From: Radiobacillus kanasensis
GTDB taxonomy: Bacteria; Bacillota; Bacilli; Bacillales; Amphibacillaceae
DNA: 64,000 nucleotides
Direction of reading: 5' to 3'
Assembly (NCBI RefSeq): GCF_021049245.1
Contig: NZ_CP088020.1
Span: 3,230,001-3,294,000, forward strand
Every line of letters starts with the position of its first letter. Position 1 is the first letter of the stretch. A program made the position numbers and the translations under genes. Below are positions 1 through 64,000 of this stretch, in pieces. Below the pieces are notes generated by a model. The model did no database searches, was not told where the DNA came from, and saw nothing but the letters and a program-made list of their open reading frames with translations.

Positions 1-1348
1 TTTGTTTTGGTCCATTTGTCTCGAAAGCTTCATAAACGAGATCCATTGCCTTGTCTCGATCTGTTAACTCCCGATTTCCTCTAGGATTTGGCAGGTTTAT
101 GAGATTGTTCACATAATTATTAAGTTCATCTATCGAATCGAAATCCTGTCCTTGGATCGCTTCTGTAGCCTCACGCATGGTCTTTTCCAGCACCATCCGA
201 TTGAAGGGACCTTCCTCAAACTCATCATCTTCATCCATATCTTCTAAAAACATTTCATCGAGAAAGTCTTCATCATCCATATCCAACATTTCGTCCAAGA
301 AGCCTTCCATCATCTCTAATTCTTCCTTTAAACCATCTTCCAATTGACGATATGCCCTTGAAACGGAGGTAACACTTACACCATACATTTCTGCTACATC
401 CTTTTGCGTGAAATAGGTGAACGAAGGCAGATTCACATCCATAAAATAATGTAACGCTGCTGCAAAGACTTCTGGTTTACGGATTGTCGGGTGAGCTTTA
501 TGACAATAAGCATTCCATAGAAGTTTAGCAGACTCAATGAGATCATCCGGATCATCTATAAGTTCCTCCACTTGTTCTTCGTAAAGGTCCGCTACCATTT
601 CATATATAGGATCGTCCCATTCTATTTCCATTTCTGTATATGGAAAAAAGTTTTCTCCTGTGATGAACGACTTCACGTAATCAGGATAATTTTTATCCAT
701 GAATTGCTTCTCATCGGTAATTTCACTGTTTTCAAGCTCACTCTTTATAATGGTTTGCAATTCTTTAGATTCTTTAGCCGGAAAATCTAGAGGAAATGCC
801 CAATAGGAATAGTAACTGCCATAAGGAAGCAGGTGGCCAAATAATAGCCCACCAACCTCTAACTGAAATTCTTTCCTTTTAATTTGCACCTTTATCTTTT
901 CTGCTGTAAAAAGGTCTTCTACCTCCAACCATTCATCATCTATAAAATTTGTAATAATGGAAAAACTGGAGCTAGTATCAAGCCATGTCTCTAGTTGTTT
1001 TAGGACAGAAGGGCGGACTGATTTTTCCTTCTGTTTCTCTTGAATGAATTCCTCCATAATAGTGTGACCAGATTTAAGCGGGACTTTAAAGGTTATCCAC
1101 ATAAGTATAAGTGTAGCAGTAAGACTTTCATCATCTTCACTCAAAGGAATGGAATCCAGATGCTTGTCTATTATTTTGGAAACTTCAAACTCATGATTTA
1201 TCTCACCATAGTTAACAAGCTCAAATTGCATTCTATCTAATTCGCTTCCAACAACTTGATCTAAAGAAACTACGTTGCTCATACAGCATTTTTTATATTT
1301 TTTCCCACTGCCACATGGGCATGGATCATTCCGTCCTACATTTCCCAT
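1..1348 (-). CDS. SEC-C metal-binding protein with a C-terminal helix-turn-helix-like region (3' end outside window)
   Basis: I translated this frame by hand from the ATG at 1348; it stays open for 449 codons to the window edge, so the C-terminus is missing. The protein opens with a SEC-C zinc motif ([16 protein letters not shown], about residues 7-22), a small zinc finger first seen at the SecA tail and common in stand-alone bacterial proteins. A region near residue 320 ([21 protein letters not shown]) resembles a helix-turn-helix, and a very acidic stretch rich in Asp, Glu and Met follows. An AAAAGAGGG ribosome site lies 8 bases before the ATG. Function is unknown: nucleic-acid or protein binding through the zinc finger is inference. 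It seems to be transcribed alone. Confidence 0.8.
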
Positions 1349-1462
1349 ATCGAAATCCCTCTTTTACTGAGTATTATTACCGTTATTGTCGCATATAGAG
1401 GGATAGTGTCAAGTGATTATAGTTTCCTTACTGAACAATCCAGTAAACCATCTCATAGACAT

Positions 1463-1490
1463 TAAAAAACAGATGGCTTTACCCATCTGT
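1463..1490 (-). terminator. Rho-independent terminator after the GAF / 55-residue gene pair
   Basis: Read on the minus strand, an 8-bp perfect stem (ACAGATGG / CCATCTGT) with a 6-base loop is followed by six T residues. It lies 29 bp past the stop codon of the 55-residue ORF and before the SEC-C gene, so it separates the two transcripts. Confidence 0.8.
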
Positions 1491-1518
1491 CGTTACTTTC
1501 AAACTATCTACACTTGTC

Positions 1519-1686
1519 TCAATTTTTATCTTTTTTTGTTTTCATGTTTCCTTTAAAATCTGTGTACACTTCTAGTAGGCCAAGCTTTTCAGCTTGCTTA
1601 TAGAGTTTTCTTGTACGTTCATGCGATTCACGAAGGGATAATTCTCTTTTTTCTAAAAGACTCATACCATTATTAGAATTTTTCAT
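1519..1686 (-). CDS. Small charged protein of 55 residues, translationally coupled to the GAF gene
   Basis: A short reading frame whose ATG lies inside the last codons of the upstream GAF gene, overlapping it by 14 bp. A strong ribosome site (GGAAGGGG) precedes it by about 7 bases, and a terminator follows its stop directly. The product is highly charged and mostly Lys, Glu and Arg, with predicted helical segments (for example LLEKRELSLRESHERTRKLY) and no membrane segment. I do not recognise a family. The overlap, ribosome site and terminator placement support a real gene co-expressed with the GAF protein. It could be an adaptor or regulator, but nothing in the sequence shows which. Confidence 0.65.
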   Translation of the reverse strand: MKNSNNGMSLLEKRELSLRESHERTRKLYKQAEKLGLLEVYTDFKGNMKTKKDKN

Positions 1687-2653
1687 GATTTATTCCCCTT
1701 CCTTCACTATCTAACTTAATTTTATCATAATAATATGCTAGTGCGCACATATCTGCATAAAATTTCACAGAACGCTCATCCTCGTGATTAAATCCATCTT
1801 TATTTTCACTTTGAATATTTAGAACACCAACTATTTCCTCACCTATCTTTATAGGTACCCCCAATATGGATTCATATCCGTGCTTAGGAGCAAACCCTTC
1901 AGTGAAAAATTCACTTTCTGTAATGTCGTTTATTAATAAGGTTTTGCCATATGACCAAACATGGCCCGCGAAACCCTCATTTTTCTTGAATCGGCGCTTT
2001 CTCGATGATGAAAACTCAATCCTATTGTACACATACATTTCTAATTCGTTATCTTGATTAATAAAGTATATGGATGAAGACTTATCTGCATGATCTTTTA
2101 ATAGAACAGTGTTACACTCATCCAGCACGTTATTATAAAACTCCCATTTCCAGTTAGACTTTCCTTCATTAATTAATTGTAGAAGTGATCTTACAAGCCT
2201 GCTTGAATTCTTATGATGCCGTATATAAATATCCGAAATATAAGACTCAAAATTTAGGTCTTCCGTTTTTCTATCTAACTCCTCCATTATCCCTTCTATC
2301 AAAAGTTCTAATTCTTCATTACGTTCTTTCAATTCTTTATAATCTTTTATAAGCTTTTTGTTGGTTACTATTCCCCCATCCCTAAAGTCCTCATCATAGA
2401 ACCAGTTAGGTAGGTTAATGCCAGCAAAAGGAATTTGATATGAGTTAGATCTTAGGTACCTCGCATACACTACAGTAGACGCAGCTACACCATAACATGC
2501 TCCTAAATATAAAACTGCCTCAAGCAAGGATATATCCCAGCTAATAACACTCTTTATGATCGTTTTAAAGATAGATCCTAATGAAAAAAGTAATATAACG
2601 GTGACAAGGAAAGAAAAAAAGTAAGACAAATATTTTTTCAAATTATTTGACAT
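1673..2653 (-). CDS. Membrane-anchored GAF-domain protein
   Basis: The product is 326 residues. Two hydrophobic segments near residues 6-28 and 40-63 anchor it in the membrane. A Glu/Lys-rich coiled-coil-like stretch follows (about 95-135), then a C-terminal GAF domain (about 195-315) with a typical core (GFAGHVW, LLINDI, ILGVPI, VGVLNIQS). GAF domains bind small ligands or partner proteins; no kinase, cyclase or phosphodiesterase output domain is present, so this is a sensor or scaffold without visible catalysis. I chose the ATG at 2653 because AAGGGGGATAAT precedes it; an in-frame ATG 18 codons upstream has no comparable site. The downstream 55-residue ORF overlaps its end and may be its partner. 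Confidence 0.8.
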   Translation of the reverse strand: MSNNLKKYLSYFFSFLVTVILLFSLGSIFKTIIKSVISWDISLLEAVLYLGACYGVAASTVVYARYLRSNSYQIPFAGINLPNWFYDEDFRDGGIVTNKKLIKDYKELKERNEELELLIEGIMEELDRKTEDLNFESYISDIYIRHHKNSSRLVRSLLQLINEGKSNWKWEFYNNVLDECNTVLLKDHADKSSSIYFINQDNELEMYVYNRIEFSSSRKRRFKKNEGFAGHVWSYGKTLLINDITESEFFTEGFAPKHGYESILGVPIKIGEEIVGVLNIQSENKDGFNHEDERSVKFYADMCALAYYYDKIKLDSEGRGINHEKF

Positions 2654-3172
2654 ATTATCCCCCTTCACAAAGATAATTCGGCAACTAATTACAAATTCCT
2701 TCTTCATAATAATAAATCCCTTTTGATAATATAAGTACTACAAAAAGGGGAATTTATAGCGGGAAATAATGAGTTTCAAACTCGTTTATCCCTATATTTC
2801 ACTTTCTAATATTACTGATTCAGCACACTCAATTCACTCTAGCATGCTCCTTCAAATTATAGATTTCCATTTAAGTTCACAAATCATATTTAGTATTGCA
2901 ACATAAGCAATTCGACTTTCCTTCCGTTTACCTTGGTCAGTGGAGACTGTTTTTACTAAAGCGTCATTCTGTTATCTCTTTTGCTTTACCACTTGAATCA
3001 ACTGTTTCCTGTAAATCTAGATCTTTTCACATATAACTAAGGTAGCTTTTAACAATCCAACAAGTTTCTATGGTTAAAATTTTCTACATTTAAAAGTTGC
3101 ACAAATTGCAATTCCCTCTTTCAAATGTCAAACTTGAATTATTCAAATTGAAAGGATATACGGTGAACCATT
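2654..3172. other. Gene-free stretch between the GAF gene and the SET-domain gene
   Basis: About 520 AT-rich bases between divergently transcribed genes. I found no convincing reading frame with a ribosome site. A short inverted repeat (CCCTTTT near 2718 and AAAAGGG near 2745) sits just upstream of the GAF gene. Promoters for both genes must lie here but I cannot place them reliably. Confidence 0.5.
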
Positions 3173-3550
3173 ATGATCGAAATAAAAACTTCCACACTAA
3201 GTGATGGGGAATTTAATAGAGGGGTTTTCGCTAAAAGTGATATAAAAAAAGGAGTAAGCTTCCATATAGCCCCTGTCATTCCTTACCCTAATAAACAGCA
3301 CGAATTAATAGAACACACCGTTCTCGAAGATTACGTATTTGAATATGGAATAAATCATACCGCCGTTGTTTTAGGATATGGCATGCTTTTTAACCACTCT
3401 TATACGCCAAACGCGGACTATAAAATCAACTTTCATGACCATACTTTTGAATTTTTTGCCCACAAAGATATTAAAGCTGGTGAAGAAATATTGATTAATT
3501 ACAATGGTGATGTTGATAATGAGGACCCGCTTTGGTTTAATGAGGAATAA
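3173..3550 (+). CDS. Small SET-domain protein
   Basis: The 125-residue product is essentially a bare SET domain, the fold of protein-lysine methyltransferases. It shows the N-terminal GVFAKSDIKKG turn, the conserved FNHSYTPNADY segment (the NHS motif that lines the S-adenosylmethionine site) and the C-terminal GEEILINYNGD motif with the conserved tyrosine. Stand-alone bacterial SET proteins of this size are common and mostly uncharacterised; methylation of a protein substrate is the family expectation, not something visible here. GGTGA lies about 8 bases before the ATG. It has its own terminator directly after the stop, so it is probably monocistronic. Confidence 0.8.
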   Translation: MIEIKTSTLSDGEFNRGVFAKSDIKKGVSFHIAPVIPYPNKQHELIEHTVLEDYVFEYGINHTAVVLGYGMLFNHSYTPNADYKINFHDHTFEFFAHKDIKAGEEILINYNGDVDNEDPLWFNEE

Positions 3551-3555
3551 CGTCT

Positions 3556-3590
3556 AAGATCTGCTCTTTGATAGGAAGCAGGTCTTTTTT
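3556..3590 (+). terminator. Terminator of the SET-domain gene
   Basis: A 9-bp stem (AGATCTGCT with AGCAGGTCT, one G-T pair) has an 11-base loop and is followed by a run of T. It begins a few bases after the SET gene stop codon. Confidence 0.75.
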
Positions 3591-3672
3591 CTAAGTATCA
3601 TAATAATAATTTAGCCATTCCAAGAATATTAGATGTTGCACATTTGTCATAAAAAGATATGACGTACAAATC

Positions 3673-3750
3673 ATGATTACAATAGGAATATTCATCGTAG
3701 CCTTAGTAAATCTAGTCGTCGTACTAATAGACAAGATGAACAAAAAATAA
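3673..3750 (+). CDS. Possible type I toxin-like membrane peptide (25 residues)
   Basis: A 25-codon frame encodes a peptide with one hydrophobic helix (ITIGIFIVALVNLVVVLI) and a charged tail (DKMNKK). This matches the general layout of the holin-like / Fst-Ldr type I toxin peptides of Firmicutes. A perfect 11-bp inverted repeat begins at its stop codon and could terminate both its mRNA and a convergent antisense RNA, as in those systems. Against it: the ribosome site is weak (AAAAAGATATG lies 12-22 bases upstream and includes an alternative out-of-frame ATG). No antitoxin promoter is certain. It may be a decayed copy. Confidence 0.4.
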   Translation: MITIGIFIVALVNLVVVLIDKMNKK

Positions 3751-3796
3751 TCCACCCGTTAACGTCTGTGCTGGACTGACAGGTGGATTATTTTCA
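3746..3796. terminator. Bidirectional hairpin at the end of the small membrane peptide
   Basis: A perfect 11-bp stem (AATAATCCACC / GGTGGATTATT) encloses a 25-base loop. The minus-strand reading ends in a T-rich tract (ATTATTTTTTG) and the plus-strand reading in ATTATTTTC, so it could end convergent transcripts. The 5' arm overlaps the peptide's stop codon. Confidence 0.65.
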
Positions 3797-3842
3797 CAAA
3801 GGTTCCACAGCGACCGTACTACTGCGGATATACTATCGATTT

Positions 3843-3870
3843 GCCGAAGCGTTGGAGCGCTTCGGCTTTT
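3843..3870 (+). terminator. Strong terminator with no annotated gene directly upstream
   Basis: A perfect 9-bp GC-rich stem (GCCGAAGCG / CGCTTCGGC) has a 6-base loop and four T residues on the plus strand. It lies 50 bases after the previous hairpin, with no gene between them, so it may end a read-through transcript or a short RNA. Confidence 0.75.
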
Positions 3871-3994
3871 ATTATGTGTGTATTATAACTGATAACATGA
3901 TTTTTGCAAATTCGCACTTACAGTTATCTTATCAAGCCAGAACTGTGTTAAAATTCATACAATCTAATGTCCTTATCAAATATAAACTACTCCT

Positions 3995-5020
3995 TTACAA
4001 ACTTCCATACTCTTCCACAATAGCCTTATTTGCACAAAACTCATAAAACTCTTTTATTAGTTGATCAACATCATGTTTTCTAACTATTTTTTCTAACCAC
4101 ACTTCTGGAATTCCATCCATTTTATAATACATCCCTGCCAATGATCCTGTTATGGAAGCTACCGTGTCCGTATCTTCACCTAGATTCACCGCTTTCAGAA
4201 TAGCATCTTTAAATGAGGTTGTGTTTCCTAAACACCATATCGCAGCTTCAAGCGTATGAACTACATAGCCGTCTGATATAATTTTTTCTTGTGGTGTTCC
4301 AAAAAAGTCTTCATCTAAGATACGGTTATAGTGTTTCAACTCTTTTGAGTATTCATGATCTTCTTTGAAATTCTCTGTAAAAAGCTTATGTACATCTTGT
4401 AGTGAATTCTCAAGAGATCTATTATGATAAATTCTCAGTAATAGCTCCACATATATAATGGAACCTACTATTGCCCGAGGATGTGCATGAGTAATTTCAG
4501 TATATTTCTTTATAATCTCAGATTTTTTTACAAAGTCAAATTCATTATAAAGTCTGAAAACTAGCGGTGAGATTCTCATAATGGCGCCATTTCCATTATC
4601 ATACTCAGATTGGCCACCGCATTTTTCAGGTGAAGTCCCATTTTTATAGTTAGTGATAGCATCAGCTGTAGTTCTTCCAATATCAAACATCTTTCCAAAA
4701 GGGGTTAAATACCCCTTATCTTGATATTGAACGAATTTTTTCATTAAATCATCTATAGTACCTTGCTCTTTTATATTCTCAGCCAAGCACAAAGTTAAAG
4801 AAGTATCATCAGACCATGTTCCTGGGGGTTGATTATATGTGCCATAACCTGTTACATCTTGAACATTAAACGTGCCTCTTTTCTTGAATTCAACAGGAAC
4901 TCCCAGTAAATCCCCGATGATTCCACCATATAGAGTGGGTTTGACTTTTTCCTTAAAATTTAGAAAAAGAAAACTTTTACTGTCATCTTCCCATCTATCT
5001 ATCATTCTTCTACCGGTCAT
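3995..5020 (-). CDS. ADP-ribosylglycohydrolase (DraG family)
   Basis: The 341-residue product belongs to the DraG/ADP-ribosyl-glycohydrolase family, which removes ADP-ribose from proteins or hydrolyses related ADP-ribosyl bonds using a di-metal site. Visible motifs in order: GGIIGDLLGVPVEF near the N-terminus, PPGTWSDDTSLTLCLAE (metal-binding SDDT), GNGAIMRISPL, AHPRAIVGS, and the C-terminal GEDTDTVASITGSLAG (second metal motif). A GGAGAGGTG ribosome site precedes the ATG. It is the last gene of a minus-strand run that begins with a TNT-like toxin whose family cleaves NAD+. A role in reversing or processing ADP-ribose chemistry tied to that toxin is possible, but it could be unrelated housekeeping. 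Confidence 0.85.
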   Translation of the reverse strand: MTGRRMIDRWEDDSKSFLFLNFKEKVKPTLYGGIIGDLLGVPVEFKKRGTFNVQDVTGYGTYNQPPGTWSDDTSLTLCLAENIKEQGTIDDLMKKFVQYQDKGYLTPFGKMFDIGRTTADAITNYKNGTSPEKCGGQSEYDNGNGAIMRISPLVFRLYNEFDFVKKSEIIKKYTEITHAHPRAIVGSIIYVELLLRIYHNRSLENSLQDVHKLFTENFKEDHEYSKELKHYNRILDEDFFGTPQEKIISDGYVVHTLEAAIWCLGNTTSFKDAILKAVNLGEDTDTVASITGSLAGMYYKMDGIPEVWLEKIVRKHDVDQLIKEFYEFCANKAIVEEYGSL

Positions 5021-5045
5021 ATTTTCACCTCTCCTAGTCTATTTG

Positions 5046-5588
5046 TTAGTATGCTATCCCACCTTTACTTAATTTTCCTGTTGAAATATCTAGTTTAAAA
5101 TTCACTCTATTTCTTCCAAATTTATCAATATGGTTGGTATCTCCATCGCAAACAATAGAAACATGTTCTGGTAGTTCCTGAAAAAACTTCATTTCGTACC
5201 CTTCTAGACTACTAATCTCATAAAGGTAATCTCCATTTAAATTTAAAGCAGTTATATTGGTTTTTTCCAATTGACTCATGATCAGAATGGTTTTATTGCT
5301 AATAAAATAACCAACATCTCTTAGCTCTTCTGTAGTAATTTTATTTATATGCCCATTGAAACTCCATTCTAGTAATCCTTTTGGTAAGTCATACATCATT
5401 AGCAAATTCCCATCAAAACTATAATAGTAAACCCTAGTTGAAATAAATTTTTCTCCTGTATCAATGATAATATATCTGTTAGTAGTATTCTCAGAAGCAG
5501 TAATTATATGGTCCAATTCAACACTCACTTTTTTATCAAGAAAAGACCAACTAACTTGGTTACTCTGATAAAACAACTTATCTATCAT
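5046..5588 (-). CDS. Hypothetical protein of 180 residues in the toxin island
   Basis: I do not recognise a family. The protein is soluble, rich in aromatic and beta-prone residues, with repeated short segments such as YYYSFDGNLLMMYDLP and LNLNGDYLYEIS that suggest repeated beta-hairpins, as in beta-propeller-like immunity or receptor proteins. There is no signal peptide or membrane segment. A GAAAAGAGGT ribosome site lies 5 bases before the ATG. It ends 25 bp before the ADP-ribosylglycohydrolase start, so the two are probably co-transcribed. An immunity-type role is suggested only by location downstream of a polymorphic toxin. Confidence 0.55.
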   Translation of the reverse strand: MIDKLFYQSNQVSWSFLDKKVSVELDHIITASENTTNRYIIIDTGEKFISTRVYYYSFDGNLLMMYDLPKGLLEWSFNGHINKITTEELRDVGYFISNKTILIMSQLEKTNITALNLNGDYLYEISSLEGYEMKFFQELPEHVSIVCDGDTNHIDKFGRNRVNFKLDISTGKLSKGGIAY

Positions 5589-5793
5589 TGCTTACCTCTT
5601 TTCTATTTAAATAATGGTGTAAATAATCATTCCATCTATTGAGGGATTAGTAGTTATTAACAACATATGTAGAACTATAATTAATATCCTTTAAAAGAAG
5701 TAGCATTTTAAGGTTTATTCAATCTGGTAATCGATTGACGGGAGTAGGTTTTTGAGTAAACTATAAACCAAATGTTTAACCCATAAGGTGAAA

Positions 5794-6063
5794 CTATATC
5801 AATTTCCCATACAATTTTTCTGCTTTGTGCATCTCTTCTAATAGTGGATTGTTATAATCGCTGTAACTGTCCATATAAGCTCTTACACCGCCAGCAATAT
5901 TTAAATTATTAATACTATTTTCTTTTTCTAAAGCGATTAATGCCTTCTTATACCTCTCATAGATTAACTGAAGAACTCCACTTTTTATTTCAATAAAACA
6001 CTGCTTTTCAAGTAATGCTATAACTATTTCTATTTGGGTTAATAATCCAGCTTTCTTATCCAT
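5794..6063 (-). CDS. Small hypothetical protein (89 residues), candidate orphan immunity gene
   Basis: A mostly helical soluble protein opening with MDKKAGLLTQIEIVIALL, preceded by a very strong TAGGAGGAC ribosome site. I do not recognise the family with confidence. Downstream arrays of small, strongly translated, unrelated genes are typical of polymorphic-toxin loci, where they are immunity genes retained after toxin-tip replacement. That is the best contextual guess. No terminator is evident before the next gene 205 bp on. Confidence 0.55.
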   Translation of the reverse strand: MDKKAGLLTQIEIVIALLEKQCFIEIKSGVLQLIYERYKKALIALEKENSINNLNIAGGVRAYMDSYSDYNNPLLEEMHKAEKLYGKLI

Positions 6064-6159
6064 AATGTCCTCCTACCTACCATGACCAATTCTTATTTCA
6101 TTTAGCTATACTCAAAGTCTAGTATCAACTTCATAATTCTTAAGTTTAAAAGGGGAGGT

Positions 6160-6480
6160 TTAATATAACCTGAAGTGCCTATCAAGCTTTCCACTGATTG
6201 GATTTAATGAAAAATAGAAATCTGGATATAAGTTATTTTCTTTTACCCATTCAACAACGAAATATCTATATTAAGATGACCCTCAAATCTTGATATTCCT
6301 AGTTCATCAGATGAATGCAAACAAAACCGAATTGTTCCATCCTCGTTAAAACCGTCTAATTAATAAAATTAGTTTTTCATTTTCTATATATAGGTAATCT
6401 GTAATGTGTTTCTTAGTTTTTTCTACATCTTGTTGGTTAAATATCCAATTTATTGATTTTCGGAGTTTTTCTAATATCCT
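6160..6480 (-). pseudogene. Decayed small gene with two frameshifts in the toxin island
   Basis: Minus-strand translation shows coding-like text broken over frames. One frame gives SINWIFNQQDVEKTKKHITD and ends near IRRF; another continues LDGFNEDGTIRFCLHSSDEL; the first resumes as VEWVKENNLYPDFYFSLNPI and ends ISGKLDRHFRLY before a stop at 6160. The pieces join in order with two frame changes, which is the pattern of a pseudogene rather than chance. It lies between two small intact genes of the toxin locus and was probably another immunity gene. Confidence 0.6.
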
Positions 6481-6561
6481 CAACCAAGTCAAAATTAATC
6501 TCTTAAAAAGAGAATGAAGCAACTTTTTATCAGTTGCTCCATGACTGCAATTATAATAATT

Positions 6562-6813
6562 TTAATTGTTAACTCTGTTATGTTTGCTTAAAACTAATTC
6601 ATAAAAAAAATCAAATGCTTCATTTTCACTATTAGTTTCTTTAATTATATAGTGACCCCCCCGCTCTTTTGTTTTATAAACTTTCCACATACCCTTATCA
6701 AATGCACATCCCATTACAAGCGAAGCATCTGATATCTTGTCGAGCATCATAATATATTCACCTATGTTCAGTTTTTCAGATTCAAATCTTTTTAGAAACT
6801 CTTGCTTAGTCAT
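6562..6813 (-). CDS. Probable immunity protein of the TNT-like toxin (83 residues)
   Basis: A small acidic soluble protein that starts 14 bp after the toxin stop codon, with an AGGAGGTT ribosome site about 8 bases before its ATG. Position directly behind the toxin, small size and strong translation signal are the hallmarks of cognate immunity genes in LXG/WXG toxin loci. The segment GMWKVYKTKERGGHYIIKE looks like a beta-hairpin. I do not recognise a named Imm family. The call is from context. Confidence 0.65.
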   Translation of the reverse strand: MTKQEFLKRFESEKLNIGEYIMMLDKISDASLVMGCAFDKGMWKVYKTKERGGHYIIKETNSENEAFDFFYELVLSKHNRVNN

Positions 6814-6827
6814 GTTATTTTAACCTC

Positions 6828-8228
6828 CTAGTATTTCGGAATGATTCCAATCATTTCTAACATCTCAGCATTTAATGGTGTTACGATTTGTTCTGCTCCG
6901 CCATTCATTAGCTTCTCTCCCGTAGAACTATTTATCCACGGAGCAGCAGTACCTTTTACTCCATATGTTGCATCTGTATTTCCAATCACATTATTTATAT
7001 TGTTCTGAAAGTCGTCGTAATGCGCCCTAAAATCTATAAAGTCTACATTAGAAATTGGATTCTTTCCATTTGCCACAATAACTTTATTTAACTCTTCAAG
7101 ATTCCCATTTCTTATAGAATCAATAGCATCAAAATAAGATTCATTATCAAAAGTTCCAACGTGTCTTGCCGAAGGGTTTTCTAGATAAGGTATAGCACGT
7201 TGATCATAAGTGTATGGAATTCCATTATCAGGTAAAGTAGTGAAATTCTCTCCACCCTTTCCGCCAACTCTATCCCATTTTTCTGGTAATGGGTTACTTC
7301 TGTGAATTGTCTGGATTGAATCGTCAGCAAATCCCATCTTATCTGGCCAGTCTATATTCATTCTCCCATCAACAAATCCCTCTGGCTTCAAAAACTTCAT
7401 GTCGGAGACAACAGTAACATCACCTTTTACATCAAATGCTGCATATGCTTCTTGAATCTTTGCGAATTTTTGTTCACTTGTTAAATCTGTTCGTTTGCCT
7501 ATGTCATTGATATGGTTAAAGTATTCTCCTGGATTATTAAATGTAAGGCCCTTAGTAACCCTAACCCCACCAGCTTCCTCAACAAACTTCGCACCTTTCG
7601 TTAATTTTACCGCTTTATCGATACCTTTGGTACCCACTACGGCAAGCGCAACTTCTCCGAATGCACGTCCAAACCAATTGCCGCGGCTTTCGGCGTCGCC
7701 GTTGATGACGTCGTTTTCCCACGACTCAGCGATAGCATTCCAGATGTTTTTACTAGTTTCTACAGGATGTTGGACGAAATAGACGATTCCATTAATTGTT
7801 TCAACGGGATGGGTAACGATATTCCATAGACCCTCTACAGTAGAAACTACTGCGTCTACTATCCCATCAATAAATCCTGTTACGGAATCGGAAACCACGT
7901 CAAACCCTTCTTTAATTCGATCCCATATGGATTTCTTTTCGGGTTCTTTGAGTTCTAAGGAATTCACTTTTCGGTCAGCTTTTATGTAGAGTTCCATGGA
8001 GTGATCTAGGAAGCGATGCAATTCGTTTACATGTTCTTCTAACTCGCGGATTTGCTTAAGCGCTTCATCTAGACGTGGACTAATATTTCGTCTATGTAGG
8101 ATATTTGGATCAATATGATATCGGATGGACGACAAGGAATTCTCTGCATGTCTCAATCGAGAGGCAATATCCCTTAAATCATGATCCACATATCTGACCC
8201 TATTTACTTTTATATCAATCTGCGACAA
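6828..8228 (-). CDS. Polymorphic toxin: WXG/LXG-like N-terminus with TNT-like (NAD glycohydrolase) C-terminus
   Basis: Product of 466 residues. The start is the TTG at 8228, preceded by AAAGGGGG at 7 bases; a longer frame from 8276 has no ribosome site. Residues 1-105 (SQIDIKVNRVRYVD onward) are helical and resemble the WXG100/LXG delivery domains exported by type VII secretion. A linker with repeated amphipathic segments (IKEGFDVVSDSVTGFIDGI) follows. The C-terminal ~150 residues fit the TNT (tuberculosis necrotizing toxin) fold family: GENFTTLPDNGIPYTYDQRA, IPYLENPSARHV, a late AAPWINSS and a GGAEQIVTPL end. TNT proteins hydrolyse NAD+. The catalytic residues cannot be confirmed by eye. A likely immunity gene follows. 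Confidence 0.75.
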   Translation of the reverse strand: MSQIDIKVNRVRYVDHDLRDIASRLRHAENSLSSIRYHIDPNILHRRNISPRLDEALKQIRELEEHVNELHRFLDHSMELYIKADRKVNSLELKEPEKKSIWDRIKEGFDVVSDSVTGFIDGIVDAVVSTVEGLWNIVTHPVETINGIVYFVQHPVETSKNIWNAIAESWENDVINGDAESRGNWFGRAFGEVALAVVGTKGIDKAVKLTKGAKFVEEAGGVRVTKGLTFNNPGEYFNHINDIGKRTDLTSEQKFAKIQEAYAAFDVKGDVTVVSDMKFLKPEGFVDGRMNIDWPDKMGFADDSIQTIHRSNPLPEKWDRVGGKGGENFTTLPDNGIPYTYDQRAIPYLENPSARHVGTFDNESYFDAIDSIRNGNLEELNKVIVANGKNPISNVDFIDFRAHYDDFQNNINNVIGNTDATYGVKGTAAPWINSSTGEKLMNGGAEQIVTPLNAEMLEMIGIIPKY

Positions 8229-8470
8229 ATCTTTTCCCCCTTTCTCATGACTATCATGACTACCCACAAACTGCATAAAGTTTTATAGATAATTCAAAAT
8301 AAAAATCCGTCTAATATATATGAAAATTTTACCAAATAAGTAGCAAATAGATAATCATACGATAGTCACAAGATTGCGAGATGTTTTATAGGTATAAGTT
8401 CCTGCAATTCTTCTTTCATGGCACTTTATCACTAAAGTCTGACGGGTTACCGTGGAATTCTCAATAGATC

Positions 8471-8507
8471 AAAAAAAGACCTGCCCTTCAACTAGAGCAA
8501 GTCTTTT
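8471..8507 (-). terminator. Terminator of the lyase/ABC-transporter operon
   Basis: Read on the minus strand, an 11-bp stem (AAAAGACTTGC with GCAGGTCTTTT, one mismatch or wobble) is followed by further T residues. The 5' arm covers the last codons of the ArgH-family gene, whose stop is at 8492. Confidence 0.75.
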
Positions 8508-9901
8508 CTACGAGCCTCAATCATTCCTTTAACCATTTTAGGATTCGGTCCTCCTGTAATCTTCCTTTTTTCCACAAAAGATCTCGGATCAACAATTTTT
8601 TGCCAGTCCTCTTCGCTAATTTCCACATCTTTTAACCACTCATTAAGCTGATTAACATCTACCTCATACAATTCCTTCTCCATACTAGTTGCCTTTCTAG
8701 CCACAATACTTGCCTTTTGATGTGCTTTCCGAAAGGACACACCATAGTCCCGTGCCAAAACATCGGCTAATTCGGTAATCGTAATCATATTTTCTCGTGC
8801 TTGCTGCAAAGCTCTCTCTTCATTAAATTCCATGGTTAAAAGTACAGCTGTCATAAGTCGAATGACTCGCAGCCCTTTACGAAATCCCTCATATAAATGA
8901 GGCTGAAGATCGTCTTCCGTATCGTTAATATCCCCATATGGCGTATTGTGAATCATATGAAGAACCGTTAACCCTTCTCCAGCGACGCTACTGGATAGAG
9001 CACGCGAATGCTCGATGGAAACTGGATTTCTTTTTTGTGGCATAATACTACTGATTTGTACGTAAGCATCCGAAACCCGAAGTAAGCCTACTTCCTTAGA
9101 CGCCATTCTTAAGAGTTCTTGAATCCATCTCCCCATGTTCGTCATCATGCTTATTAATGCCTGGGCAGATTCAATCAGATAATCCCCTGTTGCAATAGCG
9201 TCGTATGAATTTTCAACGAGCCCATCAAATTCTAGCAGCTCCGCAACTCGCTCTCTGTTAATAGGGAATCCGGTTGTCGTGATTGCCGCGGCACCCATCG
9301 GAGATTTGTTTACGGTAGAAAAGGCATTTTCCAACCTCTGAATATCTCTGCTCAAGTTGTCTGCTATCGCCAACATATAGTGACCAAAGGTTGTCGGTTG
9401 GGCAGGCTGTGTATGAGTATGTGCTGGCATGATTGTCTCGACATGTTCTTCTGCCTTTTCCAGGATAACTCGATAAAGGATGTCAGATTCTTTTACCATA
9501 GCCCTCAAATAATCGCGTAATACGATTCGATACATGGCCTCGCCCATATCATTTCGGCTCTTCGCAATATGCATTTTACCGGCTAGTTCATCCCCAATTA
9601 TTTCCCCTATTTTGGACTCAACTAGGAAAAATAAGTCCTCATATTCAGGAGAATAATGGAGAGTTGATTTATCCAACTTTTCTACCTGGGCAATCCCTCT
9701 TAATATTTCGTTTGCTTCCGCCTCCGTTAAAATGTCCTGCTCCGAAAGCATCGTTGTATGCGCTTTGTGTATCGAGAACATCGCTTCAAAGAGATGTTCT
9801 CGCTGATCATAGAACACAGGCTCTAACAATTCCTCGATGTACATCTTACCAGGAAAATGCTTTCCGTCCCGTTTTTCAAATTCGTCTTTAAGCAAAACCA
9901 T
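8492..9901 (-). CDS. argH: Argininosuccinate lyase-family enzyme in an ABC-importer operon
   Basis: The 469-residue product has the length and motifs of the fumarase/aspartase superfamily, argininosuccinate-lyase branch: AHTHTQPAQPTTFGHY and the signature SSIMPQKRNPVSIEHSR with the catalytic-loop serine. ArgH splits argininosuccinate into arginine and fumarate in the cytosol. No argG or other arginine gene is near. Instead it is the last gene of an operon with an Fe3+/spermidine/thiamine-type ABC importer and a ROK repressor. That setting suggests cleavage of an imported N-substituted aspartate or similar C-N bond, as known for the ArgH-related EDDS lyase; this is inference. A GAAGGGGTGG ribosome site supports the start. 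Confidence 0.8.
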   Translation of the reverse strand: MVLLKDEFEKRDGKHFPGKMYIEELLEPVFYDQREHLFEAMFSIHKAHTTMLSEQDILTEAEANEILRGIAQVEKLDKSTLHYSPEYEDLFFLVESKIGEIIGDELAGKMHIAKSRNDMGEAMYRIVLRDYLRAMVKESDILYRVILEKAEEHVETIMPAHTHTQPAQPTTFGHYMLAIADNLSRDIQRLENAFSTVNKSPMGAAAITTTGFPINRERVAELLEFDGLVENSYDAIATGDYLIESAQALISMMTNMGRWIQELLRMASKEVGLLRVSDAYVQISSIMPQKRNPVSIEHSRALSSSVAGEGLTVLHMIHNTPYGDINDTEDDLQPHLYEGFRKGLRVIRLMTAVLLTMEFNEERALQQARENMITITELADVLARDYGVSFRKAHQKASIVARKATSMEKELYEVDVNQLNEWLKDVEISEEDWQKIVDPRSFVEKRKITGGPNPKMVKGMIEARRKDLL

Positions 9902-9928
9902 AAGCCACCCCTTCCGACACGCTACTAT

Positions 9929-11614
9929 CTACAGTGAATTTTCTGTTTTAACTCCAAAAAACTTGGATGATACGAAAAGAACAATGGCGATTAGTCCGAC
10001 CTGTATCATTCCATAAGCAGCTGCTTGACCAATATTAAACATTCTGAGTTGATTCATAATTTCAATAGAAATTGGTCGATTTCCAATCGTATATAATAAA
10101 ACCGATGTAGGGAATTCTCCAACTGCCTGAACAAACGCCAATAATGTACCACTCAACACACCTGGCATGATGATTGGAATGACCACTCTTCTAAATGTAT
10201 AGATCCATTTCGCCCCTAAGTTCTGAGCAGCCTCTTCAATTGAATCATCCATTTGCTCTAAAACAGCCGTTGTCGATCGCACGACAAGTGGTATAAACCT
10301 TATAAAATAGGCCAGCGGCAATATCCAAAACGTTCCTACTAGTATTTTCCCGAAAGAAAAAATGGAAGGCTGATTAAAGGCAAGAATGAGATTCATCCCA
10401 ACAACTGTAGCTGGAAGAGCCCATGGAATCATGACTAAGATATCTAATAGGTTTTTCCCAAAGAACTTTCTTTTTACCAATGCATAAGAAGTAATAATCC
10501 CAAAAACAAAGACTCCTAAACAAGCAATAAACGCCATAATTAAACTGTTCCGAACGGGATCCCAGATTTCCGGATCATTAAATAATAATGCAAAATTCTC
10601 TAAACCAAATTCCTGTGGGTACGTCTGCCACGTCCAACCGCCCTCCGGAACAAGGGAAAGAATAAGTAACGTAACGTGCGGAAGCAGGAGCACAATCATT
10701 GCTAGGATCCCAATGGTGACCATCGACCATTTCAGAATAGGATTACTGACCTCGCTTCTATGCGCACCAATTCCTTTACTGGCCATCCGGTAGTCTTTAC
10801 GATTTTGGAACCAACGCATAAATAATAGGAAAGAAATGGACACGGCCGAAAGAATCATAGACTGAGTAGCCGCCATTTCCAAGTCGCCATTTATTTTAGA
10901 AAAATAGATTTGTAAGCTTAAAACACGATAACCGCCAGCTAACAAAAAGGGAGCACTGAAAGATGCCATCGACACCATAAATACTAGTAACGAAGCCGCA
11001 ACTAAACCTGGTGTTAACAGGGGTAATGTTACTTTAAAAAACACGTTAAAACGACTTGACCCTAAATTGTACGCCGCTTCCTCTAATGATGGGTCTAGAT
11101 TATTTAATGCTGAGGATGTCGTCATATAAAAATAAGGATACATGGTGTACGCATGAACAATTAAAATACCTGCTACTCCACCAATGCTGAACGGAATTTC
11201 CGATAGATGTAGGAAGTCCTTAATCGCGTTGGGTACCAAACCCGCTTCCCCATATAAAAACATAAAGGCCATGACACCGACAAGCGAAGGAAGTACAATT
11301 GGCATAATGGCAACACTGGAGAAAAATTTTCGTCCAGGAAAATCATAACGATTAAAGATATAAGCTAACGGCACCCCTATTAATGCACTGAATAAAACAG
11401 ACAATAAGGAAATATAGACAGAGTTCCAAAGTGCTTCTAAATTAGCCTCTGCTTTAGCCCCGAAGAAATCAGCGTAATTTTGGGGAGAAAAGGCACCGGC
11501 CTTTTTAAAACTTTCTATTAACGTTTCGATAGATGGATAAAGAACATATCCAACTAGAACTAAAATGATTGGTATGAGGAGTAATATCGTTTTCCTTTTT
11601 TCTGCATTTAGCAT
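9929..11614 (-). CDS. ABC transporter permease, two fused membrane domains
   Basis: The 561-residue integral membrane protein has about twelve helices formed by two homologous MetI-type permease halves. Each carries the cytoplasmic EAA loop that contacts the ATPase: EEAAYNLGSSRFNVFFKVTL in the first half and EEAAQNLGAKWIYTFRRVVI in the second. This fused arrangement is typical of FbpB/ThiP/PhnU-type importers for ferric ion, thiamine or aminoethylphosphonate. The gene sits 5 bp after the ATPase gene and 27 bp before the ArgH-family gene, so all are one transcript. The substrate cannot be read from the permease. Confidence 0.9.
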   Translation of the reverse strand: MLNAEKRKTILLLIPIILVLVGYVLYPSIETLIESFKKAGAFSPQNYADFFGAKAEANLEALWNSVYISLLSVLFSALIGVPLAYIFNRYDFPGRKFFSSVAIMPIVLPSLVGVMAFMFLYGEAGLVPNAIKDFLHLSEIPFSIGGVAGILIVHAYTMYPYFYMTTSSALNNLDPSLEEAAYNLGSSRFNVFFKVTLPLLTPGLVAASLLVFMVSMASFSAPFLLAGGYRVLSLQIYFSKINGDLEMAATQSMILSAVSISFLLFMRWFQNRKDYRMASKGIGAHRSEVSNPILKWSMVTIGILAMIVLLLPHVTLLILSLVPEGGWTWQTYPQEFGLENFALLFNDPEIWDPVRNSLIMAFIACLGVFVFGIITSYALVKRKFFGKNLLDILVMIPWALPATVVGMNLILAFNQPSIFSFGKILVGTFWILPLAYFIRFIPLVVRSTTAVLEQMDDSIEEAAQNLGAKWIYTFRRVVIPIIMPGVLSGTLLAFVQAVGEFPTSVLLYTIGNRPISIEIMNQLRMFNIGQAAAYGMIQVGLIAIVLFVSSKFFGVKTENSL

Positions 11615-11619
11615 CTACA

Positions 11620-12717
11620 TCACTCCCTTACCTTTGGAACGATTCGAATTTGATCTTCAGGTAACTGAACGTTAACCGTACTACCTTCATTAAAGTAAGT
11701 ACTCGGTCCTCTGTTCAAGTCTGTAGCCATCACTCTTAAACCTGATTCAAATACAACGGTCGTGTGAACCGATGCCCCAGTAAATTGAACAAGTTCTACT
11801 TTTCCAGAAAATATATTCCTTCCACTTAAGGAATCGTTGCTTACCGTAACGGCCTCTGGCCGAATCGACATAACCAGTTCGTCATTAGGGTTTGAAAGCC
11901 CAATGTTTAATTCGGTATTTTTCACATAGATGTCTCTTTTCAATTCACTAGCATGATAGACAACTTGTTCATCCAAAAGCTTATCAAAACGAACGGATAT
12001 TAAATTGGTTTCGCCAATAAATTCCGCTACAAAGTCATTGACCGGTTTCTTATAGATTTCTGTTGGTGTACCCACTTGTTGACATTCTCCAAAATTAAAA
12101 ACGGCAATACGATCACTCATAGATAAAGCTTCTACTTGGTCGTGCGTTACATATATAGTCGTAATCTTGTAATTACGCTGCAGGCGTAAAATTTCATTCC
12201 GCATTTCATCTCTTAATCTAGCATCAAGATTACTTAAAGGCTCATCCAACAATAATATGTCGGGCTCAATGACAAGTGCACGTGCAAGGGCTACCCTTTG
12301 CTGCTGCCCACCACTTAATTGACTAACCTGACGACTACTATAATCGATTAACCGAACTTTACTAAGAACATCCTCCACTTTCTTTTTAATGTCACTCTTA
12401 GAAAGCTTTCTTACCTTTAACCCAAAAGCTACGTTTTCAAAAACAGTCATATGAGGGAATAGGGCATAGTTTTGAAAAACCATACCCGTATTTCTTTTTT
12501 CCGGTGGAACTGTTGTCATATCTTTATCATTAAATTTAACTTTTCCTTCTGATGGGTAATAAAAACCGGCAATCATTCTAAGAGTTGTTGTCTTCCCGCA
12601 TCCACTCGGACCTAGAAAGGTAAAGAATTCGCCCTCATTAATAAGTAAACTTAGATCTTTGACTGCCGTGATATGACCAAACCGTTTTGTAATCGTTGAC
12701 AAATCTACTACGGACAC
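11620..12717 (-). CDS. ABC transporter ATP-binding protein (PotA/FbpC type)
   Basis: The 365-residue cytoplasmic ATPase shows Walker A (GPSGCGKTT), the signature LSGGQQQRVALARAL, Walker B with catalytic Glu (ILLLDEPLSNLD) and the H-loop (VTHDQVEAL). A C-terminal TOBE-like regulatory region (about residues 280-360) closes it. Length and layout match the CysA/PotA/FbpC group. Neighbouring binding protein and fused permease complete a full importer. Confidence 0.92.
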   Translation of the reverse strand: MSVVDLSTITKRFGHITAVKDLSLLINEGEFFTFLGPSGCGKTTTLRMIAGFYYPSEGKVKFNDKDMTTVPPEKRNTGMVFQNYALFPHMTVFENVAFGLKVRKLSKSDIKKKVEDVLSKVRLIDYSSRQVSQLSGGQQQRVALARALVIEPDILLLDEPLSNLDARLRDEMRNEILRLQRNYKITTIYVTHDQVEALSMSDRIAVFNFGECQQVGTPTEIYKKPVNDFVAEFIGETNLISVRFDKLLDEQVVYHASELKRDIYVKNTELNIGLSNPNDELVMSIRPEAVTVSNDSLSGRNIFSGKVELVQFTGASVHTTVVFESGLRVMATDLNRGPSTYFNEGSTVNVQLPEDQIRIVPKVRE

Positions 12718-12738
12718 TATACAACAACTCCTCTGTAC

Positions 12739-13866
12739 CTATTCTTCGCTTTTGTCTTTTTCTGTGTTTTTAATATTGTTATCCCAGTACTCCATCCACT
12801 CTGGGGATTTTTCTTGGAACGTTGCCCAATCTATATCCATTGGTTTAATTTCCGTTTCCGTAATCCAAGCTGGTAAATCTTCCACGTCACTACGTGTTGG
12901 GATACGGTAGTACGTTTCAGCCAATAATTTTGCCGCTTCCTTTGTATTTACAAACTCGTAGAATGCTTCAGCCGCCTTAGGATGTGGCGCATCTTTTACA
13001 ATTGCAATACCTTCTGTTAGAACTGGAGTTCCACTTTCAGGAATCACATAATCGAAAGGATATCCTTTTTCTTCTGCCAACATGACCGTATCCGGCATGT
13101 TCCACACGGAAAGAGAACCTACGCCTTTTGCCACTTGGTTGTACATAATTTCTGGGTTTGCTGCGTATTCTTTTGTGTTTTCATCAAGCTTTGATAACCA
13201 TTCATACCCTTCATCTGGGCTTTGCGTATCTTTATAGGTCCGATAGATGATTGAAGAATAAATAGTGCGCATTGTACCAGATGCTAACGGATAGCGAATA
13301 ATAATCTCATCTTTCCATTTCGGATCTAGAAGATCATCCCAATCCTTAGGTGCTTCCTCTTCGGAAATTTCTTTCGTGTTGTACAAAATAACCTCTGGAG
13401 TGATAGAAGTCCCGGACCAATTCCAATCTTCATCATGGTACATCGGGTCTAAAGCATCTGCATAGGAAGGCTTATACTCCGCAAGTAATCCTTCGTCTTT
13501 GGCTTGATCGAAGTTAACTTGTGGCGCTCCCCACCATACATCCGCTTGTGTGTTATTTTTTTCAGATCGAATACGATCCAAAATCTCTTGGGAACCCATG
13601 TCTAAAAATTCCATGTCAATGCCATATTCTTCTTCAAACTGCTTTTCAAATTCACTTAAAATGTCTTTTCCGTGAGGTGAGTAGACGACTACCTTATCCT
13701 CTAATTCATTTGTACTCTCTTCTGACTCACCTGAGGATTCGTTACCTGACTTCTCTTCTTCGGATGCCTCTTCACCTGAACCTCCGGCCATACACCCAAC
13801 TAATACAAACCCTAACGCCGCAACTAGCATACATGCTAAAAATACCTTCTCTTTAAAGACCTTCAC
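12739..13866 (-). CDS. Extracellular solute-binding lipoprotein of the importer
   Basis: I place the start at the GTG at 13866, which has AAGGGGG 7 bases upstream; a longer frame from 13905 would begin inside the ROK gene's end. The N-terminus is a lipoprotein signal (LACMLVAALGFVLVGC) with lipobox Cys, followed by an acidic Ser/Glu-rich linker and a periplasmic-binding-protein fold of the FbpA/ThiB/PhnS group (VVYSPHGKDILSEFEKQF at the start of the domain). It would be tethered outside the membrane and deliver solute to the permease. About 375 residues. The ligand is not evident; the group includes binders of iron, thiamine, aminoethylphosphonate and other small organics. Confidence 0.88.
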   Translation of the reverse strand: MKVFKEKVFLACMLVAALGFVLVGCMAGGSGEEASEEEKSGNESSGESEESTNELEDKVVVYSPHGKDILSEFEKQFEEEYGIDMEFLDMGSQEILDRIRSEKNNTQADVWWGAPQVNFDQAKDEGLLAEYKPSYADALDPMYHDEDWNWSGTSITPEVILYNTKEISEEEAPKDWDDLLDPKWKDEIIIRYPLASGTMRTIYSSIIYRTYKDTQSPDEGYEWLSKLDENTKEYAANPEIMYNQVAKGVGSLSVWNMPDTVMLAEEKGYPFDYVIPESGTPVLTEGIAIVKDAPHPKAAEAFYEFVNTKEAAKLLAETYYRIPTRSDVEDLPAWITETEIKPMDIDWATFQEKSPEWMEYWDNNIKNTEKDKSEE

Positions 13867-13882
13867 ATCTTTACCCCCTTGA

Positions 13883-15055
13883 TTAAATATCCAAAATAAG
13901 GTCATTCTCCTTCAAAAACAATGCAACTGCGCCAATAATCCCTGCCTCTTTTCCAAAAGTTGTTGGTACCACTTCACAATCCTGTGGAGTAAATCTCTTG
14001 ATAATGCCCTTCAACTTCTGTTCAAAAACCGGATATGAGTTGGTGACACCACCTCCTAAAATGATGATTTCCGGATCGAACAATGAAGCATAGTTGGCAA
14101 TGGCTAATGCTAGATTTTCTATAGCTGTATCAATAATTGGCCCAACCTGTTTGTCACCTTGTTGATACAATTGAAAAGCCTCTTTTGCAGAGACTGGCTT
14201 ACCAAGTAATTTGGACACTTGCGTCCCGATAGAGGAGCCGCCCGCAACACTTTCTAAAAAACCATACCCCTCATATACAGGATGATAGTTGGCAGCATGT
14301 TGGCGGTCTGTAACCATATAGCCAATCTCCCCAGCGCTATAATTACTACCTCTATATAACTGACCATTTAACAAAATCCCACTCCCAACACCTGTTCCAA
14401 TCGCGACGTATATTAAATTAGAATGTCGACTCCCTGCACCCTTCCAATGCTCCCCTAATACGTTTATATTCACATCATTATCTATATAAATGGGAAAAGA
14501 GAATAATTCTTGTAATCTATCTTTGATAGGAAAACTCCTCCATTGTAGTGCGGGCGATTCAACCACGATCCCCTTTTCACAATTTGCGATTCCTGGTACT
14601 CCAACCCCCATCCCTAAAACCTTATCGCCATCGATATTCAGCTCTTCCAGCATCGCTTGAACATCATCTTTTATCCTTCTGAATAATTGCTGATCTTTAA
14701 AATCTGTAGTGGGAAATTCTCGATACGTACAGATTTCACCGTCTAGATTGGCTATCCCAGATACAACATTTGTTCCTCCAATATCTACTCCAACGATATA
14801 GGCAAAATCAGGATTGAAGACGAGATGAACTGGCTTCCTTCCCCCTACCGAAGTGCTTTCTCCACTACCAGTTTCATAGATCCATCCCTCTTCAATCAGT
14901 TGATCCACCAACGCAGACACCGTCGGCTTACTTATGTTCAACCGTTTGGAGATATCAACTCTAGAAGTTGGTTGATTGGCTCTTATTGACCCCAGCACGA
15001 GTTTTTTATTCATATTTTTTATATAAGCAGCATTGCCCTTTTGTACCTTCTTCAT
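13883..15055 (-). CDS. ROK-family transcriptional repressor (XylR/NagC type)
   Basis: The 390-residue product has an N-terminal winged helix-turn-helix (TSRVDISKRLNISKPTVSAL, about 30-50) and a ROK sugar-kinase-like domain starting with the ATP/phosphate motif VGVDIGGTNVVSGIA. A second GxGxG segment (AIGTGVGSGILLNG) follows. The usual ROK zinc site CxCGxxGCxE is not present in the corresponding stretch (YEGYGFLESVAGGSS), so ligand binding may differ from canonical members. It heads the importer/lyase operon and lies divergent from the PIG-L gene. Two 25-bp dyads in the intergenic region, the length of the XylR operator, are likely binding sites. Confidence 0.88.
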   Translation of the reverse strand: MKKVQKGNAAYIKNMNKKLVLGSIRANQPTSRVDISKRLNISKPTVSALVDQLIEEGWIYETGSGESTSVGGRKPVHLVFNPDFAYIVGVDIGGTNVVSGIANLDGEICTYREFPTTDFKDQQLFRRIKDDVQAMLEELNIDGDKVLGMGVGVPGIANCEKGIVVESPALQWRSFPIKDRLQELFSFPIYIDNDVNINVLGEHWKGAGSRHSNLIYVAIGTGVGSGILLNGQLYRGSNYSAGEIGYMVTDRQHAANYHPVYEGYGFLESVAGGSSIGTQVSKLLGKPVSAKEAFQLYQQGDKQVGPIIDTAIENLALAIANYASLFDPEIIILGGGVTNSYPVFEQKLKGIIKRFTPQDCEVVPTTFGKEAGIIGAVALFLKENDLILDI

Positions 15056-15103
15056 TGTTTAGCCCCTTAACATGTGGATTGTTTATTTATCTTCACATTT
15101 TTA

Positions 15104-15117
15104 TGAAAACGCTTAAT
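15104..15117. promoter_or_regulatory. Candidate cre (CcpA) site upstream of the ROK gene
   Basis: On the minus strand the 14-mer ATTAAGCGTTTTCA differs from the common cre form TGTAAGCGTTTTCA at two positions. It lies about 50 bp upstream of the ROK start codon, a position suited to catabolite repression of the importer operon. Confidence 0.5.
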
Positions 15118-15122
15118 TTTGT

Positions 15123-15147
15123 TTGGTTAGTTTAGTTTATTAACCAA
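15123..15147. promoter_or_regulatory. 25-bp dyad operator, proximal to the ROK operon
   Basis: A dyad with arms TTGGTTA and TAACCAA separated by 11 bases, total 25 bp. The XylR/ROK operator xylO is also a 25-bp dyad with TTAGTT/AACTAA ends. It lies 68 bp upstream of the ROK gene, suggesting autoregulation. Confidence 0.55.
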
Positions 15148-15577
15148 CACTTCGGAGTATGACTTTTATTTTTGAAAATGGTATATTTACGCTTGTGCTT
15201 TGTTTTTCCCCCTTTCAGCATGCGTTTTTTCCCTCTCCACAGGCGAATATTCCCCTTCGGTTGTTTATTTAAGGAGGTGGTTAAATATCCCCAATTGGCC
15301 AAATACTCCAATTGAGTACTTTTAACTATTTTTCTCTGAGCACTATTTTGGAAAATAACTTCTATTTGGAAGACTATATATAAGAAATATTTTCTCGTGA
15401 GTATCATTTGAGGTCTATGACCATATACCTAAAGAATGAGAATCGACTTATTTGCAAGAAAAGAGGAAGAAGCGTGAGGATGTTTAAGAAAAAACGAGCA
15501 GAGAATCAATTTTGCTTAATTTTCAGCCCTTGTCACGATTAGGCTTTTTGAATACCCTCAAAAGTACATCAACAAGC

Positions 15578-15602
15578 TTAGTTGATTCGTAAAGTTAACT
15601 AA
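15578..15602. promoter_or_regulatory. 25-bp dyad operator, xylO-like, upstream of the PIG-L gene
   Basis: A dyad with ends TTAGTT and AACTAA spans exactly 25 bp, as in xylO. It lies about 175 bp before the PIG-L start codon in the same intergenic region as the first dyad, so one ROK repressor may control both directions. Confidence 0.55.
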
Positions 15603-15621
15603 CCACACCCTTACTTCTTTT

Positions 15622-15637
15622 TAGTAAGCGGTTACTT
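15622..15637. promoter_or_regulatory. Candidate cre-like site upstream of the PIG-L gene
   Basis: The core GTAAGCGGTTAC (15624-15635) resembles cre/LacI-family operator half-sites around a central CG. It is 20 bp downstream of the second 25-bp dyad. The rest of the 722-base intergenic region holds a few short palindromes but no gene I can support. Confidence 0.4.
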
Positions 15638-15777
15638 TTCGGAGGTGGTCCACAATGTATAACTAATGTTTAAAACAAAATATCCTTCCAAAAAATCTCC
15701 CTTAACATCCACTAATTATCCTAAAGACGTCACACACTAAAAGAGAAGCACGTTAAAAGTAGAGAGGAGAATATCTA

Positions 15778-18288
15778 TTGTTTAAAAAGTTAATGTTATC
15801 TCTCTTAAGCCTCACCCTAGCTTTCCCTATCGCATTACCTTCTGTTACAAAAGCAAATACTTCAGATGTGCAACACAATCAGGAGCTCTGGAGTGCTGTT
15901 AAACCACTCGACACCATAACGAGCTTTTTAAATACGGGTGCTCACCCTGATGATGAACGAAGCCACTTGTTAGCATACCTATCCAGAGGGCTTGGAGTTC
16001 ATACCGCTAGTCTTATTGCCAATCGTGGAGAAGGTGGTCAAAACGAAATTGGCGAAGAACTTGGAAATGGGTTAGGTATCATACGATCAAGAGAAATGAT
16101 TGAAGCCTCCAAAGTTACCGGGGTTAAAGTCTTCCACCTAAGTGAGACGACTAGTGACGAAATCTATGATTTTGGTTTTTCGAAAGCTCCTGGAGACACA
16201 CTGTCGAAGTGGGGAGAAGAACTCACTTATGAGCGATTCATTCGAAGAATCAGAACATACAAACCGGATATCGTCATGCCTTCCTTCCGTGACGTTGAGA
16301 GTCAGCATGGACATCACCGTGCCATTACTCGATTAAGTCTTAAAGCCTTTGAAGATGCTGCAGATCCTACTGTTTTCCCTGAACAACTAGAAGAAGGACT
16401 AACAACCTGGCAAATCAAAAAACTATACTTACCTACTTCAAAGGAGCAAGCAACACTAGGAATTGAAATTGGCGCTCATGATCCTGTGTATGATATGACT
16501 TACCCTCAACTTGGAGAGAAGTCTAGATACTTACACAAAAGCCAAGGAATGGGCAACGAAGTGGAACCAGGCTCTCGTATCGAGTATTTAGAGCTGATAA
16601 AGTCCGCTGTTGGGGATATTCCGGAGCAGGAAGAAAGTCTATTTGAAGGACTTCCGTACGACTTTGAAGACTACGCGGCTAGCCTGAAGAAATCCGACAA
16701 CAAGATAAAAGGTGCACTAAAACAGGTACAAAAAGAACTAGAAGAAGTAGTAGATGCCTATCCTAGTAGCTCGAAAGTGTTAAAAGAAACACATGAAGCA
16801 TTAGACAAACTACGAAAAGCAAAGAAAAAAGTAGAAAAGTTCTCCTTTAAAAATGTCGACAAAACCGATTTACTTCACCGCTTAGATGTAAAAGAGGAGC
16901 AACTTCAGGAAGCAAGTACCGTTGCAGCAGGACTAGAGGTAACTACTAGTGTTGAAAAACCTGTACTAGCTCAAGGAACAGAAGCAATTGTTACGATTGA
17001 GCTTTCTAACAACGGAGATAAAGCATTAAAGCAGGTGACGCCTACATTAAATACGCCGGATGGGTGGAAAGTAGATGGGGATGCAAATGCTATCCAATTA
17101 GACCCAGGTGAAAAGAAAACGGTAGAGTTCTCGGTTAAAGTACCTGAGGATGCACCTTATTATAATCCTTATGATGAATCCGTTCTTTCAACGGAAGTAA
17201 GCTACCGGTATGGAAAAGAAGAAGTAAGCAGCACGTTCCAACCTGAAGAAACTGTAGCTGTTCTTCCAGAAGTGGGATTGAAAGCAAATCCAGAAACACT
17301 AGCCGTCAATACAGCTCAACCTAGAGAAGCCATGACATTCGACATTACGGTAACAAACTATACGCACGCTAGTTTAGAAGCTAATGTTGGCCTACAATTG
17401 CCTGACGGATGGGAAGAAGTTCAAGAAAAATCGGTAGCTTTTCATTCTGATGAAACGGAGAAAACGGTGTCCTTTACGATCACACCGCCTGAACAATTAA
17501 CAGATGAACCGTTTAAGATTGTACCTACGGCAATTGTAAATGGAAAAGAAATAAAGGAATCCGTTCAAGTCATCTCCTACGACCATATCGGAACGTTCTA
17601 TAACATTCAGCCAGCTGATGTAAAGGGGGTAGCTTTTAACTTAAAATTCCCGGAAGACAAGAAAATCGGTTACGTAGAATCAGGATTTGATCAAGTTGCA
17701 GAAAAGCTGTCGGAAGTAGGAATGGATATTACAAAAATCGAAGACTTAAGTTCAGCCGATTTGTCCCAGTTCGATACGGTTGTAACAGGAATCCGCGCCT
17801 ACCTTTCTCGAGCAGACCTAGTGGAGCATAATCAAAAGCTATTAGATTATGCAAAAAGTGGTGGTCACGTTGTTGTTCAGTACAACAAGCCATGGGATAA
17901 CTGGAATGCGGAAACAACCGCTCCATATCCACTAACGATTGGCCAACCATCTATTGAATGGAGAGTAACAGACGAGGCGTCTGAATATAACATCTTAAAG
18001 CCAGAACATGAACTATTCAATCAACCAAATGTGATTACCGATAAAGACTGGGATGGTTGGATTCAAGAACGAGGATTGTACTATCCAATGGAATGGTCTA
18101 GTGAATATGAGACTTTCTTAACGATGACTGACCTGGACGGAGATCAATTTGAAGGTGGTATCTTGTTAGCCGATTATGGGGAAGGAAGCTATATTTATAC
18201 GAACCTTGTTTGGTACCGTCAGATCCAGAATCTGGTGCCTGGTGGGTATAGGATTTTTTCTAATTTGGTTAGTTATGATGGGGAGTAA
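15778..18288 (+). CDS. Secreted PIG-L family deacetylase, multidomain
   Basis: The 836-residue product starts at a TTG preceded by AGAGGAGA. A signal peptide (about residues 1-26, hydrophobic LMLSLLSLTLAFPIALPS) implies export. The PIG-L/LmbE deacetylase domain covers about 45-290, with the zinc motif AHPDDE (55-60) and HGHH (177-180). This family removes N-acetyl groups from sugars or amino sugars. A Lys/Glu-rich helical linker (300-375) follows, then two NEW3-like beta-sandwich modules (about 385-500 and 505-600) with the PDGW motif. The C-terminal part resembles a glutamine-amidotransferase/ThuA-like fold (YVESGFDQVAEKLSEVGMDI, SGGHVVVQYNKPWDNWN). It sits opposite the ROK/ABC/lyase operon and probably supplies its substrate or shares its regulator. 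Confidence 0.88.
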   Translation: MFKKLMLSLLSLTLAFPIALPSVTKANTSDVQHNQELWSAVKPLDTITSFLNTGAHPDDERSHLLAYLSRGLGVHTASLIANRGEGGQNEIGEELGNGLGIIRSREMIEASKVTGVKVFHLSETTSDEIYDFGFSKAPGDTLSKWGEELTYERFIRRIRTYKPDIVMPSFRDVESQHGHHRAITRLSLKAFEDAADPTVFPEQLEEGLTTWQIKKLYLPTSKEQATLGIEIGAHDPVYDMTYPQLGEKSRYLHKSQGMGNEVEPGSRIEYLELIKSAVGDIPEQEESLFEGLPYDFEDYAASLKKSDNKIKGALKQVQKELEEVVDAYPSSSKVLKETHEALDKLRKAKKKVEKFSFKNVDKTDLLHRLDVKEEQLQEASTVAAGLEVTTSVEKPVLAQGTEAIVTIELSNNGDKALKQVTPTLNTPDGWKVDGDANAIQLDPGEKKTVEFSVKVPEDAPYYNPYDESVLSTEVSYRYGKEEVSSTFQPEETVAVLPEVGLKANPETLAVNTAQPREAMTFDITVTNYTHASLEANVGLQLPDGWEEVQEKSVAFHSDETEKTVSFTITPPEQLTDEPFKIVPTAIVNGKEIKESVQVISYDHIGTFYNIQPADVKGVAFNLKFPEDKKIGYVESGFDQVAEKLSEVGMDITKIEDLSSADLSQFDTVVTGIRAYLSRADLVEHNQKLLDYAKSGGHVVVQYNKPWDNWNAETTAPYPLTIGQPSIEWRVTDEASEYNILKPEHELFNQPNVITDKDWDGWIQERGLYYPMEWSSEYETFLTMTDLDGDQFEGGILLADYGEGSYIYTNLVWYRQIQNLVPGGYRIFSNLVSYDGE

Positions 18289-18294
18289 AAGCCA

Positions 18295-18330
18295 AAAGGA
18301 CTATCGACTTTTTTCGATAGTCCTTTCTTG
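18295..18330. terminator. Terminator between the convergent PIG-L gene and rbs operon
   Basis: A perfect 13-bp stem (AAAGGACTATCGA / TCGATAGTCCTTT) has a 6-base loop. T residues follow on both strands, so it can serve the PIG-L gene and the rbs operon arriving from the right. Confidence 0.85.
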
Positions 18331-18358
18331 AATATCTAGTACCTACTATAATTTTACT

Positions 18359-19297
18359 TTATTTAACAAGCGACAACTCAACTGGAATAAATTCTTCTAC
18401 AGTTTCACCTTCAAATACTTTTATTGCAGTTTCTACACCTTTTTCACCAATTAATTTAGGTTGTTGAGCGATAGTAGCTGCCATACGTCCTTCTTCTACG
18501 GCTGCTTTTGCATCGTCAGTTGCATCAAAACCTACGACAACTACATCTTCCATACCTGCTGCACTAAGGGCCTCTAAAGCACCTAATGCCATCTCATCAT
18601 TATGAGCAAATACAGCTTGGAAATCAGAAGTACTTTGAATAATATTTTCCATAACACTTAGACCTTCTGCACGATTGAAGTTGGCAGTTTGAGAAGCTAC
18701 CACTTCAATTCCACTTTCATTATCTACAATATTGTGAAATCCTTTACCTCTCTCATTCGCGGCAGAGGAACCAGGAATACCTTGTAACTCCACGACTTTG
18801 CCTTTACCGCCAAGTTGTTCAACGATAAACTCTGCAGCCATTTCTCCACCTTTAACGTTATCGGAAGCAATATGAGCTACTACCTCGCCACCTTCAGCAC
18901 TACGGTCAACCGTAATAACAGGAATATCTGCTTTATTGGCAGATTCGATTGCTGATGTAATTGCTGCAGAATCAGTAGGATTTATAAGTAAAAGATCTAC
19001 TTCTTGTGTGATTAAATCCTCAATATCACTAACTTGCTTTGCAGGATCATCTTGAGCATCAACAGTTGTTAGTTCAACACTCGCCTCTTCAGCCGCTGCT
19101 TCTGCTCCTTCTTTCAAACTAACAAAGAATGGGTTGTTTTGAGTTGAGATTGATAGACCAATTGACAAAGTATCGTCTGAACTTTGGCTTTCTCCCTCTT
19201 CATTCCCAGAATCTGCAGTTGGTGATTCTGTAGAACAGCCGGCAGCAATTAAAAGAACAAGTACAAGTAATCCAAATGTTTTCCAAATATTTTTCAT
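18359..19297 (-). CDS. rbsB: D-ribose ABC transporter substrate-binding lipoprotein
   Basis: The 312-residue product has a lipoprotein signal ending in LLIAAGC and a type I periplasmic-binding-protein fold: IGLSISTQNNPFFVSLKEGA at the start, NPTDSAAITSAIESANKADIP in the sugar-binding region and AVFAHNDEMALGALEAL later. It is the last gene of the rbs operon, as in Bacillus subtilis, and binds ribose outside the membrane. AGGAGGGTC precedes the ATG. An 80-base gap separates it from rbsC. Confidence 0.93.
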   Translation of the reverse strand: MKNIWKTFGLLVLVLLIAAGCSTESPTADSGNEEGESQSSDDTLSIGLSISTQNNPFFVSLKEGAEAAAEEASVELTTVDAQDDPAKQVSDIEDLITQEVDLLLINPTDSAAITSAIESANKADIPVITVDRSAEGGEVVAHIASDNVKGGEMAAEFIVEQLGGKGKVVELQGIPGSSAANERGKGFHNIVDNESGIEVVASQTANFNRAEGLSVMENIIQSTSDFQAVFAHNDEMALGALEALSAAGMEDVVVVGFDATDDAKAAVEEGRMAATIAQQPKLIGEKGVETAIKVFEGETVEEFIPVELSLVK

Positions 19298-19377
19298 TTT
19301 GTTTGACCCTCCTATTGGATAAAAGATTTATTATCTAAACAGCGTATCTAACACTGTTAAGAACGATTTAGGAATGA

Positions 19378-20316
19378 CTAGCTTGCATTTTTTCTATCTA
19401 ATAAGACGGCGAGTAAAATAACTCCACCCTTTACAACCTGTTGATAGAAGGAAGATACATTTAGTAGATTTAAACCATTATTTAAAACACCAATAATAAG
19501 TGCACCGACAAATGTACCAAATATCCAACCTCTTCCTCCAGATAAACTAGTACCACCTAATACAACAGCAGCAATGGCGTCCAGTTCATAAGTTGTTCCT
19601 GCGGTAGGCTGGGCAGAATTTAGACGGCTTAATAGGATAATCCCTGAAACAGCCGAGAGCAATCCGGAAATAGAATATACCCATATTTTCACTCGATCTG
19701 TTTTAATCCCTGACAATATGGAGGCTTCTTCATTTCCACCAACGGAATAAACCTGTCTACCGAAAACGGTTTTACTAAGCAAAAATAAACAAATTCCATA
19801 AAATACAATCATGATAATTACTGGAAACGGAACACCAAATACATAACCGCCACCGATCATTTCAAAAACAAAGCTGTCTGACAATCCAGTGATGGGGCGA
19901 CCGTCCGTATAAACTAAAGTAAGTCCGCGAAAGATAGTCATCGTTGCTAGTGTCGCAATAAATGGAGCTACTTTTCCTTTCGTTATTGCTAATCCATTGA
20001 CCGCGCCCATTACCCCACCAGAAAGCGCTCCCAAAAGTACTGCTAAAAATGGGTCCATACCACTCGTTAATAAACCAGCGGTTAAAACACTGGAAAATGC
20101 CAATATTGAACCAACAGAAAGATCAATACCTCCTGTCAAAATAACAAAAGTCATACCAAATGCAATGAGCGCATTAATGGAAACTTGACGTAACACATTT
20201 AAAATATTGTCGAGAGTAAAGAAATCTTCACTTATAAAGGAAAGAACAATTACGATCATTACAAGGCCAATCATTGGTCCAAGCTTTTGAATGGAATTCT
20301 TTATATTTTTGGTCAT
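19378..20316 (-). CDS. rbsC: Ribose ABC transporter permease
   Basis: The 312-residue integral membrane protein of the BPD_transp_2 family has about eight to ten helices. It carries the conserved GGIDLSVGSILAFSSVL and AVVLGGTSLSGGRGWIFGT segments, the latter forming the ATPase contact. It follows rbsA by one base, so translation is coupled, and imports ribose with RbsA and RbsB. Confidence 0.95.
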   Translation of the reverse strand: MTKNIKNSIQKLGPMIGLVMIVIVLSFISEDFFTLDNILNVLRQVSINALIAFGMTFVILTGGIDLSVGSILAFSSVLTAGLLTSGMDPFLAVLLGALSGGVMGAVNGLAITKGKVAPFIATLATMTIFRGLTLVYTDGRPITGLSDSFVFEMIGGGYVFGVPFPVIIMIVFYGICLFLLSKTVFGRQVYSVGGNEEASILSGIKTDRVKIWVYSISGLLSAVSGIILLSRLNSAQPTAGTTYELDAIAAVVLGGTSLSGGRGWIFGTFVGALIIGVLNNGLNLLNVSSFYQQVVKGGVILLAVLLDRKNAS

Positions 20317-20317
20317 C

Positions 20318-21817
20318 CTATTCCCCTCCAGTTGCAGCCTGCATAATTTTTTCCTGATCTGCTTCTTCCTTGTTCAAAATAGTAACCAGTTTACCTTCTC
20401 TCATGACAGCAATACGATCACTCATTCCGAGAACTTCTGGCAATTCGGAAGAAACCATAATTATGGAAACCCCTTCTTCTGTTAATTGATTCATAATCTG
20501 ATAGATTTCCTTCTTGGCACCAATATCGACACCTCTAGTTGGTTCATCTAATATTAGTATCTGTGGTTTAATCGCAAGCCATTTTCCAATTACAACTTTT
20601 TGCTGATTCCCACCACTTAAAGACTTAACAAGCTGTTCTCCTCCAGTTGATTTAATTCTTAGTTTTTGAATCGTAACCTTAGCAAGTTCTTCTTCTTTTT
20701 TTCTAGACAAAATACCGAATGAAGAAAGTCCTTGTAAATTGGTTAAAGAAACATTATCACGAATCGAAAACGGAAGAATAAGACCTTCATCTTTCCTATC
20801 CTCTGTAATAAAACCAATTCCAGCCCTAATGGCATCGACGGGATGTTTAATTATTAATGGCTTCCCATTGAGGATAACGTCTCCCTTCGCTTTATTTGTT
20901 TTGCCTCCAAAAAGAGCTTTCATGATTTCCGTTCTTCCCGCACCCATTAACCCAGCTACACCTAATATTTCACCTTTACGGACCTCAAAGGATACCTTTT
21001 CAAACCAACCAGGTCTGGATAGATTAGTTACCTTCAATCGAACTTCCCCGGGTACAGTAGTTCTTTTAGGGAAACGTTCACCTAACTCACGTCCAACCAT
21101 CATTCTTACCACTTCTTCAAATGTTGTATCCACTATATTTTGTGTTCCAATATATTCTCCATCTCTTAAGACTGTAATTCGGTCACAAATGTTAAATATC
21201 TCTTCCAAACGATGCGAGATGTATATGATGCTAACACCTGATTTTCTAAGATTATGAATTACATCAAATAGTGAAGATATCTCACGATCCGTTAAAGCAG
21301 CAGTCGGTTCATCCATGATGATTAGCTTTGCATTTGTAGATAGAGCACGTGCAATTTCCACCATCTGCTGCTGCCCCACAGACAATTCACCTAATACTTG
21401 ATCAGGATTTATATCAATCCCTAATCTCTGAAGGCTATTTTTCGTACTCGCTCTCATTTCTTTTTCTTTCAATATCCCAGTTTTGCCATATCGCATTTCT
21501 TTTCCTAAAAACATATTTTGAGAAACTGTTAAATAAGGAATCACATTTAATTCCTGATGAATAACTGAAATACCAGCATTTTCAGCTTCCTTAGGATTAG
21601 AAAATGTGATTTCTTCACCATTCACTTTAATGGAGCCTTCATCATATTTATAAATCCCCGTTAAAATCTTCATCAGAGTAGATTTACCTGCTCCATTCTC
21701 TCCCATAAGAGCATGAACTTCACCCTGTTCCACCTCTAAGTTCACATCTTGTAAGACTTGGTTTCCAGAAAAAGATTTATGAATAGATCTCATTTCTACA
21801 TAAGGGGTTTCTTTCAT
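20318..21817 (-). CDS. rbsA: Ribose ABC transporter, dual ATP-binding protein
   Basis: The 499-residue ATPase has two tandem cassettes, the usual sugar-importer form. The N-terminal half shows Walker [10 protein letters not shown], signature [15 protein letters not shown] and Walker [13 protein letters not shown]. The C-terminal half has a degenerate Walker A region ([16 protein letters not shown]), signature [15 protein letters not shown] and [16 protein letters not shown]. An AGGTAGAGGTGG ribosome site precedes the ATG. Confidence 0.95.
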
Positions 21818-21838
21818 TTAACTCACCACCTCTACCTT

Positions 21839-22234
21839 TTAAAAGATGACACCTGATTGCAATAATACATTTGCATAAGGACTTGCTTCTCCAGTTCTGA
21901 TTACAACCTTTGCATCTTTACATGCTCTTTTAAAGTCCTCATGAGGAACGTATTCCAGTTCCAAGTCATCCGCTTCTTTCATCAGATTGTTATGGAGTTT
22001 TAAATTTTTCACTTTAATTTCTTCAGCAAAAATCATTTTTTCAACTTCCATATCGTCTAAAACAACTGAAAACACTTCATGGAAGGAAGGACTTCCAAGT
22101 TTCAAAGCTAAATCAATTCTTTTTACACCGTCAGGAATTGGTAGTCCACAATCCGCTATTACAATCTGATCCGTATGCCCCAGTTTCGAAAGGACCCTAG
22201 AAATTTCACTATTCAATATCCCGTGTTTTTTCAT
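21839..22234 (-). CDS. rbsD: D-ribose pyranase
   Basis: RbsD converts ribopyranose to ribofuranose before phosphorylation. The 131-residue form starting at the ATG at 22234 matches the Bacillus subtilis length and has AAGGAAGG about 8 bases upstream; a GTG three codons earlier overlaps the rbsK stop. Family motifs: [20 protein letters not shown] with the catalytic His near residue 20, [11 protein letters not shown] and the C-terminal [18 protein letters not shown]. Confidence 0.95.
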
Positions 22235-22239
22235 GGCTG

Positions 22240-23127
22240 TCACCTTCCTTTTGTTATGAAATTCTCTACTTCTTCTAAATTAGGGAGCCCAGATTGCGCC
22301 CCTACTTTCGTAATAGATATAGCCGCAACTGCATTGGCAAATTTACATGCTTCTTCTTTGCTATAACCCTCTGCAATCTTCACGGCAAAAGCACCATTAA
22401 ATGCATCTCCTGCACCAGTTGTATCTTTTACTTGTACAGAAAAGGAAGGAATCCTTTTCTCTTCATTCCGCTCATAGAAGGAAATTCCGTCTTCTCCATT
22501 CGTAATAATCAACTTATCTTTTAAGGCTCTAGGATTTTCAGAATCCTTTAATAGCGCTGCTGCTTCCGTTTCATTAGGTGTTATATAATCCACCATTTCT
22601 AATAAAGAAGTAGGCAAATTATGATAAGGAGCAGGATTTAGAATAACTTTAACCCCAGCATCCTTTGCAATTTTTGCTGCACGGTAAACGGATGGAAGCG
22701 GAATCTCTAATTGAAGTAATACAACATCTGAAGATTGAATGGTATCCTTATTTCTTATTAAAACCTCTTCTGTCAATGATGAATTAGCACCAGAATTTAC
22801 AATAATACGATTGTCATTATTACATAGCAAAATAATTGCTGTACCAGTTTCCAGATATGTAACCGGTTCCACATTACTCACAAAAACTTTATTCTTTCTC
22901 AAATTCTCCATGAGTTGGTGTCCAAACATGTCTTCTCCGACAGTTGCAATCATACTTGTATAGGCACCAAGTTTAGCGGCTGCGACAGCTTGATTGGCCC
23001 CTTTCCCTCCTGGATAATTAGCCGATCCAAGCCCCATGATTGTTTCCCCTTGTTGAGGGATTTGATCGACATGAACGGTGATGTCCATATTTATACTGCC
23101 AATTACTGTTACCCTTTTCTGTGCCAT
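22240..23127 (-). CDS. rbsK: Ribokinase
   Basis: The 295-residue PfkB-family kinase phosphorylates ribose at C5. Visible motifs are the N-terminal GSINMD, the glycine-rich [18 protein letters not shown] and the C-terminal [15 protein letters not shown], which holds the catalytic Asp and anion hole. Its TGA overlaps the rbsD region. A closely spaced operon order R-K-D-A-C-B is conserved with Bacillus subtilis. Confidence 0.95.
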
Positions 23128-23131
23128 GCCA

Positions 23132-24124
23132 TCATGCCTTTCTTTGTGTAGACTGTCTTTTCAGCAACTTTGCTGGATACTGAACATGTAAGTCATCCTG
23201 CAATGTCCGATCTTTCTCAATTATTTTGATAAGTAGCTCTGTTGCTTTTGAGCCCATTTCATAGATAGGTTGTTGAATGGTCGTTAATGTCGGTGATGTT
23301 GTTTCTCCTAAAGAAATTCCGTCGAAGCCGACAATTGCTAACTGATTAGGAACGTTAATCCCTAGTTCTTCCGCAGCTTTTATTACACCGATAGCCATAA
23401 CGTCATTCCCAGCAAAAATACCATCCACATCAGGATTGTTCTTTAATAGTTTAATAGCCACTTCCTTAGCAAGGGAAAGATTATAATTTCCTGTTACAAT
23501 TAAGTTCTCATTGAACCACGGGTAATGAGAAACGGTATCTATGTAACCCTGAAGTCGCAATTTTGCATTATATACTTGTTCAGGTCCACGTATATGTGCT
23601 ATTTTCTTACAACCGTTATCCAATAAGTGCTGAACAGCAATCTTTGCCCCCTCATAGTTATCAACCATAAAGGAAGGAATATGCTTTGCAATTGGACGGT
23701 CAAGTGCAACAATCGGAACATTCATTCCATTAGTGTGCTCGGCAGTTAACGTACTTGTGACAACAATAAACCCATCTACATATTTTTGTTTTAACACATT
23801 AAAGTACTTCTGTTCTTTGACTAACTGATCGTCAGAATTACAAAGCACAAATGTATATTCTTTTCTTGTTGCAATATCCTCGACTGCTCGCGCTAGTTCT
23901 GGGAAGAACGGGTTCATTATATCTGGCACAATTAACCCAATCATTTTTGAACTTCTTTTATAAAGGGATCTAGCCAATTCATTTGGTTGATACTCTAGCC
24001 TTTCAATCGAAGACATAACTTTCTTTCTCGTTTCATCGTTTACATAGCCATTATTATTTAAAACTCGAGATACAGTGGCCACAGAAACTCCGGCATGTTT
24101 TGCTACATCTCTAATAGTTGCCAT
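23132..24124 (-). CDS. rbsR: LacI-family repressor of the ribose operon
   Basis: The start at 24124 (ATG before ATIRDVAKHAGVSVATVSRV) places the LacI helix-turn-helix at the very N-terminus, as the family requires; AGGAG lies 10 bases upstream. Residues about 60-330 form the sugar-binding core (LIVPDIMNPFFPELARAVED, DGIFAGNDVMAIG, VGFDGISLGETTSPTLTTI). It is the first gene of the operon and should respond to ribose or phosphorylated ribose. A 12-bp palindrome just upstream is the probable operator. About 330 residues. Confidence 0.92.
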   Translation of the reverse strand: MATIRDVAKHAGVSVATVSRVLNNNGYVNDETRKKVMSSIERLEYQPNELARSLYKRSSKMIGLIVPDIMNPFFPELARAVEDIATRKEYTFVLCNSDDQLVKEQKYFNVLKQKYVDGFIVVTSTLTAEHTNGMNVPIVALDRPIAKHIPSFMVDNYEGAKIAVQHLLDNGCKKIAHIRGPEQVYNAKLRLQGYIDTVSHYPWFNENLIVTGNYNLSLAKEVAIKLLKNNPDVDGIFAGNDVMAIGVIKAAEELGINVPNQLAIVGFDGISLGETTSPTLTTIQQPIYEMGSKATELLIKIIEKDRTLQDDLHVQYPAKLLKRQSTQRKA

Positions 24125-24151
24125 TATCATTACACTCCTAGCGGCCAATAG

Positions 24152-24163
24152 GTAACCGGTTAC
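24152..24163. promoter_or_regulatory. RbsR operator candidate
   Basis: The perfect palindrome GTAACCGGTTAC has the central-CG form typical of LacI-family operators. It lies 28 bp upstream of the rbsR start, between the start and a cre-like box. Confidence 0.65.
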
Positions 24164-24182
24164 ATATATTTTATGAGTTGAT

Positions 24183-24197
24183 TATAAAGCGCTTTCT
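24183..24197. promoter_or_regulatory. Candidate cre site of the rbs operon
   Basis: The palindromic core AAAGCGCTTT (24186-24195) matches the center of cre boxes and lies about 60 bp upstream of rbsR. CcpA control of rbs operons is established in Bacillus. Confidence 0.55.
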
Positions 24198-24232
24198 TTT
24201 TAGTGTCAACCCTGTTTTGGATCTTACTGGTC

Positions 24233-24440
24233 GAACAACTATTTAATCAATCAATATGATTGGAAAGATCGGGACGCTTGGACTCAAGAACAAGGACTGT
24301 ACCACCCAATGGAATGTTGAATTTCTTAACAATGACCAATCTGGATGGAGATCAATTTGAAGGTGCTATCCTATTAGCCGGGATGCGCTAAATTCAGAAC
24401 TGATGATCGCCGGTACTAATTTAGTTAGTAATAAGTGAAA
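24233..24440 (+). pseudogene. Decayed 3'-end fragment of a second PIG-L gene
   Basis: This stretch aligns in order with the last ~290 bases of the PIG-L gene at 15778-18288. Shared text includes GAACxACTATTxAATCAA, an ACTCAAGAACAAGGACTGTA-like segment, GGAGATCAATTTGAAGGTG and the AATTTxGTTAGT end. The deduced peptide keeps FLTMTNLDGDQFEGAILLA. Several deletions and stops break the frame. It has no start and is followed at once by a terminator, as the intact gene is. Confidence 0.8.
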
Positions 24441-24459
24441 AAGATTTATCGATAGCAAA

Positions 24460-24488
24460 AGCAGGTTGAATTTCTCAACCTGCCTTTT
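24460..24488. terminator. Bidirectional terminator
   Basis: A perfect 9-bp stem (GCAGGTTGA / TCAACCTGC) has a 5-base loop and four T residues in both directions. It lies 20 bp beyond the stop of the hydroxyproline operon's last gene on the minus strand. Confidence 0.8.
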
Positions 24489-24508
24489 CGACTTTATTAG
24501 ATGTTCTT

Positions 24509-25615
24509 CTATATCCTAATTAACTCCCTAGGATAACGAGTTAACACCTCCACCTCACCGTTTTCATTCACATAGACATTATCTTCAATTCTCACTCCGC
24601 CAATTTCAGGAATATAAATTCCGGGTTCAATTGTAAAAACCATTCCCGGTGCGACTAAATCTGTATTTAATTCATGTACAGACGGTGCTTCATGGACTTC
24701 CATCCCCATACCGTGGCCAACTCGATTGTTAAAGTAATCGCCATAACCAGAATTTTTTATCCATTCCCTTGCCGCGATGTCTATCTTACCTAGACTTTCA
24801 CCCACTTGAACCGCTTCTATTGCCTTTTGATTGGCTTCAAGTACTATATTATAAATTTTTTCTTGTTCTTTCGTTCCTTCTCCTACCAGAAACGTTCTCG
24901 TAATGTCTGAACAGTACCCCTCTGTTCGAACCCCCATGTCGATGAGGAGAAAATCATTATTTTCAATAGCCACTCGTCCCGGGGTTCCGTGGGGAAGCGA
25001 AGCTCTTTTTCCAGTTAAAACAATCGGGTCAAAAGATGGGCCATCAGATCCAATTTTTCGCATATGATATTCCAGCTCCGCAAGCAAATCTAGTTCAGTA
25101 ATGCCAACCTTTGCTACTTTCCTTCCTGCTTCCATGACTTCCTCAATCATATGTATCGCGCTGCGAATTTTAGTGATCTCATCTGGTGTCTTATTAATAC
25201 GTAAGGAAGTGATAAAGCTTTCAAGATCTGTCCAATTAGATTTAGGAAACTTGCTCACTAATTGCTCATACTGAAAAAGAGACAATTCTCTCTTTTCAAC
25301 CCCTATCATAGAAGCATCTTTGCTTACGGTTGATGCAAAAACTTGATACGGATCTTCAGAATCAGAAATCGTTACTATATTCTGAATAAAGGACGCATTT
25401 TTGGCAGTGTCAAAATCTAGTAAAGGAACAAATAAATATTCATCTTTCCTTTCAGCATCAATTACAAGAGCCATAATTCTTTCATGAGGATTTGAATAAA
25501 ACCCTGTAAAATAAAAAATGTTTACAGGGGAAGTAATGATTAATAAATCTATCTCTTCATTGTTCATATGATTCCTTAATTTTGCTAGTCTTGAATGAAA
25601 TGGCTGATTATCCAT
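24509..25615 (-). CDS. Xaa-Pro peptidase, M24 family (first of two)
   Basis: A 368-residue cytosolic M24 metallopeptidase with a creatinase-type N-terminal domain (about 1-130) and a pita-bread catalytic domain. The metal ligands are visible: LLIDMGVRTEGYCSDITRTF (two Asp), the HGMGMEVHE histidine segment, FTIEPGIYIPEIGGVRIEDN (two Glu). Such enzymes remove residues in front of proline, or split Xaa-Pro dipeptides. The ATG at 25615 has AAAGGA upstream; a longer frame to 25660 lacks a ribosome site. It is the last gene of the hydroxyproline operon, fitting degradation of proline/hydroxyproline-containing peptides. Confidence 0.88.
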   Translation of the reverse strand: MDNQPFHSRLAKLRNHMNNEEIDLLIITSPVNIFYFTGFYSNPHERIMALVIDAERKDEYLFVPLLDFDTAKNASFIQNIVTISDSEDPYQVFASTVSKDASMIGVEKRELSLFQYEQLVSKFPKSNWTDLESFITSLRINKTPDEITKIRSAIHMIEEVMEAGRKVAKVGITELDLLAELEYHMRKIGSDGPSFDPIVLTGKRASLPHGTPGRVAIENNDFLLIDMGVRTEGYCSDITRTFLVGEGTKEQEKIYNIVLEANQKAIEAVQVGESLGKIDIAAREWIKNSGYGDYFNNRVGHGMGMEVHEAPSVHELNTDLVAPGMVFTIEPGIYIPEIGGVRIEDNVYVNENGEVEVLTRYPRELIRI

Positions 25616-25690
25616 TTTCTTACATTCCTTTCTACTAATATCTTTCTTGTTATCTCTCATAAGATTTTTCTTTAATAGCTAAGTTAACAC

Positions 25691-26602
25691 TCATTTCACC
25701 AAGAACCCACCTTTCAAAGGATCCGTCCGGTCAATCACAAATCGGTGAAATCCAGTAATATAAGCCTTTCCTGTTAACTCAATCTGGGAATAACCGTTAT
25801 CCATCTCCCTAATCCGCGAATGTACCGTATGGCCTAAAAAGTTCGTGACCGTGTAACCTCCACTCTTGAACAGTCCGCGGTCCTTTTTATATAAATAAGT
25901 AACGAAAGCAGTAGCACCATTATAGGGTGAGCGATCAATGTGACCTAACCAATCAATAGTGAGGATTCGAAAGCTGCCTTCGTTGTCCAATTGATAAAAT
26001 ACGATATAGTGGAAACTACCTTTTTTAAAAATTTCCGTTGCTCTCTTTTTCAAACCATTTAAGTGATCAATCGTAAGGGATAGATTTACATCCTCCACAT
26101 TTATGATTGCCAAGTTGTCTTCATTTACTTGCATCACAGGTGTTCCAGAAATCTGTTCCGTATGTTCTGTTGCCAATTCTACTATTTTAACTTCCTTCAC
26201 CTGATTTTTTTCATGGTCAAATACTAAGTGCACCCTACATTGGCCTGTGACATAATCAAAAATATATTCATCTTTTACTAGATTACCTGTTTCAGCGAGA
26301 ACGGTTGCTACTCCGATCATTCCAGAGTTTAGGAATTCCACGTTACCTTCTACATTTCTAAACAGAACTCCTGCATCTGCATTATTTGAAACTGGGGGTG
26401 TGATGATGCATAAGATCATCTCGCTATGGCCTCTTGGTTCTTGTAAAATGCTATTCCATTGGGACAAATGGTTGGTTTGATTGAGCTCCTGTTGGTAGGC
26501 TTGCATTGAACTTTGTGTCCTAAGTCCATGTTGGGAAATAATACGTAATGGTGCTCCTGCAATATGAACATCAGTCGTATGAATAAAATGGTTTACTCTC
26601 AA
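25691..26602 (-). CDS. Proline racemase-family protein lacking both catalytic cysteines
   Basis: A 303-residue member of the proline racemase / hydroxyproline epimerase / 3-hydroxyproline dehydratase family. The TTG at 26602 has AAGGGG 8 bases upstream. Family landmarks remain: HTTDVHIAGAPLRII at the N-terminus, EPRGH, and the C-terminal DRSP and GKAYITGFHRFV. But the first active-site region reads EFLNSGMIGVATVLAE where the neighbouring paralogue has LPMCGHDTIG, and the second reads DRSPYNGAT where the paralogue has DRSPCGTGT. Neither acid/base cysteine is present. It may have another activity, act as a partner of the intact epimerase, or be inactive. It follows the intact paralogue by 12 bp. 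Confidence 0.82.
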   Translation of the reverse strand: MRVNHFIHTTDVHIAGAPLRIISQHGLRTQSSMQAYQQELNQTNHLSQWNSILQEPRGHSEMILCIITPPVSNNADAGVLFRNVEGNVEFLNSGMIGVATVLAETGNLVKDEYIFDYVTGQCRVHLVFDHEKNQVKEVKIVELATEHTEQISGTPVMQVNEDNLAIINVEDVNLSLTIDHLNGLKKRATEIFKKGSFHYIVFYQLDNEGSFRILTIDWLGHIDRSPYNGATAFVTYLYKKDRGLFKSGGYTVTNFLGHTVHSRIREMDNGYSQIELTGKAYITGFHRFVIDRTDPLKGGFLVK

Positions 26603-26614
26603 CAGTACCACCCC

Positions 26615-27637
26615 TTAATGTTCTTCCATCTCTGGAATTAATAGAAAACCTTTCCACTGTGGATCATCATAATCTAGTAAAAATTGATGATGGCCAGTAA
26701 CCCAGGCAGACCCACCAATATAGTTTATCGTCGCCGGAAAATCACTGACATTCGTAACCTCTGTTATATAGCCACGGAAAATAGAACCAACAATACTTTC
26801 ATGAATAAACTCTTCGTTTAAACCAAGCTCGCCTTTGGCAAATAATATTGACATTTTTGCAGAGGTTCCAGTTCCACATGGCGACCGATCAATCCCACCA
26901 GGAGGAACAACAACCGTATTTTTCACATGTGCCTCTGGATGTTCGGGCGATGTATAGAATTCGATATGCGTTAACCCTTTAATAAAGGCATTTTCCGGAT
27001 GAACGACTTCTATATTACGGTTCACTTCTCTTCTTATCGCTATTGCTTTTTCAATGATTTCACTAGCATTGGATTTTTGTAACGATAAATTAATTTTATC
27101 TGCACTCACTATTCCATAAAAGTTGCCACCATAACCGATCTCCACCGTGACTTTCCCTATTCCATCTACATCAACATCTACTTTTTTATAAAAGAATGAT
27201 GGGACATTTTTAAAAGAAACGGTTTTTGCTTTTCCATTTTCTATTTCGATGTCAACTGTTACTAAGCCGGCCGGGGTATCTAACGTGAGTACAGTGAGGG
27301 GTTCTTCATATTCAATCAAACCACTTTCGATTAATGCCGTACAAAAACCAATCGTATCGTGTCCACACATTGGCAGATAACCACCTGTCTCAATGTAGAT
27401 GACTCCAATGTCTGCTTCTGGATGACATGGCTCTTGAAGAATTGCACCGGACATTATGTCATGGCCCCTAGGTTCATTCATCAATACTTGGCGAAACCAG
27501 TCATAATGTTTTTTCATATATAACATTCGGTCACTCATCGTATTGCCTACTAATTTCGGAGCCCCGCTGAGAATGGTTCGTGTCGGATTCCCTCCTGTAT
27601 GCGTGTCTATAGTTGTGACGAGCTTATCTAGTTTCAT
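26615..27637 (-). CDS. 4-Hydroxyproline 2-epimerase (proline racemase family)
   Basis: A 340-residue cytosolic enzyme with both catalytic cysteines: MCGHDTIG in the first half and DRSPCGTGTSAK in the second. Together with the EPRGH segment this is the hydroxyproline epimerase pattern. It should convert trans-4-hydroxy-L-proline to cis-4-hydroxy-D-proline, the first step of the pathway completed by the adjoining genes. Proline racemase proper has very similar motifs; the surrounding dehydrogenase, deaminase and semialdehyde dehydrogenase favour the epimerase. Its start overlaps the upstream oxidoreductase stop by 4 bp. Confidence 0.88.
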   Translation of the reverse strand: MKLDKLVTTIDTHTGGNPTRTILSGAPKLVGNTMSDRMLYMKKHYDWFRQVLMNEPRGHDIMSGAILQEPCHPEADIGVIYIETGGYLPMCGHDTIGFCTALIESGLIEYEEPLTVLTLDTPAGLVTVDIEIENGKAKTVSFKNVPSFFYKKVDVDVDGIGKVTVEIGYGGNFYGIVSADKINLSLQKSNASEIIEKAIAIRREVNRNIEVVHPENAFIKGLTHIEFYTSPEHPEAHVKNTVVVPPGGIDRSPCGTGTSAKMSILFAKGELGLNEEFIHESIVGSIFRGYITEVTNVSDFPATINYIGGSAWVTGHHQFLLDYDDPQWKGFLLIPEMEEH

Positions 27638-28815
27638 AGAAAAACACCTTCTTCTTTAAATCTATCTAGACGCAAATGGCTTATGTCTATGGATGGAGGC
27701 TTACGGTCTATCATTTCAGAGATTACTTTCCCAGTTATAGCCGATAAACCAATCCCATCTCCCTCATGCCCTGCAGCAATATAGTAGCCAGGATATTGAT
27801 CCACTTCTGTAACAATAGGTAAATTATCCTTTGTCCAAGGTCTTAGACCTGCATAAACTCTAAGCAAGCTCATGTCCTTAAGTTTCGGGTAAAACCGCAT
27901 ACATCTCCTTGCCATAGTTTTGACAACATCCCAATTAACAGTTGTATCAAATCCAACAAATTGTCTACTAGATCCTAGTAGGAAATTTTGGCTTTGGGTA
28001 GGCTCAAACACTAGAGCAACACCGTATTCTTCTGTTTCTTTATCCACTACCCTTTCCCCACCAAACTTTGAAATTAGATATCCAAATTCCATCACTTTTC
28101 TTGGGGATACAGGGACTTGACGCGAGGATACTAAAATATGACCTTTCCTTGGAAAAATAGGGATGTTTAGATCCAACATTTTTCCTATTGATGGTGCCCA
28201 AACACCACCACAATTAATTACATATTTTGCGGTAACGGTTGCTTCACCCGTTTCTACGATATATTCATATGGGTTTTTGTAAAAAACGTTTTTGACAGGA
28301 CAATGTGTTAATAATTGGGCTCCGTATTGTCTAGCTCCTTCAAAAAGAGCGTAGGTTAGCATATAGGGGTTTACTGTTGAATCAGACACACACTCCAAGC
28401 CACCATATAAATCGTCTGCTAAATAGGGTGATTCAGCCTTTAAGTCAGATCGATCCAGCATCCGAAAGGGCAATCCTGCTTGTTTTTGTGAAGTAACCCA
28501 CTTCTCAGCCGCAACCATCTCTTCTTCTGTCTCACAAACTAGAATACTTCCAGGCTGTCTATACTCAAAATCCATAGGTAGGTCGTTTACAAGCTGGCCA
28601 ATCAACCTTTGACTCTCCAGAGCCATTCGACTATCGAATCCAGGGTCCTTGTCAATTGCTAATATATTCCCATCACAATGAGAACTGGTCCCACTTGCTA
28701 ATTCACCTTTTTCAATTACTGTCACTTCATAACCAAGTCTTGCCGTATAATAAGCAACAGCGCATCCCACAATGCCACCACCAATTATAGCTACCTCTGT
28801 ATTTAATTGTTTCAA
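27634..28815 (-). CDS. FAD-dependent D-amino-acid oxidoreductase, probable D-hydroxyproline dehydrogenase catalytic subunit
   Basis: A 393-residue DAO-family flavoprotein: Rossmann motif VAIIGGGIVGCAVAYYTARLG, then ELASGTSSHCDGNI, and a C-terminal VYAGLRPWTKDNLPIV and AAGHEGDGIGLSAITGKVI. Start is TTG with GGAGGGGGG upstream. Family and context suggest it oxidises cis-4-hydroxy-D-proline to pyrroline-4-hydroxy-2-carboxylate. In heteromeric D-hydroxyproline dehydrogenases of pseudomonads such a beta subunit works with a second flavoprotein and [2Fe-2S] subunits. Those subunits are encoded here at 32.5-34.3 kb in another operon. It is the first gene behind a sigma-54 promoter. Confidence 0.87.
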   Translation of the reverse strand: MKQLNTEVAIIGGGIVGCAVAYYTARLGYEVTVIEKGELASGTSSHCDGNILAIDKDPGFDSRMALESQRLIGQLVNDLPMDFEYRQPGSILVCETEEEMVAAEKWVTSQKQAGLPFRMLDRSDLKAESPYLADDLYGGLECVSDSTVNPYMLTYALFEGARQYGAQLLTHCPVKNVFYKNPYEYIVETGEATVTAKYVINCGGVWAPSIGKMLDLNIPIFPRKGHILVSSRQVPVSPRKVMEFGYLISKFGGERVVDKETEEYGVALVFEPTQSQNFLLGSSRQFVGFDTTVNWDVVKTMARRCMRFYPKLKDMSLLRVYAGLRPWTKDNLPIVTEVDQYPGYYIAAGHEGDGIGLSAITGKVISEMIDRKPPSIDISHLRLDRFKEEGVFL

Positions 28816-28844
28816 TGTCCTTCCCCCCTCCTTTTAAAATTAAT

Positions 28845-28859
28845 GCAAATACCGTGCCA
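28845..28859 (-). promoter_or_regulatory. Sigma-54 promoter of the epimerase/oxidoreductase operon
   Basis: On the minus strand TGGCAC, exactly 5 bases (GGTAT), then TTGC: a consensus -24/-12 element. It lies 30 bp upstream of the first gene's TTG and directly beside the divergent sigma-54 activator gene. Confidence 0.88.
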
Positions 28860-29002
28860 AACAATAGGAAGAATGAAACACTAAACTTTAAAATGATTCA
28901 CATACATCTGTCGGATTCTGCCTTTCTAGGAAGTTAGACAATTAACGAAAGATGTGTTTAAATTTTTATATAGCTGGAATGAAGAATTCGGGAGGGATTA
29001 CG

Positions 29003-30748
29003 GTGAAGCATATCTTACCAACGATTGAGGAGTTAACCAACACGAATTTTTCTGTCATTAATAATCCCCATGAGGATATCGATAAAAAAATCCTAGTAAG
29101 CGATACCTTCCTTTTTTGGTACCGATCCGAAACATTACTATCGCTTGCATCTGATATTTTCCGCACCCTATCTACGCTCAAAGTTCCTATAGATAAAATG
29201 CCATGGGCAGTTTCGGAAACCATACAACTAAATGAAGATTGGTACAGCATTATTCCATCCATAAAATGTGAGCGCTTACTAGTTGAGAATAACGGGTCTC
29301 CTGTTGGATACATAAACACCTCAGAACTAGCATCTACAGCACTATCTAGTTACCACTATTTAAAAACCTACCACGACACCATATTAGAAACTACGGATAG
29401 TAGTATTTCCGTTATCGATGAAAACAAAATTACGGTTGCATGGACAAGTGGTGCAGAAAAAATCTTCTCCATTAAAAGAGATGAAATTATTGGACAGCCA
29501 ATGAACCACTTTTTCGAAGATTCTATGTTAGAAATAATAAAAACAGTGGAGACAGGAGAAAGTGTACGTCGAAAGCAGCACCAACCACGAGAGGATTTGT
29601 TTGTTCTGATCAATACGAACCCAGTTAAAATCGGTGACAAAATTATAGGTGCGGTTGTAGCAGAAACAGATGTCACGGATCAAGTTCTTTTAAATAAGGA
29701 ATTAAACAATGCGAACAAGACAATCAAAAATTTAAGAGAAGAGGTTTCTAGAATTCGGCCATCCTACAATCCATTCCATTCCATCAAAGGGTCAAGTACT
29801 GCTATTAGTAAAACGCTAGAAAAAGTTAAACAAATTGGTACAACCCAAGCTAGAGTTCTTTTTTTAGGTGAATCTGGAGTTGGTAAAGAGTTATTTGCAA
29901 AGGCTATGCATGATATTCGGACCGGAGATGCAGCGCCCTTTATTCCCGTAAATTGTGGTGCCATACCAGAATCATTGTTTGAAAGTGAACTATTTGGATA
30001 TGAGAAGGGTGCCTTTTCCGGTGCCAATTCACACGGGAAAAAAGGAAAATTCGAGCTAGCTAAGGGAGGTACGCTTTTCCTTGATGAAATCGGCGAATTA
30101 CCATTGGAAATGCAAGTGAAACTGCTGAGAGTTTTGCAGGAAGGAACGTACTATGCAGTTGGAGGTACTAAACAAAAAAGGGCAGACTGTCAGATTATTA
30201 CGGCTACGAATAAAGACCTACAGAAATTAGTAAGTCAGGGGAAATTCAGGGAAGATTTATACTATAGATTAAATATTATTAGCATTACCATTCCGCCACT
30301 TAGAGAGCGTGTGGAGGATATAATAGAGTTAAGCCACTTATTTCTTTATGAATTTTCTACAAAGTATAATCGTGAAGTTCAACAAATTCCAAAGGAGATT
30401 ATGAGCGCCTTATTAAACCACCGATGGCCCGGTAATGTAAGAGAGCTTAGAAATGCAATCGAACGACTAGTTGTCTTTTCTTCAGGAGGACATTTGGACG
30501 TGTATGATTTACCATTTGAGCCAAATTCCAATCTTACTAGTCATGAAGATATTCTGTTGAATAAAGCCATACCTATGGATGACAATCAAATAGTACCGTT
30601 AAAAGACGCTTTAGCAAAACATGAAAAGATATTAATCGAGGCAGCATTGCAAGAAGTAAATGAGAATAAAAATAAAGCAGCTCAATTATTAAAAATCTCT
30701 AGAGCTACTTTATATAATAAGATGAACAAGTTAGGAATAGTTGACTAA
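29003..30748 (+). CDS. Sigma-54-dependent transcriptional activator of the hydroxyproline regulon
   Basis: A 581-residue bacterial enhancer-binding protein. I start at the GTG at 29003, which has GGGAGGG about 6 bases upstream; a frame from 28952 lacks a site. Domains: an N-terminal sensory region, a PAS domain (about 120-240, VIDENKITVAWTSGAEKIF), an AAA+ ATPase (about 255-490) with Walker A GESGVGKELF, the sigma-54 contact loop in the form GAFSGA, Walker B GGTLFLDEIGEL and an arginine-finger region (FREDLYYRLNI), and a C-terminal Fis-type helix-turn-helix (KNKAAQLLKISRATLYNKMN). It is surrounded by six -24/-12 promoters, so it is the obvious local activator; the ligand is likely hydroxyproline or a derived intermediate. 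Confidence 0.9.
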   Translation: MKHILPTIEELTNTNFSVINNPHEDIDKKILVSDTFLFWYRSETLLSLASDIFRTLSTLKVPIDKMPWAVSETIQLNEDWYSIIPSIKCERLLVENNGSPVGYINTSELASTALSSYHYLKTYHDTILETTDSSISVIDENKITVAWTSGAEKIFSIKRDEIIGQPMNHFFEDSMLEIIKTVETGESVRRKQHQPREDLFVLINTNPVKIGDKIIGAVVAETDVTDQVLLNKELNNANKTIKNLREEVSRIRPSYNPFHSIKGSSTAISKTLEKVKQIGTTQARVLFLGESGVGKELFAKAMHDIRTGDAAPFIPVNCGAIPESLFESELFGYEKGAFSGANSHGKKGKFELAKGGTLFLDEIGELPLEMQVKLLRVLQEGTYYAVGGTKQKRADCQIITATNKDLQKLVSQGKFREDLYYRLNIISITIPPLRERVEDIIELSHLFLYEFSTKYNREVQQIPKEIMSALLNHRWPGNVRELRNAIERLVVFSSGGHLDVYDLPFEPNSNLTSHEDILLNKAIPMDDNQIVPLKDALAKHEKILIEAALQEVNENKNKAAQLLKISRATLYNKMNKLGIVD

Positions 30749-30757
30749 GTATCAGAG

Positions 30758-30790
30758 GAGACAACGCACATAAAAGCGTTGTCTCTTTTT
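30758..30790 (+). terminator. Terminator of the activator gene
   Basis: A perfect 10-bp stem (GAGACAACGC / GCGTTGTCTC) with an 8-base loop and a T5 tail, 10 bases after the activator's stop. It also separates it from the convergent NhaC gene. Confidence 0.87.
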
Positions 30791-30794
30791 AATC

Positions 30795-32213
30795 TTAAGC
30801 TGATTGATCAACTTTTGTCTCATCTTTTTCATCCAACCAAAAGTGTTTAGCTTTATATCCAAAGTATATCGTTACAATAATACTGACAAAATTCAACCAC
30901 ATAAATGGCAAGTATTCTATGGTAGAAACTCCGAGTACCGCTGTCATGTACACCCCTGCATCTGTCCATGGGACCATTGGTGCTGTAAGAGTTCCCCCAG
31001 CTTCCGTATTCCTAGAAAGGACTCTGCGGTCAACCTTCATTTCATCGTACAGCTGTTCTGTAACTTTTGTACCCGTTATCATCGAAACGTACGCTGCACT
31101 ACCAAACACGTTACCAAAAAATGCGGAGAGAATTGTGGAAACAGTAAGACGTCCGGATTTCTTTTCACCTTTTTCCACCCAGTTTCTAAACATATTACTA
31201 AAGGCAGTTAAAACACCAATCTGCTCCATCAAGCCTCCCAAACCGAGCGCAAGTAAAATAAGTGCAATAACACCAAGCATTGCTGTGATTCCACCAGCAT
31301 TCAGTAGCTGATCTAGAAAATCGATTCCTGACTCAATGGTAAATCCATTATAAGCTGTTGTAATCGCTTCCAAAATATCCATCCCTTGAAATAAAGCTGC
31401 CCAAATAACACCTAGTAACGCTCCAAAGGTGATAACTGGAATCGAAGGCTTTTTCAACGCCAATAGGATAATAACAACAACTGCTGGGATTAATACATAC
31501 CAGCCAATTGAAAAGTTATCTTTTAAAGCTGAAGCTACTATTTCTGCTTGACTTAAATCAGCTGCACTATTGACGTAAAAGAAGCCTACTAGAGTGAATA
31601 AAACGGCAGTTATTAAATAGGTGGGCAAACTTATTCGTAACATGCCCTTTACATGGTCAATCACATCAAGCTTGGATAAAGACGCGGTCATCACCGTCGT
31701 ATCCGAAAGTGGTGACATTTTATCACCAAAGTAAGCACCTGATAACACAGCACCAGCAACTAAAGGCAATGGAACTCCAAAGCTAGCCCCAATTCCCATC
31801 ATGGCAATACCTGCTGTTCCCGCCGTACCAAATGAAGTACCTGTTGCCAGTGCGGTAACGGAACAAATAATCATTGTAGCCAACAGAAAAATCGATGGAT
31901 GTATAATTTGCAAACCATAATAGATAAGCCCCGGAACAACTCCGCCAGCTATCCAAGTCCCAATTAAGGCACCTACAGTAAATAAAACTAATGTGGCTTC
32001 TAAACCATTATAAATTCCTTTGGTAATTGAATCTTGTAATTCTTTGTACGAGTGTTTTAACTTTAATCCTAATCCAATGAATAAAAACCAAGAGGCAAAT
32101 AGTGCCAGTTGAATGGGTAAAGCAAATGTGGAAACCGATAAAAACATGATAACCAGAAACAAGCACAGTACAATCAGTACTTCCGTCATTCGAGGTTTTT
32201 GCACGTTGTTCAT
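30795..32213 (-). CDS. nhaC: NhaC-family Na+/H+ antiporter-type transporter
   Basis: A 472-residue membrane protein with about twelve helices and the NhaC-family segments TGTSFGTAGTAGIAMMGIG and GAYFGDKMSPLSDTTVM. The ATG at 32213 has GGGGAGG 7 bases upstream; an upstream in-frame TTG overlaps that site. NhaC proteins exchange sodium and protons, but family members in catabolic clusters can be organic-ion exchangers (malate/lactate type). Its own sigma-54 promoter in the hydroxyproline island suggests it supports uptake or ion balance for this pathway; hydroxyproline transport is possible but unproven. Confidence 0.82.
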   Translation of the reverse strand: MNNVQKPRMTEVLIVLCLFLVIMFLSVSTFALPIQLALFASWFLFIGLGLKLKHSYKELQDSITKGIYNGLEATLVLFTVGALIGTWIAGGVVPGLIYYGLQIIHPSIFLLATMIICSVTALATGTSFGTAGTAGIAMMGIGASFGVPLPLVAGAVLSGAYFGDKMSPLSDTTVMTASLSKLDVIDHVKGMLRISLPTYLITAVLFTLVGFFYVNSAADLSQAEIVASALKDNFSIGWYVLIPAVVVIILLALKKPSIPVITFGALLGVIWAALFQGMDILEAITTAYNGFTIESGIDFLDQLLNAGGITAMLGVIALILLALGLGGLMEQIGVLTAFSNMFRNWVEKGEKKSGRLTVSTILSAFFGNVFGSAAYVSMITGTKVTEQLYDEMKVDRRVLSRNTEAGGTLTAPMVPWTDAGVYMTAVLGVSTIEYLPFMWLNFVSIIVTIYFGYKAKHFWLDEKDETKVDQSA

Positions 32214-32276
32214 ATAATTCCTCCCCAAAGTTTAATTTTCATTAAAACAACCTCTCCCCCTTTCTCTTATGTTATT

Positions 32277-32291
32277 GCAAGTTTCATTCCA
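32277..32291 (-). promoter_or_regulatory. Sigma-54 promoter of the nhaC-type gene
   Basis: Minus strand TGGAAT, 5 bases (GAAAC), TTGC. The -24 half is weaker than consensus but the spacing is exact, and it lies 64 bp upstream of the start codon in a region shared with a consensus divergent sigma-54 promoter. Confidence 0.7.
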
Positions 32292-32344
32292 ATTATTACG
32301 AATTCTAGAGAAACCCCATAAGCATAAGCGTATGTATATATTTC

Positions 32345-32360
32345 TAGACAGTTATGTCTA
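32345..32360. promoter_or_regulatory. Candidate enhancer (UAS) palindrome for the sigma-54 activator
   Basis: Inverted repeat TAGACA - GTTA - TGTCTA placed between two divergent sigma-54 promoters, 54 bp from one and 62 bp from the other. A single GTTAGACAATTAACG half-site also occurs at 28933-28947 by the activator's own promoter region. Assignment as the activator's site is inference. Confidence 0.4.
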
Positions 32361-32421
32361 ATTTATTAGAAATTGATATTTTCATTCCTGGACCATACAA
32401 AATGTGGTTCACTTTATACTT

Positions 32422-32436
32422 TGGCACAATAATTGC
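32422..32436 (+). promoter_or_regulatory. Sigma-54 promoter of the dehydrogenase-subunit operon
   Basis: TGGCAC, 5 bases (AATAA), TTGC: an exact consensus -24/-12 element. Its -12 element ends about 36 bp before the GTG of the first gene. Confidence 0.9.
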
Positions 32437-32472
32437 ATTACTTTATTTGAATAGAAAAAAGGGGGACTACTT

Positions 32473-32739
32473 GTGGAAAATAATAAATTGATCATCTGTC
32501 GCTGTGAAGAGGTTAGTTATGAAGATATTTATAACACAGCAGAAAACTACTCCTGTTCCTCAAGGGAAATCAAATTACGAACTCGTGCGGGTATGGGCTA
32601 CTGTGGGGGGCGTACTTGTCGTCATCTTATTGAAAAAATTGTTTCTGACCTAAAAAGGGAGAAAGTCCCTGATACTTTATCCTTAAGTTTTCGCCCTCCG
32701 GTTCGACCAATTCCATTCAACACCTTCAAGGAGGATTAA
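32473..32739 (+). CDS. BFD-type (2Fe-2S)-binding subunit, D-hydroxyproline dehydrogenase complex
   Basis: An 88-residue protein starting at GTG with GGGGG upstream. It has a BFD-like [2Fe-2S] motif: ICRCEEV near the N-terminus and MGYCGGRTCRHL later, giving four cysteines in CxC...CxxxxC order. Such domains are separate subunits, or the C-terminal part, of multi-subunit amine and opine/hydroxyproline dehydrogenases. It is followed 2 bp later by a ferredoxin-like subunit and then an FAD/NAD-type flavoprotein, forming the electron-transfer half of the complex. Confidence 0.82.
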   Translation: MENNKLIICRCEEVSYEDIYNTAENYSCSSREIKLRTRAGMGYCGGRTCRHLIEKIVSDLKREKVPDTLSLSFRPPVRPIPFNTFKED

Positions 32740-32741
32740 TC

Positions 32742-33089
32742 ATGTCTTCATTAAGAATAACGAAACACCCCGTATTAGACATAGACCGAGAACAAATCGA
32801 AATAGAATTCCAATTTAATAATAAAACATATATGGCTTATCAAGGGGATACGATTGCAAGTGCCCTACTTGCCAACGGTATCCGGAACTTACGCGTCCAT
32901 GAAGAAACAGGGGCACCTCGGGGGATCTACTGTAATATTGGCCATTGCTTTGAATGTCGTGTCACTGTGGATGGTCAAGAAGGATATAGGGCATGTCTTA
33001 CCCTAGTTACCAATGGAATGGTCGTCCAATCCGGACAGAAACTCCCAACACCATTTAAAAAGACAGAAAGGGAGATGAACCATGGTTGA
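32742..33089 (+). CDS. Ferredoxin-like (2Fe-2S) subunit, D-hydroxyproline dehydrogenase complex
   Basis: A 115-residue Fer2_4-type protein. Cluster-binding cysteines appear in YCNIGHCFECRV and downstream RACLT. The GDTIASALLANGI segment is typical of the small gamma subunit of sarcosine-oxidase-like and hydroxyproline/hydrogen-cyanide-synthase-like complexes. AAGGAGG precedes the ATG and its stop overlaps the next gene by 8 bp, so subunits are made in fixed ratio. Confidence 0.83.
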   Translation: MSSLRITKHPVLDIDREQIEIEFQFNNKTYMAYQGDTIASALLANGIRNLRVHEETGAPRGIYCNIGHCFECRVTVDGQEGYRACLTLVTNGMVVQSGQKLPTPFKKTEREMNHG

Positions 33090-34281
33090 CTTGATTATTA
33101 TTGGGGCTGGTCCTGCTGGATTATCCGCAGCAATTGCTGCGGCAAAAAATGACCTTGAGGTTATGGTCATAGATGAATTCATCAAACCTGGTGGTAGGCT
33201 GTTGGGACAGTTACATAAGGAGCCAGATGGCATCTGGTGGAATGGGGTGGAAGAAGCAGAAAAACTATATCAGCAAACAAATGATTTACCGATTGAATTC
33301 CACCTTGGAACTAGTGTTTACCATATGGAGAACAAGACCGATCATTGGCTAATCCAGACAGACAAAGGAATATATAAAAGCAACTACCTTCTCATAGCAA
33401 CTGGAGCTGCAGAGCGAAGCGTACCTGTCCCTGGCTGGACATTGCCTGGTGTCATGTCGATTGGAGCCGCACAAGTTATGGCTAATGTACATCGTGTAAA
33501 ACCTGGCCAAAACGGAGTCATAATTGGGATTAACGTATTGTCTATGGCCATCGCTCGTGAATTAAAGTTATCTGGAGTAAACATCAAAGGAATTATTTTA
33601 CCATCCTATAATCTGTTAACTAATGAAGGTGCAAATCCCTCAACGGTTTTTGATAACTTACTAGATTTGGTCCATCTCGCACCCTCTCCCCTTTTTAAGC
33701 TAGGAGGAGCTATTACAAATAAATTTTCCTTTATTAAAAAAACCGCTGTTCAAGCTTATCCAAGGAATGGATTTAAAGCATGGAAGATTCCGATTCAACT
33801 TAGACGGGCGGTGGTTGAAATCTTAGGTGAAAAGCAGGTCGAAGGTGTTAAAGTAGCAGATATTACACCATCTGGAGTCGTTATCCAGGGTACTGAAAAA
33901 ATAGTAGAAGTGGACTTTGTATGCATTGCTGGAGGACTATATCCTCTAACAGAATTAATCGGCATGACCAATTGTCCATTAAAGTACATACCTTCTCTAG
34001 GCGGTCATGTTCCTGTACACAATGATCAAATGGAAACACCGATTCACAATTTGTATGTAGCCGGCAACATAACCGGAATTGAAAGCGCCAAGGTGGCAAA
34101 GGCACAAGGAACTGTAGCAGGATTATCAATCGCTAAAGGTGCCCATAAATTACATGAGTCCCAACTATTGGATGATGCGATTAAACAGGTAGATAACGAA
34201 AGACAACATGCACTGATTCAGTTTGATGCCGACATACAAAATGGAAGAAATACGATACATGAAATTGCCGAAACCTATTAA
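33082..34281 (+). CDS. FAD/NAD(P)-binding oxidoreductase subunit, D-hydroxyproline dehydrogenase complex
   Basis: A 399-residue pyridine nucleotide-disulfide-type flavoprotein: N-terminal LIIIGAGPAGLSAAIAAAKN, then IATGAAERSVPVPGWTLPGV and a late LYVAGNITGIESAKVAKAQG. The second Rossmann loop reads VIIGINVLSMAIARELK and lacks the usual GxGxxG, so it may no longer bind NAD(P), as in the alpha subunit of heteromeric D-amino-acid dehydrogenases. It should transfer electrons from the DAO-type subunit encoded in the divergent operon. Confidence 0.85.
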   Translation: MVDLIIIGAGPAGLSAAIAAAKNDLEVMVIDEFIKPGGRLLGQLHKEPDGIWWNGVEEAEKLYQQTNDLPIEFHLGTSVYHMENKTDHWLIQTDKGIYKSNYLLIATGAAERSVPVPGWTLPGVMSIGAAQVMANVHRVKPGQNGVIIGINVLSMAIARELKLSGVNIKGIILPSYNLLTNEGANPSTVFDNLLDLVHLAPSPLFKLGGAITNKFSFIKKTAVQAYPRNGFKAWKIPIQLRRAVVEILGEKQVEGVKVADITPSGVVIQGTEKIVEVDFVCIAGGLYPLTELIGMTNCPLKYIPSLGGHVPVHNDQMETPIHNLYVAGNITGIESAKVAKAQGTVAGLSIAKGAHKLHESQLLDDAIKQVDNERQHALIQFDADIQNGRNTIHEIAETY

Positions 34282-34358
34282 TTTACAGTGATAAAGGTGA
34301 TAAAGAAAATAGGATATCGACCATATTTAGTTAATCATCATCTAGTAATCTAAGAAGT

Positions 34359-34373
34359 TGGCATAGAACTTGC
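34359..34373 (+). promoter_or_regulatory. Sigma-54 promoter of the deaminase/aldehyde dehydrogenase operon
   Basis: TGGCAT, 5 bases (AGAAC), TTGC, 125 bp before the deaminase start. A 6-bp-arm palindrome (CACTAA - TCAT - TTAGTG, about 34445-34460) lies in the leader downstream. Confidence 0.85.
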
Positions 34374-34498
34374 AAGTTAACAATTGACTAAAGGTGTATG
34401 TTCAAAAAGTCGCTAGGTTAGAAGCTATTTATACTAATAAGCGGCCACTAATCATTTAGTGACATGAACATCGACTAAAAACAAGGAGTGAATGTTAG

Positions 34499-35383
34499 AT
34501 GACAAAATTTAATGGAGTACACGTAGCACTTGTTACCCCTATGAAAAAGGATTACAGCGTAGATTTTACAAGATTAACGGAAATTTGCAATTGGTTAATA
34601 GACGAAGGCGTGGATGGACTTGTTCCTGCTGGTTCATTAGGAGAATATGCTACTTTATCACATGAAGAAAGAGCTAAGGTCGTCGAAACCGTTATCGAGG
34701 CTAGTAACAACCGTGTCCCAGTAATCGTAGGTACTGGCGCTGCCGCTACACAGGATGTTATCTATTGGGCTAAACATGCAAAAGATAATGGTGCAGCTGG
34801 GATTATGGCACTACCACCAATCAATTACAATCCATTAGAAAATGAAGTTATCTACCATTATAAACAGCTATCAAATGTCGGAATACCAATCATCGCTTAT
34901 AATAATCCGCGTGATTATGCGACAGACCTAACTCCAGATTTGTTGGCAAGACTTAGCAAAATCGAAAACGTGGTCGCGGTAAAAGAATTCAGCGGTGATA
35001 TTAGAAGAGTCCACGATATTATAGAAAAAACAGATCTAGAAGTTCTAATTGGGGTCGATGATCTAGGAATGGAAGGACCACTCAGTGGAGCAACGGGGTG
35101 GATTTCCGGCGTCCCTAACGCTCTTCCAAAAGAAGGTATTGAATTATTTAACCTAGCTAGAGCAGGAAAAATAGAAGAAGCCTTACCTTTATATCGAAGA
35201 CTTCTACCATTGTTTCACTTTGATGCACAACCCCAGTTGGTGCAAGCAATTAAGTACATGATGGAACTTGCCGAACAACCAGCAGGGCCAACAAGACCAC
35301 CACGTTTACCATTAACAAATGAAGAGTATATTGATATTAAAAATGCTTTCTTACTAGCAAAAAACAAACACGTAAACGTTTAA
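34499..35383 (+). CDS. Pyrroline-4-hydroxy-2-carboxylate deaminase (DapA family)
   Basis: A 294-residue DHDPS/NAL-family TIM barrel with Schiff-base lysine in VVAVKEFSGD, the GSLGEYATLSHEER segment, and GTGAAATQDVI. In hydroxyproline degradation this family member dehydrates and deaminates the dehydrogenase product to alpha-ketoglutarate semialdehyde. Dihydrodipicolinate synthase has similar motifs, but position between the dehydrogenase subunits and a semialdehyde dehydrogenase supports the deaminase. CAAGGAGTGA precedes the ATG. Confidence 0.85.
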   Translation: MTKFNGVHVALVTPMKKDYSVDFTRLTEICNWLIDEGVDGLVPAGSLGEYATLSHEERAKVVETVIEASNNRVPVIVGTGAAATQDVIYWAKHAKDNGAAGIMALPPINYNPLENEVIYHYKQLSNVGIPIIAYNNPRDYATDLTPDLLARLSKIENVVAVKEFSGDIRRVHDIIEKTDLEVLIGVDDLGMEGPLSGATGWISGVPNALPKEGIELFNLARAGKIEEALPLYRRLLPLFHFDAQPQLVQAIKYMMELAEQPAGPTRPPRLPLTNEEYIDIKNAFLLAKNKHVNV

Positions 35384-35404
35384 TCTGAGAAAGGAGCGGA
35401 TATC

Positions 35405-36859
35405 GTGACATTACTAGACCAACAAGTAATCACCAAAAATTGGATCAACGGCGAATGGGTCAAAGGAGACGGTGATCCATTAACGGTCAGGAACCCGGCC
35501 AATCTAAAGGAAACGATTGGAGAGTTAACTTTGTCTACCTCTGTGCAAGTAAAAGCAGCAGAAGAGTCTGCGCGAAACGCCCTGCAGTCTTGGAAGTCTA
35601 CAACCGGTAATGAACGTGGACAGTATTTATACAAAATGGCCAATGCATTAGAGCAAAATGCTGAGGCACTAGCTGAGTTAGCCACGAAAGAAATGGGAAA
35701 ACCTATAGGTGAAATGAAAGGCGAAGTGGCACGTGGTGTCCAATTACTTAGATATTATGCTGGCGAAGGTGTTCGATCAGATGGAGACGTAATTCCTTCT
35801 ACTGCACAAGGAGTACTCCAATATAGCAAGAGAATTCCTTTAGGCGTGGTTGGCTTAATTACACCGTGGAATTTTCCTGTTGCTATCCCAATTTGGAAGC
35901 TAGCTCCTGCACTTATTTGTGGCAATACCGTTGTTTGGAAACCAGCTGAGAATAGTTCTCTTAGTGCATATAAACTTTGCCAAATTTTTGAGGAAGCTGG
36001 AATTCCAAAGGGTGTCATCAACTTAGTTATCGGTAAAGGGAGTGAAATTGGATCCTACCTCGTTGAGAGAACAAGCATTAATGGGTTATCTTTTACAGGC
36101 TCCACAGCTACTGGAACGAATATAGCCGCGATTTCTGCACAAAGAAATATAAAGTATCAAACGGAAATGGGCGGAAAAAATGCTGCAGTGGTGCTAAAAG
36201 ATGCAGATTTAAGTACAACTGTCGCCCCTATCTTAAGCGGTACTTTCCGTTCAGCGGGACAAAAATGTACAGCTTCCAGTCGAATTATTGTCGAAGAAGC
36301 TATCTATGATGAATTCGTTACTGCATTACAAAAGGAAATGAAAAATGTCCGATTAGATTATCCATTACATGAAGACAGCTACCTTGGACCAGTAGCATCA
36401 AGAGCCCAGTACGCAAAAGTACAGTCGTATGTAGAATTAGCCAAACAAGAAGCAGAAATCATCTATGAAAATAAAGATCAACCTGAATACGAAGGCTATT
36501 ATGTAAATCCGTTAGTCGTGGCAGGAGTTGCCAATGACCATCCGTTAGCAAAGGAAGAGATTTTTGGACCACTAACAGTAGTCATCAAAGCAAAAGATTA
36601 TCAAGATGCAATAGAGATATTGAATGACTCGGAATATGGTTTAAGTGGCTCTATTTTTACAAATGACTTAAGTAAAGCTCACCAGTTTCTAGAGGATGCA
36701 GAGATTGGCATGGTAAGAGCTAACTTAGAAACCGCAGGTGTAGAATACCAAGCACCATTTGGTGGATTAAAACAATCCAGCTCACATACACGTGAACAAG
36801 GTCAAGCAGCCTTGAACTTCTATTCTAATTTGAAAACATGCGCCATAAAATATAAATAA
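35405..36859 (+). CDS. Alpha-ketoglutarate semialdehyde (2,5-dioxovalerate) dehydrogenase
   Basis: A 484-residue aldehyde dehydrogenase. Start GTG with AAAGGAG upstream. Catalytic landmarks: VVGLITPWNFPVAIPIWKLA, the glutamate in TEMGGKNAAVVL, the nucleophilic cysteine in RSAGQKCTASSRI, and EEIFGPLTVV. It completes the route to 2-oxoglutarate and the TCA cycle. NAD versus NADP preference cannot be told. It lies 21 bp after the deaminase gene. Confidence 0.88.
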   Translation: MTLLDQQVITKNWINGEWVKGDGDPLTVRNPANLKETIGELTLSTSVQVKAAEESARNALQSWKSTTGNERGQYLYKMANALEQNAEALAELATKEMGKPIGEMKGEVARGVQLLRYYAGEGVRSDGDVIPSTAQGVLQYSKRIPLGVVGLITPWNFPVAIPIWKLAPALICGNTVVWKPAENSSLSAYKLCQIFEEAGIPKGVINLVIGKGSEIGSYLVERTSINGLSFTGSTATGTNIAAISAQRNIKYQTEMGGKNAAVVLKDADLSTTVAPILSGTFRSAGQKCTASSRIIVEEAIYDEFVTALQKEMKNVRLDYPLHEDSYLGPVASRAQYAKVQSYVELAKQEAEIIYENKDQPEYEGYYVNPLVVAGVANDHPLAKEEIFGPLTVVIKAKDYQDAIEILNDSEYGLSGSIFTNDLSKAHQFLEDAEIGMVRANLETAGVEYQAPFGGLKQSSSHTREQGQAALNFYSNLKTCAIKYK

Positions 36860-36871
36860 GTAACGAAAATC

Positions 36872-36906
36872 GAGTGGGGAAAGAGTTCTTTGGTCTTTCT
36901 CCACTC
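36872..36906 (+). terminator. Hairpin after the aldehyde dehydrogenase gene
   Basis: Arms GAGTGG-GGAAAGA and TCTTTCT-CCACTC form a long stem 12 bases after the stop. The T tract is short (CCTTTC), so it may be a weak terminator or allow some read-through into rpoN. Confidence 0.6.
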
Positions 36907-36987
36907 CTTTCAAGAGATTCTTTCGCTATATATTCTTGTACATTAAAATATATTAGAAGTGTATTTTCTAAAAAGGGGGGAGATCAC

Positions 36988-38325
36988 ATGTTAGATTTAG
37001 GGATATTTCAAGAACAGAAATTGAAACTTGCGATGACAACCGAAATGAAGCAAGCTATATCCATTTTACAATTCTCGTCACTTGAGTTAGCTGAATTCGT
37101 TAAAAATGAGGCGTTAGACAATCCTTTAATCGAATTAGAAGAACCACAGTTACAAATGGAAGGGCGAAATTATTCTCATAAAAAAAGCTCTGTAGGTGGT
37201 TCTAGCTACCAATCCCCACTGGACTTTTTTCGTTCTAAAGAAGGAGATTCCCTCCACGACTCTTTAATCAGTCAAGTTTCTTTTTTGTCATTGTCTAAAC
37301 AGGAAAAATATATAGTGGATTACCTTATATTAACCTTAGATGAAAACGGCTACCTTGCAGAGGAGCCACTAGACAGTGCGAGCCATCTTCGCGTGTCCTT
37401 GCAAGATGTGCAGCATGCTATTAAAATCATTCAACAATTAGAACCTATTGGAGTAGGTGCCTCCAATCTAAAGGAATGTCTTTCTATTCAGATAGACTAC
37501 TATTACCCTAATCATAAGGATGCCCAAAATGTCGTCCTATACTATTTAACTGAACTATCGATGAGAAATTGGAAGTTAATCGCCAAGGAACTCCACATCT
37601 CTTTGAACAGGGTCAAAGAAATTTTTGAAATCATTCAAACCTTAAATCCAAAACCAGGCTCCCTTTTTGACAACCATATAAAAACAAACTATATTATTCC
37701 AGATTTACATATCCAAATTTTAAATAACAAACTGACTATTCAAGTTAACGATAAAGTTATGCCTAAAATAAGTGTTGCTTCCGACTATGAACCCATGCTC
37801 CATACTTTTTCAAATAAACAAAATCCTACAGCAAAATACTTGAAAAACAAGTATAAACATGTGATGTGGTTAAATAAAAGTATAGAACATCGAAGAATTA
37901 CTCTTTTCAATGTAATGAAAGCGATTACTTATAAACAGATGGATTTCTTCCAAAAAGGACCTAGTCATCTTAATCCGCTAACCTTGAAAGAAATAGCCAA
38001 AATATGTGATGTACATGAGTCAACTGTAAGTAGAGCAACCAATAATAAATATGTTCAAACTCCATTTGGTGTCTATGAATTAAAACACTTCTTCTCTTCT
38101 GCTATTCAACTATCAAATGGTCTGACCACCTCCTCCTATACGATTAAACATATAATGAAAGAACTAATTGAACGTGAGGACCCTACTAAGCCAATGTCTG
38201 ATCAAAAATTAACTGTACTTCTAAGAGATAGGAATATTTTAGTCTCAAGAAGGACGGTAGCTAAGTACCGTGAACAGCTTGGTATCCCTTCTTCTACCAA
38301 TCGTAGAAGATCCATTTCTTATTAA
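36988..38325 (+). CDS. rpoN: RNA polymerase sigma-54 factor
   Basis: A 445-residue sigma-54 (SigL in Bacillus). The ATG at 36988 has GGGGGGAG 5 bases upstream; a longer frame from 36874 would run through a hairpin. Region I (QKLKLAMTTEMKQAISILQF) contacts the activator, a core-binding domain follows (about 90-270), then helix-turn-helix motifs and the RpoN box (SRRTVAKYRE near the C-terminus) that reads the -24 element. It is placed at the end of the hydroxyproline island, whose operons carry at least six -24/-12 promoters. A possible vegetative promoter (TTGTAC about 36936, TGTATT about 36960) suggests it is not itself sigma-54-dependent. Confidence 0.93.
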   Translation: MLDLGIFQEQKLKLAMTTEMKQAISILQFSSLELAEFVKNEALDNPLIELEEPQLQMEGRNYSHKKSSVGGSSYQSPLDFFRSKEGDSLHDSLISQVSFLSLSKQEKYIVDYLILTLDENGYLAEEPLDSASHLRVSLQDVQHAIKIIQQLEPIGVGASNLKECLSIQIDYYYPNHKDAQNVVLYYLTELSMRNWKLIAKELHISLNRVKEIFEIIQTLNPKPGSLFDNHIKTNYIIPDLHIQILNNKLTIQVNDKVMPKISVASDYEPMLHTFSNKQNPTAKYLKNKYKHVMWLNKSIEHRRITLFNVMKAITYKQMDFFQKGPSHLNPLTLKEIAKICDVHESTVSRATNNKYVQTPFGVYELKHFFSSAIQLSNGLTTSSYTIKHIMKELIEREDPTKPMSDQKLTVLLRDRNILVSRRTVAKYREQLGIPSSTNRRRSISY

Positions 38326-38343
38326 AACCTTACTCAACGTAAA

Positions 38344-38381
38344 AACCGAGTTCACCTTTATGGAAGCTCGGTTATATTTTT
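38344..38381 (+). terminator. Terminator of rpoN
   Basis: A 7-bp stem (AACCGAG / CTCGGTT) with a 16-base loop followed by TATATTTTT, 18 bases after the rpoN stop and immediately left of the inserted IS element. Confidence 0.7.
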
Positions 38382-38417
38382 CATAAAAAAGAGGCTGGGA
38401 CAAAACCCAGTAACTAA

Positions 38418-38464
38418 AAAGAGTGGCACCCACACCATAAACCAGTGAGTGTCACTCTTTTTTT
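38418..38464 (+). terminator. Hairpin inside the left end of the IS element
   Basis: AAAGAGTG pairs with CACTCTTT, with inner GCAC/GTGT pairing possible, and a T7 tract follows. It probably blocks transcription entering the transposase gene from outside, a known insulation device of insertion sequences. Confidence 0.65.
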
Positions 38465-38551
38465 AATAAAATCCCAAAAAAATGTACGCAAAAAGGATAC
38501 CTTCTGATAATGTTAAAGTTACCACACCCAAACAGAATCGGAGGTATCCTT

Positions 38552-40309
38552 ATGTTTAAACAGTATAACATGAATCAAGTCATTTTGCCGCTAGATTTGG
38601 AAATCAAACTACAGGAAAACGATATCGCCTATGCCGTCCATGATGTCGTGGAAGCTATTCCAGATGAGGCATTCACTGGATTTCTGCGTGAAACGGGATG
38701 TCCGGCTTATCATCCGCGCATGATGATGAAAGTGGTTTTATGTGCTTATACGCAGTCGGTGTTCTCTGGCAGAAAGATCGAGGGATTACTGAAAGACAGT
38801 GTCCGGATGATGTGGCTGGCCCAGGGGTATGAACCAAGTTACCGGACAATTAACCGTTTCCGTGTCCATCCGGAGGTAAAGGAACTATTGCGTCAGTGCT
38901 TTGTCCAATTCCGTTGTCAGCTTGTCCGGGAAAACGTCATCGAGGAAGAAGCCATTTTTATGGACGGAACGAAAATCGAAGCGAATGCCAACAAGTTTAC
39001 GTTTGTCTGGCGCAAAGCGACGGAAAAGTACAGTTCCCGTTTAGTGGAAAAGTCTAACCGGATGTATGAAGAACTGTTGGAGAAAGAAATCATTCCGGAA
39101 ATAGAACGGGAAAGTATGGAGGAACTATCCAGCCAAGAACTCGAAAAAGTGGTGGAAAAGCTGGAGGAGACGGTTGGTGAATATGATAAAAAGATAGAAG
39201 CAAGTGAAGACGTAAGCGAACGGAAACAGCTTCGTTCTGAGCGCAAAACCCCTAAACAATACGGCAAGCAATTCAAGGATTTTGTGGTGCGCAAACAAAA
39301 ATACCAACACGATATGGCCATCTTCGGAGAGCGCAACAGTTATTCGAAAACGGATCACGATGCCACCTTCATGCGCATGAAGGATGATTACATGAAAAAC
39401 GGCCAGCTCAAAGCCGGGTATAACGTGCAACTTGCGACAGAAGGACAGTATGCGCTCGCTTATGACGTGTTTCCGAATCCAACGGATACGCGTACCTTCA
39501 CACCTTTCCTGGATAACATTGAGGAACACTTCTTTGACCTACCCAACTATATTGTCGCGGATGCCGGCTATGGGAGTGAACAAAATTACGAAGACGTCAT
39601 CGAAAATCGGAAACGCACGCCATTGATTACGTATAACCAATACCGGAAAGAAAAGAAAAAGAAATATAAGCAGGATGCCTTTAACGTAGCCAATTGGCAT
39701 TACGATGAGATCGAAGATGCGTTTACGTGTCCAAACGATAAAAAATTAACATTCCGCTATCTATCCAATCGAACAGACCGATATGGTTATACAAGAACAT
39801 ATAACGTCTATGAGTGTGAGGACTGTTTCGGTTGTCCGTTACGTTCGCAATGTACGAAAGCGAAGGAAGGAAACAATCGAAAGATCTATTATAATGAAAA
39901 GTGGGAAAACCAAAAAGCATATACGAGACAGCAGCTTTCGGAAAAAGAAACGGGGAAAATCTATGGCAAACGCAAAATAGATGTAGAACCCGTCTTCGGA
40001 TTTCTGAAGGCTAATTTGCGTTTCACCCGTATGTCGGTGAGAGGTAAAGAGAAAGTAGAAAAGGAACTGGGATTTGCATTCATGGCGGTAAACTTGAGAA
40101 AGTACACGGCCATGAATGCAAATCCAACCATAGATGGTGACCATAATTCAAACCAAAATGGTTCCCATCATCGAAAACCGATGATGGGAACCATTTTTAG
40201 GTTATTCTTGGCTAGTTATGTCCCAGCCTCTCCTTTTTTTCAGGGAATACTTATTTCCCCTCAATATAAGCCCATTTATAACTTGCGAATACCCCGAATG
40301 GGTGTGTAA
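38552..40309 (+). CDS. IS1182-family transposase
   Basis: A 585-residue DDE transposase. The ATG at 38552 has GGAGG 7 bases upstream. Features: the N-terminal DUF772-like domain (YHPRMMMKVVLCAYTQSVFS, SYRTINRFR), the first Asp in FMDGTKIEANANKFTFVW, a coiled Lys/Glu insertion (about 190-245), ADAGYGSEQNYE with the second Asp, a Cys-rich segment (CEDCFGCPLRSQC) and EPVFGFLKANL with the Glu. The frame continues through the right inverted repeat and ends 78 bp outside the element, so its last residues come from flanking DNA, and it overlaps the oppA end antisense by 59 bp. It is otherwise intact. Confidence 0.88.
   Translation: MFKQYNMNQVILPLDLEIKLQENDIAYAVHDVVEAIPDEAFTGFLRETGCPAYHPRMMMKVVLCAYTQSVFSGRKIEGLLKDSVRMMWLAQGYEPSYRTINRFRVHPEVKELLRQCFVQFRCQLVRENVIEEEAIFMDGTKIEANANKFTFVWRKATEKYSSRLVEKSNRMYEELLEKEIIPEIERESMEELSSQELEKVVEKLEETVGEYDKKIEASEDVSERKQLRSERKTPKQYGKQFKDFVVRKQKYQHDMAIFGERNSYSKTDHDATFMRMKDDYMKNGQLKAGYNVQLATEGQYALAYDVFPNPTDTRTFTPFLDNIEEHFFDLPNYIVADAGYGSEQNYEDVIENRKRTPLITYNQYRKEKKKKYKQDAFNVANWHYDEIEDAFTCPNDKKLTFRYLSNRTDRYGYTRTYNVYECEDCFGCPLRSQCTKAKEGNNRKIYYNEKWENQKAYTRQQLSEKETGKIYGKRKIDVEPVFGFLKANLRFTRMSVRGKEKVEKELGFAFMAVNLRKYTAMNANPTIDGDHNSNQNGSHHRKPMMGTIFRLFLASYVPASPFFQGILISPQYKPIYNLRIPRMGV
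40155..40197. repeat. 19-bp perfect hairpin inside the transposase reading frame
   Basis: A perfect 19-bp stem (outer AAAATGGTTCCC, inner CATCATCG) with loop AAAAC, followed by TTAG. It could terminate transcription within the element, before the frame's stop codon, or be a recognition structure near the right end. Confidence 0.8.
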
Positions 40310-41913
40310 CGTAGCCCTTCACATAAGGTTTCTTTAATAATGCCTGACCGTTTTGATACATTGGAGAAATGGCGACATCTTCTTCAATTAGAATTCGCTC
40401 TGCCTCTTGAAGGTTTTCCCATCTTTGCTCGAAGTCTGTTGTATTTTTCGCACCCAACACTAAATCATCAAATGTCTCATTTCTATATGCAGACCAGTTA
40501 TTTGGACCTTCTGACAAATACAAATCAATAAATGTCATCGGATCTTGATAATCAGGACTCCAACCAGAATAGGTTAAGTCATAGTCCATACTAGATTCTT
40601 TTGCCAACTTTTGCTTATTAGGTTGTTGATCAATGGAAATTGTTAGACCTGGAAGATTCTTTTCCAATTGGTTTTTAACATAAGACGATACCGCGCCCCT
40701 TTCATCACCATCATAGCTCAATAATTCTAATTCAATGCTATCTACACCAAGCTCTTCTAAACCTTTTTCCCAATACTTCTGAGCTTCCTCCACTCCGCCA
40801 GTATTAAAGCCTTCATAGTTATCTCTGAAATCTTCACCAGCATCATTAAAAGCGAATTCCTTAGGTACTAAGAAGTTGGCTGCAATAGCACCATTATTCA
40901 GAATTGTTTCTGCAGCTGCTTCCTTATCCCATATCGATTGCTCTCCGGATATTTTCATTTGCTAAATATTCATTTTGTTGATTCATTCGAATGAAGAATA
41001 CTTCTGGCTTTAGGAGAGGTTGATATTCATCACTACTTGCATACTGACTGACGAACTCACCAGTAATCTCAGTTAAATCAATTTCCCCCGTTTCATAAAG
41101 GTTCACTCTTGTCGCTACATTTTCAGCAACCTTTACATTAATGGTATCTAATTTAACAGATTCGCTATCCCAATATTGATCATTCTTTTTATAGGTCCAT
41201 CCTTCACCATGATTCCATGAATCTAGAACAAACGGTCCATTATATATTAGGTTTTCTGCCTCTAGAGCATATTGATCACCCTGTGATTCCACAAATTCCT
41301 GATTTTGTGGAAAAAAGGTTGCTGTAGAAATTAAGCTTACAAAGTAAGGGACTGCGTTCCTTAATTCAACTTCAAATGTATAGTCATCAATAACTTTAAT
41401 ACCTAATTCGTCAACCTTTCCAAATAAAGAATCATCCTTATCTTGAATAGCAGCAGCATTTTTTATATCATTAAAAAGGTAAGCGTACGGTGACATAGTA
41501 TCCGGATGAAGTGACTTTTTCCATGCATATTCGAAATCATTTGCTGTTACTGGAGTACCATTCGTCCAAACAGCATCTTCTCTTAAATGAAAAGTGTACG
41601 TTTTTCCATCCTCTGAAACATCGTAGCTTGTTGCCATACCAGGTACTGGTTTATCATCCTTTCCAAGTCGATAAAGACCTTCCATGACATTGTTTAACGT
41701 TTTACCAGATAGTACATCCATTAATCCCGTGGAGTTCATTGTAGGGATATCTCCACCCTCAACCAAGTTTAACACTTGTGAGCTTTCTGATTCAGATCCT
41801 GCTTTAGGCTCCTCCTGGTCGGTTGCCGTTTTTTCATCTGTCTTAGTAGAACAACCAACTAAAATTACAATCATTAAAAGAAGCACACACAAAATTGTTC
41901 CTCTCATTTTCAA
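40251..41913 (-). pseudogene. oppA: Oligopeptide-binding protein gene (oppA-like), frameshifted
   Basis: An SBP_bac_5-type lipoprotein gene. Start TTG at 41913 with GGGGAG 7 bases upstream; signal peptide with lipobox LVGC. The N-terminal 329 residues (…NENIRRAIDMG) stop at about 40946, and the remainder continues in another frame (DKEAAAETILNNG… to the normal C-terminus WAYIEGK at 40251). The two parts overlap and fit one ~550-residue OppA, so one base change in length disrupts it; a sequencing error cannot be excluded. It sits behind a sigma-54 promoter and would import peptides, perhaps collagen-derived, for the two Xaa-Pro peptidases. No permease or ATPase genes are beside it. Confidence 0.82.
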
Positions 41914-42096
41914 ACTAATTCTCCCCTTTTTAATTAATTTCATCTTGAACTGTTTGACTTACATGTCTGAAAATAATTACTAAAGATGAAATTACGGTTT
42001 GATAAAATTTTTAAAATTTGGAACAAGGAGCTCCTGTTTTATTTGCCTCCTTCCCGATTAGTGAAAAGCTATTAATGTCCCGTTATAGAACTTAAA
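41914..42096 (-). other. Leader of the oppA-like gene
   Basis: About 180 AT-rich bases between the sigma-54 promoter at 42097-42111 and the TTG start. An AAGGAGCTCCT palindrome (near 42030) is present; I see no gene here. Confidence 0.4.
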
Positions 42097-42111
42097 GCAA
42101 GTTTTATGCCA
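42097..42111 (-). promoter_or_regulatory. Sigma-54 promoter of the oppA-like gene
   Basis: Minus strand TGGCAT, 5 bases (AAAAC), TTGC. It lies about 185 bp upstream of the TTG start and is divergent from the next sigma-54 promoter, with about 170 bp between them for shared enhancer binding. Confidence 0.82.
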
Positions 42112-42281
42112 AAATACTGCTTATACAAAGAAAGCTACATAGGGAATGATTTGAAAATAAATCTCTTATTAAGACGAACTGAAAATCGTACAAAAATTTA
42201 AACATGTAAACTTAATTTTCTAACTATTTATACAATTATGTGAACATGATACAAAATCCTTCTATACGATTAGCTTTTTGT

Positions 42282-42296
42282 TGGTATGAAACTTGC
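42282..42296 (+). promoter_or_regulatory. Sigma-54 promoter of the second Xaa-Pro peptidase gene
   Basis: TGGTAT, 5 bases (GAAAC), TTGC, 39 bp upstream of the GTG start. Its position shows that an in-frame extension of the peptidase to 42240 cannot be the real start. Confidence 0.82.
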
Positions 42297-42335
42297 ATGA
42301 TTAAATATGAGTACATAAATAAGGAGATGACTATT

Positions 42336-43394
42336 GTGACAATTCTACAAAAAATAAGAAATACATTTAAAGATTACGAGATTGATGGCTTAATGATTAC
42401 CAATAGCTTTAACAGAAGATATGTAACCAAGTTCACAGGAACTGCTGGAATCGTTTTAATTTCAAAAGAGAAATCCCTTTTATTAACAGACTTCCGTTAT
42501 ATGGACCAAGCAACCAAGCAAGCAAAAGGATTTGAAGTAGTTAATGCGGGCCGAGACATTGATAAACTTGCTAAGTTGGTCCATCAATTAGGGATCAAAA
42601 AATTAGGATTTGAATCGAAGAATATTTCCTATGATGACTTTCATACATATAACGAGGCAATTGAATCCGACTTAATACCTGTAACCAATTTGTTAGAACC
42701 TATCCGTTCGATAAAAACGCAAGATGAAATAGACTGCATAAAAGAGGCAGCCAAAATAACGGATGAAGCATTTACTCATATTTTAAATTTTATAAAGCCT
42801 GGGGTTAAGGAAATAGAGGTTTCCAATGAAATAGAACGTGTCATGCGTGATAATGGTGCTACATCATCCGGTTATGACATGATTGTCGCTTCGGGTTACC
42901 GTTCCTCCCTTCCACATGGAGTTGCCAGTTCGAAGGTAATTGAAAAAGGCGATTTGGTCACTTTGGATATAGGTGCCTTATATAATGGCTATCGTTCTGA
43001 TATGACAAGGACCGTCGCAGTTGGGGAAATTAGTGATAAATGGAAAGAAATCTACACCATCGTGAATGATGCATTGACCATTCAGATTAACGGCATCAAA
43101 GCCGGAATAACTGCCCAGGAAGCAGATGCCTTATCACGAAATTTCATTGCTTCCAAAGGATACGGTGAGTACTATGGCCATGGATCTGGTCATGGAGTTG
43201 GATTAGAAATTCATGAACTTCCTTTTATGTCCACAACATCTAAGGACATTATTGAGAAAAATATGCTCATCACTATTGAACCAGGTATTTATTTACCAGA
43301 TGAGGCTGGTGTCAGAATTGAAGATGACGTACTGGTTACCGAATCAGGGTGTGAAATCATTACTTCCTCTAGTAAGGAGCTTCTTATACTTTAA
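42336..43394 (+). CDS. Xaa-Pro peptidase, M24 family (second of two)
   Basis: A 352-residue M24 metallopeptidase starting at GTG with AAGGAG 9 bases upstream. Metal-binding segments: VTLDIGALYNGYRSDMTRTV (two Asp), GHGSGHGVGLEIHELPF, LITIEPGIYLPDEAGVRIEDDV (two Glu). Length matches the PepQ/YqhT-type aminopeptidase P group. With the first copy at 24.5 kb and the oppA-like gene divergent from it, it fits breakdown of imported proline-rich peptides. It has its own sigma-54 promoter and terminator, so it is monocistronic. Confidence 0.9.
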   Translation: MTILQKIRNTFKDYEIDGLMITNSFNRRYVTKFTGTAGIVLISKEKSLLLTDFRYMDQATKQAKGFEVVNAGRDIDKLAKLVHQLGIKKLGFESKNISYDDFHTYNEAIESDLIPVTNLLEPIRSIKTQDEIDCIKEAAKITDEAFTHILNFIKPGVKEIEVSNEIERVMRDNGATSSGYDMIVASGYRSSLPHGVASSKVIEKGDLVTLDIGALYNGYRSDMTRTVAVGEISDKWKEIYTIVNDALTIQINGIKAGITAQEADALSRNFIASKGYGEYYGHGSGHGVGLEIHELPFMSTTSKDIIEKNMLITIEPGIYLPDEAGVRIEDDVLVTESGCEIITSSSKELLIL

Positions 43395-43538
43395 GGGATA
43401 TTTGTATGGCAAGGAATATATAAAACTTTATAACCTTTTATAGCTACAGATGCTAAATTTGTGCGAAAAAGTGGTTCTATCTTAACGGTATATTCCATTT
43501 CATTAGATGGATTTTTCCATTCTATAGAAGCAACATCA

Positions 43539-43577
43539 AAAAGGGTTGCCCAATTGTACAAAATGGGCAACCCTTTT
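43539..43577 (+). terminator. Terminator after the second Xaa-Pro peptidase gene
   Basis: A perfect 14-bp stem (AAAAGGGTTGCCCA / TGGGCAACCCTTTT) with an 11-base loop. It lies 145 bp after the stop codon. Confidence 0.85.
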
Positions 43578-43617
43578 ATCTATCTTACTTAATAGTCCGC
43601 TATAATTACTAAGCGAT

Positions 43618-43762
43618 TCAACTCTCTGACATCTGTTTTGAAACACCTTTAGTTTTGTGAACTATGTTAGAAAACAGAAATACAACCAAACCAATACTCA
43701 AAATGTCCGCAGTCAAATCATAAATATGCGAACCTCTCGGAACAAAATCGCTAACGCGACTA
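43618..43762 (-). pseudogene. Truncated VanZ-like gene, 3' end only
   Basis: Minus-strand text FVPRGSHIYDLTADILSIGL followed by VVFLFSNIVHKTKG and a stop at 43618 matches the C-terminal membrane part of VanZ-family proteins (the xxDIxDLxADxLG motif). The frame meets a stop and the end of the IS91-like element just upstream, and the missing 5' part is not found on the element's far side. So the insertion removed or was accompanied by loss of the rest. Confidence 0.65.
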
Positions 43763-43785
43763 AGTTACGTCCCAAGTAGAACTAT

Positions 43786-44037
43786 TTACTTGGGATTTTT
43801 TCTCGCTTCAATCATAGTGCCATTACAGTGAGGACAATGTAATTCAACTTCCTCACCATTATTTTTGTCTACGCTAAATTCACCGATGATGTACTCAGGT
43901 ACTTCATCAGTGTCGTTACAATCTAGACACTTGAATTGAACAGTCTTTATCTCTTCGTTTAATCCAAATGGATCCTCTTCTTCCAACCATTTATCTAATT
44001 CTTCTGATGGATTATCCTGCCTTTTTTGGTTTGCCAA
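43786..44037 (-). CDS. Small zinc-ribbon protein accompanying the IS91-like transposase
   Basis: The 83-residue acidic protein has two CxxC pairs (FKCLDCND and LHCPHCNG), a rubredoxin-like zinc knuckle. Its start overlaps the transposase 3' end by 26 bp, so they are translated together. It is probably an accessory protein of the element, possibly DNA binding; the function is unknown. Confidence 0.7.
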   Translation of the reverse strand: MANQKRQDNPSEELDKWLEEEDPFGLNEEIKTVQFKCLDCNDTDEVPEYIIGEFSVDKNNGEEVELHCPHCNGTMIEARKNPK

Positions 44038-45247
44038 TTCCGTATTTCCTCCTTCTTTCCATCTCTATATCCTCCATATAGTGATATAACCAACCGTAAT
44101 CAGAATGCCATATTCCCACAAGCTCCATCTGTCGATGGCAATGTGGACATTCAAATGGATCCTTTTCAAAGGATTCAATCATACGTTGTCGATAGGTTTT
44201 CTTTTTACGTTTTTTCTCTAAAAGTAATTCTATCTGTTTCGTTCTCATAAATGCATGCAAACTTAATATTTGTTGTGCCTTATGATGAGACCTTCTACTA
44301 TACAACCCAAATCTTCCTACCATTCTAAAATGTTTTGGTGGAACGTGTTGAAGTATTTCAAATATGAATCTATACACAGGAATTCTCTTATCCACTCGTT
44401 TACCTGTCTTATGGTCTTCATACCAGTAATGAACACTCTTACCGTCGTACTCTTCTATTCGATATTCTGCAATAGCTGGACGAGCTAAGTATCTTCCAAT
44501 ATATTTAGCCACTGCTTTCGCATTTGTCATTTTCTTCTCAGCATTAACATAAAAACCTTTCGGATATCTTTGATATAACTCATTTATAAGGTTTATTACT
44601 TTTTGATTATTAGGAAACCATTTTTTTAATAAATCTAATACTACTTTCTGCCATGACTTTCTCAAATAGTCATATGGAATATAACCATTGTTCACCCATT
44701 CATTATTGTTATCTAGTGCACCTTCCGTAACTAATGCATGTATATGTGGGTTAAACTTTAAATCTCTACCAAATGTATGTATTACTGTAATGATTCCTGA
44801 ACGGAATCCTCGCTTTTTACTTTTTTGATAGTTATGGTATTGGAAAACTTCCGAGACTTGTTTACTCAATTCATTAAGCTTTTTACGATCATCATAAAAT
44901 ACTTTTCTTATCTCTTGAGGGATGGTGAATACCATATGACGATGAGTTACATTGAAGATCATTTCCTGTTGTTTGTCTGACCAATCATCGGTGTATTTTT
45001 TACCGCATCGATGACATAGCCTACTTTTACAAGTGAAACAAACAAATTTAGGCATAGGATTTCCTTCACATCCTAGACATTCATATCGAGCATAACCTAA
45101 ATCAGTAGTACCGCATCTAATTGTCTTTTTCACTGTTTCTTTAATATGACTACGATAAGACTCGGGAAAACGAGTAGAATGTAATTCCCAAAAACCTGCA
45201 AAGTGATCTTTTAATATTTGTTTAACAACTCCAGAACCTTTACTCAT
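44012..45247 (-). CDS. IS91-family transposase
   Basis: The 411-residue protein has an N-terminal zinc-binding domain (YECLGCEGNPMPKFVCFTCK, then CHRCGKKYTD). A replication-initiator-type HUH motif (FNPHIHALVTEGAL) and a downstream tyrosine region (YIGRYLARPAIAEYRI) follow, with a late CxxC pair (FECPHCHRQM). These are the hallmarks of IS91-type rolling-circle transposases. GAGGAGAAGAAG precedes the ATG. It appears intact. Confidence 0.88.
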   Translation of the reverse strand: MSKGSGVVKQILKDHFAGFWELHSTRFPESYRSHIKETVKKTIRCGTTDLGYARYECLGCEGNPMPKFVCFTCKSRLCHRCGKKYTDDWSDKQQEMIFNVTHRHMVFTIPQEIRKVFYDDRKKLNELSKQVSEVFQYHNYQKSKKRGFRSGIITVIHTFGRDLKFNPHIHALVTEGALDNNNEWVNNGYIPYDYLRKSWQKVVLDLLKKWFPNNQKVINLINELYQRYPKGFYVNAEKKMTNAKAVAKYIGRYLARPAIAEYRIEEYDGKSVHYWYEDHKTGKRVDKRIPVYRFIFEILQHVPPKHFRMVGRFGLYSRRSHHKAQQILSLHAFMRTKQIELLLEKKRKKKTYRQRMIESFEKDPFECPHCHRQMELVGIWHSDYGWLYHYMEDIEMERRRKYGIGKPKKAG

Positions 45248-45385
45248 CTTCTTCTCCTCAATAAAAGATAATAAAATTTTAGCATAAAGTTATCCACAAC
45301 TAACGACTTTTATAATTTCCTAGACAACAAAGAAAAGCTAACAAAATAATATAATTTTGCCAGCTTATAAATAGTGATATCGTTG

Positions 45386-47041
45386 TTAGTCCAACTCTAA
45401 CTCAGTCTCTAACTCAGTTTCAAAAGTTCTTGGCCATGGTAATTCAACATGAACTTTTTCAAGATCTTTAATAGTACTATAAAAATCTTTATTACCTCTT
45501 GAACCTATATATACTTGCTTACCATCAAAGTACTCGTACCATTTCTCCGTTTCACTTATCAATTTCTCTTTCACAAATTGATTTACTGCCTCATAGTTTT
45601 CTCCTAAATTCCATTGATTTGCCCCTATGTCCGCAATCAATTGGTTAGCACCTGGCATAACTACATTCTTATACCCTTGGTCTAGTGCAAAACGGTGAAG
45701 GAGAAATTCATAGTTTGCTTCTGCTGTTTCCTTATACACTGGCACTCCAAAACCTGATGTTTGTTTTAAAAATGCGTCTCTCGCTGCAGCGTGACCGACT
45801 GTTATGCCAAGTGCATTCCCTGCAGTGTTCCAGCCACTATAAGAAAGAAGCATTGTTAAGTCTACGTTGTTAGCCAGTTGCGTAACAAAATTCTCATCTG
45901 CTCGATTAACGAGGAGTACATCACCTATTGCCACTTGTTTCCTTGAATCAACAAGATTCTTTATTCTCTCAACCATATTGGCAATATCCTGTCCCCTATC
46001 ACTATCCTCTTTGGAAGGAGTATTTAACATCAGATGTATGTCTGCCTCAGACTGTTTTTTCGTAATTTGAGCTCCTGCCGATACGATGTGCCTTTCTACA
46101 TTTTTGTCAAAGGTTGTATCTTCAAAAGGAGCAATCCAATCCTTACCATGAACACCACCATATTCAACATAGAACTTTGGTGATTCTTCAAATATTGCAT
46201 TAACAAATCGTGAAACTAGAACTACATCTACTTCGTCTGCACCAGGGAACACCGAAACACGATCATCTACCTGTAATGTCTCCACCTTATCCAATAACCT
46301 TTCACGTTCTGAGCGGTGAAGACCATACGGAGCAGCATCATCTTGGGCGAGAATAAGATAATCAATATAATCTTTATCCACCCAATCAATCAATCGCTTA
46401 TTAATTTCATGGTTCCTATTTCTTGCATTTAAATAATCTTCTAGCACATCATCTGGTATGATAGCTTCTAATTCTTCTAGCCTCGGCCGATCTTCTTCGA
46501 ATCCTAAATTATGCACTTTATCATAGAGAATTGCCCACTCTCTAATTTGAGAATAGTATTTCGCGTAATCCTCACTAATCGCTGTAACCGCTAGACGTTG
46601 AATCATATCATAGACATATATTGGTTTATCGGGGTATTTTTCCTTCAACTCTTTGATTACCTGAATATTCTCTAATGCTTTTTCCTTAGTCTGTACACCT
46701 GTTCGTGATGCAATTAATCCTCCGTATGCTAACATACTACTTGATATTACAAACCCATCTGCCTGTTCCGCATTTGCCAACACCCATTCACTAATTTCCT
46801 GGCCTTGACCTGGGTTGTCATAAAATCCTATCAAGTCTTTAGGTGGGGTAAGGATGTTAACACCCGCTGTCTTACCCACTTGTTGTGGAAAGTATAAATT
46901 TGCAGGCCTATCATCAAGGGGTACCATTAATAGGTTCGCAAGAGGTTTTTTTGAACCTTTCGCATCCACAGTGGTAACTACTGAGAATAATAAACTCATA
47001 AACAAGGCAAAGACTGCACTTAATCTAATGAACTTCTTCAT
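45386..47041 (-). CDS. Secreted DUF4127 family protein (551 residues)
   Basis: After a signal peptide (LSAVFALFMSLLFSVVTTVDA) the whole protein is a DUF4127 domain. Conserved segments shared with the 803-residue paralogue at 51.2 kb include VPLDDRPANLYFPQQ, AYGGLIASR, NRNHEINKRLIDWV, LAQDDAAPYGLHRSER, FPGADEVDVVL and MLLSYSGWNTAGNALG. The alternating Asp/Arg/His motifs (PLDDRP, QDDAxPYGLHxxE, PGADE) look like a catalytic or metal site, but the family has no established function. It is the last gene of a sugar-importer operon under a two-component system, so an extracellular or envelope carbohydrate role is likely. About 47% of the length of the paralogue is alignable by eye. Confidence 0.82.
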   Translation of the reverse strand: MKKFIRLSAVFALFMSLLFSVVTTVDAKGSKKPLANLLMVPLDDRPANLYFPQQVGKTAGVNILTPPKDLIGFYDNPGQGQEISEWVLANAEQADGFVISSSMLAYGGLIASRTGVQTKEKALENIQVIKELKEKYPDKPIYVYDMIQRLAVTAISEDYAKYYSQIREWAILYDKVHNLGFEEDRPRLEELEAIIPDDVLEDYLNARNRNHEINKRLIDWVDKDYIDYLILAQDDAAPYGLHRSERERLLDKVETLQVDDRVSVFPGADEVDVVLVSRFVNAIFEESPKFYVEYGGVHGKDWIAPFEDTTFDKNVERHIVSAGAQITKKQSEADIHLMLNTPSKEDSDRGQDIANMVERIKNLVDSRKQVAIGDVLLVNRADENFVTQLANNVDLTMLLSYSGWNTAGNALGITVGHAAARDAFLKQTSGFGVPVYKETAEANYEFLLHRFALDQGYKNVVMPGANQLIADIGANQWNLGENYEAVNQFVKEKLISETEKWYEYFDGKQVYIGSRGNKDFYSTIKDLEKVHVELPWPRTFETELETELELD

Positions 47042-47059
47042 AAATTCACTCCCTATTTA

Positions 47060-48652
47060 TTATTTACCAAACGTTTCTTCCATCCTAGCAATTGGATCAT
47101 CTTCAATGGAATCATCCCAATCAACAACTTGACCTGCTTTCAGAAGCTCCTGTTTTAGTGTTTGATAGTCAATGTCTTGAACACTGGACTTATTCTTCAA
47201 TGCTAATGCTGCAGCTACACCTGCAGACTGTCCTAGAATCATAAAGATTGGTTCCATCCTAATGGAACCATAGGCGATATGAGAACTGGATAGACATACA
47301 GGAATTAATAGATTCGTACACTCTTCTGCTCTTGGACGGATTGCTCGATAAGATATGGGATACGGAGAGATGGCTATTTCTACATCGCCTTCGTTCACAC
47401 ATCGACCATCTATTACCACCCTTCTACAGTTGTGCGAGTCCATATGGTAGGAAGCGAGCCCAATGGAATCTTCAACGCTAGTATGTCCTAGACAATTATT
47501 GTCCGTCATTACATAGTCCGAGATCATCCTCCTTCCTTCTCTAATGTATAACTGATGGGGCCAATTGCATGTATCTTCAAACTCATCCTTTGGCAAGCCC
47601 CATTTTGAGACTTCTTCCTGAATTGCTTTTGGAACTCTACTATCATTTGACAAAAAGTACAACATACCAAGGTCATAGGTTACATGATCCTGAAAGATTT
47701 TTTCTCTTGTCTCATAACTACCTTCTGGCCATTCATAATTCATCCCTATATTATCTGTTGATATTGCACCATGATTATTCAAATCTGTCTTACCATTAGG
47801 TATTTTTGTATGGAGGTTCATTGCATCCCAAAAACCAGCTTTTATATACCTTAATAATAAAATATAGCGATTTGGATGATAGTTAGGAGGCTTAGGAAAA
47901 GGAACTCTATTATTCTCCTCCTGAGTTAGACAAATACGGAAATTGTAAGCTTGTATTCTTTTATCCCCTTGACCATTGTAGCCCAATAGCTCCATATCTG
48001 TTTCTGTTATACCAGGAAGATATCCACTATCTTTGTTCCCTTCCACCAAATATGGATCTATCCATTTCTCAAACTTATGATGAGGGCTACCAAATTGAAT
48101 TCCATTATACGTTTCTTTATACGTGGCGTTTGATTCTCGACCAACAAAATAGGAAACGCCAGCTTTTGACAACAGATCTCCTTCGTAAGAAGAGTCAATG
48201 AATATATTACCTTTATAGACAGTACCATCTTCCATGGTGATTTCCGTAATCTTTCCACCTTCTGTTTTCACACTATCTAAATATTGATTAAAGTAGACAT
48301 CGATATTGTTTTCTTTTACCCACTTTTCGAACACATACTTGGCTACTTTTGGTTCAAAAGTTACTTGCATATCTTTTCCATAATACTGTCCAATCTCTCG
48401 GTAAAATTCATTGGAAAGTCCACCAACAGCAGCTTCTGCCCCCAAATCAGTGGCACCTAACCCGCTGGCAGACATGCCTCCTATCTTTCTACCGAATTCT
48501 GCAATTGCTACAGACAAACCTAACCTTTTAGCTTGGACCCCTGCAGTTATTCCAGCAGGGGTAGCTCCATAAATGATGAGGTCTTTTTGAACAGTTTCGG
48601 GGTTAGAAGATTTTTCTACCTGTTTATAGTAATAAAGATTCTCAAAGCTCAT
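47060..48652 (-). CDS. FAD-dependent oxidoreductase (FAD_oxidored family)
   Basis: The 530-residue cytosolic flavoprotein starts with a Rossmann motif (LIIYGATPAGITAGVQAKRLG), then GRKIGGMSASGLGATDLG and the FIDSSYEGDLLSKAGVSYFVGRE segment. A C-terminal LIPVCLSSSHIAYGSIRMEP and GQSAGVAAALALK close the FAD site. The family is found in polysaccharide and sugar-acid clusters but most members lack a known substrate. Being inside an ABC sugar-importer operon suggests it oxidises an imported sugar derivative. GGAGG precedes the ATG. Confidence 0.8.
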   Translation of the reverse strand: MSFENLYYYKQVEKSSNPETVQKDLIIYGATPAGITAGVQAKRLGLSVAIAEFGRKIGGMSASGLGATDLGAEAAVGGLSNEFYREIGQYYGKDMQVTFEPKVAKYVFEKWVKENNIDVYFNQYLDSVKTEGGKITEITMEDGTVYKGNIFIDSSYEGDLLSKAGVSYFVGRESNATYKETYNGIQFGSPHHKFEKWIDPYLVEGNKDSGYLPGITETDMELLGYNGQGDKRIQAYNFRICLTQEENNRVPFPKPPNYHPNRYILLLRYIKAGFWDAMNLHTKIPNGKTDLNNHGAISTDNIGMNYEWPEGSYETREKIFQDHVTYDLGMLYFLSNDSRVPKAIQEEVSKWGLPKDEFEDTCNWPHQLYIREGRRMISDYVMTDNNCLGHTSVEDSIGLASYHMDSHNCRRVVIDGRCVNEGDVEIAISPYPISYRAIRPRAEECTNLLIPVCLSSSHIAYGSIRMEPIFMILGQSAGVAAALALKNKSSVQDIDYQTLKQELLKAGQVVDWDDSIEDDPIARMEETFGK

Positions 48653-48678
48653 TCACACATGCCTCCTAATCTCTCTTT

Positions 48679-49497
48679 TTACTTAATACTTCCTGCCGTC
48701 ATTCCTTCAATAAATTTCTTCTGCGCAAAGAAGAACAGGATTAATAACGGAATGGTAACTAGAGTCGTTGCACTCATTAAGTGGTGCCAGTCAGTTCCTG
48801 CCTCATCTGTGAAAAGAGAAAGGCCAACCGGAAGTGTCATTAATTCTCTAGCGTTTATAAATATCAATGGATATAAAAACTCATCCCAATTAGTCAAAAA
48901 CGTAAAAATGGTTAATGTCGATAAAGCAGGAACAGATAAAGGGAGCATAATTCGCCAATATATCTTGAACTTAGAACATCCATCTACTACAGCCGCTTCT
49001 TCTAATTCCTTAGGAATAGCAAGGAAGAATTGTCGCATTAAGAATATCCCAAAAGCCCCCGGCGCCCCAAAAATAGGCAGTAGAATGAGTGGGATATGGG
49101 TGTTCACCCATCCTAAATCACGCATAAATAAAAACAACGGTATAATCGTTACCTCTGGAGGGATCATCATTACGCTAAGCAATAGAAGAAATACAACATT
49201 TCTGCCTGGAAATTTAATTCTTGCAAAAGCATAGCCCGCCATTGAGGAGAACAATAAGACAAATATTGTCACCAATACTGCTATATAGATACTGTTCCAA
49301 TATTGCTTAAGGAAGGTCATCTGACCTAGCACTTCAGTGTAATTCTCCCACCTAATTGGATTCGGGAAAAACTGGGTAAAGATTCTAGTAGGCTCTTTTA
49401 ATGACGTGGCAATCATCCATACTAATGGACCTACCATCAGTACTGTTATTAAACTAAGCGCGATATATCTGAATACTAGTAGCTTCTTATTCCTCAT
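48679..49497 (-). CDS. Carbohydrate ABC transporter permease (MalG type)
   Basis: A 272-residue CUT1 membrane protein with about six helices and the EAA loop PKELEEAAVVDGCSKFKIYW. It overlaps the end of the first permease by 11 bp. With the partner permease and the binding protein it forms an importer; no ATPase gene is present, so a shared MsmX-type ATPase elsewhere is expected. Confidence 0.9.
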   Translation of the reverse strand: MRNKKLLVFRYIALSLITVLMVGPLVWMIATSLKEPTRIFTQFFPNPIRWENYTEVLGQMTFLKQYWNSIYIAVLVTIFVLLFSSMAGYAFARIKFPGRNVVFLLLLSVMMIPPEVTIIPLFLFMRDLGWVNTHIPLILLPIFGAPGAFGIFLMRQFFLAIPKELEEAAVVDGCSKFKIYWRIMLPLSVPALSTLTIFTFLTNWDEFLYPLIFINARELMTLPVGLSLFTDEAGTDWHHLMSATTLVTIPLLILFFFAQKKFIEGMTAGSIK

Positions 49498-50431
49498 GGA
49501 AAACCCACCTCTTTCTAACTACCCATGACAATATGGTAAACGCAAGTAAGATAAAGAATAGAACGAATGCTAATGCGGAAGCATATCCCATATCAAAATG
49601 CCTGAATGCCGTCTCCCATATGTAATAAACAAGAACCTTTGTACTGTCGACTGGTCCACCACGTGTCATAACATAGACCTGCCCAAAGATTTTCATTGCA
49701 CCTATCGTAGTGATAATCATCGTTAAGAAAATCGTTGGAGTTATAAGAGGCAGAGTAACACTCCTAAATCTTCTGAAGGCAGATGCTCCATCCAGTTCCG
49801 CGGCCTCATATAATTCACCAGGTACTTGCTGCATAGCTGTTAAAAATAAAATCATATTTAGCCCTACATTTTTTAATACACTGACCAAGATAACGGAAGG
49901 TAATGCGGTACTTTGATCCAAGAGCCAAGACGGACCTTGAATACCAATCAAGTCTAGCAGTTGATTGATAAACCCGAGTTCAGTAGCTAGTAGGTTTTTC
50001 CAAACTATTGCCCAAACAATTAATGATGTGACTACAGGTACAAAAATTGCGGTTCTAAAGAAACCGACTCCAATAAACTTTTCTTTCAACAATCCAGCTA
50101 AAAACATAGCCAGTATAATGTTTAAAGGGACTAATCCTAAGCTGAATAATATGGTTACATTTAAAGAGTTTAGAAAAGAGCCATCTTGCCCCAATGACTG
50201 ATAATTTTCTAATCCAATAAAAGTTTGCTCTCCTAGTAGCGGCCATTCGTGCAAACTCATAAAAAATGCATAAACGAGAGGACCAAACATAAAGATTGAA
50301 AACCCTAAGAACATGGGAGAGATAAATAGCCATCCAGCTATAGAATCACTTAATTTATTGCTAAAAGGTTTCTTTTTCTTATTTATCAAAAATTTACTTT
50401 CGGTTGAGAGGTTGCTATTAGATGTAGCCAT
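49487..50431 (-). CDS. Carbohydrate ABC transporter permease (MalF/UgpA type)
   Basis: A 314-residue CUT1 permease with about six helices (LFISPMFLGFSIFMFGPLVY near the start) and the EAA loop PGELYEAAELDGASAFRRFR. It precedes and overlaps the MalG-type permease. Four bases separate it from the TIM-barrel gene upstream. Confidence 0.9.
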   Translation of the reverse strand: MATSNSNLSTESKFLINKKKKPFSNKLSDSIAGWLFISPMFLGFSIFMFGPLVYAFFMSLHEWPLLGEQTFIGLENYQSLGQDGSFLNSLNVTILFSLGLVPLNIILAMFLAGLLKEKFIGVGFFRTAIFVPVVTSLIVWAIVWKNLLATELGFINQLLDLIGIQGPSWLLDQSTALPSVILVSVLKNVGLNMILFLTAMQQVPGELYEAAELDGASAFRRFRSVTLPLITPTIFLTMIITTIGAMKIFGQVYVMTRGGPVDSTKVLVYYIWETAFRHFDMGYASALAFVLFFILLAFTILSWVVRKRWVFHEE

Positions 50432-50435
50432 CGTA

Positions 50436-51137
50436 TCATCCTTGTGTTAAAGCAATTTTTTCTATATAGTTGTGAAACTCAGAAACAGTGCTATATATCG
50501 ACTCAGTAGTAGAACCTACTGTTACAGCCCCTAGCATTACAGCATTTATTCCTATTTGATTCAATATCGTTAAATCATCTGGTACTAGCCTTTTTTGTGA
50601 TGGTACAATTAATGGAAGTCTCGTATCGTTTCTATAGTTCTTATAAGCGAGCATATCGGCGAAGTTGAGTCTTTCACCATAGTTCGCTTTATTTACAATG
50701 GATAGCTCGATTGCTTCTATCCCGAATTCCTCCACGTTCCTAATGTCTGAAGGAGCATAACTATGATCAATTGCTACTGTCTTTTCAATATCATTCTGTA
50801 GTACCATTTTGGAAGGAATATCTTTTGCATAAAGCGAAAAATAATCAAAGCCGATTTGCTTCAATTTATTAGTACTGATTTGATCCACCTCATCAATGAC
50901 GTCCCCTATAACAATTCCCATTGGACCTGCGAACTCTTCCCTAACCTTCTTAAATAATTCCGTGTAATCATCTAGACTTTTAAAGTGATTTCCACTTGCG
51001 TGATGGTCCACATTAATATGAAATTTAAGTCCATCCGCTCCAGCATTTATTGCTGCTTCAGCTAAGTCCCAGCGATTATCAGGCAAACTAACTATGATAG
51101 GCATCTGACTATTTTGTATAATGTTTTTTATACTCAT
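50436..51137 (-). CDS. TIM-barrel-like protein in the sugar importer operon
   Basis: The 233-residue soluble protein looks like a (beta/alpha)8 barrel: successive strands MPIIVSLPD, DGLKFHINVDHHASGNH, MGIVIGDV, FDYFSLYAKD, KTVAIDHSYAP, IEAIELSIVNKANYG, PLIVPSQKRLVPDDL and GINAVMLGAVTVG. The last strands resemble phosphate-binding barrels such as NanE or ThiE-like enzymes. I cannot name the reaction. Position between transporter genes suggests sugar metabolism. AAAGGAGAG precedes the ATG. Confidence 0.6.
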   Translation of the reverse strand: MSIKNIIQNSQMPIIVSLPDNRWDLAEAAINAGADGLKFHINVDHHASGNHFKSLDDYTELFKKVREEFAGPMGIVIGDVIDEVDQISTNKLKQIGFDYFSLYAKDIPSKMVLQNDIEKTVAIDHSYAPSDIRNVEEFGIEAIELSIVNKANYGERLNFADMLAYKNYRNDTRLPLIVPSQKRLVPDDLTILNQIGINAVMLGAVTVGSTTESIYSTVSEFHNYIEKIALTQG

Positions 51138-51161
51138 TTTCTTCTCTCCTTTGAATTCATG

Positions 51162-51190
51162 CCTCTGGTGTGCTCTTCACACACCAGAGG
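51162..51190. repeat. Long perfect hairpin between the DUF4127 gene and the TIM-barrel gene
   Basis: An 11-bp perfect stem (CCTCTGGTGTG / CACACCAGAGG) with a 7-base loop. No T run follows on the minus strand, so it is more likely an mRNA-stabilising or attenuation structure inside the operon than a terminator. Confidence 0.7.
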
Positions 51191-51205
51191 ATTATCAATC
51201 ATTGT

Positions 51206-53617
51206 TTATTTCTTATACACTTCCATTTCATAGATTCTTACACGGCCATCTGATGTATTAGTAATCTGTAAACGGACAGCTTCAGTTTTAACCATCTCGA
51301 ATTCATGTTCCATTATCGTTCTTTTATTGCCGGTAACAACAACAGTATCCTTCCAGTTTCCATTTTGGAGTGTCTGTATTTTATAATCGATTATTGGATA
51401 TCCTCTATATCCGACTATTTTCACTTCGTTTACTGAAGTGGGTTTTGGAAATGTAATCTTTAACCAATTTTCCTCATTTTTATTAGAAATCCACCTACTT
51501 CTAACGTGAGTGTCATTTCCATCATTGGCATTATCTGCTGTATAGGCATGAAAGTGACTGCTTGCCGTGGCTTTGCCCCCCTCTGTTTGTAAAGCAAGGT
51601 TTGTATGCTTGGGCGTTATGAAAAATGGTTCATTAACATCCCTTGCTTTTAAGCCTGATGTCTTGTTATTTCCATTTAAAAGCTTATAATTTACTTTTGA
51701 CCATAGCTTATATTTCTGTTCAGGAGTTACATCCAATGGCATATCTATGTTGAAGGTCACTTCACGTGTTTCTGTTGGTCCTAGAATAAAACTGTTCTCT
51801 TCTGAAAAAGCACCCCATCCATTAGGCAACTCCAGAGAAACTTCTGTTTTAATCGATTGTTCATGTTTGTTCGTAACTAGGACTTCAACTTGATGTGATT
51901 CTTTATCTAGTGCGATAACAGAATCATAAGGAATTGGTGTATTACGAACCAACTTTTGCTTGTGTGAAGGAGTGGTTTCTAGTTCCAATTCAGGATATGC
52001 AGCCAATTCCGAATAACGATTCCAAGGAAGATACATATCCCAATTACTTAGGCCAGTAATTATTCCATTGATTTCATTATTTCCTCCAAGAGAGGTGTTT
52101 TCTCCTAAAAAGTGTTCTTCATACCACTTCTTTGCGTACGGTTTTGTATTAGTGACCGCAAAGTTATTCACTTCTTCAAAGTGAGTTAATAATCGTTGGG
52201 GATCGTCTCCCAAAGATTCAGCTAGATTCCTGGCATCTGTACGAACGTTATTTCGATATCCCTCTTCATGAACCAAGGCCTCTAATAAAAGCTCTAAATG
52301 TGACTCCGCGGAATTCCTGAGAACATTTAAATTACCTTGTTCAACCGAGTGTGTTAATCCCCATCTGGTAAAAGCCTGAGTTATTGAAACACCAACATTC
52401 CATCCGGAATATCCCATTACATCTGCAAACTGGATTCTTTTATCCAGTAAATCTACCAACTCTTTATCACTTCTTCCAGCACTTGCATCATCACCAATTG
52501 TCACATTATATCCTCTACCAATATACTCATATATTTGATCAGCAAATGATTTAACTTTTCCTACCCCGCCTGTATTTGCCATCAGAACTATATCAGCTTC
52601 TTCATGGTTATTTACTATTGATCCACCCAATATAGACACATAATTCTTAATCACTTGGCTATAAGGAATATTTTGATACGGGGCGATCCAATCTTCACCA
52701 TTAACATGAGAATATTCAACCGATACTTTGGGCTGTAAATCAAACTTCTCCATCATCAACTTGGTCATGAGTAAGGATCCAACAACATCTGCTCCTGGCA
52801 TAATAATAATTTTATCGCTAACACCTAACTTATGAATTCTTTCCTGCAAGGCTATATGCTCAGGGCGGTGTAGTCCATAGGGATCAGCATCATCCTGTCC
52901 AATCACCAGGAAATCGATAATTCCCTTTTCAACCCAATCAATCATTAATTTGTTGATTGCAAGGTTTCGTTTACGTGCACGCATATAATCTTCTAACAAC
53001 TCTTTGGGAATACTTTCTGAAAGCTCCTCATATCTGTCAATCAGTTTCTTATCATTCATACCCAGATTTTCTATCTTATCTTTAAGAATTGACCATTCCC
53101 GAATTTCGCCCGCATAGTTCCCTGGGTAATCTCTTGTAGGGGAAATAGTCAATCTCATTAGCACATCAAAAGCGTATATTTTCTTATCCGGATTCTGTTC
53201 TTTCACCTTTTTTATTGCCTGTAAGTTCTCTTTTGCTTCCTCTAGCGATACTTCTCCATATCTGGAATTTATGAGACCACCATATGCAAGCATTGGAACG
53301 GCAATTACAGAAGCTGAGGTTTTCTTTGAGTCCTTAACCAACCAATCCCCTATTGCCTCTCCCTTCCCAGGCGTAAAATAATTTCCTAGTAAGTTTTCAT
53401 TTGGTGTATTAGCCTGAAATCCTCCAATTTCTGCTAACTTCTTTGGTGTATACAGCGGGAAAGGTCGATCATCTAACGGGACATATGAAATAGCATCCTT
53501 AGATTGATTCGTTTTCTTAGCATTTATTACATCTCCAGGAATTGTAGTTGTTACCAAACAAATCACTACAACGATAGTTAAAAACTTTCTAAAATCCATT
53601 ACCTTCTTAATTTTCAT
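51206..53617 (-). CDS. Secreted DUF4127 protein with C-terminal NEW3-like and F5/8-type C domains (803 residues)
   Basis: A signal peptide (LTIVVVICLVTTTIPGDVINA) precedes a DUF4127 domain (about 40-540) with the same motifs as the paralogue at 45.4 kb (YVPLDDRPFPLYTP, AYGGLINSRYG, RNLAINKLMIDWV, IGQDDADPYGLHRPEH, MPGADVVGSLL, VMGYSGWN). A NEW3-like beta-sandwich (about 570-660, LELPNGWGAFSEENSF) and a discoidin/F5/8 type C carbohydrate-binding domain (about 670-803, TASSHFHAYTADNANDGN, WLKITFPKPTSVNEVKIVGY) follow. The added domains indicate binding of an extracellular polysaccharide. The reaction is unknown. AAAAAGGAGCG precedes the ATG. Confidence 0.82.
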   Translation of the reverse strand: MKIKKVMDFRKFLTIVVVICLVTTTIPGDVINAKKTNQSKDAISYVPLDDRPFPLYTPKKLAEIGGFQANTPNENLLGNYFTPGKGEAIGDWLVKDSKKTSASVIAVPMLAYGGLINSRYGEVSLEEAKENLQAIKKVKEQNPDKKIYAFDVLMRLTISPTRDYPGNYAGEIREWSILKDKIENLGMNDKKLIDRYEELSESIPKELLEDYMRARKRNLAINKLMIDWVEKGIIDFLVIGQDDADPYGLHRPEHIALQERIHKLGVSDKIIIMPGADVVGSLLMTKLMMEKFDLQPKVSVEYSHVNGEDWIAPYQNIPYSQVIKNYVSILGGSIVNNHEEADIVLMANTGGVGKVKSFADQIYEYIGRGYNVTIGDDASAGRSDKELVDLLDKRIQFADVMGYSGWNVGVSITQAFTRWGLTHSVEQGNLNVLRNSAESHLELLLEALVHEEGYRNNVRTDARNLAESLGDDPQRLLTHFEEVNNFAVTNTKPYAKKWYEEHFLGENTSLGGNNEINGIITGLSNWDMYLPWNRYSELAAYPELELETTPSHKQKLVRNTPIPYDSVIALDKESHQVEVLVTNKHEQSIKTEVSLELPNGWGAFSEENSFILGPTETREVTFNIDMPLDVTPEQKYKLWSKVNYKLLNGNNKTSGLKARDVNEPFFITPKHTNLALQTEGGKATASSHFHAYTADNANDGNDTHVRSRWISNKNEENWLKITFPKPTSVNEVKIVGYRGYPIIDYKIQTLQNGNWKDTVVVTGNKRTIMEHEFEMVKTEAVRLQITNTSDGRVRIYEMEVYKK

Positions 53618-53809
53618 CTTTTAATCGCTCCTTTTTAAACTTAACGGATGGATCTTATTAATCATTTCCTATCCTTTTATACGCAACCAATAAGACATCA
53701 GTATTTTTCACTGTGCAAACCTTAGGTTGTATAAAGTATGTCGTTTAAAATGGCGAATAAAGGTGATAACCCATTTTTCAAAAACGCCTAATAAAGAAGA
53801 CACGGTCCA

Positions 53810-53832
53810 GAAATGGGCTTTATGCCCATTTC
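53810..53832. repeat. Hairpin in the 342-base gap after the sugar-binding protein gene
   Basis: A perfect 9-bp stem (GAAATGGGC / GCCCATTTC) with loop TTTAT. No T run follows on either strand. It lies between the binding-protein gene (whose transcript runs through it) and the 803-residue DUF4127 gene, where stabilising hairpins often raise binding-protein levels. The rest of the gap 53618-53959 shows no gene. Confidence 0.65.
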
Positions 53833-53959
53833 ATATAGAGACAATGTCTTATCCGGAAGGCGATCTTAAATAATTGGTTACCAGATGTAAAGTTATATAA
53901 TGTCTCGCACAAAACCTAATCCGGCATATTATTTGATTTACACACTATAATGCAACTTC

Positions 53960-55237
53960 CTATTCTTGCAAAATAACATTTACGTCTTTTTCCATCTGCT
54001 CTAGAATTTCTTCAGGTGAAGCAGATTGTGAATACAGTTTATCAAACCCATTTATGATTTCACTCTCAATCTTCGTCCAATCTTCATGCAACGGATAAGT
54101 AAATCCATTGTCCATCTCATTGATAAGTGCCAATTCGATGGATTCACGTGGTGGATTATTTGGTACATTTACAAACTCATCCGATTCAAGGACACTCTTT
54201 CTGGGCGGAACAAAGAATGCGGACTGGGCTTGGATACCTGTTTTACTTCCAAGAAACTTCAGAAGTTTTTTGGCTTCTTCAGGATGTTCACTTCCTTCAA
54301 ACGCAACAATTCCTGCTTGACCTAAAAGTGGAACTCTTCCTTCTGGTCCTTTTGGTAAAGGCGCGATGTCCCATTCAAAATCAGTTATCCCTCGTACGTT
54401 TGCAATGTAACTATACATAAATGGGAACATTCCAACTTTTCCACTCTCAAATGTAATATTTTCACCTGGTGGTACATGAGAATTATCTTCAAACATCATT
54501 CTGTTTAACATCTCAAAAGTAGCGATTCCTTCCGGAGAATTCCACTTAAACTCGCTCATGTCATCGGAAAACATTTTCCCTCCATATGAGAAGGTATGAG
54601 AAGGCATAGTCGCAAAGTTAGTCCACTCATTAAACAACCTTGCTCCATATTGTCTATCGCTTCCTTCCCCCTTAGATAATGCCTTAGCAGTTTCTTGAAA
54701 CTGTTCCCAAGTCCATTCGCCCTTTTTAGCCAATTCATTTGGAGTTTCAAGACCAGCTTCCTCAAACATTGTCCTGTTAACGTACATAATCATTGGTGGC
54801 GTGGAAAAAGGCAATCCCAATAACTTACCGTCATGCTCCCACAATTTGAGTGTTGAAGGAATGTAATCTTTAAAGTTAAACTCTTCATCATCACGGAAGT
54901 CCGAGATGTCTCGTAAGATGCCGTTATCAACAAACTGAGGAACCATCCGTTCAGCTACCCACCCTACATCCGGTAGTTCGTTACCAGCTGCTAAAACAGA
55001 GAGCTTTTGCTGATAATCAGCATGAGGTATGCTTTGAATTTTCACTTTAATGTTTGGATGTTCCTTATAGAACTCTTTAAGTAAATCCTCGTACATTGAG
55101 CTGTGTTGATCATTACCCCAAGTAGTAAACGTTAGTTCCACTTTTTCATCACTGCTACTCTTACTCGTTTCTTCTCCATTGCAGGCAACTAAAAACATTA
55201 AAACAAAGCCAAATAAGATTAAAAAGTACTTTTTCAT
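53960..55237 (-). CDS. Carbohydrate ABC transporter substrate-binding lipoprotein
   Basis: A 425-residue CUT1-type binding protein. The ATG at 55237 has GGGGAGGG 8 bases upstream, favoured over an in-frame ATG eight codons earlier. The lipoprotein signal ends in MFLVAC, then a Ser-rich linker and the core VELTFTTWGNDQHSSMYEDL, HPNIKVKIQSIPHADYQQKL. It captures an oligosaccharide or sugar derivative outside the membrane for the permeases downstream. A cre-like box lies about 50 bp upstream of the start. Confidence 0.88.
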   Translation of the reverse strand: MKKYFLILFGFVLMFLVACNGEETSKSSSDEKVELTFTTWGNDQHSSMYEDLLKEFYKEHPNIKVKIQSIPHADYQQKLSVLAAGNELPDVGWVAERMVPQFVDNGILRDISDFRDDEEFNFKDYIPSTLKLWEHDGKLLGLPFSTPPMIMYVNRTMFEEAGLETPNELAKKGEWTWEQFQETAKALSKGEGSDRQYGARLFNEWTNFATMPSHTFSYGGKMFSDDMSEFKWNSPEGIATFEMLNRMMFEDNSHVPPGENITFESGKVGMFPFMYSYIANVRGITDFEWDIAPLPKGPEGRVPLLGQAGIVAFEGSEHPEEAKKLLKFLGSKTGIQAQSAFFVPPRKSVLESDEFVNVPNNPPRESIELALINEMDNGFTYPLHEDWTKIESEIINGFDKLYSQSASPEEILEQMEKDVNVILQE

Positions 55238-55275
55238 TCTCTTTTCCCTCCCCTTTATCAAAAGATTATCAGGTT

Positions 55276-55289
55276 TGAAAGCGCTTTAA
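55276..55289. promoter_or_regulatory. Candidate cre site upstream of the sugar-binding protein gene
   Basis: TGAAAGCGCTTTAA differs from the palindromic cre form TGAAAGCGCTTTCA at one or two positions. It lies between the response-regulator stop and the binding-protein start. Confidence 0.6.
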
Positions 55290-55336
55290 TATTACAGAAT
55301 ATTAAGAAAAGGTTTGTAAAATTAAGATTCCTAACT

Positions 55337-56044
55337 TTACAAACCTTTTCTAAATTGTTGTGGTGTTTTTCCGATTTGTTTTTTAAATAAGGAAGCAAAA
55401 TGCTTTGCATTGGAGTACCCCACCAAGTGAGAAATATCATATATTTTCAAGTTGGTTTCTTTTAATAACTCCTTAGACTTTTCTATCCTTTTGTTCAATA
55501 TGTATTCAGATAGGTTAGTATTTGTCCCTTGTTTAAATAATTGACTGATGTAGTTCGGATGCAAATTTAGCAAGTTTGCTATAAAACTTAGAGATAAGTC
55601 TTCCTCTAAATGGGTTTCTATAATATCTGTAATTTGGCGAATATGATCATACCCCTCCGTGTTATAGGACTTTTCTTTATCCTGCCAAATTGCATCCAAT
55701 GTACTCGCTAACTCCCTTCTGTCTATAGGCTTTAATAAGTAATCCTTAACTCCAAGTTTTAATGCTTCCTTTACATAAATGAAATCATCATGGCCACTAA
55801 TTATTATTACTGGCAGGTGGGGGTACTTCCCTTTTAGAAGGGATATGAACTCAATTCCGTTCATACGAGGCATTCTAATGTCTGTGATAATTAAGTCAGG
55901 AACCTCAATATTTACAATTTCCAAAGCCTTTTCACCGTTCGAAGACTCCCATAACACTTTATACCCCATGATAACTTCTTCCAATAATGTTCTGACTCCT
56001 TGCCTAATAACTTCTTCATCTTCAATTAGCAAAACTTTTTTCAT
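55337..56044 (-). CDS. Response regulator with AraC-type DNA-binding domain (YesN type)
   Basis: A 235-residue regulator: an N-terminal receiver domain (KVLLIEDEEVIRQGVRTLLE with acidic pocket, phospho-acceptor Asp in DLIITDIRMPRMNG, Lys in DYLLKPID) and two C-terminal AraC helix-turn-helix motifs (LSFIANLLNLHPNYISQLFK and IYDISHLVGYSNAKHFASLF). The start at 56044 overlaps the kinase gene's 3' end; GGCGGTGA lies 5 bases upstream. It should activate the sugar importer operon. Confidence 0.9.
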   Translation of the reverse strand: MKKVLLIEDEEVIRQGVRTLLEEVIMGYKVLWESSNGEKALEIVNIEVPDLIITDIRMPRMNGIEFISLLKGKYPHLPVIIISGHDDFIYVKEALKLGVKDYLLKPIDRRELASTLDAIWQDKEKSYNTEGYDHIRQITDIIETHLEEDLSLSFIANLLNLHPNYISQLFKQGTNTNLSEYILNKRIEKSKELLKETNLKIYDISHLVGYSNAKHFASLFKKQIGKTPQQFRKGL

Positions 56045-57794
56045 GACGATCACCGCCTTTAAATGGCATGATTAATTCAATTCGCGTACCACCACTTTGT
56101 TTAGAATTAATACTCAACTTACTTCTATTTCCATAAAATAATGTCAATCTCTTATTTATATTTGTTAATGCAATTCCATTTTTCATACTCTCCTCTTCTT
56201 CACTAGACATGGATGATTCATCCTGCTCTAGCGTTTGCAAAATACTTTGAAGCTTATCTGTCTCAATACCTGCTCCATTATCCTCAACTGATATTACTAC
56301 ATAACCCTTGTTCAATCTTGCTGATATAAAGACCCGTATTCTTTCAATACTATCCTTAAATCCATGTTTAAAGGTATTCTCTACAAGTGGCTGCAAGATA
56401 TATTTCGGAACCATATAATCCATGACAGCTTCATCTATCTCCCATGAAACTTCCAGAGCTTCTCCTAATCGGCGTTTCATTATAGACACATAGGTACTAG
56501 TAAATTTTATCTCTTCCCTGAGTGTTATTTGCTGTTCCTCATTCTTTAATCGGTATCGTATTAATCTACCAAGTTCTGTTATCATATCTGACAATTCCAA
56601 TTGTTTATTTTTGATAGCTTTCATATTAATGGATTCCAGTGTATTAAATATAAAATGTGGATCCATTCGTGATTGTAATGCTTTATATTCTGATTCAGCA
56701 TTACGCCTATTCATCTCATACACTTCTTCAACTAAATGGTTTATTTCCGATAACATATTGTTATAGGCACCACTTAACTCAGCTATATCACCATTCGATT
56801 TATTAACGTTTATTTTGTTAAGCTTTTTATCCCGATGAAATTTTTTAATATTATTCTTTAAGGCTTCCAATGGACGAAGCAAGTAATTAGAAACATAATA
56901 GGACAGTCCTATTGTAATAATGATACATAATACAATGATAGTAGTTAAAAGCTCATTAAACTTATTAATCTCTCTATATAAATAACTCTTTGGTATAACG
57001 TTACTTATACGGAGATCCGTTTCATCTGATTCATGAGATACACATAAATATTGTTCACCCGTTTTTGTGTCCTTAAGCCACTGCAGATTAGTTCCACATT
57101 TAGTTAGCAAATTATTCATTTTCTTTTCGAACAAAGGGACACCTTCACTAAATATCTGCCAATTTTCTCCTGGTAGCCTTTCCGTAATCTCACTTAAATA
57201 CTCCGGAGAGAAATCCACTTTAATAATTCCGATATCCCTATGATTAGCAGGATCCTTTAATAATCTTATAAAACTGACATATTCTCTAATATCGTTTCTA
57301 TAATAGGTTTCGGATTTTTGTGGGTATATGACCCAACCACCATTTTTCTTCTTTACTTGAGAAAACCATTCTTGGTTTTTCAAATTGATAGAGTCCTGGA
57401 TACTAAAGTCATCCATATGGCTAAATATATGACCATTTTGTGTAAAGACATGGATACCATGGATCTGTTCCTTGTTAAAAATTATTCCTGATAAAAAAAG
57501 CGAAAAAACATTGGTGTGATTATGATTTGTATAATAGGCTGGGGAAGTTTGATCATATTGTCTTAATATATCTATTAAATGTCGATTGTATAAAACTGAC
57601 AATGTGGAGCGCGCAGAATCTTCTATCAATAAGTCTAGGTTTTGATTTAGCTGTACAATAGAATTCTCAACATTTGAGATTACTTCATTACTCTTAGAGG
57701 ATATAAAAACTTCATGGACTACTATCCAAATTACTAGTAGAGGAATCAGTACTAGGAATGCAAAAGTTATAAAAATTTTATGTCTTAGAACCAT
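56022..57794 (-). CDS. Membrane sensor histidine kinase (YesM type)
   Basis: A 590-residue kinase: an N-terminal helix, an extracellular dCache-like region (about 35-275), a second helix (about 280-300) and HAMP, then the His_kinase domain with phospho-acceptor His in MDPHFIFNTLE and an HATPase domain (PLVENTFKHGF, EDNGAGI, GIALTNINKRLTLFYG). It heads the operon, with a cre box in its promoter region. The likely signal is the sugar carried by the downstream importer. Confidence 0.9.
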   Translation of the reverse strand: MVLRHKIFITFAFLVLIPLLVIWIVVHEVFISSKSNEVISNVENSIVQLNQNLDLLIEDSARSTLSVLYNRHLIDILRQYDQTSPAYYTNHNHTNVFSLFLSGIIFNKEQIHGIHVFTQNGHIFSHMDDFSIQDSINLKNQEWFSQVKKKNGGWVIYPQKSETYYRNDIREYVSFIRLLKDPANHRDIGIIKVDFSPEYLSEITERLPGENWQIFSEGVPLFEKKMNNLLTKCGTNLQWLKDTKTGEQYLCVSHESDETDLRISNVIPKSYLYREINKFNELLTTIIVLCIIITIGLSYYVSNYLLRPLEALKNNIKKFHRDKKLNKINVNKSNGDIAELSGAYNNMLSEINHLVEEVYEMNRRNAESEYKALQSRMDPHFIFNTLESINMKAIKNKQLELSDMITELGRLIRYRLKNEEQQITLREEIKFTSTYVSIMKRRLGEALEVSWEIDEAVMDYMVPKYILQPLVENTFKHGFKDSIERIRVFISARLNKGYVVISVEDNGAGIETDKLQSILQTLEQDESSMSSEEEESMKNGIALTNINKRLTLFYGNRSKLSINSKQSGGTRIELIMPFKGGDRHEKSFAN

Positions 57795-57823
57795 CTACCA
57801 GCACCCCTTTGACACACTAATCA

Positions 57824-57837
57824 TGTAAGCGTTTTCC
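57824..57837. promoter_or_regulatory. Strong candidate cre site upstream of the two-component system
   Basis: TGTAAGCGTTTTCC matches the common cre form TGTAAGCGTTTTCA at 13 of 14 positions. It lies 30 bp upstream of the kinase start, so CcpA should repress the whole two-component/sugar operon on good carbon sources. Confidence 0.75.
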
Positions 57838-57941
57838 TTTATATTAAAACAAAACCTTCCACTTTTACAGGTTTAATGGAAATTTTGATAAAATACTTTA
57901 TATTGGATGATACACTTACTAACCAATCGTATTCGTCAAAA

Positions 57942-57967
57942 AGAGACATTCTCTCACGAATGTCTCT
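57942..57967 (-). terminator. Terminator of the LCP gene
   Basis: On the minus strand a perfect 9-bp stem (AGAGACATT / AATGTCTCT) with 8-base loop and T5 tail, 62 bp after the LCP stop codon. Confidence 0.82.
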
Positions 57968-58028
57968 AGCTAGTTATGTTATAAATATGTTTTTGTGCAA
58001 ACCCGTAGCTGGCTTCGTCATAACCATA

Positions 58029-58928
58029 TTAAGAAGCACTCTTAACCAGCATCTTATGAACCTTCGAAATCTCCTCATCCGTCACAGCCATATAGTATAT
58101 ACCATCAATGGTTGTTCCAGTTCCTTGCAGCTGATAAGTAGCAAAGTTCTGTCTTGTATCTTTGTAGTTAAACATCAAATTCTTCATATCTTCAAAGTTC
58201 ATGTTCGTTGCCATGTTGTTTCCTAATACATCCATTAATTCACTAATCTTACCTACAGAACCTAGATTAGCTCCTTTATCTATAATTCCTTGAATTACTT
58301 TTCTCTGACGTTCCGTACGACCGAAGTCACCACGTGGATCTTGTTTTCTCATACGAACATATTCAAGGGTTTCCGTCCCATCAAGGTTAACGTTACCTAA
58401 TCCAAAATCACTAAAGGCAATCTCGTTGTTAATCGTGATACCACCTAGCACATCAACGGTCTCAGCCAAGCCTTCCATATTTACGCGAACAAAATAGTCT
58501 AGTTCTATATCTAGCATATTTTCCACCGTTGCAATGGACATCTCTGGTCCACCGAAAGCGTAGGCATGGTTTATTTTATCCATTGCTCCTTTACCAACGA
58601 TTTCCGTTCTCGTGTCACGAGGTATGCTCACTAGTTGTGCACTATCACTACTCGGATCTAGGGAAAGAACCATTAGTGCATCCGATCTCCCTCTATCATT
58701 TCCTCTAGCATCTACCCCTAGTAAAAGAATATTAAGAGGCTTCTTTTCCTCTACTTTCTTTTGGACTACATCTCTATCAATGGTTTCGACAGGTTCATAG
58801 ACTTTCTTGTTTACGGTTTGTTTGGCATCGTTGTAAATACTGAATGCGTACGTGCCTATTCCGAGAATGATTACTCCAATAACGATTAAAGAGATTTTTA
58901 ACCATTTTCTGCTCTTTTTCTTCTTCAT
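58029..58928 (-). CDS. LytR-CpsA-Psr (LCP) family cell-wall glycopolymer transferase
   Basis: A 299-residue membrane protein with one N-terminal helix (LKISLIVIGVIILGIGTYAF) and an extracellular LCP domain (LNILLLGVDARGNDRGRSDALMV, SIPRDTRTEI, NHAYAFGG, YVRMRKQDPRGDFGRTERQR). LCP enzymes attach teichoic acids or other glycopolymers to peptidoglycan. It is transcribed alone; TTGTCT (58994-58999) and TATACA (58970-58975) on the minus strand with an 18-base spacer may be its promoter. Confidence 0.9.
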   Translation of the reverse strand: MKKKKSRKWLKISLIVIGVIILGIGTYAFSIYNDAKQTVNKKVYEPVETIDRDVVQKKVEEKKPLNILLLGVDARGNDRGRSDALMVLSLDPSSDSAQLVSIPRDTRTEIVGKGAMDKINHAYAFGGPEMSIATVENMLDIELDYFVRVNMEGLAETVDVLGGITINNEIAFSDFGLGNVNLDGTETLEYVRMRKQDPRGDFGRTERQRKVIQGIIDKGANLGSVGKISELMDVLGNNMATNMNFEDMKNLMFNYKDTRQNFATYQLQGTGTTIDGIYYMAVTDEEISKVHKMLVKSAS

Positions 58929-59147
58929 TTTTCCTATTCCTCCACTATAAGAAACTATTAACCAAACGATGTATAATAGTTATAATCATTTTTAGACAAA
59001 AGTCCCTACTAATTTACAAATATTCTCATTCATAATACCATATTCATTCATCATTTTGAATACCAATTATAGGGACATAATTTCCCAAATCCAGCATAGT
59101 CATCAACTAAACAATCCAAATAGAAAGTTATGAAAATACATTTCTTG

Positions 59148-59176
59148 TTGAAAACGCATTCATAATATGCTAGAAT
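59148..59176 (+). promoter_or_regulatory. Vegetative promoter of the murein-peptide cluster
   Basis: TTGAAA, exactly 17 bases, TAGAAT: a good sigma-A promoter. Transcription would begin near 59183, giving a leader of about 104 bases before the DUF3870 start codon. The stretch 58929-59147 shows only the LCP gene's upstream region, no gene. Confidence 0.7.
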
Positions 59177-59189
59177 TCTAAACGAATAA

Positions 59190-59263
59190 CCTCCGAGAGC
59201 ATCTGCATTTCAAGATGGACGCCGTTTCGTTACTGGAACAGCCCCCCACTTGAAAGATGGAGG
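59190..59263 (+). ncRNA. Predicted structured leader RNA upstream of the DUF3870 gene
   Basis: The leader can form an extended helix. CCTCC (59190-59194) pairs with GGAGG (59259-59263), ATC (59201-59203) with GAT (59256-59258), and TTTCAAG (59208-59214) with CTTGAAA (59249-59255). So the 15 bases of the 3' arm are fully paired, with two bulges on the 5' side. An inner hairpin GTTTC…GGAAC is possible. The 3' arm ends 23 bases before the ATG. I do not recognise a known riboswitch class. Confidence 0.5.
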
Positions 59264-59286
59264 ATCTTTCTGGAGAGTGAAAAGCG

Positions 59287-59604
59287 ATGTATCCCAAGAG
59301 TACTATATATGTTCTCGGGGAAGCGAAATCCCCAGGGAATAATGCGATAACAAAAGAATATGATTCTTTCTTTATTGGTTTTGTTGTCGATACTACAAAC
59401 AATCTTATTGTTGATACCGAGTGTACTTCCATGTTGGATATTACATCTAAATTTGTAACTAGCATTTTCGTTGGTCAGAGTATGGCTGACTGTGATTGGA
59501 TTGAGGATGAGGTTACCTCACGATACTTTGGATCTTCACAGAAGGCCATTATCGTAGCTTTCAAACAAGCTCATAAAAAATATATGAATGTCCTACATAA
59601 GTAG
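59287..59604 (+). CDS. DUF3870 domain protein
   Basis: A 105-residue soluble protein that matches the DUF3870 family: IYVLGEAKSPGNNAITKEYD at the start, FVVDTTNNLIVDTECTSMLD and QKAIIVAFKQAHKKYMNVLH at the end. No function is established; members often sit beside permeases of amino-acid or peptide catabolism. GGAGAGTG lies about 5 bases before the ATG. A hairpin with T tract separates it from the DUF819 gene. Confidence 0.75.
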   Translation: MYPKSTIYVLGEAKSPGNNAITKEYDSFFIGFVVDTTNNLIVDTECTSMLDITSKFVTSIFVGQSMADCDWIEDEVTSRYFGSSQKAIIVAFKQAHKKYMNVLHK

Positions 59605-59633
59605 GAAGCTGCTTTATCTTACAATACGTGGAT

Positions 59634-59682
59634 AAAACCCAGCTGCTAGAAGGATAATCCCTTTCTGGTGGCTGGGTTTTTC
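59634..59682 (+). terminator. Terminator or attenuator between the DUF3870 and DUF819 genes
   Basis: Nested arms AAAACCCAGC / GCTGGGTTTT and AGAAGG / CCCTTTCT form a long stem, ending in a T-run. It may reduce expression of the downstream genes. Confidence 0.75.
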
Positions 59683-59716
59683 ATATTTAAGCAATAACAA
59701 AAAGGAGGAATTCTAT

Positions 59717-60883
59717 ATGATACAAGAAGGTTTTTTGTATCTTGGTGTCGTGATCGGTTTAGCCGGCTTAGTTGCCTGGCTTGAATCTGGATCAAAGAGC
59801 AAGTTTTTTAAAGTAGTACCTGGAATTGTACTTATTTATTTTGGTGGCGCCATTTTGAAAACGACCGGCATTATTGGATCAACAGAGGCGGTGGATGCAG
59901 CTTATGGAAATGTCCGTGATGTATTGCTACCGATGCTTATTCTATTGATGCTATTAAACTGTGATTTAAGGAAACTAGTAAAACTCGGCCCCAAAATGCT
60001 AATTGGATATTTTACGGCTTCGATTAGTATTATTCTAGGCTTTGTTTTGACTTATTTGTTGTTTCAAGGTCTATATGCATCAGAAACTTGGAAAGCGTTT
60101 GGTGCATTGGCAGGAAGCTGGACTGGTGGATCAGCTAATATGGTTATCATTCAGGGAATCTTAGAAGTACCTGAAAATATCTTTGGTTACGCACTTATCA
60201 TGGATACCGTCAATTACTCTACATGGGTAATGATTATGTTCTGGTTAGTTCCGTTTGCTGCTGTATTTAACAAATGGGCGAAATCAGATACATCCCACCT
60301 TGATGAAGTAAGTGCTGAGTTAAAAGAAGAACATGAGGAGAACAAAGACAAATCCACTAAGTTTGTACATCTGATGGGATTAATTTCATTAGCCATTTTT
60401 GTTTCTGCAGTAGCAGCAAAAATCGGATCTCTTCTTCCATCGTTTGGAACTGTTGTAAATGCAACGACATGGACCATTTTAATTGTTTCCATTGCTGGTG
60501 TTGTCTTAGCGATGACAAAAGTATCCAAAGTACCTGGTTCTATGGATGTAGCTAATGTTCTACTTTATATCGTTATCGCGCTTATCGCATCACGAGCTGA
60601 CTTTTCTCAGCTGTTTCAGGCACCCATTTACATCGTATCCGGATTTGTCATTTTAGCTGTCCATGCAATCATTCTTATGATTGCGGCACGTCTCTTTAAA
60701 TTGGATCTATTCACTCTTGGGGTTTCCAGCCTTGCGAATATCGGTGGAATGGCCTCTGCTCCGCTTCTTGCAGGAGCTTATCATAGATCCTTAATTCCAA
60801 TTGGGGTTTTAATGGCTCTGGCCGGTTCTTTCATGGGAACGTATTACGGTTTACTAACGGCTAAAATTCTTTCCTTACTATAA
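59717..60883 (+). CDS. DUF819 family membrane protein, probable transporter
   Basis: A 388-residue membrane protein with about ten helices. DUF819-family segments include LLPMLILLMLLNCDLRKLVK, LAGSWTGGSANMVIIQGIL and SSLANIGGMASAPLLAGAYH. The family is related by topology to transporters of the BASS/2HCT type but the substrate is not defined. Position before a dipeptide epimerase and an NlpC/P60 endopeptidase suggests transport of murein peptides or their amino acids. AAAGGAGG precedes the ATG. Confidence 0.8.
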   Translation: MIQEGFLYLGVVIGLAGLVAWLESGSKSKFFKVVPGIVLIYFGGAILKTTGIIGSTEAVDAAYGNVRDVLLPMLILLMLLNCDLRKLVKLGPKMLIGYFTASISIILGFVLTYLLFQGLYASETWKAFGALAGSWTGGSANMVIIQGILEVPENIFGYALIMDTVNYSTWVMIMFWLVPFAAVFNKWAKSDTSHLDEVSAELKEEHEENKDKSTKFVHLMGLISLAIFVSAVAAKIGSLLPSFGTVVNATTWTILIVSIAGVVLAMTKVSKVPGSMDVANVLLYIVIALIASRADFSQLFQAPIYIVSGFVILAVHAIILMIAARLFKLDLFTLGVSSLANIGGMASAPLLAGAYHRSLIPIGVLMALAGSFMGTYYGLLTAKILSLL

Positions 60884-60935
60884 GAAACTTTGTTTTGCGA
60901 AAAAGACTATTAACCTATTAAAGGAGATTACTCAC

Positions 60936-62000
60936 GTGAAAATAGTAAATGTAACTAGCGAGAGACGTGAAGTGAAGTTAAAAAAGCCTTTTAAAACAGC
61001 ACTTAGACAAGTAACTTCAATTGAAGTAATCGATGTAAAGGTTGAATTGGAAAATGGCGAGATTGGGTTTGGCTCTGCTTCATCCACTTGGAAAATAACC
61101 GGAGATTCCATGGAAGGAATGGAAGCTGCTATCCATGGTCCTATTAAAGAAGCAATCATCGATAAAGATATCGTTTCACTAGGGAGTATCCTCACTGATC
61201 TACAACGAAGCTGTGTTGGGAATACAAGTGCAAAGGCTGCGGTTGACATGGCATTACACGATACGTATTGCCGAATGTATCAAATCCCTCTTTATGCATA
61301 TTTAGGTGGTAAGACAAATGTCGTAGAAACAGATATGACCGTAAGCATCGATCACCCTGACGTTATGTATAAAGAAGCTACAGAAATTGTGGACCAAGGC
61401 TTCAAGGTATTAAAAATTAAGGTAGGAAATGATGCAAAACAAGATATTTACCGGATTGAGAAAGTGCGTGAGGCTGCAGGTGATCATGTTCATCTGCGCC
61501 TCGACGCCAATCAAGGGTGGACCAGCAAACAAGCGGTGCAAATTATTAAACACTTAGAGCGAGAAAACATGGGGATTGAACTTGTTGAGCAACCTGTACC
61601 CGCTAACGATATAGAAGGTCTTAAATTTATCCGCGAAAGGGTTGCAACCCCGGTTATGGCTGACGAAAGTGCCTTTTCTCCTAACCAAAGTCTTCAATTA
61701 TTAAAAACAGGTGCTGTAGACCTGATTAACATAAAGTTAATGAAATCTGGGGGCATTAGACAAGCTTGGCAAATTGCTGACATATGTCAGGCTGCTGGCA
61801 TTGAATGCATGATTGGGAGCATGATGGAGTCTATTGCCTCTGTAACAGCTGCAGCTCATGTTGCAGTGGCGCACCCGAACATCACCTATTACGACCTCGA
61901 TGCACCACTGTGGATGGCTGACGAAGGATTGAAAGGGGGCATGCAGTATAACGGAAGTATTGTGGAGTTACAGGACCGAAATGGATTAGGAATTGGTTAA
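60936..62000 (+). CDS. ykfB: L-Ala-D/L-Glu epimerase (dipeptide epimerase)
   Basis: A 354-residue enolase-superfamily enzyme of the muconate-lactonizing subgroup. The catalytic Lys pair lies in VLKIKVG, metal ligands in RLDANQG, VEQPV and MADES, and the second Lys in NIKLMKSGG. It converts L-Ala-D-Glu from peptidoglycan to L-Ala-L-Glu. GTG start with AAAGGAG upstream. Followed 20 bp later by an NlpC/P60 enzyme, the same pair as ykfB-ykfC in Bacillus. Confidence 0.88.
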   Translation: MKIVNVTSERREVKLKKPFKTALRQVTSIEVIDVKVELENGEIGFGSASSTWKITGDSMEGMEAAIHGPIKEAIIDKDIVSLGSILTDLQRSCVGNTSAKAAVDMALHDTYCRMYQIPLYAYLGGKTNVVETDMTVSIDHPDVMYKEATEIVDQGFKVLKIKVGNDAKQDIYRIEKVREAAGDHVHLRLDANQGWTSKQAVQIIKHLERENMGIELVEQPVPANDIEGLKFIRERVATPVMADESAFSPNQSLQLLKTGAVDLINIKLMKSGGIRQAWQIADICQAAGIECMIGSMMESIASVTAAAHVAVAHPNITYYDLDAPLWMADEGLKGGMQYNGSIVELQDRNGLGIG

Positions 62001-62020
62001 ACCATATGGAGGTGTTTTTA

Positions 62021-63043
62021 GTGAAAATGAAAAAGAAGTGGTTAGTATCTATTCTATTTTTTCTTGCCTTTAGCTTCATGTTCCCAGCATCCTCATTTGC
62101 AAAAGAAGCAGAAAAACAAAAGGAAACAGCTTTTATTGATGTCGCAGTTGCTACACTATGGTCTAGCCCCGAAGATATTCGAGAAGGCTTAGATGAACCA
62201 GCTCTAGGAAACCCAGTGGACATGTGGCAATGGACAAGGAGCATGTCGGTAGAACAAAAGCGTGACCTTGTAGGAAGATTGCAAACACAGGGACTCTACG
62301 GACAAGAGGTTACGATACTAGAAGAACAGGGAGACTGGGCGAGAGTTGCAGTACATGGTCAACCTACACCAAAAAACGAGCTAGGTTACCCCGCTTGGAT
62401 GCCAAAGGATCAGTTAACCTATGAAAAGAAATTTGCTCAACAAAAAAACAAAAAATCCTTTGCGCTTGTTACCTCTCCTACAACCTGGCTATATAATGAC
62501 CATAAGTTCGAAGCAAAATTTAAAGAAATCAGTTTTAATACACGACTTCCAGTTATAACTCAAAGACATGGTGCCACTTTAGTAGCCACTCCATCAGATG
62601 GGAACAAGTGGATTGATTCCGAAGCAGTTTCTGTATATGGATCCAATCAAGATATTCCAAATCCAACTGGTGCAGATCTCGTTCAAACCGGGAAGAAATT
62701 CTTAGGTTTACCTTATCTATGGGCAGGGGCATCTGGATTTGGCTTCGACTGTTCTGGATTTACTCACACCATTTATAAAGCTCATGGTATAACTATACCA
62801 CGTGATTCTTCCGTTCAAGCGACACATGGGAAACCAGTTGCAAAAGAAAACTTACAAAAAGGAGACCTGTTGTTCTTCGCTTATAATGAAGGAAAAGGAT
62901 CTGTTCATCACGTAGGTATGTATATTGGAAATGGGAAGATGATTCATGCGCCAAATTCTTCAAGTACAGTGGAAATTATTGAGGTCTTTGAATCGGAGTA
63001 TTACTCTTCTGAGTTTGCTGGTTCTAGGCGGTATATTGACTAA
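62021..63043 (+). CDS. ykfC: Secreted NlpC/P60 gamma-D-glutamyl endopeptidase (YkfC-like)
   Basis: A 340-residue protein. I choose the GTG at 62021 with GGAGGTG 6 bases upstream; an ATG five codons earlier lies within that site. A signal peptide (SILFFLAFSFMFPASSFA) is followed by SH3-like repeats (about 30-215) and a C-terminal NlpC/P60 domain with catalytic Cys in GFDCSGFTH, His in HHVGMYIG and third residue in HAPNSS. It cuts gamma-D-Glu bonds in murein stem peptides. Together with the epimerase and DUF819 protein it forms a murein peptide recovery cluster. Confidence 0.87.
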   Translation: MKMKKKWLVSILFFLAFSFMFPASSFAKEAEKQKETAFIDVAVATLWSSPEDIREGLDEPALGNPVDMWQWTRSMSVEQKRDLVGRLQTQGLYGQEVTILEEQGDWARVAVHGQPTPKNELGYPAWMPKDQLTYEKKFAQQKNKKSFALVTSPTTWLYNDHKFEAKFKEISFNTRLPVITQRHGATLVATPSDGNKWIDSEAVSVYGSNQDIPNPTGADLVQTGKKFLGLPYLWAGASGFGFDCSGFTHTIYKAHGITIPRDSSVQATHGKPVAKENLQKGDLLFFAYNEGKGSVHHVGMYIGNGKMIHAPNSSSTVEIIEVFESEYYSSEFAGSRRYID

Positions 63044-63118
63044 GTTTGAGTGATTACCAACCTCCTAGACAATTTGGGGAATAAAGGTAAAAAAAACTAA
63101 CATTAATAAGTACCTGGT

Positions 63119-63152
63119 AGCCTACTATTAAATTATTAGTGGGCTGCTGTAC
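63119..63152 (+). terminator. Weak hairpin after the NlpC/P60 gene
   Basis: A 9-bp stem with one wobble (AGCCTACTA / TAGTGGGCT) and a 9-base loop, 75 bp after the stop. The T tract (ACTTTT) is short, so terminator function is likely but not certain. Confidence 0.5.
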
Positions 63153-63155
63153 TTT

Positions 63156-63215
63156 TGGACCGCCAGATTGGGAATCTAGTTCTATAGTAATTTGATTAGT
63201 TATGATGGGGAATAG
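63156..63215 (+). pseudogene. 3'-end fragment of a third PIG-L gene copy
   Basis: The bases ACCGCCAGATTGGGAATCTA and GATTAGTTATGATGGGGAAT match the last ~78 bases of the PIG-L gene at 18.2 kb (CCGTCAGATCCAGAATCTG and GGTTAGTTATGATGGGGAGT) with internal deletions. No upstream part is present. Confidence 0.75.
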
Positions 63216-63549
63216 ATTTTAAAATAAGAAGAATACCGTGTGTGCTAGCGTATCCTTTGATATCATGTCTGGATATTTAAAATGGTCATTCTTATTTTTC
63301 GACGAGCCAAACATTTAAAACTTCAAGCAACATAAATCCATGGGTCTTATCTTCCACAGCACGCATCACTTTTCGGAATTGCTTGGGTCACTTGCATATT
63401 ACTGTAGATAAAGACTACCGTAGACAAAAGTTACATCTTTACAGCTTCTCCATCGCAATGTCGGCAGAGCCTTCAACACATCGTAATTATGAATCAAAGT
63501 TTCAACTCTCTTAAAGAAGGATTTGAGGTTCCCTTCTCGGAAACTCAAT

Positions 63550-63815
63550 CTATTTTTTATATAAATGACCTTCATTAATTTCGTGCCCCGTATATTCAAT
63601 CTCATAATTATCCTCTGACCAATTAACTACTTTCTCACCAATATATTCTTCAAATTTTAGTCTACTCTAATCAATGAAATCTGCAAATTCATTGGAGTAC
63701 CTTGCTCTGTCCAAAACCATTCCATCCACATCATAATTCGTAATCATTTCTTCGGTGATGCTAAATTCAGAGGATTGAAAGTCTTCTCGAATAGGTTTAT
63801 GAAAGTTGAATTATT
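63550..63815 (-). pseudogene. Decayed glycoside-hydrolase-like gene (GHL10-type fragment)
   Basis: Minus-strand text reads ITEEMITNYDVDGMVLDRAR, then RYSNEFADFID, an in-frame stop, then RLKFEEYIGEKVVNWSEDNY and EIEYTGHEINEGHLYKK before a second stop. The YDVDGxxLDRxRY and FEExIGEKV pattern is that of putative alpha-amylase-like / GHL10-type glycoside hydrolases. Debris may continue leftward to about 63290 (EKVMRAVEDKTHGFMLLEV in another frame). The gene is dead in this strain. Confidence 0.6.
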
Positions 63816-63836
63816 ATGAACAGTCTTTAAAACTCT

Positions 63837-64000
63837 TCATCCTAACCTTTTCATTTTCTTCAAAACATTAGAAATAAGAGCCTCAATTTCACTTACCTTA
63901 ACCAAATAAGTTGGTATTAAATAAAATATTATTGTTACTAATAATATTTTAAATATAAACCAATTTACTGATGTATTAAAAGTTTCATCTAATAGTAATA
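63837..64000 (-). CDS. C-terminus of a membrane protein (5' end outside window)
   Basis: The last 54 codons of a minus-strand frame, open to the window edge: a hydrophobic helix (WFIFKILLVTIIFYLIPTYL) and a short basic tail ending KKMKRLG. I do not recognise the family. It may belong to the same carbohydrate-related set as the pseudogene next to it, or be a remnant itself. Confidence 0.5.
   Translation of the reverse strand, partial: LLLDETFNTSVNWFIFKILLVTIIFYLIPTYLVKVSEIEALISNVLKKMKRLG

Follow-up and report, generated by a model that had tools for sequence, protein, structure and literature searches.

A putative hydroxyproline catabolic island with its own activator and a second sigma-54 factor in Radiobacillus kanasensis

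Results

The window, a stretch of 64,000 nucleotides from Radiobacillus kanasensis, contains a block of catabolic genes together with genes for an enhancer-binding activator (EBP) and for a sigma-54 factor. An operon on the minus strand, read from 28845 (genes from 28815 down to 24509) and omitted from the range 28845..42296 given in the first-pass annotation, encodes a DAO-type flavoprotein that is a putative D-hydroxyproline dehydrogenase subunit (27634..28815; PF01266, 8.8e-71), a proline racemase/4-hydroxyproline 2-epimerase with both MCGHDT and DRSPCGTG present (26615..27637), a proline-racemase-family paralogue whose sequence lacks the second catalytic Cys (DRSPYNG; 25691..26611) and, as its last gene, an M24 peptidase of the Xaa-Pro type (24509..25660; 254 of the 630 bits needed for NCBIfam PepQ). 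An NhaC-family carrier (30795..32228, minus strand; PF03553, 1.7e-71), which scored above the cut-off of TIGR00931 (Na+/H+ antiporter NhaC), would be the substrate transporter. On the plus strand, Pfam matches point to a BFD ferredoxin, a 2Fe-2S protein (Fer2_4) and an FAD oxidoreductase as putative further dehydrogenase subunits (32473..34281), followed by a DHDPS-family protein (34499..35383; PF00701, 6.2e-63), from its context a putative pyrroline-4-hydroxy-2-carboxylate deaminase, and by a putative 2-oxoglutarate semialdehyde dehydrogenase (KGSADH; 35405..36859), whose best NCBIfam match was alpha-KGSA dehydrogenase with 614 of the 770 bits needed. Further along lie an oppA-like gene for a peptide-binding protein (40251..41943, minus strand; two overlapping ORFs), which has a split frame in the window and is continuous in the related genome G034, and another M24 peptidase of the Xaa-Pro type (42336..43394, plus strand; PF00557, 7.4e-68).

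At the family level the set expected of a hydroxyproline (Hyp) cluster is complete, with epimerase, dehydrogenase, deaminase and KGSA dehydrogenase. The earlier claim of a hydroxyproline pathway thus stood as far as a plausible enzyme set is encoded, while hydroxyproline itself is deduced from that set. No island enzyme reached a curated NCBIfam hydroxyproline cut-off; the epimerase scored 359 of the 376 bits needed for 4-hydroxyproline epimerase and 396 of the 556 needed for proline racemase, and its best solved relative is the proline racemase 7pb3. The DHDPS-family protein lay narrowly above the DapA cut-off (208.1 versus 206.15 bits), which speaks against the deaminase assignment. These scores would suit a related substrate, such as D-proline, sarcosine-like N-methyl compounds or proline betaine, a proposal that is compatible with each reading of the sigma factors and that we consider unlikely. 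Against it stand the epimerase score, only 17 bits short of the 4-hydroxyproline epimerase cut-off, the promoter type shared by the Xaa-Pro-type peptidases, and the combination of epimerase, DAO-type dehydrogenase, DHDPS-family deaminase and KGSA dehydrogenase, which we take to fit the hydroxyproline route. In its favor, similar operons of Bacillus thuringiensis have been named for sarcosine metabolism, and poor growth of its sigL mutant was seen with either sarcosine or proline, according to the portion of that report used here (PMC4428206).

All six -24/-12 elements proposed in the first-pass annotation were recovered at their positions and strands, each preceding a gene. The exact TGGCAY-N5-TTGC occurs at four sites, as TGGCAC-N5-TTGC before the DAO operon (28845..28859, minus strand; an orthologous site precedes DAO in relatives) and the BFD-Fer2-OxRed operon (32422..32436, plus strand), and as TGGCAT-N5-TTGC before the DHDPS-KGSADH(-rpoN2) unit (34359..34373, plus strand) and the oppA-like gene (42097..42111, minus strand). 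One mismatch each is found in the elements of the NhaC gene (TGGAAT; 32277..32291, minus strand) and the peptidase gene (TGGTAT; 42282..42296, plus strand). The raw motif count was rejected as proof of promoters, since the window holds 9 matches with at most one mismatch versus 5.6 ± 2.2 in shuffles, and 12 of 100 shuffles reach 9. The real evidence is site position: the six sites end 30-154 bp upstream of the assigned gene starts and five lie outside every ORF. The site at 42282 falls within the peptidase ORF when this is taken at its full length (first Met at 42246) and is upstream only with the start assigned in this analysis at 42336, which is preceded by a ribosome-binding-site-like AAGGAG. 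Moreover, the positions are conserved, with exact sites at all six places in G034 and at the DAO, NhaC, BFD and DHDPS places in G028. Common forms of the -24/-12 consensus and its numbering, GAFTGA, Walker A, the RpoN box and the cre consensus served as motifs throughout.

In the 4.03 Mb genome the strict pattern TTGGCAY-N5-TTGCW gave 7 matches, compared to 0 for the reversed control: four in the island, one before a bkd-type operon and two within ORFs. The wider TGGYAY-N5-TTGC gave 40, of which 31 lie in ORFs of at least 80 aa (some of these ORFs may be spurious), three fall outside ORFs and are not followed by a gene within 260 bp, and six are promoter-like, namely five in the island (42282 being counted with the start at 42336) and one before the bkd-type operon. 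Promoter-like matches to the patterns scanned are confined to the island and bkd; since the scan covered these patterns and not one-mismatch sites such as 32277, the regulon may be larger.

The activator gene (28952..30748, plus strand) is intact and encodes a PAS domain, an AAA+ domain with a GAFTGA-type loop (GAFSGA) and a Fis-type HTH (PF00158, 3.1e-67; PF02954; PF00989). Only two of the six PF00158 matches of the genome have GAFT/SGA, and one further EBP adjoins the bkd-type operon. GAFSGA was rejected as a mark of RpoN2-specific activators, as every one of the 24 Hyp EBPs that were scored has it, whichever sigma is present. Candidate operators of the form TGTCTAA-N4-TTAGA are found at 28923..28940 (one mismatch), between the divergent NhaC and BFD promoters at 32355..32372 (no mismatch) and between the oppA and peptidase promoters at 42217..42234 (one mismatch); none was found in the window at the DHDPS promoter.

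The island sigma-54 gene, rpoN2 (36988..38325, plus strand), has AID, CBD and DBD intact (PF00309, PF04963 and PF04552 above cut-off), exceeds the TIGR02395 cut-off with 431 bits and contains SRRTVAKYRE, in agreement with the RpoN box [A/S]RRTVAKYRE. It is not near cggR. The search for a second rpoN suggested in the first-pass annotation was positive, as another copy, SigL, is linked to cggR elsewhere in the genome. The description of the regulon as self-contained therefore holds for its own EBP and intact RpoN and is limited by the cggR-linked SigL and the EBP beside the bkd-type operon. Since the genome has this SigL, the loss of all transcripts upon rpoN deletion cannot be assumed. Between KGSADH and rpoN2 lies a hairpin without a T-run (36872..36906, plus strand); in G034 this interval is only about 66 bp and has a similar inverted repeat. 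Transcription from the DHDPS-KGSADH promoter may continue past the hairpin into rpoN2 and would then create positive feedback, while the hairpin could be a functional terminator, which would count against such read-through. A sigma-54 promoter of rpoN2 itself was dismissed, because no relaxed GG-N10-GC was found within 450 bp upstream in the seven relatives scanned. A cre-like site precedes 19 of 32 rpoN2-type genes and none of 28 sigL-type genes (background, 45 of 3000 windows). Catabolite control through such a site was likewise discarded for the island, the site being absent from the window rpoN2 and from its subclade (G034, G028, G022, G207 and G030).

Among 159 genomes of the family, 61 had no sigma-54 match at E <= 1e-10. 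The island RpoN is of a separate class with patchy distribution (RpoN2-type), found in 34 genomes and the sole sigma-54 found in 27 of them. CggR genes lie in the neighborhood of 0/32 RpoN2-type and 27/28 SigL-type genes, and an EBP gene near 12/32 and 0/28, respectively (p 1.8e-4); G082 (273 bits) and the G206 fragment were left unclassed. Of the 15 genomes with both RpoN2 and the Hyp EBP, nine have the two no more than 20 kb apart, and in none is SigL this close to the EBP. The finding of a sigma-54 regulon, probably for Hyp catabolism, with its own EBP and RpoN was borne out, with linkage recurring in other genera. Within the family the closest EBP (67%) and RpoN2 (56%) are both those of G028, where they are on different contigs, which counts against RpoN2 as the island's own sigma. 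In G046 and G166, which belong to different genera, the proteins are sisters in the RpoN2 tree (support 100) and the EBP tree (99) and not in the SigL tree (SH-aLRT values only), a pattern that joint transfer of the two genes would produce. The sigma-54 tree omitted L071, L187, L195 and L200 (no clean ORF), L184 (split frame) and L209, and used 13 references chosen among at least 80 loci of a contig pattern scan; the EBP tree comprised 27 of 29 rows, with G028 and G164 left out. Some BFD assignments (G027, G046) were made by position only.

The Hyp EBP occurs in 26 genomes, and the 10 that are without RpoN2 indicate that the pathway does not generally need this factor and that EBPs of this class are not tied to it. 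Nine of the 10 have Hyp genes adjoining the EBP and SigL alone, and show the same -24/-12 core, which argues against exclusive use of RpoN2. One might hence suppose that the island works with SigL and the EBP, rpoN2 being a redundant relic of transfer, a view also favored by the fast evolution of the family's rpoN genes and by the missing linkage in 6/15 genomes with both genes. We regard this as quite improbable, because rpoN2 is intact in all three domains, because the class is evidently functional where it is the sole sigma-54, and because repeated linkage is difficult to reconcile with a relic.

The two classes differ in the -12 helix, where a Glu precedes STxSR in 30/32 RpoN2-type and 0/23 SigL-type proteins (loci of the contig scan were not used for these residue counts because the scan pattern biases the helix residue). 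RpoN2 keeps the common Glu, present in 115 of the 120 nearest homologues; a changed helix in RpoN2 was dropped as an idea, as it is the family's SigL that has the change. In seven dual-sigma genomes, 9/18 sites located up to 20 kb from RpoN2 have C at -16, compared with 5/54 of the remaining sites, the p value of 5.6e-4 being uncorrected, for a position chosen after inspection of the promoter table, with the distant sites unfiltered for intergenic location. That table holds 21 and 20 exact-core sites picked from nine genomes each, one-mismatch sites omitted. In the window only 2/4 strict sites have C at -16, the trend is weak in genus g15 (RpoN2, 3 C/11 T; SigL, 5 C/24 T), and C is absent in some RpoN2-only genomes (G173 and G011, each 0 C/5 T); the class-wide counts cover 24/27 RpoN2-only genomes (all except G063, G204 and G208) and 24 of about 62 SigL-only genomes, and share some sites with the promoter table. 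These differences suggest some promoter preference as judged from sequence, and the -16 trend may reflect ancestry.

Alternatively, both sigma-54s could share promoters, and the island copy could raise the supply upon induction or simply differ in regulation. The identical core promoter in both classes, the same island retained in nine SigL-only genomes, the location of rpoN2 directly 3' of KGSADH in the same direction in the window and in G034, and the cre-like sites that set the regulation of the classes apart are all in line with this. However, the class differences in the -12 helix and at -16 point to some preference, and the island rpoN2 and its subclade are without the cre-like site. We consider this reading possible, though rather unlikely.

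In another genus, two genomes have a third, very divergent sigma-54, encoded in a Hyp-like island with TTTC in place of TTGC at both of its promoters. It is one of 49 proteins that form a discrete family, which extends to Salinicoccus and Mammaliicoccus and shows an invariant alteration of the RpoN box; plasmid and viral searches returned nothing or only matches below 60% identity (among those listed, 21-27%).

Discussion

Hydroxyproline is an amino acid from collagen, and the island is probably a laterally acquired catabolic block for trans-4-hydroxyproline and proline/hydroxyproline peptides. In G001, of the same genus, which has SigL and one EBP match, no Hyp EBP was found, and the flanks that match the window at 18.3 and 58.0 kb are separated by 1.55 kb; instead of gain in the window strain, loss in G001 is possible. 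We lean, with some reserve, towards a lateral Hyp island that is run by its EBP and its own RpoN2, with the bkd-type operon left to the resident cggR-linked SigL. The EBP would sense a pathway intermediate, presumably through its PAS domain, bind the TGTCTAA-N4-TTAGA dyads and remodel RpoN2-polymerase waiting at the six TTGGCAY-N5-TTGC-type promoters, with RpoN2 as the putative main sigma of the island.

Sigma-54 is commonly regarded as a single factor shared by many activators. An island that seemingly supplies its own offers a concrete route to study how sigma-54 regulons move among hosts, and lets one ask how a second sigma escapes cross-talk. More broadly, Bacillota Hyp islands might be portable sigma-54 modules that repeatedly bring along a private sigma, the third sigma and its TTTC promoters being an orthogonal end stage, a proposal we put forward tentatively and hold to be somewhat doubtful. 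A private sigma would let islands work in hosts without sigma-54 or with a differently tuned one; the window island would import an RpoN2 of the ordinary type into a genus whose SigL has a changed -12 helix, and its promoters would lean to a different -16 base. To our knowledge the -12 GC of sigma-54 promoters is nearly invariant, and if confirmed, TTTC promoters and a divergent sigma-54 would represent a natural change of this GC and could be used directly for orthogonal expression.

That such a gene set is under sigma-54 control is already known from B. thuringiensis HD73, where the sigma-54/SoxR operons HD73_3142-3147 and 3140-3138, called sarcosine metabolism, have -24/-12 promoters and one EBP that were tested with sigL and EBP mutants (PMC4428206). 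The likeness extends to sarcosine oxidase beta, proline racemase, DHDPS, aldehyde dehydrogenase and a carrier, with sarcosine oxidase alpha at the end of the second operon; however, the portion of that report used here names one sigL, reports no rpoN in the cluster and describes an amino acid carrier instead of NhaC (PMC4428206). Several sigma-54 paralogues likewise occur in Cereibacter (Rhodobacter) sphaeroides, where, in the part of the account drawn upon, RpoN1, RpoN2 and RpoN3 with NifA, FleQ and AprX each have a cognate EBP and gene set, and specificity is partly achieved via promoter base -11 (PMC11999139). In contrast to our case, this is a proteobacterium, the genes are nif, flagellar and xrpA genes with no amino-acid island described there, and the varying base is -11 and not -16 (PMC11999139). 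The association of sigma-54 with CggR has been reported for Firmicutes SigL, as far as the excerpt consulted goes (PMC3162934), a member of the same protein family as RpoN2 but set apart by neighborhood, with cggR near none of the 32 RpoN2-type genes and an EBP near 12. Compared to these systems, the new part appears to be the private sigma that travels with its island.

Gene content and promoters of the probable hydroxyproline island

The island of Radiobacillus kanasensis, located in the window at 3230001-3294000 of the genome, encodes a sigma-54 enhancer-binding protein (EBP) with PAS, AAA+ and Fis-type HTH domains together with a sigma-54, here called RpoN2, in which all three sigma-54 domains are present. 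Its DAO operon, which runs from 28815 down to 24509 and contains the genes for DAO, an epimerase, an epimerase-like paralogue and an M24 peptidase, makes the island larger than the range first assigned to it. The remaining genes encode BFD, Fer2 and an FAD oxidoreductase, an NhaC-family carrier, a DHDPS-family enzyme, a KGSA-type dehydrogenase (KGSADH), an oppA-like protein and an Xaa-Pro-type peptidase. Hydroxyproline is degraded by an epimerase, a D-hydroxyproline dehydrogenase, a deaminase and a KGSA dehydrogenase, and the enzyme set fits the conversion of hydroxyproline to 2-oxoglutarate. The first-pass annotation had regarded all of these steps as encoded; the gene set agrees with this, but none of the island enzymes reaches a hydroxyproline-specific NCBIfam cut-off, the epimerase scoring 359 bits where 376 are needed, and the NCBIfam cut-off for DapA is narrowly passed by the DHDPS-family enzyme (208.1 of 206.15), so that the substrate is deduced from context. 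The proline-racemase paralogue at 25691-26611 lacks the second catalytic Cys, and relatives with 23-46% identity occur in hydroxyproline islands of many genomes. The oppA-like gene (40251-41943), continuous in the family genome G034, is broken into two overlapping frames in the window, either as a pseudogene or through a sequencing slip, and a transposase-like ORF between it and rpoN2 (38510-40309) has copies at 69-75% near the G054 island.

The six -24/-12 elements proposed for the island are all present, at 28845, 32277, 32422, 34359, 42097 and 42282, although the match is not exact at 32277 and 42282, which have one mismatch each. They end 30-154 bp upstream of the assigned starts, and five of them lie outside ORFs; the sixth, 42282, is included in the peptidase ORF when this is taken at its longest, and is a promoter only if the peptidase starts at 42336. 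The motif count in the window (nine matches vs 5.6 expected) is not remarkable by itself. Across the whole 4.03 Mb genome, TTGGCAY-N5-TTGCW had seven matches (reversed control, 0), four in the island, one ahead of a bkd-type operon and two in ORFs, while 40 looser matches comprised 31 in ORFs, three without a downstream gene and six promoter-like sites, five in the island and one at bkd; these scans counted exact matches to the patterns used.

A candidate operator dyad, TGTCTAA-N4-TTAGA with up to two mismatches, occurs upstream of five of the six island promoters, at three places of which two are common to divergent promoters. Among relatives, it lies upstream of three of six hydroxyproline promoters in G034 and of all five in G028, once merely 3 bp from the promoter. 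The window holds 19 such dyads vs 11.0 expected, a number reached by 2 of 100 shuffles, with one-mismatch copies within genes at 27832 and 35737, and the enrichment at promoters is partly circular because the motif was derived from them. Of 48 regions, 6 contained an exact palindrome of this form with 5-bp arms, at four separate places in all, compared with at most three in 20 single-base shuffles.

Between KGSADH and rpoN2 lies a 35-base hairpin without a T-run (36872-36906) in a 141-base stretch with a folding z of -3.1. The corresponding gap in G034, about 66 bp long, contains a similar inverted repeat. Transcription from the 34359 promoter may in part read through into rpoN2, which would create positive feedback; alternatively, the hairpin may be a working terminator.

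Two sigma-54 classes in the family

A second rpoN, for which a genome search had been proposed, was found adjoining cggR, and the regulon can thus not be called self-contained. Only two of six PF00158 matches in this genome carry a GAFT/SGA loop, namely the island EBP and a second match located about 60 bp upstream of the -24/-12 site ahead of the bkd-type operon, which contains phosphate butyryltransferase, amino acid dehydrogenase, butyrate kinase and 2-oxoacid dehydrogenase genes. The congeneric genome G001 has one sigma-54, of the cggR-linked type (SigL), and one EBP match, and lacks the island EBP class. In G001 only 1.55 kb separates the counterparts of the window flanks near 18.3 kb and 58.0 kb. 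The island thus sits in a region of about 40 kb that varies between the two genomes and that, from this pair alone, may have been either gained in R. kanasensis or lost in G001. The stretch at 43739-45338, with a transposase-like ORF, recurs at 92% in another part of G001, and the adjoining 46 bp (43692-43737) are still present between the joined flanks there.

A sigma-54 match was obtained in 98 of 159 family genomes. Classified by score to the island RpoN, RpoN2-type proteins (about 300 bits or more) occur in 34 genomes and SigL-type proteins score 261 bits or less, with G082 (273 bits) between the classes; seven genomes have both (G000, that of R. kanasensis, and G002, G027, G046, G068, G164 and G166). 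In 60 fetched stretches, mostly of 20 kb, cggR was near 27 of 28 SigL-type genes (the exception is close to a contig end) and none of 32 RpoN2-type genes, whereas an EBP was near 12 of 32 RpoN2-type vs 0 of 28 SigL-type genes (p 1.8e-4). In a sigma-54 tree from a short search with SH-aLRT support only, a long stem leads to a single clade of the family's SigL; 31 of the 32 RpoN2-type rows (all but G040) form a second group, which also takes in two reference sequences. Since cggR-linked sigma-54s from other families fall on the RpoN2 side, it may be the family's SigL that is derived and RpoN2 that represents the ordinary form, a reading made unsure by long branches. In genus g38, RpoN2 occupies more than one place in the tree while five SigL rows stay together, which suggests transfer.

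Cre-like sites lie upstream of 19 of 32 RpoN2-type genes, 0 of 28 SigL-type genes and 45 of 3000 background windows, and none upstream of the island rpoN2 or its subclade; from sequence, the contrast suggests different catabolite control of the two classes. CcpA acts on B. subtilis sigL by a roadblock mechanism, as Choi and Saier reportedly described in 2005. Two-frame splits affect SigL of G171 (L277) and RpoN2 of G208 (L184).

Association of RpoN2 with the putative hydroxyproline EBP

Orthologues of the island EBP (over 500 bits; Hyp EBP) were present in 26 of 159 genomes, accompanied by RpoN2 in 15, by SigL without RpoN2 in ten and by no detected sigma-54 in one. RpoN2 lay within 20 kb of the Hyp EBP in 9 of 15 cases and SigL in 0 of 15, and in all five dual-sigma genomes with a Hyp EBP RpoN2 is inside the island. 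The RpoN2 (100) and EBP (99) trees place G046 and G166 as sisters, which the SigL tree does not. Some other RpoN2-type genes, judged by eye, adjoin other EBP-bearing catabolic clusters. A fixed partnership is counted against by the Hyp EBP genomes without RpoN2, and by G028, in which EBP and RpoN2 are on separate contigs; in nine of the ten SigL genomes without RpoN2, the hydroxyproline genes adjoin the EBP. The enzymes are not near the Hyp EBP in G179, which also has a third sigma-54, and in G203, which has RpoN2. EBP-like matches (E <= 1e-60) without a sigma-54 match in G044, which has a whole island, G062, G081 and G023 reflect either missing assembly or a lost sigma.

Possible promoter preference of the two classes

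In hydroxyproline promoters, C at -16, directly before the TTGC of the -12 part, was found at 10 of 21 sites in RpoN2-only genomes and 1 of 20 in SigL-only genomes (p 0.0036, uncorrected). Genome-wide, C and T numbered 56 and 65 in 24 RpoN2-only genomes vs 22 and 110 in 24 SigL-only genomes (p 3.6e-7; counted by genome, p 1e-4), with 7 and 11, and 6 and 15, respectively, in reversed-pattern controls. Within the seven dual genomes (72 sites, unfiltered for intergenic position; reversed control, 5), C occurred at 9 of 18 sites up to 20 kb from RpoN2 and 5 of 54 elsewhere. Ten of the 13 genomes that have RpoN2 carry C at the BFD promoter, compared with one of the nine that lack it; the BFD promoter of the window has A, and the contrast is weak inside genus g15.

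The sequence of the -12 helix is HESTxSR in 30 of 32 RpoN2-type proteins, while its Glu is found in 0 of 23 SigL-type proteins, which have Ile, Val or Leu. Because 115 of the 120 nearest homologues have the Glu, SigL is the changed class. RpoN2-type proteins with Val (G022, G030) were accompanied by C at none of 6 sites vs 56 of 115 (p 0.03, post hoc). Common ancestry can account for part of the -16 and helix pattern, and most of the B. thuringiensis promoters listed in PMC4428206 carry T or A at -16, so that the rule does not simply extend beyond the family.

A third, divergent sigma-54

G179 and G182 encode, besides SigL, a further sigma-54 of 404-406 aa with 23-27% identity to SigL and RpoN2 (L276:13397-14620 and L275:10315-11583, respectively), whose AID is under the Pfam cut-off. 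Its gene stands tail to tail with the DHDPS gene of a hydroxyproline-like island having a GAFTGA EBP. The DAO and BFD promoters there read TTGGCAC-N5-TTTCTT, a pattern whose four matches in 3.54 Mb of partly overlapping fetched loci are exactly these promoters, and L275 and L276 contain no exact canonical -24/-12 site. Identity between G179 and G182 is 99% in the promoter stretch and 78% in the third sigma-54; they do not count as independent cases. The family comprises 49 proteins at >=43% identity (next match, 28%), with named members from Oceanobacillus jeddahense, Salinicoccus and Mammaliicoccus; all 49 contain SRRTVNKYK and none the helix Glu.

Comparison with known systems

In B. thuringiensis, sigma-54 control of the same gene set is already known (PMC4428206). 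Multiple rpoN copies occur in about 5% of organisms according to a survey, and Bacillaceae may be among them (PMC12316311). In the literature searched, with partial coverage, we found no report of a Bacillaceae second sigma-54 tied to a catabolic island. Paralogous sigma-54s with cognate EBPs and base-specific promoter choice are described for C. sphaeroides (PMC11999139); relative to these systems, the island-linked second sigma-54 appears to be the new part.
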